Of a stretch of 27,511 bases of DNA, positions 1 to 27,511 are shown one piece after another. The stretch is from a virus, in the IMG/VR virus record IMGVR_UViG_3300010885_046063, positions 1 through 27,511 of that record. The stretch is one strand, 5' to 3'. The notes under the pieces were generated by a model. The model was not told the DNA's origin, searched no databases, and saw nothing but the letters and a program-made list of their open reading frames with translations. The translations under genes and the position numbers were made by a program. How positions within the stretch are numbered: the stretch's first letter is position 1; every line of letters begins with the position of its first letter.

Positions 1-339
1 AACATCTTCAAGTATGTCAATGGGTTCTGCAACAGCACGTTTAGATTTGGTTTTAGGTACTTTTGGCTCAACTTCGGGGATATGTGCCCAGCTCATTAAT
101 CTAAAAATTAGTGCAGTTTTTGGCACAGTAGCAGGGTCAATTACAGTACTGGTTTCTTTTTTAGCTCGATCTACAAAAGTTTGACGAGCTTCTTCAATTC
201 GTTCATCAGTTATGTCTGCGAGCTCTTTAACTATACAGTCAAATACATGAAATGACCGGTCCGTGAATGCACTGTACGTGGCTTTACTGCGATTTATTTC
301 GCGCATGAGATCGCGATTTGTTAGATATATTGTGGCCAT
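1..339 (-). CDS. Unrecognised protein, N-terminal 113 residues (runs off left edge)
   Basis: The minus-strand frame is open from an ATG at 339-337 to the window edge, so the C-terminus is missing. The protein starts MATIYLTNRDLMREINRSK and is hydrophilic. It has an acidic/basic helical stretch (ADITDERIEEARQTFVDRAKKE, about residues 43-64) and a charged Pro/Lys tract (EVEPKVPKTKSKR) near residues 91-103. There is no signal peptide or membrane segment. A Shine-Dalgarno-like AGGAA lies about 8 bases upstream of the ATG, which supports this start. It is transcribed divergently from the baseplate block. I do not recognise the family. Position and size suit a small phage regulatory or accessory protein, but nothing in the sequence fixes a role. 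Confidence 0.7.
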   Translation of the reverse strand, partial: MATIYLTNRDLMREINRSKATYSAFTDRSFHVFDCIVKELADITDERIEEARQTFVDRAKKETSTVIDPATVPKTALIFRLMSWAHIPEVEPKVPKTKSKRAVAEPIDILEDV

Positions 340-378
340 GTGATTCCTATAAAATTCAAATATGCGTACATTTTACAC

Positions 379-386
379 GATAAATA
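379..386 (+). promoter_or_regulatory. T4-type late promoter motif (GATAAATA)
   Basis: GATAAATA matches the T4 late-promoter octamer TATAAATA at 7 of 8 positions and is followed by CTTAATG. With T4 spacing (octamer at -13 to -6) transcription would begin near 392, 19 bases before the ATG of the first baseplate gene. It lies in the 71-bp gap between divergent genes. Three similar motifs head later blocks in this window, which strengthens the call. The phage gp55-type sigma factor needed to read it is not in the window. Confidence 0.65.
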
Positions 387-410
387 CTTAATGAGCAACC
401 TTATTACCCT

Positions 411-1286
411 ATGAGTATTTCTATCAACAAACTAATACAACAACAAACAAAAGGTGTAGCAACCGGGTTCGTTGCGGATGCTACTAACACTTTTGTAAAC
501 AACTTGTTTAGGGGTAAACAGCAACAGTCAAACATACTGTCCCGTCGAGATACAAATACCAGATTGAAAACGATTGCTCAAGATATCTATTATGATAATA
601 TCAAACGCCCGTCAACTCAAGCTGTGAATGCATCTGGCGTAAATCGGTCTTATCTTGACCAAATGGAACGCAAAAAAACTTCAGCAACTGTTGAGGATGA
701 CTGGCGTGTAAAATTGGATCTTGGAAAAAATAATCAAACATTTTACAAATCTCCGTTGTTAAGCCCACTAGCAGAAACTAAAGGTGTAGTATTTCCATAT
801 GTTCCACAATTAGCAGTTACCCATAATGCAAATTATGTTCCTACTGCTATAACTCATGCAAATTTTGCACACTATACTTACTCAAACAGTGACATTGCAG
901 CAATTAACATTCAAGGGGATTTTACCGCACAAACAGATGCTGAGGGTGACTATATGTTGGCTGTGATACATTTTTTTAGGACCGTTACAAAAATGTATTT
1001 TGGTAAAGATACCGGCCCGCAAGCAGGTACGCCTCCTCCTATAGTGTTTTTATCAGCGCACGGTTCATTATTTCAACGTGTTCCTGTGGTTGTTACTAGT
1101 TTTACTAGTACGTTCCCCGGTGATGTTAACTATTTATATGTTCAAACAGCGCACGGATCAACTAGAGTCCCCACTATGATGACATTAGGTGTTACTGTAC
1201 AACCAGTGTTTAATAGACAGCAGGCGAAAGATTTTTCATTGAACGCTTTTGCTAAAGGCGACTTGTTAAAACAAGGGTATATCTAA
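411..1286 (+). CDS. Baseplate tail-tube cap/initiator protein, gp48/gp54-like
   Basis: A 291-residue soluble protein at the head of the baseplate block. The N-terminal third (to about 110) is polar and Gln/Asn rich. The core (about 127-275) is a beta-rich tail-tube-like domain with FPYVPQLAVTHNANY, then DFTAQTDAEGDYMLAVIHFFRT, PPIVFLSAHG and RVPVVVTSFTSTFPGDVNYL, ending near PTMMTLGVTVQPVFNRQQ. Patterns of this kind occur in baseplate proteins that cap the hub and seed tube polymerisation (T4 gp48 and gp54, 364 and 320 aa). I cannot decide between gp48 and gp54 by eye. The ATG follows the late promoter closely and no strong Shine-Dalgarno is visible. One base separates its stop from the next ATG, so translation is probably coupled with gp53. 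Confidence 0.6.
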   Translation: MSISINKLIQQQTKGVATGFVADATNTFVNNLFRGKQQQSNILSRRDTNTRLKTIAQDIYYDNIKRPSTQAVNASGVNRSYLDQMERKKTSATVEDDWRVKLDLGKNNQTFYKSPLLSPLAETKGVVFPYVPQLAVTHNANYVPTAITHANFAHYTYSNSDIAAINIQGDFTAQTDAEGDYMLAVIHFFRTVTKMYFGKDTGPQAGTPPPIVFLSAHGSLFQRVPVVVTSFTSTFPGDVNYLYVQTAHGSTRVPTMMTLGVTVQPVFNRQQAKDFSLNAFAKGDLLKQGYI

Positions 1287-1287
1287 A

Positions 1288-1587
1288 ATGGCTACATATT
1301 CAGATCGTAGTCCGTATTATGCTACCAAAACTTTTGGTAAGTTTTTAGATGTTATGATCAACAGGCCGATACCGGCTGATTCAACAGACAGTTTGATTAC
1401 ACTAAGTTCTAGTTATCACCAACGCCCTGACCTACTAGCGTTTGACCTCTATGGAGACAGCAGATTATGGTGGGTGTTTACTATGCGTAACCCTGACGTG
1501 CTAGAAGATCCAGTATTTGATTTTGTCAGTGGTACACAGCTCTACGTGCCTACTCAAGACATAGTTGCTGCTGCATTGGGGTTTTAA
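1288..1587 (+). CDS. gp53: Baseplate wedge protein gp53 (short form)
   Basis: A 99-residue protein matching the gp53 family core: a Tyr-rich start, a central DLYGDSRLWWVFTMRNPD and a C-terminal DPVFDFVSGTQLYVPT. T4 gp53 has the corresponding YGNPQLYWVLLMCN. gp53 closes the wedge assembly (after gp6 and gp25) and lets wedges join around the hub. T4 gp53 is 196 aa; this one stops soon after the conserved core, where a LysM-like beta-hairpin ending in VPT is seen. It lies 1 bp after the tube-cap gene and 5 bp before the 893-aa gene, so all three are likely on one late transcript. Confidence 0.82.
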   Translation: MATYSDRSPYYATKTFGKFLDVMINRPIPADSTDSLITLSSSYHQRPDLLAFDLYGDSRLWWVFTMRNPDVLEDPVFDFVSGTQLYVPTQDIVAAALGF

Positions 1588-1592
1588 GCTAA

Positions 1593-4274
1593 ATGGCTAC
1601 TACCGGCATTGGTCAACCATTTAATCGACAGTATCCGTCAGGATTTACTTACCCAATCGATGAAGATGTTTTTAAAGCTAACAGTAGAGACAAATACAAT
1701 GAATATGTTCAATACAAAACCAACTTATATGAAGAGGCTATAGGATCAGGCACTACTAGCGCACAGGCTCTAGCAAATGCTGGTTTGATAGCACGTAGGG
1801 TCTATTTTGACGCTGCAGTAGCAGCTAGAGCAGCACGAGCTCCTGAAAGTCCCACTGCTGCAACGGCGCCCACTTCATCAGCATCTAAAACAACACAATT
1901 GAGTTCAGCTCAATCTCGACAGATACGAGCAGCAACTGCGCCTCCAACCAACCTTGCTGCAGAACCAGCGCAGGGGCAAAGAAATCTAGCAGCCGCTACT
2001 CCTGCTGCCCCGAACAAAAAGACGCCGGCGAACAAAACCAAGGCTAAAAATAACGCCACCAGCAACGTTCTACACAATTATACAAATTATACTTACAGAC
2101 TCAGTTTGTATACATTAAAAAACAGCGAATTCAACAAACTGGTAGTTGACCCTAGCAGTAAAGTATCAAAATTTTTGATATTACGTTCTGGCGGTAATGA
2201 GGTTGATCCAACTAAAAACAGCAAGTATGATGAAGATTTTTATTTTGAAGATTTACATTTGTCAACTATTATTGGTCTTAATGCCCGTAGCAGGGAAACC
2301 AATGCTATAGATTTAACATTTACAATATTTGAACCCAACGGCTGTACATTAATTGACAAACTAATAGATATTACTGCATATGTTGTTGTTGGTAAAGGCG
2401 TAGACAATTATCTCACTATGCCGTATATTCTTCAAATTGATTTCTTAGGGTATGATGCTGCGGGTACACCTATGGTAATACCTGGTATAAGTAAAATAAT
2501 TCCCTTGACTTTGATAGAAATGAAAATTAAGCCAGATCAAGCGGGTACTAGGTACTCTATTCGTGCGGTACCTTTTAATCATCTTGCATTAACCAACACT
2601 GTAGGTATTATCCCGACCAATTGTGAAATAAAATCAAAAACTGTTGCTCCCTTGTTTGCTGCTACTGGTCTTGAAAATGCTCGTGCTTATAGCAGGGGTT
2701 TAGAAATTGCAGTTAATAATAATATTGATCAGATGGGAAGAGTAGCAGAGGACGCTGCACGTCAAGCCATAAGAACTGTTGGGGACGAGAATCCACAAGC
2801 AGTAGGTAATCAAGCACGAGATCGAGTGCTTACTGCCGCTAGAGAAGAATTTCAAAGACCTATCAATGCCAGTAGTTTAGCTGATGTACTAAATGGTTGG
2901 AATATATTTTTAGCCAAAGAAGGTATCATTGGCATAGCAGACGAATACGATATTCAGTTTGTTGAACAACGTATGGCTGATGCAGAAGTTATATTGCCAC
3001 AGCTTAATCCAACACAGGATGTACCAACTAGCAGCACCGGGGACAACAGAAATCCTGAAACTCGAGCGTTAGCCAACAGTGTTGCAAGAGGAATTGCCCA
3101 AGCTGCTGCTAGCACTGGTGTTTATAGAATTTTTGCTGGCTCTACTATTACCAATATAATATCTCAAGTTGTTAGAAACAGTAGTTTTATTCGAGATCAA
3201 ATCAAAGAAGAACGGTCTCGACGAGAACAAACAGATGCTGCACTTGCTGTTGCTGGAACAGTAGCGCGTGAGGCCGCACTTGCTGCAGCAACAGGCGGAA
3301 CATCTACAATTGCTACTACTGTTGCAACCAGTGCTGTACAAACTGCAGGCAGGGAAAATCAAAAAAATACTTTAAAAGAAGAAGAAATACTACAGTGGTT
3401 TAAAATTACACCCGAGATAACACTGCTTGAGTTTGACGTTATTAGAAATCAATATGCTAAAAAGATAGTGTTCTACATCGACTACTATAAAAGTCCAAAT
3501 CCTCGTTATCCATTTGCACCACAAGGCGCCGCTGAAAAATACGTTAAAGACTACTATTATTGGTATACTGGAAAAAATACAGATGTGTTAAACGTAGATA
3601 TTGCTTTTGACACAGCCTTTTATACCGCGGTATCTTTACCGCTTACTACTAGCTTTGATGAAGTTAATCCAACTGTTGGCTCACAGCCCGAGCAAACTGA
3701 CGCAGACATACAAGCTATTAGAGAAAGGCAAAATCGTATTAGAAAAACAGGACTACCTTTCCCTGTTATTCAAAACCCAGCAAAACAGTTGGCTGACATG
3801 GTTGCGGCCAGTAAAAAAGTAGATAAAAAGGCCATAGCAGTAGAAGACCTGGCAGAGAGTCTCATGAGTAGAAGTCGCGGGGATATGTTGGTCATTAAAG
3901 TGGAAATAATTGGCGACCCAGAATTTATTAAACAAGATGGACTTTTTGGTAAACCTGAACCTAGAGATAAAGATAAAACCAAAAACAACAGTATAATTAC
4001 TGACCATGAACGTGTTATAGTAAATTTTAATTTTAATTATCCTGATGATTGGAATCGCCAAGAAGGATTATTAAAACCTAAGCGACCCACAGTGTTTGAG
4101 GGATTATATGCAATTATACGAGTTGATTCTACATTTGAACGTGGTATATTCAAACAGTCATTAGAAATGTATAGGCTATACGAAGATCAATATCTACCAA
4201 TAAAAAATGATTCAGCTTCAATTACGGGCAATGCAACAATCAACCCGTTAACAAGACAAGTAACAGTGAACTAA
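1593..4274 (+). CDS. Large baseplate structural protein, candidate hub (gp27 analogue)
   Basis: 893 residues with no signal peptide or membrane helix. Residues about 70-155 form a low-complexity Ala/Thr/Pro/Gln linker. A first folded region (about 158-350) starts HNYTNYTYRLSLYTL and has DFYFEDLHLSTIIGLNAR and LLEMKIKP-like strands (LTLIEMKIKPDQAGTRY). A helical Ala-rich middle (about 360-590) follows. The C-terminal region (about 600-868) has LQWFKITPEI, KKIVFYIDYYKSPNPRYPF, KVEIIGDPEFIKQDGLF and IVNFNFNYPDDW. The GDPxxIKQD strand pattern and the place directly before gp5 suggest the hub component that plugs the gp5 needle into the tube, the job of T4 gp27 (391 aa), but this is inference. It is certainly a virion protein by context. 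Seven bases separate it from gp5. Confidence 0.5.
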   Translation: MATTGIGQPFNRQYPSGFTYPIDEDVFKANSRDKYNEYVQYKTNLYEEAIGSGTTSAQALANAGLIARRVYFDAAVAARAARAPESPTAATAPTSSASKTTQLSSAQSRQIRAATAPPTNLAAEPAQGQRNLAAATPAAPNKKTPANKTKAKNNATSNVLHNYTNYTYRLSLYTLKNSEFNKLVVDPSSKVSKFLILRSGGNEVDPTKNSKYDEDFYFEDLHLSTIIGLNARSRETNAIDLTFTIFEPNGCTLIDKLIDITAYVVVGKGVDNYLTMPYILQIDFLGYDAAGTPMVIPGISKIIPLTLIEMKIKPDQAGTRYSIRAVPFNHLALTNTVGIIPTNCEIKSKTVAPLFAATGLENARAYSRGLEIAVNNNIDQMGRVAEDAARQAIRTVGDENPQAVGNQARDRVLTAAREEFQRPINASSLADVLNGWNIFLAKEGIIGIADEYDIQFVEQRMADAEVILPQLNPTQDVPTSSTGDNRNPETRALANSVARGIAQAAASTGVYRIFAGSTITNIISQVVRNSSFIRDQIKEERSRREQTDAALAVAGTVAREAALAAATGGTSTIATTVATSAVQTAGRENQKNTLKEEEILQWFKITPEITLLEFDVIRNQYAKKIVFYIDYYKSPNPRYPFAPQGAAEKYVKDYYYWYTGKNTDVLNVDIAFDTAFYTAVSLPLTTSFDEVNPTVGSQPEQTDADIQAIRERQNRIRKTGLPFPVIQNPAKQLADMVAASKKVDKKAIAVEDLAESLMSRSRGDMLVIKVEIIGDPEFIKQDGLFGKPEPRDKDKTKNNSIITDHERVIVNFNFNYPDDWNRQEGLLKPKRPTVFEGLYAIIRVDSTFERGIFKQSLEMYRLYEDQYLPIKNDSASITGNATINPLTRQVTVN

Positions 4275-4280
4275 TAGAAA

Positions 4281-6521
4281 ATGACTACAAATAGAATATT
4301 AGGAACAAAAACCCCGGCCCAGTATGCCCGTGAACGAGCACCGGGTATACGTATTGACTCGGGGCCGTACCTAGCAATAGTTAAGGACAATTCAGATCAA
4401 TTGTTTCACGGTCGTCTAAGGGTCTACATTCCTGAATTTGGAAGTGATCCCAATGCAGAATCCAGTTGGTTCACAGTAAACTACGCCAGTCCGTTTTTTG
4501 GGGAAGTAAATCCAGGAGACAGAGGGCAAGCCGGTACCGATCCTGTATATGGTAAAACTAGACAGTCCTATGGCATGTGGTTCGTGCCGCCCGATCTTGG
4601 GGTCACGGTACTGGTTACATTTGCTGTAGGTAATCCTGATCTAGGTTATTGGTTTGCCTGTATACCTACTCCGCGAGCACACCAAATGGTTCCTGGTATT
4701 GCTGCTTCTAGCAACTATGTTGAAAATGGCACAGCAACTAAAGGCGACTTTCCGCAAGTACCAGTAGCTGAAGCAGTACTGGACCTAAGAGCAGACTTTT
4801 TAAATAGTCAGCGGCCAGTGCACACGCCGCAATTCAATATACTTCGTGATCAAGGTATTGCAGGCGACGCCGATCGCGGAGTTGTAACGTCTAGTTCACA
4901 ACGGGAGTCCCCATCTAGAGTATTTGGCTTTAGTACTCCTGGGCGCCCCGACCCTGATCCAGCTTATGGAACTGATCAAATCACACCCGATGATAACTTT
5001 CAAAAAAGCATTGTTGACAGCATCAATGGCGGGAATTCAAAGCTAGCCGAAGATTTATACAAGCCCACAGCTAGAAAAGGTGGGCACTCGCTGGTCATGG
5101 ACGACGGCGATCTAGTGGGCAATAATCAATTAGTGCGTCTTCGTTCAGCAACTGGTCATCAGATCATGATGAACGACTCTGCTGGAATCATTTATGTTAT
5201 TAACGCTGCCGGCACTGCTTGGGTGGAAATGACCCCTGACGGTAGTATTAACGTGTTCTCGGGTGGGTCCATCAGTATGCGAGCACAAGGCGGGATGAAT
5301 TTTCATGCTGATCAAGACATAAAATTTCATGCTGGTGGCAACATAACTATGAAAGCCAACGGGTCTTTAATTGCCAACAGCAAAAATATTTCTTTCAAAG
5401 CAGAATCAACACTAATTGCCGACGGCAACACATTGGTACTAGTAAGCGACTCTGACACTGTAATTCACGGTGACAGTTCATTGACGTTGAGTTCCGGGGG
5501 AGACTTAACTGCAACTGGCAGCATAGATTTGTCTTCTACAGGCGGTAACAAGCCCGGGTCTGGTGTTTCGCTGTCTACTACGGACTTTACTGAAACAGCC
5601 AAGTCTGGGTCAATTTGGGCTGCTAGCAGCAGCAACGCTACAAAATCAACAGTAAGCATTTTACCAACGCACGAACCATGGGCTCGACCTGATGGACAAG
5701 TTGATAGACAAGCTGCACAACAAGCCAATGCAACACCCAATGATGCCAATACAGATCCTAATACCAGTTCTAATCGTGCTGCAATTTCAGCAGCCGATTT
5801 TGGTAGTAAGGCTATCAACAGCTCCGCTAGTTTGTTTAAACCTGACACTGGTGCTTTGCAAACACTAGCTAAAGGCCTGCGTGTTACAGCTGAACAGATT
5901 GCAGCACAATTAGATCCACCCAATCCACCTATTGGCAATTTAACTGCGCTACAAACTAAAGCACTGTTTGCACAATTGGGATTACGCGAAAGTGGGTTAC
6001 GCTGTAATGTGGCCGGCGGTCGAACTGAATCAGGCAAGTATACTGGTAACTTTTTGGGCAAATATCAACTAGGGGCACAAGCACTAGCAGGTTCCGCTGG
6101 CTACATTGACAAAAAATGTCTTACTACAGAATATAAAAACAATCCCACATATGCTGTTCAAAGCGATGCTTGCTGGACTGGTAAAAACGGTATTAAATCT
6201 AGAACAGACTTTTTGAACAATTGCAGCGCTCAAGAAGATGCTATGCACGCCTTTACACAAGAACAATATAAAACCATGGTGGGCAACGGTACCATAAGAT
6301 CCACTGATACTCCTGAAGAAGTTATGGGCAAATTGACTGCGGCACATTTGATTGGGGTTGGTGGTGCATCCAAGTTGTTTAAAACAGGCATTGACAGTGC
6401 TGACGCTAATGGTACACATGGTAAATCATATTATGAACTGGGCAGACATGCTGCAAACGTAGCAGCTAATATGGAATATACACAAAAGCTAGCACAAAAT
6501 AAAACAACCGGCACTTCATAA
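4281..6521 (+). CDS. gp5: Baseplate hub needle protein gp5 with C-terminal wall-degrading domain
   Basis: 746 residues. An OB-fold typical of gp5/VgrG needles spans about 26-140 (LFHGRLRVYIPEFG, YGMWFVPPDLGVTVLVTF, GNPDLGYWFACIP). A linker leads to KGGHSLVMDDG (266-276), LRSATGHQIMMND and a parallel beta-helix of short repeats (about 300-425: GGSISMRAQGGMNFHADQDIKFHAGGNITMKA). After a second linker (430-550) comes a lysozyme/transglycosylase-like domain (about 551-735) with LGLRESGLRC (E570 as candidate catalytic acid), NFLGKYQLGAQAL and TAAHLIGVGGASKL, the usual order of an SLT-type fold. Its role is to puncture the outer membrane and digest peptidoglycan during injection. T4 gp5 (575 aa) carries its lysozyme between OB fold and helix; here it is last. 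gp25 starts 14 bp downstream. Confidence 0.85.
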   Translation: MTTNRILGTKTPAQYARERAPGIRIDSGPYLAIVKDNSDQLFHGRLRVYIPEFGSDPNAESSWFTVNYASPFFGEVNPGDRGQAGTDPVYGKTRQSYGMWFVPPDLGVTVLVTFAVGNPDLGYWFACIPTPRAHQMVPGIAASSNYVENGTATKGDFPQVPVAEAVLDLRADFLNSQRPVHTPQFNILRDQGIAGDADRGVVTSSSQRESPSRVFGFSTPGRPDPDPAYGTDQITPDDNFQKSIVDSINGGNSKLAEDLYKPTARKGGHSLVMDDGDLVGNNQLVRLRSATGHQIMMNDSAGIIYVINAAGTAWVEMTPDGSINVFSGGSISMRAQGGMNFHADQDIKFHAGGNITMKANGSLIANSKNISFKAESTLIADGNTLVLVSDSDTVIHGDSSLTLSSGGDLTATGSIDLSSTGGNKPGSGVSLSTTDFTETAKSGSIWAASSSNATKSTVSILPTHEPWARPDGQVDRQAAQQANATPNDANTDPNTSSNRAAISAADFGSKAINSSASLFKPDTGALQTLAKGLRVTAEQIAAQLDPPNPPIGNLTALQTKALFAQLGLRESGLRCNVAGGRTESGKYTGNFLGKYQLGAQALAGSAGYIDKKCLTTEYKNNPTYAVQSDACWTGKNGIKSRTDFLNNCSAQEDAMHAFTQEQYKTMVGNGTIRSTDTPEEVMGKLTAAHLIGVGGASKLFKTGIDSADANGTHGKSYYELGRHAANVAANMEYTQKLAQNKTTGTS

Positions 6522-6527
6522 CAGGAG
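6522..6527 (+). promoter_or_regulatory. Shine-Dalgarno site of gp25
   Basis: CAGGAG lies eight bases before the gp25 ATG at 6536. It is the clearest ribosome binding site in the late block, where most starts have weak or no Shine-Dalgarno, and it fixes the gp25 start. Confidence 0.7.
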
Positions 6528-6535
6528 CATTTAAC

Positions 6536-6913
6536 ATGGCAACTTATCTAGGGTTTTCCACTGATAGCAAATTTAAAAACTTCAGGGCTACTGATTTTGA
6601 ACTAGCTGTTGAAGATTTGCTCAACCACTTCAATATTAGAGTTGGGGAAAAACTCATGAATCCCAACTTTGGATGTATAGTATGGGATATGCTGTTTGAA
6701 AATTTTACCGATGATGTGCGTACAGTGGTTATAGAAAACATAGGTGAAATAATTGATGCTGAACCTCGTTTGAATCTAAACACCATCAGTGTTGACGAAT
6801 ACGACCAAGGGCTGCAAATAAATTTAGAACTGCAGTATGTAAACTCGTCAATGGCTACTAATCTCAGTGTGTTTTTTGATCAAAACAGCGACAAAGTTTA
6901 TGTTGCTGGGTAA
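6536..6913 (+). CDS. gp25: Baseplate wedge protein gp25 (lysozyme-like fold)
   Basis: 125 residues, close to T4 gp25 (132 aa). Diagnostic features are FELAVEDLLNHFNIRVGEKLMNP, then NFGCIVWDMLFENFTDD and ENIGEIIDAEPRL, the conserved GE-x-x-MNPxFG-x-x-WDxLFE core of the gp25/TssE family. With gp53 and gp6 it forms the inner wedge ring and nucleates sheath assembly. It is not enzymatic in phages despite the old family name. It ends 57 bp before gp6 and is probably the last gene of the transcript starting near 392, although readthrough into gp6 is likely. Confidence 0.93.
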   Translation: MATYLGFSTDSKFKNFRATDFELAVEDLLNHFNIRVGEKLMNPNFGCIVWDMLFENFTDDVRTVVIENIGEIIDAEPRLNLNTISVDEYDQGLQINLELQYVNSSMATNLSVFFDQNSDKVYVAG

Positions 6914-6938
6914 GTTAAATACGTTGATAACGATAAAC

Positions 6939-6946
6939 TATAAATA
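6939..6946 (+). promoter_or_regulatory. T4-type late promoter (perfect TATAAATA)
   Basis: An exact TATAAATA followed by TTTGATA lies in the 57-bp gap between gp25 and gp6. With T4 spacing the start would be near 6952, leaving an 18-base leader before the gp6 ATG at 6971 that includes a GGA for ribosome binding. This is the strongest promoter match in the window. Confidence 0.75.
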
Positions 6947-6970
6947 TTTGATACCCACCTTGGATTAACA

Positions 6971-9900
6971 ATGGCCAGTTCATCTCGACAGCAATCACTA
7001 CTAGTAGCCGAAGATTGGAAAAAAGTCTACCAAACTTTTAGGCAAGCCGACTTTCAAAGTTTTGACTTTGAAACCTTGCGTAAGAGCATGATCGACTACT
7101 TGAAGTTATATCAATACGAAGATTTCAACGATTTTATTGAAAGCAGCGAATACGTTGCACTAATTGATTTGATTGCTTTTTTAGGGCAAGGTATTGCTTT
7201 TAGGGCAGATTTAAATGCACGTGAAAACTTTATTGATACCGCTGAACGTAGAGACAGTATACTACGCCTAGCTAGACTGATCAGCTACAGCCCAAAACGC
7301 AACATGCCAGCGCAGGGCTACCTAAAAATCCAAGCTGTATCAACTACAGAAATTTTAACAGACTCGGCCGGCAATAGTCTAGCCAATCAAATCGTAAATT
7401 GGGCAGACCCCAATAACGATAATTGGCAAGAGCAGTTCAATACTGTTTTCAATGCTGCTATGGTGTCAACTCAACGTGTGGGTAAACCAGCAGCCCAAAC
7501 CACATTAGGTGCAGTTAAGTATCAGCAATATCAGCTGTTGTTGCCTACTGGAACAACACCAGTATATAAATTTTCTTCTACAATACAGGGTGTTAGTACC
7601 AATTTTGAAATAGTGGGTACCACTATTGAAGACGGTGTCTTAAGAGAATCTTATCCTTCGTTAAGAGGGCAATTTGACTTGCTCTATAAAAATGATGGTC
7701 AAGGGACACAGTCCGGTAACACCGGCTTTTTTGTAAGATTCACACAAGGGCAGTTAACTAATCAAGACTTTACTATTGATGAAAGTTTGAGTAATAGAAT
7801 TGTATCTGTAGACACCAACAACATTAATGAAAATGACGTGTGGTTGTTTGATGTAGATTCTACTGGTGCTAGCAGCACATTGTGGAAAAGTGTTCCTGCA
7901 GTAGCTAATTCTAATATTGTATACAATACAACTAGCAATTTTACTAAAAAAGCCTATCAAATTACCAGCAAAAACAGTGATCAAATTGACTTGACATTTG
8001 GCGACGGTAATTTCGCACAGATCCCAGTAGGCAATTTTAGAATCTATTATAGAGTTTCTAACGGACTCGCATATAAAATTTTACCTACAGATATTGTTCG
8101 TATTCCAATCATTATCAATTATCTCAGTAGAAGCAACAAAATTGAAACACTGACTATCTCAGTTAGCTTATCAACTCCTGTAACCAATGCTAGTGCTAGA
8201 GAAACTATTGACGAAATTCGCCAACGAGCACCGCAACAGTACTACACTCAAAATCGTATGGTCAATGGCGAAGATTACAACATCTTCCCGTATACAAAGT
8301 TTGCTAATATTGTTAAATCTAAAGCAGTTAACAGAACCAGCAGCGGTATTAGCAGGTATCTTGATGTAATTGACGCTACTGGAAAACACTCAACAACCAA
8401 CATATTTGGTGATGATGCAATACTATACGCAGATAATACTGTAGAATCTTTTACGTTTGACTACGCAACCAGCGCTGAAGTAGCAAATATGATAGGGTCC
8501 CAACTAAAACCAGTTATGACCAGTAGGGCAATGTTGCATTTTTATTATGCTTACTTTGCTCGAGCAACGTCCTCATTATTGTGGCATCAAAGCACTGTTA
8601 GCACTAATCAATGCACTGGTTATTTTAGACGAGCAAACAGGGATCAACCCGAGCCTATTGGTGCAAATTATGCCGATACAATAGTAAAAGGCACACTAAT
8701 TAAATTTGCTGCTCCCGCAGGCAAGTATTTTGATCTTGACAACAATCTAGCAACTGGTACACCAAATCTTGCAATTGGGCATCGACTGTTTATATACGCT
8801 ACTGTGGTTACCTTAATTTATGATGGCACAAATTCAGGACAAGGTAATTTTGCTGACGGGGTTGGGCCAGTTTCATTAAATGAAAAAATTCCTTCTGACG
8901 CAGTTATAAGCGAATTTATACCTGTTTGGCAAAGTGGATTCACCAACGACCTTACTACTACTGTTATTGCTGATATTCTAGCAAATAAAAACTTTGGGTT
9001 GGCCTTTGATTCAAACAACGGAGTTTGGAAAACAGTTACTACGCTGTTGCCCGCCAGTGCGTCTTTTAATGAAACAACTAATCCATGGTTAATTAGATTT
9101 GACTATGCGTCAGGTGTCTATACAGTTTCGTATAGATCATTGAAATACATTGTAGAAAGTGCGTTGCAAACACGTTTTTACTTTGATTCACGTTTGAAAA
9201 TTTTTGATTCAAAAACTGGGCAGTTAGTAATTGACCAAATCAAAATGTTGAAAGCTAATTCTCAGCCTGACAACGGTTTGCCTTACCCACAAGATCAAAT
9301 ATGTCACGTATTTGCACAAGTTGTAGAAGCTGACGGCTATGTCGACTCTACTAAAATTGAAGTATCTTTTGCTGACAGCGACAATGACGGCGTGCCCGAC
9401 GATCCAGACTTTTTTGAAACTGTAGTGTTTTCAAAATCCGCTAGTGATATTCCGGGGCTAGTTGATCGAACAAATCCTGCACGTGGGTACACTAAAACTT
9501 CGCTGGTTTTTTATAAAACCAGTACCGAGCAGTATAACTATATTCGTTGGGTCCCAATTGCTAAAGGGGAGGTGCTTATATATTCATCCTTGGCCAGTAT
9601 CACTGCAGTAAAAAATCAATATCCTGTTGGACAGCTTTTTTATGCAATCGGATCAAAATTAATATATCAATCCAATAGCAATTTTGAACTGTTGGATGTA
9701 ACTGCATCTTATCTAATTCGTGAAGGGCGTCAAAATTTATTTTTCCAATACAAGCACAACAGCCCACAAAGTAGAAGAATAGATCCTAGTCCAGTTAACA
9801 TTGTTGACTTGTACATATTAACTAAACAATATGATATTGATTATCGTCTCTGGGCGCAAGACAGTACTGGTACAATAGCCCAGCCTGCACAACCCAGTTC

Positions 9901-10357
9901 AGAAGAGTTGGCAGTAAGTTACAGTGATTTAGAACAGTATAAAATGACCAGTGACAGTATCATTTACAATTCTGCCAAGTACAAACCTATTTTTGGGGCA
10001 GGCGCTGATACTACACTGCGAGCAGTGTTTAAAGTGGTTAAATTAGAAAACAGTTTGGCCAGCGATGCCGAGGTTAAATCCAGTTTGATTTCGGCAGTGA
10101 ATACATACTTTGCTGTTGAAAATTGGGATTTTGGTGAAACATTTTATTTCAGTGAAATGGCTGCATATCTACATCAACGTCTAGCATCTATGGCCAGTAG
10201 CATAGTAATTGTGCCTGCACAATTAACGCAAAAATACGGTGCATTGCAGCAAATTAATGCTGAACCTGATGAAATTTTAATCAGTACTGCTCGAGTTGAG
10301 GATGTAGCAATTATTTCTGCAATTACTGCTGTTCAACTTAACTCGTTCGGGTCATAA
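6971..10357 (+). CDS. gp6: Baseplate wedge protein gp6 (enlarged)
   Basis: 1128 residues against 660 in T4 gp6. The N-terminus is typical: AEDWKKVYQTFRQADFQSFDFETLRKSM, then EYVALIDLIAFLGQGIAFRADLNARENF (about 60-88) and RLARLISYSPKRNMPAQGYLKI (about 99-120). A conserved DEIRQRAPQQYYTQNRMVNGEDYNIFPYTKF lies at 414-444. The C-terminal gp6/J-like domain (about 1015-1125) includes VENWDFGETFYFSEMAAYLHQRL. The extra length is mainly between about 480 and 960 and contains a calcium-loop-like DSDNDGVPDDPD (802-813). gp6 dimers form the inner ring that holds the wedges around the hub. Five bases separate it from the next gene, so the two are probably cotranscribed. Confidence 0.85.
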   Translation: MASSSRQQSLLVAEDWKKVYQTFRQADFQSFDFETLRKSMIDYLKLYQYEDFNDFIESSEYVALIDLIAFLGQGIAFRADLNARENFIDTAERRDSILRLARLISYSPKRNMPAQGYLKIQAVSTTEILTDSAGNSLANQIVNWADPNNDNWQEQFNTVFNAAMVSTQRVGKPAAQTTLGAVKYQQYQLLLPTGTTPVYKFSSTIQGVSTNFEIVGTTIEDGVLRESYPSLRGQFDLLYKNDGQGTQSGNTGFFVRFTQGQLTNQDFTIDESLSNRIVSVDTNNINENDVWLFDVDSTGASSTLWKSVPAVANSNIVYNTTSNFTKKAYQITSKNSDQIDLTFGDGNFAQIPVGNFRIYYRVSNGLAYKILPTDIVRIPIIINYLSRSNKIETLTISVSLSTPVTNASARETIDEIRQRAPQQYYTQNRMVNGEDYNIFPYTKFANIVKSKAVNRTSSGISRYLDVIDATGKHSTTNIFGDDAILYADNTVESFTFDYATSAEVANMIGSQLKPVMTSRAMLHFYYAYFARATSSLLWHQSTVSTNQCTGYFRRANRDQPEPIGANYADTIVKGTLIKFAAPAGKYFDLDNNLATGTPNLAIGHRLFIYATVVTLIYDGTNSGQGNFADGVGPVSLNEKIPSDAVISEFIPVWQSGFTNDLTTTVIADILANKNFGLAFDSNNGVWKTVTTLLPASASFNETTNPWLIRFDYASGVYTVSYRSLKYIVESALQTRFYFDSRLKIFDSKTGQLVIDQIKMLKANSQPDNGLPYPQDQICHVFAQVVEADGYVDSTKIEVSFADSDNDGVPDDPDFFETVVFSKSASDIPGLVDRTNPARGYTKTSLVFYKTSTEQYNYIRWVPIAKGEVLIYSSLASITAVKNQYPVGQLFYAIGSKLIYQSNSNFELLDVTASYLIREGRQNLFFQYKHNSPQSRRIDPSPVNIVDLYILTKQYDIDYRLWAQDSTGTIAQPAQPSSEELAVSYSDLEQYKMTSDSIIYNSAKYKPIFGAGADTTLRAVFKVVKLENSLASDAEVKSSLISAVNTYFAVENWDFGETFYFSEMAAYLHQRLASMASSIVIVPAQLTQKYGALQQINAEPDEILISTARVEDVAIISAITAVQLNSFGS

Positions 10358-10362
10358 TAATT

Positions 10363-13300
10363 ATGGCCCAAAAGAAAACTACGAACTTATTACCACGTAA
10401 GTTTAGAACCACACCAAACACTAAATTTCTCAATAGCGCAGTTGAACCATTAATTTCTGAACCCGAGCTACGCCGAATCGATGGATACATTGGGCAGCAT
10501 ATAACTAGATCCTATAGCGTTGGTGATGGTTATGTACAAGAAGCTACCCCAGAACGCCAACATTTTCAGCTTGAGCCAACACTTATAGTTAAAGACGCAA
10601 CAACAGAAAAAACTAAATTAACTGTTGGGTATGTTGAGCTGTTAAACAAATTGCGGTATTTAGGCAATACTGTAACAAACGAAAGCCTGCTGTTTGAACA
10701 ACCATTCTATAACTATCACGGACATTTTGATACTGACAAATTTGTCAATTTTGCACAATACTATTGGATACCCAGGGGCGTTCCTGCTGTAATTATTAGA
10801 GATGACAACACCATCAACATTATTGATGACATTCTAGGACAAACAGATTATACTAGTGCAAACGATGTACTTTTTACTAATGGGTTGTTGATTAAATTTG
10901 TAACACCAACAGAACCTGCAGAATATCAAAATCAAACTTATTATGTTGAAGGTGTAGGATCAGATATTAAATTAGTTAATACCAAACTACTAGTAACACC
11001 TGAAACTTTTATAACCTATGTAGCTACTCCTTACGACACTGTTGCTTACGACTTTGAAGGGTACGATACAAATTTAAACGATCCGCAGTACCCTGAATAT
11101 TTTGTTATGAATCGAGCAGATCGAGCAGCGAGTGCTTGGTCCCGATGCAATCGATGGATGCATATAGATGTAATACAAGCAATGGAAGAGTATCAAAATA
11201 TCACGATTGACATGTCTACCTATGTTAGAGCCACTAGGCCTATAATTGAATTTGACATTGATATCGCGTTGTTTAACCACGGAGCTATCCATTATGGGAC
11301 TATTGATCTCATAGACACAACAACAACTGATCCACTTAGTGATGCTGCGTATTCTGGTGTAGAAAATTCAACAATTGCTAGATTGATAGACACAGCAGCA
11401 GTGCAAAACAGTTATCAGATAGTGTTTACTGCTGCACTAGATCCTGATGTAAAGAATAAAATCTATACCGTGCGTATTGGCAATTTTGGCAGTGACGGCG
11501 CTGCTAGAATCAGTCTCACCGCCACTACAGCTCCGTTACTAGGCAATTCCAGTTTATTAGTAACACAAGGAACAAACAAAGGACGCACCTTTGTTTATAG
11601 AAATAACGTGTGGAGCCCGGCACAACAAAAGACTCGAGTAAATCAACCACCATTGTTTGATTTATTTGACGCAGCAGGCAACAGTTACGCAGACACTGCC
11701 TATTATCCCAACAGCACTTTTGCTGGTACACCGCTGTTTTCTTATAAACCTGGCACTGGTGCAGTGGATGCAGTTTTAGATATGGCACTGTCTTATCGCA
11801 GTATTGGCAACATTGGCGACATACAATTTGAAGATTTTATAACCACTGGAACTTTTACTTATTCAGGAACTACAGTATCTACAGCAGCAGGACAAATTAA
11901 AATTGCCGGTGAATTAACCAACAATTGGTTGCCAATCGCGAGCAATTCTTTTCAAAGACAAATTTTTGAATTGGCTGCTACGGACACTAGTGCTTATACT
12001 ATTGACATTGTCCCCGTTAACGGAAAAGAGTCAATAGAAATAAATGTCAACGGTGTATTTTTAAATAGAGATGAATTTAGTTATAACACAACAACTAAAA
12101 AAATATCTTTTAATACAGCTCTAAATGTTGGGGATTTTGTTAGTATATTAGTTTATAGTAATCAAGTTTCAAACACTGCGTACTACGAGCTACCGATGAA
12201 TTTGATTAACAACAGCGATAATCAGGACATTAGTACAGCTACATTAGGGCAGCTAAGGAATCATATTGTTACACAATACCGTAATTATATTGGCAGTGCT
12301 AATTCTTTTCCAGGAACACTAAGCGTTCGAGACTTGCCTAAGGGCGCACGTGTGGAAGGCACAATGTTACAGCACAGTGCTCCATTGACTCCAGCAATGT
12401 TTTTCTTAACCAGCAGCGACTTTGATTTTGTTGCCAGTGTTGAACAAGCCCGTGTTGCTTATAGTTTCTTTAAGAGACGTTTTTTAGAAGCAGCTTCTAC
12501 ACTGGGCAATTTGGATTTTACTGATGTTCCTGCAGCAGTTGATACAGTTTTAGATTATCTTAATCAAAACAAGTCTGTTGACATGCCTTACTATTATAGC
12601 GACATGTTAGCATCAGGCACAGCAGTATCTAAAATTACCTATGATGTTAGATTCTCAGATCAACCCGGTTACGGTATCGAATCAATTTTTAACGACGCTG
12701 TTCCGTCGGCTAGATCAGTACTGGTTTACTGCGATAATGTGCAATTGATTAAAGGGCTAGACTATGAGTTTAATACTGCACGGCCTGGTATAACACTGTT
12801 ACGGGCATTGCCCACAGGTGCAGCAAGTTTAGAAATACGAGACTACGCTTCTACTGATGGATCTTATATTCCTGAAACACCAACAAAAATGGGGCTTTGG
12901 CCGGCATCGGTCCCTGAGATAGCAGTAGACACAAGTTTTCGCAATACTCAAACAGTTGTAGTTGGGCACGACGGTAGTAGAACTGTGATACTTGGCGACG
13001 CTCGAGACGACATGTTGCTAGAACTAGAGTTGAGGATTTACAACAATATCAAGCGTACATTTGATGCCAGCGTGTTAGACTCGCACGAAGTGTTTCCCGG
13101 TGCGTTTAGAACAACCGGATTTACACTTGATGAAATAAACTCAGTACTTGCTCCTTATTATTATAGATGGAAAGACGAAAACAATCTTGAACTTGTGGGC
13201 GCTAATTTTTATAAAAACAGCGATGCATGGACGTGGAACTATTATAATCAATTGGCCAAGGACAATTCCCGTCTTAATGGTTCATGGGCAGCAGTGTTTC

Positions 13301-13728
13301 GCTATTGGTATGACACTGCTGAGCCCAGCACTAGACCTTGGGAAATGTTGGGCTACAGTTCTAAACCCGTTTGGTGGACTACCAAGTACGGTCCTGCCCC
13401 GTATACCTCTGGTAATACTATACTGTGGGATGATATACGAGACGGCATTCAAACTGGCGATGATGGTGTTACTACAACACCTAATCCTTTATTTGCTAGG
13501 CCTAATATTTACAATTACTTGCCTGTTGACAGCCAAGGACAATTACGCACGCCATTAGACATATTTGTTAAAGTGTTTAATGGTGCAATAACCAACACTG
13601 CTTATGTGTTTGGTATGGGAGATCCTGTAGAAAACAGTTGGCGTCGCAGCAGCGACTTTGCTTTTGCTGCACAAATAGCTATGGCAGTGTTAAAACCAGC
13701 AAGATATTTTGCTCGGTTTGCATCGTGA
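10363..13728 (+). CDS. Large baseplate/virion structural protein in the gp7 position
   Basis: 1121 residues, no signal peptide or membrane helix. The N-terminus (NLLPRKFRTTPNTKFLNSAVEPL) and the following FEQPFYNYHGHFDTDKFVNFAQYYWIPRG (about 111-139) resemble large virion proteins of aquatic T4-like phages, as far as I recall. The middle is beta-rich with Ig-like strands (about 340-420 and 510-600). The C-terminal third is Trp/Tyr rich (WKDENNLELVG, SKPVWWTTKYGPAPY, ENSWRRSSDF). T4 places gp7 (1032 aa) directly after gp6, and the size fits, but I see no diagnostic gp7 motif. It starts 5 bp after gp6 with only a weak ribosome site and is probably coupled to it. Confidence 0.55.
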   Translation: MAQKKTTNLLPRKFRTTPNTKFLNSAVEPLISEPELRRIDGYIGQHITRSYSVGDGYVQEATPERQHFQLEPTLIVKDATTEKTKLTVGYVELLNKLRYLGNTVTNESLLFEQPFYNYHGHFDTDKFVNFAQYYWIPRGVPAVIIRDDNTINIIDDILGQTDYTSANDVLFTNGLLIKFVTPTEPAEYQNQTYYVEGVGSDIKLVNTKLLVTPETFITYVATPYDTVAYDFEGYDTNLNDPQYPEYFVMNRADRAASAWSRCNRWMHIDVIQAMEEYQNITIDMSTYVRATRPIIEFDIDIALFNHGAIHYGTIDLIDTTTTDPLSDAAYSGVENSTIARLIDTAAVQNSYQIVFTAALDPDVKNKIYTVRIGNFGSDGAARISLTATTAPLLGNSSLLVTQGTNKGRTFVYRNNVWSPAQQKTRVNQPPLFDLFDAAGNSYADTAYYPNSTFAGTPLFSYKPGTGAVDAVLDMALSYRSIGNIGDIQFEDFITTGTFTYSGTTVSTAAGQIKIAGELTNNWLPIASNSFQRQIFELAATDTSAYTIDIVPVNGKESIEINVNGVFLNRDEFSYNTTTKKISFNTALNVGDFVSILVYSNQVSNTAYYELPMNLINNSDNQDISTATLGQLRNHIVTQYRNYIGSANSFPGTLSVRDLPKGARVEGTMLQHSAPLTPAMFFLTSSDFDFVASVEQARVAYSFFKRRFLEAASTLGNLDFTDVPAAVDTVLDYLNQNKSVDMPYYYSDMLASGTAVSKITYDVRFSDQPGYGIESIFNDAVPSARSVLVYCDNVQLIKGLDYEFNTARPGITLLRALPTGAASLEIRDYASTDGSYIPETPTKMGLWPASVPEIAVDTSFRNTQTVVVGHDGSRTVILGDARDDMLLELELRIYNNIKRTFDASVLDSHEVFPGAFRTTGFTLDEINSVLAPYYYRWKDENNLELVGANFYKNSDAWTWNYYNQLAKDNSRLNGSWAAVFRYWYDTAEPSTRPWEMLGYSSKPVWWTTKYGPAPYTSGNTILWDDIRDGIQTGDDGVTTTPNPLFARPNIYNYLPVDSQGQLRTPLDIFVKVFNGAITNTAYVFGMGDPVENSWRRSSDFAFAAQIAMAVLKPARYFARFAS

Positions 13729-13741
13729 GCGATTTTGCCCA

Positions 13742-13749
13742 AATAAATA
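13742..13749 (+). promoter_or_regulatory. T4-type late promoter motif (AATAAATA)
   Basis: AATAAATA followed by TTTAATACTATT lies in the 47-bp gap between the two giant structural genes. It differs from TATAAATA only at the first base. With T4 spacing the start would be near 13755, and a TTAGG ribosome-binding candidate lies at 13760-13764 before the ATG at 13776. Confidence 0.6.
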
Positions 13750-13775
13750 TTTAATACTATTAGGCTCTTGTCAGT

Positions 13776-16700
13776 ATGGCTTTAAATAATTTTCGTAAAT
13801 CCAATGTTGTGGTCAACGGCACCGTTGCCGCAAACGGAACAGTTGCTCGAGCGGCAGGCTATGTTAATTGGATCGCAGACAATTTGCGAAAAAACTTTCG
13901 TTCCACTGATACTATTACCAAAGAGCTTGCAAAAACCAGCGTACAGCTGAGCTATGCACTTGGTGGATACTCAACAAAGCGCTATCTAACTATATTAGGG
14001 GAGCAAAGTTCTCCAGCAGCGACTTCTAATGGTATACTGATCCCCGAAGACGATTATGAAATATTTTTGCACAAGAGTCAACCTACTATGCAGGTTATCT
14101 ACAGTGCAGTAGTAGTCAAAAAAACCAATTTGGGATACAGCGTATCAGGATATGATACTGCTCGCCCATATTTTACAATTGTTCCTTCGGTAATAACCAA
14201 CAACAGCTATGGCATTTCAGTTAATGGTGTTGGCGCAACAGTATACAATGATTATGAAGACTATACAGTTGATCTGCCGTATAACACTGAATTCAACACT
14301 ATTCAACAAGTTGTAGACTTTTTAGTAAGTTACCAGCGTTATTTGGTGTCAATGGGTGTACTGTTTGTAGACACTTCGCCAACTCTTAAAGAAACACTAA
14401 ACTTTGTATTAAGTGCTAAAGAGTTTTTGACTTGGCATCAACAAGGGTGGAAAGAAAACAACTTAATTGTGCTTAGTCCTGTAGCTGATACATTAAAAAT
14501 TAATCTACTCAGTGGCACAACTGATCGCATACAAAATAACAAGTTAAGTAGTCGTGTACTAGATCAAAACTTTAACATTGTTGACAATAAAGATCTTGAC
14601 GTAAATCGTTACGATAATTTTACTTCTATATTTTGTAAACGAGCAACTACTATTGGGTTAGCGGTGCTAGATGTGGTTGAGTATGAACACCAAATCGTTT
14701 TCAATAATATTACTCAATTCAATGACATACTTTACCAGCCTGAGTTGGGCAGTAGACAGCCTAGATTAAAAATATCTGGTACAAAAACTGACAATTGGGC
14801 CGGTACCTTGGATGTTCCTGGATTCATTGTTAATTTTAGCACAGTTGACAATTGGTCTGCTGATCAAGTTTATTCTATTGGCGACATCGTTAAGTACAAG
14901 ATTTTTTATTATGTAGCATTAGAAAGTAACACTGGCTTAACATTTAACACTAGTGTTTGGCAGCAAATAGACTATAACAGCATTAATCAAACACTGTTAC
15001 CAAACTTGGCCACAATGGCCGCGCAGGGTAAAGATTATTACAATGTTAACACAGTTAATATTAATGAATCTATTGACAGTCATGCTCGCGGACTTATAGG
15101 ATTTAGAGCAAGAAGTTACTTTAACGACTTGGGCATTGACTCGGTTAGCCAAACCAAGTTCTATCAAGGCTTTATTAGAAATAAAGGGGCATTGCCGTCT
15201 TTATCGGCTTTGAAAAATGTTAATTTTGGTAAACTGTATAATACTGCATCCATTTACGAAGATTGGGCTTTTAGAGTTGGCGAGTACGGCGGAACTGACA
15301 TTAATCAATCCATTGAAATTGCGCTACAAGAACAGTATTTTTCCACTAACCCTGGTATTGGAGAGCTAGGTAGTGTTCAAGAATATACAGGATCGCAGTT
15401 AATAACCCTTAACGATTTTTACAAAAAGCCAGTTAATTTTACCACTGATGAATTTGCAGAAGAATTTCTAGCATACCGTGAAGATTCTATTCGCAGTGCT
15501 GGTTATGTTGATCCTGACGATGTCAACGCTACTGTATTTGATATACAAGATTTGTCGGCCAGTGCCCTACTGCCCGATATCTATCCAGGGTATGTTATTT
15601 GGTGTGCACTAGACTACACTAGATCATGGAACGTGTATAGAGTATCTGACACTGGACTAACTTTTAAAGAAATCAGCAACGCATTAAATCAACAGTTGAT
15701 GATTGAGTTTAAAGATATTCACTTGTTAAGTGTTGGGGATATCGTTGCTGTTAAAAATTTCAGTGATCTTATTGACGGGTTTTATCGTGTAGACGCAACT
15801 CCTACAATAGATTCTATCATAGTTACTACTACACAAAGCCTATTAGGCTTTGTATCTACAACTGGTACTGGTGTATTTTACAAGCTGATAGGGTTGAGAT
15901 ATGCTAATATTGAAAACAGCGTAGAGTTTACGCCACAAAACAATTGGCGTGAAAACGAAAAAATTTGGATCGACAATTATGATGAGGCCGGCAAGTGGGC
16001 TGTATTAGAAAAACATTCACCTTGGAATGTAGATTCTACAACACTGTATTCTACTACAGTTTCAGGATTTGGTGGGTCGTTAGCAACCGAAAGCACAGGT
16101 ACATATCTTATAGCAGGTACTAGTAATAAAAAGGTACTGGTTTATAAGAAAAACGCTACAACAGGGGCATACAACACTATTCAAACTCTAACAAATTCCT
16201 ATACTGGAAATGTTAGCTTTGGCGCTAACGTTGACTATTACGATTCTATACTAGCTGTTGGGGATTTAAGGTTTGCTAATTCTGGTGCAATTTTATTGTA
16301 CCAAAAAAACGCTACAACAGATCAATTTGAAATTGGACAGTTTATTGCACCAGTATTGTCAAATACTTCGCAATTTGGGTTTTCGTTTGTATTGAGCGCT
16401 AATTATCTAGTAATAGGCGCTCCGGGTATCAATACCATTTACATCTATAAAAAACAAAGCCAACCCGAGTATACACTGAGTGTACCTAAGCCCAACGACA
16501 ATATACCGTTAAATTCTACTGTTACTTTGGCTATTACTCCTACAGCAAGTGATTCTATTATACTGATAACCACTGCTGGCAATGTTATATCTCCAAGGAC
16601 ATATTCAATTACAGGTGCAACAATTACATTTAGTGTAACTCCTACAATTGGGTATACAGTATACCAACGCAGTTATTATTTTAAACAGTATCAAATAATT

Positions 16701-19700
16701 AACGACAAGAGCATTAGTGGCCCAACTGACTTTTTTGGCTATAGCGTTGACATAAACGGTGCTGAAGACAAAATTTATGTTGGCGCACCCTACGCTGATG
16801 TTTACGATAATACGCTACAGAAATTCGTCAACAATTCTGGACGTGTTGTTGCCTATTATTTGAACAGTGGGTATTTTCAGTTTATGCAACGAATTGAACC
16901 CACCGATGTCAAAGTCAATGGTGAATTTGGTACTGCTGTTAAGTCTTGTAAAAATGATCGTTCACTGTTTGTAGGAGCCCCGGGTGTTAGCTTCCCTGAC
17001 ACATATAGATCAGGACAAGTTTACAGATTTGACAATACAGGACAAATTTTAGGTACTATATCTACTAAAACAGTGACTGGCAATTTACCTTTGTCTGGTA
17101 CTATTGTAATCAACGGTGTTGAACTTATAGTCAGTGGTGACATCAACAATGTCAAACGTCAAATCGACTCGGCTGCAATACCCTATATTGACACTGCAAT
17201 TAGTAATTCTGTATTAACTATCAGTTCAAGATCGCTAGTTGAATTTAACAAATTAACTGTACTGCCTGGTATTGGTGAAGCATACAGTGAGCTAGGGCTA
17301 AGTTTCTTAACTGAAACACAGGTTATTCCCAATCCCATAAACAGGAATCTCAGTAGGTTTGGTGATGAGTTAGATTTAAGCAACAACGACACCCAACTTT
17401 TTGTTAGTTCTCCTCATGCCACTACTATATTAGATACTGTATTTGACAGTGAAAGTTGTAGTTTTGATGCAACTGCTACTATATTCCGTGATCAAGAAGC
17501 AGACAGTGGTAGTGTTTGTGTGTTTGAATTTATCAAACCACTAACTCCTACTGCCAGTAATTTAGGTAGTTATATATTTGGGCAACAACTAGAATCAGCA
17601 GCAATTAGTCCCGGGGATCTATTTGGTTCGTCTCTAGCAATTGCTAATGAAACTGTATTTGTTGGCGCACCTGGCGACGATATACTGTATGGTACTGACG
17701 ATCGTGGACGAGTGCAGATATTTAAAAATCCCGATATTAAGTCGCTGTGGAGTCGAGTCAAATCCAGCGATGTATTAGTTAATGTAGATGCTATTAATCA
17801 AGCATACCTCTACAACAAAAAGACCAATACAATCGCTGTTACATTAGACATTGTTGATCCTATTAAAGGTCGTATATTGGGCATTGCTCGACAAGATATA
17901 GACTATATAGAATCTCAAGACCCTGCTACTTATAACAGAAGCAGTGGGCTTGATGCATTAGGTGAAGCTAGAATCAGCGAAAACAATTATTGGGCAGATC
18001 AATATGTAGGTCGTTATTGGCTTGACACTAGCCAAACTAGATTTGTTGACTATGAACAACAAGATGTTGTTTATAGAAAAGCCAACTGGAATCGTTTATT
18101 TGACAACAGTGTAGTGCGGGTATATCAATGGATAGCGTCTGATGTATTACCTAGTACATACAGCAGTTACTATGCAGGTGAACCCAAATATCCTTATGAT
18201 GAATCATATGTGGTATCTTATTCTACAGATAAAAGCACTGGCGGCTCACGAGCTACTTACTACTATTGGGTTAGAAACTACAATATCATCCCTACGAATA
18301 AAGGACTAAGTACTACTTCGATTGAAGAATATATTGCAAATCCTAAAGCGTCAACAATTCCTTACATTGCATTTTATTCGCCGACTGCGTTTGGATTATA
18401 CAATGTTGACAACTATATTTCTGGCGATGATACAGTATTGCATATTGATTATGATATTGAACAAAATGATCGAGTTATCCACAGTGAATACGAACTAGTA
18501 CAAGAAAACAACAGTACCAGCAATCCTCCAGCAAGAATACTAAAGAAGTTTATCGACAGTTTGTCTGGGCTTAACTCGATCAATGATCTAGTGCCAGATC
18601 CTGGTCTTAAAGTGTCTGAACGTTATGGTCTTGGTATTAGACCTAGACAAACGCTGCTAATTGATCGTACGGCTGCACTTGATGTTTTGGTTAAACAAGC
18701 CAATGCCATATTAGTTCATTTATTTTCCGCTGAACGTATTGTTGGCACCGACTTTTTCTATAATCAGGGCACACAAGATGCTCGATCCTATTGGCGTTAT
18801 GCTACATGGACAGCTGAAGGGTATGATATTACAACCAAACCACAATACACTGTTGCTAAATTTGCTGATCTTGAAAGAAAAACATATGCGGTTGGCACTA
18901 TAGTAAAAGTGACCAATGACGGTGATCGTTTTGCTATTGTGCAAATAACTGACACTGGATTTGATTTGCAAGCACAAGAACGTGGCACTATTGAACTGCT
19001 GCCTGCACTTTATCAAACCGTTCCGCAGCCTGCTGTTAGAAAATTACTAGACAGTTTATTCTACGAATTGTTGATTGAGGACTATGCAGTATATGCTAAC
19101 CAATTATTCTTTGGGTTGGTTAGATACACCCTGCGTGAGCAAAAGTATTTGGATTGGGCATTCAAGACCAGTTTCTTAACTGTTAATCACAATGTAACGC
19201 AATTTGAGCAATGGCCTAATTATCAACCTGATAATACCACATATTTGATGGATTATATCAACGAAGCCAAGCCTTATCATACTAAAATTCGTGAATATCG
19301 CCCTCGATACAACGGAGTTACTACAGCAGGTGTTACTGCTACTGACTTTGACTTACCGGCATTTTACGATGCGGCTCGAAGTATATTTAGATCTCCCTCG
19401 GGTGAAATTGCGGGTGATGCAACCTTATGGGATATTCAACCACAATATCAAGACTGGTATAATAATTATAAAAACGGCATAGTCTCTGTAAACATTAGTG
19501 TTGCTGGAACTGGTTATTATACTCCGCCGGTCTTGTCTGTTACTGGTGGTGGCGGGCTAGGTGCAGTCTTAGAAGCAGTAGTCAGTGGTGGAACAATTGT
19601 CAGTGTAATAGTCAAAGACACTGGACAAAACTATATCAGCACGCCCACTATAACTGTCTCTCGAGTGGGCACAGTTCAAAGATTAAACACTGGACTAGTT

Positions 19701-20951
19701 GCTGCTGCTTTGGAAAACAAAGCCAGGGGTATTGCTATAGATACAGTGCTTAATGCTGCGTTTGACATTATTGCGAATGGGTTTAAACTTGGGGATATGA
19801 ACAACAGTGGACTCGTCACATTTGATGATAGCCAACTTGTGCGTAGATACAGCACAAACAGTTTAACTGGGCCAGACTTAACACGAGTTAATGCCAAAAT
19901 GACTGCGATTGAGGCCTACGTAATTGATCATAACGGCACAAGCAGTTTAAATGTTGACGCTGTATTGGCTGCGAAATTAGATAATACAACCACTAGAAAA
20001 ATTCAAACACACTTGTTGTTTGATCGTATTGCTTATGCTCCTACCAATACCGACGTTGGATTTGATCTTCAATTGTTTGATGAGGACACATTTGACAGTG
20101 TTAATCCTAACGCTGCTAATCAAAACGCATTAGACCGAGCCAAACAGTACTATACCAGTAATCCAGGGGCTGCAGGACTAGACTACGCTCAACTATTCTC
20201 TGGGATTGAATTCCCTGGATATAACATTCAAGGTGTTAGCTACAATGCTGGTAGCGGGTTTGATGCTTATGCATACGAATCCGCTAATCCCTCTATAGGA
20301 TACAGCGGTGCCGGTGATCAAAACAATTTAGCTGACATGATTATTCAAGGCTCATACAGTGATTTTACTGGTACACGGGCTGAAGACATTGTATTTGATG
20401 GTGGCCAATATATTGACCCTGCACATAGTCATTCTCCAGAGGAACTAGTCCCGGGCATGATATTTGATACACTGGAAATTAGAGTGTTTCATAAGTTTGC
20501 AGGGTCTGCTACGCCCAATATAACATTTAGAATGTTTAAAAACCTACTCAATCAGTACAGTTACTATAGAATGAGCTCAACTAATGCTACCACACTCAGT
20601 CAACCGTTGTTGATTAGTGACACTGAAATCTCTGTTGTATCGGCTGTGGCTTTAGATGCGCCTAGCCCTACCAGTGCAACACCTGGAGTTATTTTTATAA
20701 AAGGCGAGCGCATTACTTATTTTGAACGAGACATTGTTAATAATAAACTACGTCGTATTCGGCGAGGAACGGTTGGTACAGGCGCACCGGCAGTGCATGC
20801 CAGTGGTACAGCAGTTGTTGGTGCAGGCGCTAGGCAAGCACTAATTGATGCACACACTACCGTTTGGTATAATCCAATTACTGGACTTGAAACTTCAACC
20901 ACTGACATAGCAAAATTCTTAAAAGAGCAACCACCGGTGTCTGTAACCTGA
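13776..20951 (+). CDS. Giant virion structural protein with FG-GAP propeller, CBM-like and dockerin-like modules
   Basis: 2391 residues, the largest gene here. Modules in order: an N-terminal domain (YVNWIADNL, ALGGYSTKRYLTILG); a CBM5/12-like motif at 358-398 (W, YSIGDIVKYK, YY, W); seven FG-GAP-like blades between about 757 and 1320 (for example FGFSFVLSANYLVIGAPG at 867 and FGSSLAIANETVFVGAPGDD at 1293); a Trp/Tyr-rich part with FEQWPNYQPD and DYINEAKPYHTKIREYRP (about 1810-1843); a Gly-rich beta module at 1901-1963 (GTGYYTPPVLSVTGGGG); a dockerin-like loop at 2004-2020 (LGDMNNSGLVTFDD); and a beta C-terminus with FIKGERITYFERD. These suggest a peripheral baseplate part that touches the cell surface. 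The start follows a late promoter. Function is inferred from context and modules, not from a recognised family. Confidence 0.6.
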   Translation: MALNNFRKSNVVVNGTVAANGTVARAAGYVNWIADNLRKNFRSTDTITKELAKTSVQLSYALGGYSTKRYLTILGEQSSPAATSNGILIPEDDYEIFLHKSQPTMQVIYSAVVVKKTNLGYSVSGYDTARPYFTIVPSVITNNSYGISVNGVGATVYNDYEDYTVDLPYNTEFNTIQQVVDFLVSYQRYLVSMGVLFVDTSPTLKETLNFVLSAKEFLTWHQQGWKENNLIVLSPVADTLKINLLSGTTDRIQNNKLSSRVLDQNFNIVDNKDLDVNRYDNFTSIFCKRATTIGLAVLDVVEYEHQIVFNNITQFNDILYQPELGSRQPRLKISGTKTDNWAGTLDVPGFIVNFSTVDNWSADQVYSIGDIVKYKIFYYVALESNTGLTFNTSVWQQIDYNSINQTLLPNLATMAAQGKDYYNVNTVNINESIDSHARGLIGFRARSYFNDLGIDSVSQTKFYQGFIRNKGALPSLSALKNVNFGKLYNTASIYEDWAFRVGEYGGTDINQSIEIALQEQYFSTNPGIGELGSVQEYTGSQLITLNDFYKKPVNFTTDEFAEEFLAYREDSIRSAGYVDPDDVNATVFDIQDLSASALLPDIYPGYVIWCALDYTRSWNVYRVSDTGLTFKEISNALNQQLMIEFKDIHLLSVGDIVAVKNFSDLIDGFYRVDATPTIDSIIVTTTQSLLGFVSTTGTGVFYKLIGLRYANIENSVEFTPQNNWRENEKIWIDNYDEAGKWAVLEKHSPWNVDSTTLYSTTVSGFGGSLATESTGTYLIAGTSNKKVLVYKKNATTGAYNTIQTLTNSYTGNVSFGANVDYYDSILAVGDLRFANSGAILLYQKNATTDQFEIGQFIAPVLSNTSQFGFSFVLSANYLVIGAPGINTIYIYKKQSQPEYTLSVPKPNDNIPLNSTVTLAITPTASDSIILITTAGNVISPRTYSITGATITFSVTPTIGYTVYQRSYYFKQYQIINDKSISGPTDFFGYSVDINGAEDKIYVGAPYADVYDNTLQKFVNNSGRVVAYYLNSGYFQFMQRIEPTDVKVNGEFGTAVKSCKNDRSLFVGAPGVSFPDTYRSGQVYRFDNTGQILGTISTKTVTGNLPLSGTIVINGVELIVSGDINNVKRQIDSAAIPYIDTAISNSVLTISSRSLVEFNKLTVLPGIGEAYSELGLSFLTETQVIPNPINRNLSRFGDELDLSNNDTQLFVSSPHATTILDTVFDSESCSFDATATIFRDQEADSGSVCVFEFIKPLTPTASNLGSYIFGQQLESAAISPGDLFGSSLAIANETVFVGAPGDDILYGTDDRGRVQIFKNPDIKSLWSRVKSSDVLVNVDAINQAYLYNKKTNTIAVTLDIVDPIKGRILGIARQDIDYIESQDPATYNRSSGLDALGEARISENNYWADQYVGRYWLDTSQTRFVDYEQQDVVYRKANWNRLFDNSVVRVYQWIASDVLPSTYSSYYAGEPKYPYDESYVVSYSTDKSTGGSRATYYYWVRNYNIIPTNKGLSTTSIEEYIANPKASTIPYIAFYSPTAFGLYNVDNYISGDDTVLHIDYDIEQNDRVIHSEYELVQENNSTSNPPARILKKFIDSLSGLNSINDLVPDPGLKVSERYGLGIRPRQTLLIDRTAALDVLVKQANAILVHLFSAERIVGTDFFYNQGTQDARSYWRYATWTAEGYDITTKPQYTVAKFADLERKTYAVGTIVKVTNDGDRFAIVQITDTGFDLQAQERGTIELLPALYQTVPQPAVRKLLDSLFYELLIEDYAVYANQLFFGLVRYTLREQKYLDWAFKTSFLTVNHNVTQFEQWPNYQPDNTTYLMDYINEAKPYHTKIREYRPRYNGVTTAGVTATDFDLPAFYDAARSIFRSPSGEIAGDATLWDIQPQYQDWYNNYKNGIVSVNISVAGTGYYTPPVLSVTGGGGLGAVLEAVVSGGTIVSVIVKDTGQNYISTPTITVSRVGTVQRLNTGLVAAALENKARGIAIDTVLNAAFDIIANGFKLGDMNNSGLVTFDDSQLVRRYSTNSLTGPDLTRVNAKMTAIEAYVIDHNGTSSLNVDAVLAAKLDNTTTRKIQTHLLFDRIAYAPTNTDVGFDLQLFDEDTFDSVNPNAANQNALDRAKQYYTSNPGAAGLDYAQLFSGIEFPGYNIQGVSYNAGSGFDAYAYESANPSIGYSGAGDQNNLADMIIQGSYSDFTGTRAEDIVFDGGQYIDPAHSHSPEELVPGMIFDTLEIRVFHKFAGSATPNITFRMFKNLLNQYSYYRMSSTNATTLSQPLLISDTEISVVSAVALDAPSPTSATPGVIFIKGERITYFERDIVNNKLRRIRRGTVGTGAPAVHASGTAVVGAGARQALIDAHTTVWYNPITGLETSTTDIAKFLKEQPPVSVT

Positions 20952-20957
20952 TAAATA
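20950..20957 (+). promoter_or_regulatory. T4-type late promoter motif (GATAAATA), leaderless geometry
   Basis: GATAAATA overlaps the TGA stop (20949-20951) of the giant gene. With the T4 spacing of octamer at -13 to -6, the first transcribed base would be 20963, which is the A of the next gene's ATG. The match is 7 of 8 to TATAAATA, the same as the motif at 379-386. Confidence 0.55.
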
Positions 20958-20962
20958 TTCTT

Positions 20963-21592
20963 ATGAAACCCACACAAGATTCCCTATTTGACCAAAGCGG
21001 CATTTATGCTGAAGGGCATATCAAAATTTTTGATCCTGACAGCCAAGAAGTGTATGTTGATAAAAGAAATGCCATACATTTTGAAAATTTCAGTGAAGCA
21101 CTGGCGTTAAGCATAGGGAACAAAGGCACTGGCTTTATTCACGAATTGCATTTAGGCAACGGTGGTACTAGTGTAGATCCCACTGGCGTTATAACTTATC
21201 TGCCGCCAAATACCAATGGCTCAACAACAGATCTCTATAACAAGACCTACTATAAAGTAGTTGATTCTAACAGTGCATACAACACAGATACTAATAAAAA
21301 TTACATAACTGTGCGCCACATTCCTGGCAAATATTATTCAGACATTGTAATAACTACTACACTGGACTACGGCGAGCCCAGCGATCAAGCAGTTTTTGAT
21401 AATTCAGCCAATTTAGACAATATCTATGTATTTGACGAGCTGGGTTTAAAATCTTGGGGCGGAGCTGTTGGGACCGGCAAGCTGTTAACCCATGTTATTT
21501 TCCACCCAGTGCAAAAAAGTCTTAATCGATTAATTCAAATTGATTATACTATTAGAGTACAGTCATTAACTAATCTTACCAGTCAGCTATGA
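20963..21592 (+). CDS. Conserved-looking virion protein preceding the fibre genes
   Basis: 209 residues, soluble. The N-terminal region reads LFDQSGIYAEGHIKIFDPDSQEVYVDKRNAIHFENFSEAL (about 8-47), followed by ELHLGNGGTSVDPTGVITYLPP (115-140 region by eye, earlier half) and a C-terminal beta stretch (YVFDELGLKSWG, LLTHVIFHPVQKSLNRLIQIDYTIRV). The N-terminal pattern reminds me of small structural proteins of other T4-like aquatic phages that sit beside fibre genes, but I cannot name the family. A baseplate attachment or outer-wedge role (the T4 gp8-gp10 region) is plausible by position only. The start is supported by the promoter geometry, though no Shine-Dalgarno can be transcribed from that promoter. 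Its TGA overlaps the next ATG (ATGA). Confidence 0.55.
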   Translation: MKPTQDSLFDQSGIYAEGHIKIFDPDSQEVYVDKRNAIHFENFSEALALSIGNKGTGFIHELHLGNGGTSVDPTGVITYLPPNTNGSTTDLYNKTYYKVVDSNSAYNTDTNKNYITVRHIPGKYYSDIVITTTLDYGEPSDQAVFDNSANLDNIYVFDELGLKSWGGAVGTGKLLTHVIFHPVQKSLNRLIQIDYTIRVQSLTNLTSQL

Positions 21593-22704
21593 GTTATATT
21601 ATAAATCGTACCAACCCAGATGCAACGGGGTTCACTGTTAGTGACGGTGTTATTGACAACACATCAACATCTGTTGCACTAGTTGGGCGCGGGTATACTG
21701 GTTGGGGCGAAGCGTTCAATGAAAATTTCATCGGACTATTGGAAAACTTTGCATCTACTAGCCCGCCCCGCAATTCTATCACTGGGCAAATTTGGTACGA
21801 TGCTAGCACTTCTGCACTTAAATATTTTGATGGCACTGCGTATCGATCTGTTACTGCGCTGCCAACAATTGCTAACGGTAGCAATGGTTATTTGTATAAT
21901 ACCAACGGCACACTGTCTTGGGCCTCAACCGCAACCGGTAATATTGGCATTACCAATTTAAATGATATTGTGCTGAATACTGTTCAAGATGGACAAGTAC
22001 TCAAATACGACAGCACTTTGTCAAAATGGACCAATAAAGCCGACAGTACTGCATTGAGTAATAGTTTTGCGTCCATTGTAGTCGCCAACAATCCCACTGT
22101 AGTTGCTGACAGTCCGGTCGACTCACTAACACTGGTTGCAGGCAACAATGTAACTATCACAACCGATGCTAACACAGACAGTGTCACTATCAGTGCTGAT
22201 GTGGTTGCTACACAATCAAACAGTTTTAGTACTATTGCAGTTTCGGGACAGTCAAATGTAGCAGCTGGCAGTTCTACTGCCACGTTAACGCTTGTTAAAG
22301 GTACAGGTATTGACATTACTACAAGTTCTGGGTCTAATGCTATTACAATTGCTTCTACTTATGTTAGCCCAATAGTTGCTATGTTGAGATTTAGTGTATC
22401 ACCATATGGGACTAACTCCGCTACGCCTGTTACCATTGCTGATATGTTTAATATTGGTGCTACTGTGGTAAGAAATAGTATTGGATTGTATACTATAACA
22501 TTTACAACCCCGTTGCCCAACGTTAATTACATTGTAAGTGTTAATTTAGGGTACCAAGCTGTCCCTGATACATCTCGAGACAATTTGACTTATTTTATTT
22601 TGAATCAAACTGCGGCATCGTTTAAAATTTATATAAATGATTGTCATAATGAAAGTCCAACCCCTGCAGATGTGCAATTTTTATCTGTTATTGTTTTTAA
22701 CTAA
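21589..22704 (+). CDS. Tail fibre-like protein, paralogue 1
   Basis: 371 residues, starting in the 4-bp ATGA overlap with the 209-aa gene. Residues 1-82 are the N-terminal module shared with the next two genes (YIINRTNPD, LVGRGYTGWGEAFNENFIGLLENFAS, TGQIWYD, ALKYFDG), probably the part that docks on the baseplate. Residues 101-148 hold a module also seen in the second paralogue (YLYNTNGTLSW, DGQVLKYDSTLSKW). Two shaft-like beta repeats follow (NSFASIVV at 158 and NSFSTIAV at 211, each with LTLV and G-x-x-I/VTIT strands). The C-terminal 115 residues form a different beta domain (AMLRFSV, YTITFTTPLPNVNYIVSVNLG). This domain order is usual for short fibres with a variable tip. The receptor is unknown. 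Confidence 0.7.
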   Translation: MSYIINRTNPDATGFTVSDGVIDNTSTSVALVGRGYTGWGEAFNENFIGLLENFASTSPPRNSITGQIWYDASTSALKYFDGTAYRSVTALPTIANGSNGYLYNTNGTLSWASTATGNIGITNLNDIVLNTVQDGQVLKYDSTLSKWTNKADSTALSNSFASIVVANNPTVVADSPVDSLTLVAGNNVTITTDANTDSVTISADVVATQSNSFSTIAVSGQSNVAAGSSTATLTLVKGTGIDITTSSGSNAITIASTYVSPIVAMLRFSVSPYGTNSATPVTIADMFNIGATVVRNSIGLYTITFTTPLPNVNYIVSVNLGYQAVPDTSRDNLTYFILNQTAASFKIYINDCHNESPTPADVQFLSVIVFN

Positions 22705-22712
22705 TTACTAAT

Positions 22713-24230
22713 ATGGCCTATATACTTAATAAAACTGATGGGACTGCACTGGTCACAGTTGCTGATAATACTACAACTGGGTCAACCTATTCGGTTAAGT
22801 TTATTGGTAAAAACTATTTGTCCTACGGCGAGGATCTCAATGAAAGTCTGCTGCATTTACTAGAGAACTCAGCTAGTACTAGTGCAAATCGCCCAGCAAA
22901 TCCAGTTGTGGGGCAGACTTGGTATAATAAAACAGATGGCAATTTGTATGTGTGTTATCAAGAAGCAGTGGGTGTTACTGCTGCTCGTTTTAAAGCACTA
23001 GCAAAATCAAACTTTGGTGCAACTACCCCAGCTAATCCAGTTGCTGGTGACATTTGGTTTGATTCAACTAATGGCGTACTAAAGATCTATATTGATTCAA
23101 CTACAGGTTGGACTACTATTGGCCCAGCCAAAGCAGACTGGACGCAAACTACTAGTACAGCACCAGATTTTATTAAAAACAAGCCCACTAGTTTCCCTGC
23201 AGCACTAACTATCAATTGCAACAGCGTATTAGTAAAAGCAACTCCAACCAGTATTAATTTTGTTGGCACAGGAGTTACTGCATTAGAGTCTAACGGAGCA
23301 GTAACGCTTAATATTCCCAGTGGTGGGGGAGCCTCCTTGCCTGTTAATGCTACAGGATATTTGTATAACAATGGCACTGGCACACTGACTTGGGGATCCT
23401 TAACACCATCTACTGCATTAGCTAATTTGTCTGATGTTGATACTGCTGGTCTAGCTGTAGGAAACGTGTTAAAATATACCACAGTCAGTGGTGTTAGTAA
23501 ATGGCGTCCTGCTGCAGGAACAGCGGCTAGTACCAGTTTCACACTAGCTACCACAAATGGCAGTGAAAAGAGCATGGGTGTAGTACTGACTCCCGGTACT
23601 TGGCAAGTGATACTAGACACCCGATTAACTACTATCGATGACTATAATCAAGACGTTAATTTAACACAATCAGCAACAGTAGGATCTATTACAGTAACTA
23701 CCAATATTAGAACATATCGAGCTGGGGGGTCAGGGCATGGCCGCCAAGGACTTGGTGCATCTGACATAGCAGTTGGTGAATTTACTATCACGGTTGATAC
23801 TGCTGTTACTATGTCAATGGCAGCCGCGGCACCTGGTGATGCTAGACTACAATCTCCTGTAGGGTCTACATTAACAGTATCAAAAATTGCTTCAACCGAT
23901 GCCCAAAATCTCTACAGCGGCACTATGCCTACTTTTACAGTAGCATCCTCATCAGGAATAGGTGTAGGCCAAACTTGGCAGAATGTTACTAATGGTCGTG
24001 CTACGGACACCTCTTACCAAAATACAACTGGAAAACCCATAATGGTTGTTGTCCTGCCTGCTAGTTATAACATCGTAACTTTGTTTGTTAGCTCAGACAA
24101 CGTTAATTGGGTTAATATTGGTATTGGATCTGCTTTTGCTAGCTCAGACAACAGTATAGGTGCGATAGTTCCTGTCCAGCATTGGTATAAAACTAGCGGA
24201 AACCATAGAAATTGGGCAGAATTGAGGTAA
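22713..24230 (+). CDS. Tail fibre-like protein, paralogue 2
   Basis: 505 residues. The N-terminal module (MAYILNKTDGTALVTVADN, FIGKNYLSYGEDLNESLLHLLENSAST, NPVVGQTWYNKTDGNLYV) matches its neighbours. A second copy of the last element occurs at about 107-127 (NPVAGDIWFDSTNGVLKIYI). A middle module (YLYNNGTGTLTW, LANLSDVDTAGLAVGNVLKY, 217-255) is shared with paralogue 1. The C-terminal 100 residues (VGQTWQNVTNGRATDTSYQNTTGKPIMV ... NWAELR) resemble a tip domain I recall from other phage fibres with GVGQTWQ and a terminal W-x-ELR. Eight bases separate it from the preceding stop. A promoter is not visible, so it is likely read from upstream. Confidence 0.72.
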   Translation: MAYILNKTDGTALVTVADNTTTGSTYSVKFIGKNYLSYGEDLNESLLHLLENSASTSANRPANPVVGQTWYNKTDGNLYVCYQEAVGVTAARFKALAKSNFGATTPANPVAGDIWFDSTNGVLKIYIDSTTGWTTIGPAKADWTQTTSTAPDFIKNKPTSFPAALTINCNSVLVKATPTSINFVGTGVTALESNGAVTLNIPSGGGASLPVNATGYLYNNGTGTLTWGSLTPSTALANLSDVDTAGLAVGNVLKYTTVSGVSKWRPAAGTAASTSFTLATTNGSEKSMGVVLTPGTWQVILDTRLTTIDDYNQDVNLTQSATVGSITVTTNIRTYRAGGSGHGRQGLGASDIAVGEFTITVDTAVTMSMAAAAPGDARLQSPVGSTLTVSKIASTDAQNLYSGTMPTFTVASSSGIGVGQTWQNVTNGRATDTSYQNTTGKPIMVVVLPASYNIVTLFVSSDNVNWVNIGIGSAFASSDNSIGAIVPVQHWYKTSGNHRNWAELR

Positions 24231-24270
24231 TAACGAATATGGTGTTTTTAATGTCAAGGATAGCATAACA

Positions 24271-26091
24271 ATGGCTTACAGTGTAACTCGAGCAGACGGC
24301 ACACGATTGGTCACCGTTGAAGATGGCTCTAAAAATCAACAGTACTCTGTAAGTTTTATTGGTAAAGGCTTAGCTGCCTATGGTACCATGCTTAACGATA
24401 ATTTTCTTAGACTGTTGGAAAATTCTGCCAGCAGTACTGCTCCACTTAGTCCGGTGCTAGGACAACTTTGGTATGATATAACTAACAATCTGTTAAAAAT
24501 CTGTAAAAACGAATCTCCTGTATCATGGGTAGCAGTTGGATCTTCAATAGAAGCTGTTGTTAATCTCGGCAATGTATCAACTGCTGCTATTATTGACCGT
24601 TCAGTGGGCAATGTGTTCAAGCTAACTGCTACAGCCAATTTTACCGTTGCTGTCAATAATCTCACTGCCGGACAAACAGTTACACTGATTATAACCCAAG
24701 ACAGTACTGGTAGTAGAATTTGGGGGTATCCTTCAACATTTAGATTTCTAGGCGGAGTTGGCACTCTTAGCACCGCTGCTAATGCTGTAGACAAAGTAGA
24801 CGTAACATATGACGGTACATACTATTATGTTAGTATTACTAAAGGATTTGTTGCGGTAACTTCTCCAACATTGGGTACTATAGTATCTGCAACAGGAAAC
24901 GGCGGAGAATTTACTATTGTTGTTGCTAGTGCATCTGGACTTGCGATTGGACAAGCTGTTTCGGGTCCTTGCATTGGTGTGGGTGCTGTAATAACCAACA
25001 TTGTTGGCACAACTGTGACATTAAGCGTAGCAAACACTTGTGCAGTTAACGGTAATATTGTTGGTACAACAATACCTACCACAACAACCACAACAACTAC
25101 AACAACTCAAGCGCCTACTACTACAACAACTACGACTGCGGCTCCTGGAGCAACTACTACAACAACAACTCGAGCGCCTACTACAACAACGACTACGACT
25201 GCGGCCCCTGGAGCAACTACTACAACAACAACTCGAGCGCCTACTACAACAACGACTACAACTAGCACAACAACTACAACACCAATTCCTGCGCCAGTAA
25301 TTAATACCTTTACTTACTCTCCAAGCACTATCCTAGCTAACGGTGTAGCTACTTCTACAGTTTCTTGGACTACAACTGGTGCTTCGTCTGCAACCTTAAA
25401 GATTGACGGCTCAGAACCACCAATAACTGTAGCGACATCAGGAACTCGAACAGTCGGGCCTTACAACTCGGGTGGAACAGGCTCGGCATTACTACAAGTT
25501 ACAGGTGTAGGTGGTACTACATCACAAACCATAAACTTGACAATCAATGCTGTAACTACACCAACTACAACAACCAGTACCACTACTACAACTACTACAG
25601 CAGCACCTGGCGCACCAGTTACTCCACTAGGATTTAATGGTAATTACTATTACTGGAGTAAAGGAGGAACATCCAGCTCCGGCGTAAGTTCAATGACATT
25701 GAAGTTCCAATCCAATGGTACTTGGTCAATTATCAAAGCCAGTACTGGAAATCCCCCGCGCTTCTCAATTAACGGTACTGATGCTTCGTGGACTGACAGT
25801 ATCACTGGTAACTGGTACTCACCAACTACTGCCAACGTTGGCACTGGTTATTTGGTTAAGTTTACTTCAACCGATTACAGCTTTTCTAATAACGGATCAA
25901 CTACACTGAGTGGTGACGACAGCGGTTGGTTAGTACTTAACCAAGACAGGACACAACAGGTAAGTATCACTTCTACTAGCGAAGATTCTATTCGTGTTGC
26001 TTGGCGCGTAGAAATTGCTGTCAACAACAGCGGATCACCAGGTACTATTGTATCAACTAGCGTAGTTGAATTTGAAGGGTATCATACCTGA
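24271..26091 (+). CDS. Tail fibre-like protein, paralogue 3, with Thr-rich linkers and Ig-like domain
   Basis: 606 residues. Residues 1-80 are the shared N-terminal module (MAYSVTRADGTRLVTVEDG, FIGKGLAAYGTMLNDNFLRLLENSAS, PVLGQLWYD). A beta region follows to about 265. Residues 267-340 are a threonine-rich linker of tandem repeats (APTTTTTTTAAPGAT type). Residues about 341-428 look like an Ig/PKD-type domain (INTFTYSPSTILANGVATST, VSWTTTGASSATL). A second short Thr linker (429-446, ending AAPGAP) leads to a C-terminal beta domain (FNGNYYYWSKGG, SGWLVLNQDRTQQVSI). AAGGA at 24256-24260, ten bases before the ATG, supports the start. It is the last gene of the late block. The tip domain and receptor are unrecognised. 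Confidence 0.7.
   Translation: MAYSVTRADGTRLVTVEDGSKNQQYSVSFIGKGLAAYGTMLNDNFLRLLENSASSTAPLSPVLGQLWYDITNNLLKICKNESPVSWVAVGSSIEAVVNLGNVSTAAIIDRSVGNVFKLTATANFTVAVNNLTAGQTVTLIITQDSTGSRIWGYPSTFRFLGGVGTLSTAANAVDKVDVTYDGTYYYVSITKGFVAVTSPTLGTIVSATGNGGEFTIVVASASGLAIGQAVSGPCIGVGAVITNIVGTTVTLSVANTCAVNGNIVGTTIPTTTTTTTTTTQAPTTTTTTTAAPGATTTTTTRAPTTTTTTTAAPGATTTTTTRAPTTTTTTTSTTTTTPIPAPVINTFTYSPSTILANGVATSTVSWTTTGASSATLKIDGSEPPITVATSGTRTVGPYNSGGTGSALLQVTGVGGTTSQTINLTINAVTTPTTTTSTTTTTTTAAPGAPVTPLGFNGNYYYWSKGGTSSSGVSSMTLKFQSNGTWSIIKASTGNPPRFSINGTDASWTDSITGNWYSPTTANVGTGYLVKFTSTDYSFSNNGSTTLSGDDSGWLVLNQDRTQQVSITSTSEDSIRVAWRVEIAVNNSGSPGTIVSTSVVEFEGYHT
25111..25263 (+). repeat. 63-bp tandem repeat coding Thr-rich linker
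   Basis: Two complete 63-bp units (25111-25173, 25174-25236) and a partial third (from 25237) encode A-P-T7-A-A-P-G-A-T6-R. The two full units differ at only three bases, all silent (ACT/ACA, ACA/ACG, GCT/GCC). That points to recent in-frame duplication with selection on the protein. Confidence 0.9.
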
Positions 26092-26093
26092 TA

Positions 26094-26525
26094 TTAAATT
26101 TGGGCAATGTCAATACCGCAGCGGCTGAGAAATTCAACGCCGCTGTGGTCACGATAACTGTGTCTATAGTAGACTGAGTCAATTCCACTTTGATATATCA
26201 GTTTAGCACAGTCCATGCAAGGTGCATGAGTTACGAACATAGCAGCACCCGCCCCAGATTCTGTACACCGAGCTAATTTTGAAACTGCATTGGACTCGGC
26301 GTGAATTACCTCGGGACGAGTTTTTAAGACAACCGGAAACCCATCCGCATGGGATATTTCATCTTCACAGTTATTGTCCCATCCGGCTGGAGTCCCATTA
26401 AACCCGATACTGATGATACGGGCATCTTTGACGATGATAGCACCAACTTGTAGTCTACGAGCACGACTTAGCTGAGCTGTTCTCTCAGCTATGTCCATGT
26501 AATAGTCAACAAACCTTGGTGTCAT
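26094..26525 (-). CDS. cd: Deoxycytidylate (dCMP) deaminase
   Basis: 143 residues, zinc-dependent. The zinc/catalytic signatures are plain: H75-A-E77 in VIHAESNAVSKLA (H75 ligand, E77 proton shuttle) and C103/C106 in APCMDCAKLIYQSG. The N-terminal strand (QVGAIIVKDARIISIGFNGTPAG) is typical of dCMP deaminases. It converts dCMP to dUMP, the substrate for thymidylate synthase, in the cytoplasm. The start lies in a 4-bp ATGA overlap with the thyX stop, so translation is probably coupled, and I see no separate Shine-Dalgarno. T4 carries the same activity as gene cd (193 aa); this version is shorter. Its stop lies 2 bp from the stop of the converging fibre gene. Confidence 0.92.
   Translation of the reverse strand: MTPRFVDYYMDIAERTAQLSRARRLQVGAIIVKDARIISIGFNGTPAGWDNNCEDEISHADGFPVVLKTRPEVIHAESNAVSKLARCTESGAGAAMFVTHAPCMDCAKLIYQSGIDSVYYRHSYRDHSGVEFLSRCGIDIAQI
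26116..26148 (+). terminator. GC-rich hairpin just after the late block (possible terminator or 3' stabiliser)
   Basis: The arms CCGCAGCGGC (26116-26125) and GCCGCTGTGG (26139-26148) can pair along all ten positions in plus-strand RNA, with one G-U wobble, around a 13-nt loop. In minus-strand RNA the wobble becomes an A-C mismatch. It starts 25 bases after the stop of the last fibre gene and lies inside the antisense dCMP deaminase gene. No U-tract follows, so it is not a classical intrinsic terminator. Confidence 0.35.
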
Positions 26526-27205
26526 ACCAAGGTGTTGGTCATTGGGAAGATTTTTGAAATAACATCAGCACAGGCCAGCGCAATCTCTTGATGCTCTAGT
26601 TGTGTGCCATTGGCTGCTCGCAGTTGGATATAATGTATCCAACTTCTAAGTGTGCCATTCATATATAATCTACTAACAGTATTGCCCTCGGGAAGTACAG
26701 CACGAGCTTGTTCCTTGGCAATTCCATTGTCCACAGCCCAAGAGTAAGTTTCACGTGCTAGTTTAATCAACTGATGCTGACGCTCCATCCACATCTTGTT
26801 GAGTTCTCTATATGCAGGATCAGACAAGTCCGGTTCAATACTGTTTTGCCTGTTCTTGGTATCCTGCAGCCGTGTCTCACGAATCACAAAATCCAAGTCT
26901 CGAGTAGGATCAGCATAGCGTTGACTAAACTCTTGGAAACTGAAACTACGATGACGTAGCATTTGACGTGCAATGTCCCTAGTAGTCTCAATCTCCAAAC
27001 AAGCTGAAACCATTTCCAGTGGGCTCCAATGCTGATGCCGAATCAAATAATTAATTAGTCGTTCATTGGTTTCGGTATTGAGTTGGTTGCTGGGATTACT
27101 GACTCTAGCACAGTAAGCGATTAAGTCCTGTACGTCAAGTTCAAGCCCAAATTCATTTTCAAGTTCTTCTGTTGCTCGACTGTAACTTATTAGTTTTACT
27201 CTCAT
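26522..27205 (-). CDS. thyX: FAD-dependent thymidylate synthase ThyX
   Basis: 227 residues, near the usual ThyX length. The ThyX signature is at 84-97, RHRSFSFQEFSQRY, fitting the RHRxxSxxExSxRY consensus that binds dUMP and FAD. Upstream HQHWSPLEM (57-65) and the C-terminal RSWIHYIQLRAANGTQLEHQEIA (187-209) also fit the family. The enzyme methylates dUMP to dTMP using methylenetetrahydrofolate, FADH2 and NADPH, avoiding the dihydrofolate product of ThyA-type enzymes (T4 td). It is a soluble tetramer in known cases. It overlaps both neighbours by ATGA (dCMP deaminase downstream, the unrecognised gene upstream), so three genes form one coupled minus-strand operon. Confidence 0.95.
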   Translation of the reverse strand: MRVKLISYSRATEELENEFGLELDVQDLIAYCARVSNPSNQLNTETNERLINYLIRHQHWSPLEMVSACLEIETTRDIARQMLRHRSFSFQEFSQRYADPTRDLDFVIRETRLQDTKNRQNSIEPDLSDPAYRELNKMWMERQHQLIKLARETYSWAVDNGIAKEQARAVLPEGNTVSRLYMNGTLRSWIHYIQLRAANGTQLEHQEIALACADVISKIFPMTNTLV

Positions 27206-27511
27206 AGGTCTTTAAGTAATCGATCGGTTTCGGCCTGCACAGTTCGTGCTACACTGGCCACAGAAATATAATAGTCTACGTCTGAAATATAATCGTCAAG
27301 TTCACGGAGTCGACCCGACAAGTGTTGATCAAGTTCCACTGGGTCGTGTCCACCGGCCAAGAGCTGTGCAATGTTAATTGGTACGCGGCTTCCATCTCGG
27401 AGATTGACTACCACGTACTGAATAACTTCAATGGGAACATCTGTTTTATCAGCCTCTTTAACCCACCGCTGCCATTCGGCTCGGGTATTGAGGGTGATTT
27501 TTTTAGCTCTT
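27202..27511 (-). CDS. Unrecognised protein upstream of thyX, C-terminal 103 residues (runs off right edge)
   Basis: The minus-strand frame is open from the window edge to a TGA that overlaps the thyX ATG. A GTG at 27414-27412 could start a 70-residue protein, but the frame continues upstream with coding-like sequence (TRAEWQRWVKEADKTDVPIEV), so I treat it as a longer gene with its start outside the window. It is acidic and mostly helical, with an ending (ELDDYISDVDYYISVASVARTVQAETDRLLKDL) that may form a coiled coil. I recall similar endings among small proteins of T4-like aquatic phages but cannot name the family. Coupling to thyX suggests coexpression with nucleotide metabolism, nothing more. 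Confidence 0.65.
   Translation of the reverse strand, partial: RAKKITLNTRAEWQRWVKEADKTDVPIEVIQYVVVNLRDGSRVPINIAQLLAGGHDPVELDQHLSGRLRELDDYISDVDYYISVASVARTVQAETDRLLKDL

Follow-up and report, generated by a model that had tools for sequence, protein, structure and literature searches.

The spike gene at this locus raises the question of what a wall-degrading domain would do when it is placed behind the needle of a phage tail, and whether it would be packed and released in the manner of the lysozyme of T4 gp5. The gene (4281-6521, forward strand) encodes a protein of 746 aa, identified as a gp5-type spike from its ORF translation, Pfam and PHROG matches and fold matches. It lies in a 27.5 kb IMG/VR virus record, IMGVR_UViG_3300010885_046063, the whole 27,511 nucleotides of which are referred to here as the window. 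The order of elements along the protein is OB fold, beta-helix, a PTHEPW segment, a linker and a compact C-terminal domain (CTD).

The spike portion and its genomic setting

The baseplate genes of the window resemble those of RaK2-like jumbo phages. Genes for a gp53-like wedge protein (1288-1587) and a gp25-like wedge protein (6536-6913), both assigned through Pfam and PHROG, are found on the forward strand with the spike gene, as is that for a baseplate wedge subunit (6971-10357; phrog_10646, E = 4e-301), while a late sigma factor gene occupies the opposite strand at the left end. The annotated gene order in GAP32 and PBECO4 is the same as that around the spike gene, with the addition of one extra lysozyme gene. 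Further along, a 606-aa ORF (24271-26091) that is likely to be a tail-fibre gene contains a tandem repeat of 63 bp in 2.6 copies (25099-25263), and a 2391-aa protein (13776-20951) has an FG-GAP repeat match at residues 1278-1316.

The upstream part of the protein has the predicted composition of a gp5/VgrG-type spike, an OB fold followed by a needle beta-helix. PHROG 13211 (baseplate hub subunit and tail lysozyme) matches residues 14-472 (E = 9e-42). The OB fold, at residues ~25-135 (4353-4685, forward strand), is matched by PF04717 at 95-127 with an E-value of 3e-4, slightly below the curated Pfam cut-off, by structures at 26-129, and by profile to the OB regions of GAP32 and Atu_ph07. The beta-helix, at residues ~266-440 (5076-5600, forward strand), is matched by DUF2345 at 322-422, again slightly below the curated cut-off (E = 8.5e-4), and is modelled with a pLDDT of 70-91 over residues ~300-430. 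Its structural matches are spikes, namely those of extracellular injection systems, phage P1, VgrG and T4 gp5. Over its whole length the monomer model is poor, with a mean pLDDT of 63.5, but the helix and CTD are well modelled.

Directly after the helix comes the PTHEPW segment (residues 462-467; 5664-5681, forward strand), recognised from conservation in a 27-row alignment in which E465 and P466 are invariant and H464 nearly so; it is perhaps part of the needle tip. An HEP (or AEPW) motif is present past residue 350 in all 92 of 92 distinct gp5 relatives, fused or split, and the spikes of PA5oct and SCTP-2 have ends similar to this segment. The variable linker that follows (residues 470-547; 5688-5921, forward strand) is delimited by pLDDT, lack of conserved columns and spread of length: residues 470-532 fall below a pLDDT of 50 in the full-length model and are probably flexible or disordered, no invariant or nearly invariant column lies between R469 and G552 in the 27-row alignment, and the distance from HEP to the domain ranges from 52 to 297 residues in 66 proteins. 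The sequence-only reading of this gene had drawn the linker from 430 to 550; a linker does exist, but residues 434-456 are modelled as strands, 464-466 are invariant or nearly so, and the low-confidence stretch is confined to 470-532. The linker and post-helix segment contain no cysteines, and the CTD contains four, at residues 575, 613, 631 and 648 (window 6003-6224). Of these, C613 and C631 recur in close relatives, and a disulfide between them is possible.

The C-terminal domain and its proposed catalytic glutamate

The CTD (residues ~548-740; 5922-6500, forward strand) is predicted to be lytic-transglycosylase-like from PHROG matches, conservation, modelling and structural matches. The PHROG match is at residues 548-741 (E = 7e-23), to PHROG 27932, which bears the same name as PHROG 13211. 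A profile from 53 relatives, from which the window protein and the five closest to it were withheld, recovers the window protein at E = 8e-51; among 2000 shuffles of this protein none scored better than 0.005. When modelled alone from 58 sequences, the domain reaches a pLDDT of 95.7 and a pTM of 0.90. The top structural matches in the PDB are lytic transglycosylases, namely Cj0843 (Z = 11.2 over 135 residues, 3.1 Å), MltC (10.6), MltE (10.5) and Slt (9.7), with further matches to MltF and then to phiKZ gp144 (9.1) and phi6 lysin (8.5). By the E-values of Foldseek itself the matches are weak (best 0.035); the Z scores come from re-examination of its PDB matches, and values of 8-11 can arise from a shared arrangement of elements alone. 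The model has the SLT/goose-type (GH23-like) lytic transglycosylase fold. This supports the earlier proposal of a wall-degrading-type domain behind the OB fold and needle, at residues 551-735 (5931-6485); its motifs are in place, and only its extent requires correction, to ~548-740.

The proposed catalytic residue is E570 (E570-S571; 5988-5993, forward strand), which sits where helix 556-571 ends and, like its neighbour, does not vary across the alignment of relatives (58 of 58). The catalytic glutamates of MltE (E64) and Slt (E503), as named in PDB titles, would correspond to model positions 24 and 25 in an ungapped alignment of the first helix, and E570 is position 26; the proposed equivalence is one of position only. 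Family-1 transglycosylases usually carry two further motifs, GLMQ and AYNAG, to which the GKYQ at residues 593-596 and the AHLIGVGGA starting at 688 may correspond.

Searches by sequence alone give a more distant picture. No Pfam or NCBIfam family matches the window's own CTD, and a PDB sequence search with two CTD profiles returned chance matches only. Among relatives of the domain, 37 of 58 match aggregation-promoting-factor C-terminal domains (best E = 6e-9) and six of 27 match the Transglycosylas model PF06737 (best E = 3e-4). The domain is under purifying selection among close relatives, with dN/dS values of 0.12 and 0.08 from two pairs with unsaturated sites; pairs including the window protein were dropped, as synonymous sites were at or near saturation in most regions of these pairs. 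Two other candidates were rejected: a GH24 or M23 enzyme, as Pfam detected no M23 domain and no PF00959 match at E = 1, and a lysozyme between OB fold and helix, as the CTD profile has no match in residues 1-545. The sequence-only reading, which had such a domain only behind the helix, stands on this point too.

A proposed tethered cutter and its alternatives

T4 gp5 likewise consists of an OB fold, a needle helix and a wall-degrading domain, but that domain is a GH24 lysozyme in mid-protein, with the chain cut at Ser351-Ala352, rather than a transglycosylase-like domain at the C-terminus. It had been supposed that the T4 lysozyme is freed by this proteolysis. The cut is real, but by the published account (PMC3004832) it does not by itself free the enzyme, since the (gp27-gp5*-gp5C)3 complex stays together; the lysozyme lies against the helix and is about 10% active in the trimer, and full activity appears when the helix dissociates.

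Going by the sequence and model comparisons above, the window protein is probably a spike with a lytic-transglycosylase-like C-terminal cargo, and it would act as a tethered periplasmic peptidoglycan cutter. A trimeric needle would carry three CTDs into the periplasm upon tail contraction, where, still tethered, they would cut nearby peptidoglycan so that the tube could pass. On its linker of ~75 residues behind the helix, the domain would not be held as the T4 lysozyme is. As it hangs there and is not wedged in between the OB fold and the helix, it should need neither shedding of the helix nor a cut in the chain to be active. It is plausible that its packing and release differ from those in T4.

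Processing of the kind seen in T4, at another place in the chain, is a less likely account, in which the linker is cleaved during assembly or on entry, so that the domain would work as a free enzyme. Such processing has a precedent, as T4 gp5 is cut in the linker beside its lysozyme (PMC3004832), and the window linker is long and probably disordered. However, there is no conserved column in residues 470-551 to serve as a common cleavage site, a degenerate site still being possible, and the length of the linker varies between 52 and 297.

IMG/VR was scanned with the whole gp5 protein, which found 433 stretches encoding relatives, and with the CTD alignment, which found at least 544; the best 80 of 433 and the best 80 of at least 544 were retained. 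The CTD scan favours intact domains because its patterns came from intact-domain motifs. With 5'-truncated ORFs, duplicates and named-phage loci left out, there were 94 distinct N-terminal-part proteins, including that of the window. Among these, drawn from the best 80 per scan, the domain is in the same chain in 68 and in a separate ORF directly downstream in 25, and in one (L081) no CTD-type domain was found. Two of the 68 fused proteins (L113 and L165) have the domain ahead of the helix, which leaves 66 with it behind the needle; 64 of these 66 keep the glutamate, the exceptions being L067 and L072. Further C-terminal regions resembling an M15-type D,D-carboxypeptidase were seen in L039 (4001-7327), L113 (2600-5326) and L165 (3533-6028); this identity is a by-eye reading only, because none of them has a Pfam match.

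Where the domain is encoded separately, the glutamate is absent from the aligned column in every case (0/25 among the best 80 per scan), and in L046 and L049 an ungapped alignment by eye has Asp in its place. The split ORF starts a few bases from the gp5 stop in the examples read, as in the TAATATG of these same two loci. When one split domain served as the query of an additional scan, this and two small scans yielded 61 distinct ORFs between them, partly from the same contigs as before: the glutamate is kept in 0/60 separate ORFs and is likewise lacking from the one fused. The gp5 gene is directly upstream of 47 of the 61, 13 are at a contig edge and one shows none. Loci at which separate genes were seen downstream of short gp5s include L044, L046, L049, L048-L083 and L172-L255. 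Three changes (in either direction) are required to explain the split state on a tree of the N-terminal part. A quick tree that omitted five long rows rejects a single clade for all split rows with L081 (p = 2e-5), and likewise for the minor three (p = 0.007); these values are optimistic because the groups were named after seeing the first tree. The split form is placed in at least three lineages. The downstream ORF of L052 had no match among named phages. A compensating wall-degrading enzyme beside the split loci was considered and rejected, as Pfam detected none in the ten proteins scanned (seven downstream or neighbouring ORFs of split loci, two split-locus gp5s and the Phosso gp5).

That Glu-less homologous domains are common implies that a non-catalytic role exists in this family, and the recurrent separation of the domain as an apparently dead copy is less expected than the layout itself. 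It is nevertheless improbable that the window's domain is mainly structural, a needle cap or docking module with enzymatic activity secondary or lost. The retention beside gp5 of separate versions without the glutamate (25/25 and 60/60 distinct ORFs in the partly overlapping sets), as well as the two fused relatives lacking it, would fit such a role, but a purely structural domain would not require the glutamate that is kept in the window and in almost all fused C-terminal forms.

A combination of roles is also conceivable. No PAAR tip gene was found in the window (0/1) or in 14 related IMG/VR records (0/14), which may be incomplete. Among 11 other genomes, PAAR was found in four (Cr30, PA5oct, Atu_ph07 and SCTP-2, the match in the last containing two stops), and it was not found in RaK2, GAP32, PBECO4, Vibrio 2.275 or phiM9. 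A link between an enzyme-bearing needle and the absence of PAAR is possible, the genomes being few and incomplete. Tentatively, the domain could have a dual role, tethered peptidoglycan cutting together with capping or docking on a PAAR-less needle, such that a gene break at the linker would leave capping only, a recurrent switch to a separate dead cap. The Glu-less split forms represent a natural test for a structural role of such cargo.

Finally, a glycosidase acting on another polymer, such as chitin or capsule, is very improbable. A Ralstonia chitinase catalytic domain does have the same fold (Z = 7.9), but peptidoglycan transglycosylases rank higher in the structural matches, and tail lysozyme and endolysin are the names given to related PHROG families.

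The position behind the needle in known systems

A search of 50,697 phage records gave 33 with a match to the CTD and 60 with one to the N-terminal part, and comparison of the two lists by eye found no record common to both; hence no isolate was seen with the window's combination of domains. The best viral model match to the CTD is a 742-aa protein of an uncultured Caudovirales phage (UniProt A0A6J5L6V6; TMq 0.76, 35% identity), which is named as a Gp5/VgrG OB-fold protein and may have the same combination of OB fold, helix and CTD. No account of this layout with a transglycosylase-like enzyme was found in the literature, a search of open-licence papers that does not imply absence.

Comparison with other T4-like gp5 proteins indicates that the domain is not tied to one position. 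The gp5 proteins of the Rhizobium/Sinorhizobium phages phiM9 and RL2RES, and those of contigs L113 and L165, carry the window's catalytic domain family with the glutamate present, but with the domain preceding the helix, whereas in the window it lies behind. L113 and L165 have the T4 order, Gp5_OB (E = 2e-15 and 1e-19, respectively) being followed by the CTD family at ~154-325 and then the helix; in phiM9 and RL2RES the domain is at ~332-492, ahead of the helix, and no OB fold was detected before it. This suggests that one enzyme domain family is used in both the T4 slot and the C-terminal slot.

The basic layout is already known, as a C-terminal lysozyme behind the helix is described in the papers on RaK2 and CBB. 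The former (2013; PMC3622015) terms the helix with C-terminal lysozyme a very unusual domain composition, and the latter (2017; PMC5259590) contrasts the gp5 domain order with that of T4 and mentions a possible M23 domain. The RaK2-like proteins (RaK2 ORF078, CBB_240 and GAP32_234) have an OB fold and helix homologous to those of the window, with the enzyme likewise C-terminal behind the helix and a matching gene neighbourhood. The enzyme itself differs, being a GH24 Phage_lysozyme at ~760-870 with a weak M23 match at ~545-617, instead of a transglycosylase-like domain. Less to be expected are the transglycosylase-like type in the C-terminal slot and the use, by other T4-like phages, of this domain in the T4 slot.

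Other occupants of this slot are diverse. GH24 is found there in RaK2, GAP32 and Vibrio phage 2.275, and in PBECO4 by annotation and length only. The gp5 homologue of the Agrobacterium phage Atu_ph07 (L086, 3962-6556) has a trypsin-like peptidase domain at residues 700-849 (E = 6e-17), a protease on a phage needle. The C-terminal region of the Phosso spike homologue has no assigned domain, and the slot is empty in the homologues of PA5oct (477 aa) and SCTP-2 (476 aa). This suggests that a large, jumbo-type phage group uses the place behind the needle as a general cargo slot, which holds nothing, a GH24, a trypsin-like or a transglycosylase-like domain.

Such a slot parallels the evolved VgrG proteins, spikes with a C-terminal wall-degrading extension, of which VgrG3 of Vibrio cholerae is an example (PMC9927483). 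The window protein shares with these an effector-type C-terminal extension behind the helix. By contrast, VgrG has a gp27-like part before its OB fold, whereas only ~25 residues precede that of the window protein, the OB fold aligning from residue ~24 here and from ~363 in VgrG1 (4uhv). With this difference, the window gp5 is a phage counterpart of the evolved-VgrG layout.

Follow-up and report, generated by a model that had tools for sequence, protein, structure and literature searches.

A predicted integrin-type FG-GAP beta-propeller nested in a giant baseplate-operon protein of an uncultivated jumbo phage

What would a set of integrin-like repeats do inside a giant structural protein of a phage? 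The window analyzed here, an entire uncultivated virus record of 27,511 bases, encodes the 2391-aa protein P0001 (13,776..20,951; this and all features below lie on the plus strand), in which the initial annotation had marked seven FG-GAP motifs as an integrin-type beta-propeller with inserted domains.

P0001 and the separate ORF P0008 (10,363..13,728; 1121 aa) matched phrog_10938 with E values of 1.2e-162 and 8.7e-134, respectively, and together were colinear with a single giant ORF of 3326–4555 aa in RaK2, Ettore, SCTP-2, Vibrio 2.275 and Phosso. Residues 1–1119 of P0008 aligned to residues 1–1415 of the single ORF (3857 aa) of Pseudomonas phage Ettore, and P0001 aligned to Ettore residues 1443–3856, leaving the propeller unmatched; membership of the phrog_10938 giant virion structural proteins is based on this colinear homology, which flanks the propeller slot on either side. 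As judged from the alignments, P0008 and P0001 are the split N-terminal and C-terminal parts of the giant structural protein known from RaK2-like jumbo phages. The conserved backbone block 3′ of the propeller (residues 1326–1880; 17,751..19,415), with 33% identity to Ettore and 27–29% to RaK2 and Vibrio 2.275, was used as the anchor for collecting 80 relatives. A search of genome contigs for a host with the backbone profile found no relative, and P0001 alone as the query retrieved no match in a direct PDB sequence search.

All seven FG-GAP motifs were present in P0001, at residues 764, 814, 867, 986, 1051, 1195 and 1283, so that only the positions first given for the outer two, 763 and 1293, were slightly off. 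Pfam FG-GAP_2 (PF14312) matched the whole protein at E 8.5e-13 in four separate stretches, of which 1278–1316 was the best, scoring 48.7 bits against a cut-off of 23; PF01839, the other family proposed for the repeats, had no match in the window and was rejected in favor of PF14312. A repeat HMM trained on homologues other than the window and its five closest relatives found exactly seven repeats within residues 758–1319, namely repeat 1 (758–800; 16,047..16,175; 16.0 bits), repeat 2 (802–850; 16,179..16,325; 8.2 bits), repeat 3 (857–895; 16,344..16,460; 21.1 bits), repeat 4 (972–1031; 16,689..16,868; 26.5 bits), repeat 5 (1036–1095; 16,881..17,060; 45.2 bits), repeat 6 (1181–1225; 17,316..17,450; 20.1 bits) and repeat 7 (1268–1319; 17,577..17,732; 39.3 bits). 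The best scores of 1000 shuffles had a 99th percentile of 4.8 and a maximum of 9.3 bits, and repeat 2, the weakest, alone fell within this extreme range, its strands being present in the structural model. Since the training repeats came from homologues picked by motif, these HMM scores show consistency only, and the independent evidence for the repeats is the Pfam match, the structure and an integrin profile match, in which the profile of the window and 36 relatives matched integrin alpha-4 at E 2.3e-11. Among 37 homologues including the window, seven repeats were counted in 24, six in 11 and more than seven in none.

The AlphaFold2 model of residues 690–1335, computed with 36 relatives, had a mean pLDDT of 88.0 and a pTM of 0.89, and each of its blades consisted of strands A (carrying FG), B (carrying GAP), C and D. 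Integrin alpha heads took the top rank in Foldseek (E 1.3e-13), and VIA-align superposed the model on integrin alpha-M with Z 40.5 and an rmsd of 2.3 over 346 residues, covering model residues 59..638, that is, residues 748–1327 of P0001 (16,017..17,756). Around the full ring, the predicted propeller corresponds to integrin alpha heads; it passed the refutation test set beforehand and confirmed, at the level of the model, a seven-bladed FG-GAP beta-propeller of the integrin-alpha type. In the viral library, the best fold match was an uncharacterised protein of an uncultured Caudovirales (E 1.7e-28), followed at lower ranks by FG-GAP proteins of other phages and of giant viruses.

Two extra domains had been proposed between blades 3 and 4 (897–970) and between blades 5 and 6 (1090–1180). 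In the model they extend over about 896–966 and 1096–1178 and are placed within blades 3 and 5: insert 1 (16,461..16,673) is a predicted small beta domain separating strands C and D in blade 3, and insert 2 (17,061..17,309) a predicted alpha/beta domain, with strands and a helix, separating C from D in blade 5. That these are true inserted domains was confirmed by relatives that lack one or both of them. A turn of 13–19 residues replaces insert 1 in L020, L027, L047, L056 and L089, and insert 2 is absent in L039, L044, L047, L056, L089 and L093; thus short turns stand in for both inserts in L047, L056 and L089, only insert 1 is missing from L020 and L027, and only insert 2 from L039 and L044. 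L020 carries extra sequence between repeats 1 and 2 instead. By propeller geometry, both C–D loops are presumably on the same face of the ring. The insert 1 profile had a weak similarity to a portion of a phage capsule depolymerase (9k4a, E 2.2e-4). Of 29 members, 5 matched Flagellin_IN in insert 2 (best E 5.9e-5), the window's own copy giving no Flagellin_IN match by itself; the two inserts may be ordinary filler domains of tail proteins.

Like the integrin alpha heads of alpha-M, alpha-X and alpha-L, the P0001 propeller has seven FG-GAP blades in one continuous chain with extra domains inserted in the ring, and it superposes on such heads with Z about 40 and an rmsd of about 2.3–2.5 over about 345 residues at about 19% identity. 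The integrin alpha-I domain is inserted between blades 2 and 3, whereas the P0001 inserts each occupy an outer blade hairpin, in blades 3 and 5. Further, in contrast to integrin alpha, P0001 is a phage structural protein encoded in a baseplate operon, has no beta subunit, and its repeats are without calcium loops: no DxDxDG-type loop was found in any FG-to-GAP loop of P0001, and the sole match to this pattern in the window, DKSISGPTD, precedes the FG of repeat 4. The lack of integrin-kind calcium loops indicates an integrin-type propeller fold rather than an integrin.

How the propeller is built into the giant protein was visible at its two ends. WAVLEK (741–746; 15,996..16,013) and WSRVKS (1325–1330; 17,748..17,765) are both strands in the model and form the first and second arms of a backbone beta-hairpin of the giant protein, whose turn apparently holds the propeller. 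The W of WSRVKS is conserved in propeller-bearing as well as empty relatives, and the empty hairpin of L091, which reads WTVYNYTIRGWTAIRS, aligns with WAVLEK and WSRVKS of the window on either side of the propeller. The same flanks without a propeller were computed for RaK2, Vibrio 2.275, Ettore and SCTP-2, where the flanking blocks are 106–395 aa apart, vs. about 700 aa or more in the window. The Ettore and SCTP-2 proteins had no Pfam FG-GAP match, and no FG-GAP was seen when the RaK2 and Vibrio slots were read by eye.

Other relatives have a different module in the slot. In L066, a YHYH domain occupies the exact point where the propeller would be, and a GDSL hydrolase is found in the slot region of L062, L070, L079 and L087; GDSL was rejected as a replacement at the propeller's point, as it lies elsewhere in the slot, before a TAGYV motif (L062, L079 and L087). 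YHYH was predicted to be a tail-associated hydrolase in a survey of jumbo phages (PMC7824862). GDSL hydrolases and a YHYH domain in this same region, the weak likeness of insert 1 to a depolymerase and the propellers present in phage endosialidases (PMC4901313) would all fit an enzyme-like propeller that cuts surface glycans, but integrin heads are its best match in both fold and sequence and no catalytic family matches this region of the window, so that we regard an enzymatic role as rather improbable.

FG-GAP_2 was detected in 38 of 49 slot sequences, nearly all of them from the 80 backbone relatives. When presence of the propeller was mapped on a backbone tree of 57 sequences, with L029, L050 and L052 left unclassified, 3 changes were needed, vs. 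a mean of 14.0 for shuffled labels. The computed pattern is consistent with a single gain at the root of a 47-row clade with 100/100 support, in which 38 of the 44 classified rows have the propeller, followed by two losses, one in L038 and the other in the GDSL/YHYH clade. Within the propeller-bearing clade, the insert-free L047, L056 and L089 branch off first, suggesting that the propeller probably preceded its inserts, an order that depends on rooting the tree with the propeller-free phages. Because the slot is empty in the RaK2-type phages and L091, has lost the propeller in L038 and holds YHYH in L066, the propeller is a dispensable, swappable module. Loss in L038 and replacement in L066 would also be expected of a bulky, neutral insert that is tolerated at an exposed hairpin and has no selected function; however, the near-constant blade number through a deep clade and the retention in 38 of 44 classified rows make neutrality very improbable. 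Presence, absence and replacement among the relatives rather suggest a swappable part that grips the host cell surface.

Could such a part be on the virion, and where? A gp53-like baseplate wedge protein (1288..1587; phrog_7145, E 1.3e-24; T4 gp53, E 4e-5), a gp5-like baseplate hub and tail lysozyme (4281..6521; phrog_13211, E 9e-42), a gp25-like baseplate wedge protein (6536..6913; phrog_261 and phrog_43, ‘baseplate wedge subunit’) and a gp6-like baseplate wedge protein (6971..10,357; phrog_10646, E 3.9e-301; phrog_219, E 2.5e-28) are all encoded upstream of P0008 and P0001. CBB_236, the homologue in Pectobacterium phage CBB, was detected in purified virions with 21 unique peptides (PMC5259590), and its gene likewise adjoins that of a gp6-like protein. 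RaK2 ORF070, CBB_236 and Ettore 443 are the same protein as P0008/P0001 outside the slot and follow gp25 and gp6 in the same gene order, differing in being single ORFs with no propeller in the slot. Synteny and the virion proteomics of the homologue support a virion protein encoded in the baseplate operon, and give the propeller protein indirect support for its presence in the virion and its baseplate context; of the earlier name ‘phage baseplate protein’, this much stands, and the specific baseplate position does not. T4 gp7 gained no support as the counterpart of the giant protein: by sequence there was no HMM match and an hhalign probability of 0.1, and the fold was compared for one block, modelled at low pTM. 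In that search, the predicted model of the backbone block after the propeller (pLDDT 80, pTM 0.44) had no confident PDB match and matched no solved baseplate protein; by sequence and fold searches, P0001 was equated with no named T4 baseplate protein.

The divergence of the regions within P0001 was then compared among four close relatives. In 6 of 6 pairs, both inserts had lower identity (40–65%) than the N and C backbone blocks (61–83%). Blades 1–3 were also below both backbone blocks in 6 of 6 pairs; blades 6–7 were not, being conserved at the backbone level. Residues 1881–2200 of P0001 (45–70% identity) varied about as much as the inserts, indicating that the propeller is not the only fast-diverging part.

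Two phage proteins provide precedents for a propeller on the baseplate. The receptor-binding protein of phi11, Gp45, has a five-bladed propeller on the baseplate for host recognition, with a cavity that could hold receptor GlcNAc, and gp131C of phiKZ (PDB 4GBF) is a seven-bladed propeller at the baseplate periphery of a jumbo myophage with suspected receptor binding (PMC4901313). Taking together the divergence of the inserts, the dispensability of the propeller, its replacement by another module and these precedents, host-surface binding is its most likely role, one that we hold to be probable by a modest degree. The propeller would be displayed on the baseplate, probably on its outside, and would bind a host ligand, a component of the bacterial surface, thereby helping the tail to seat on the host, with inserts 1 and 2 shaping the contact face. 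The main rival to host-surface binding is that the propeller is an internal docking hub for other virion proteins, which makes no contact with the cell. Propellers often serve as protein-binding hubs, blades 6–7 are as conserved as the backbone, and fibre-like genes come after P0001 and P0009, the tail-fibre-like products P0010–P0012 encoded just downstream being possible clients. But the propeller is missing from the RaK2-type phages, L091 and L038, so it is not required for assembly, and no docking partner was identified; a docking hub is accordingly the less likely reading, though a good deal more credible than an enzyme.

If the propeller does grip the host, it would offer a defined and movable domain for studying how a broad group of jumbo phages seen only in environmental DNA choose their hosts, and the natural empty and replaced versions of the slot are ready comparisons. 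A fuller and more tentative picture, which we think possible but would not presume, is that the hairpin is a fixed cargo site for host-recognition modules in a large uncultivated jumbo-phage clade, where the propeller was acquired once, later gained its inserts, was lost or swapped for YHYH in sublineages, and works like an integrin head with an inserted ligand-binding domain. If true, integrin-type heads with inserted extra domains would be in use on phage tails.

Similar to phiKZ gp131C, the P0001 propeller is seven-bladed and associated with a jumbo myophage baseplate, but gp131C is described as a C-terminal domain, while that of P0001 is nested in a hairpin, a contrast drawn by description; 4GBF was absent among the 50 structure matches listed. 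With phi11 Gp45 it would share a place on the baseplate, whereas Gp45 is a separate trimeric protein of a siphophage and has five blades. The open literature searched yielded no account of FG-GAP at a phage baseplate, and the two terms co-occurred only in an algal-virus genome paper. Phage baseplate propellers are already known, and an integrin-type one nested in this giant protein was not found in the literature searched. A tblastn search of 50,697 phage records with four propellers likewise found no propeller insert in this protein, all matches being separate FG-GAP proteins. Sinorhizobium phage Phosso gp108 and the uncultured phage protein UFOVP1367_22 are also phage FG-GAP_2 proteins, with 24 and 4 stretches, respectively, and are separate proteins rather than insertions into the giant baseplate-operon protein.

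The positions of the inserts within the FG-GAP propeller vary among relatives: the related sequence L020 (L020:7826-10033) carries additional sequence between FG-GAP repeats 1 and 2, and its blade 3 is without an insert. In another relative, L066, the insertion point of the propeller was found to be taken by a YHYH domain (L066:7700-10039; E 5.2e-26). Further, GDSL hydrolase domains are inserted within the giant structural protein of four relatives (L062, L070, L079, and L087), in the slot between its conserved flanking blocks and upstream of the propeller site; their position, shown for L062, L079, and L087, is just before a TAGYV motif. This point would be a second cargo point of the giant protein. 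A second rapidly diverging stretch was found at residues 1881-2200 of P0001, the C-terminal part of the protein (window 19416-20375), with 45-70% identity among four relatives, and it includes a phrog_460 match at residues 1899-1966.

The giant structural protein is encoded by two ORFs at window 10363-20951, with the same split in L001 and L004, both closely related to it, whereas in RaK2, Ettore, SCTP-2, and Phosso it is a single ORF. In L050 (9965-13771) and L052, the protein is split elsewhere, immediately before the conserved C block. Sinorhizobium phage Phosso gp108 (L010:366-11444) is a 3692-aa protein that has 24 FG-GAP_2 stretches, and Laminin-G domains at its C-terminal end.

An N-terminal domain (LLENSAST...GQ.WYD) is common to P0010, P0011, and P0012 (window 21589-26091), and the three appear to be tail-fibre-like paralogues; threonine-rich repeats are present in P0012.
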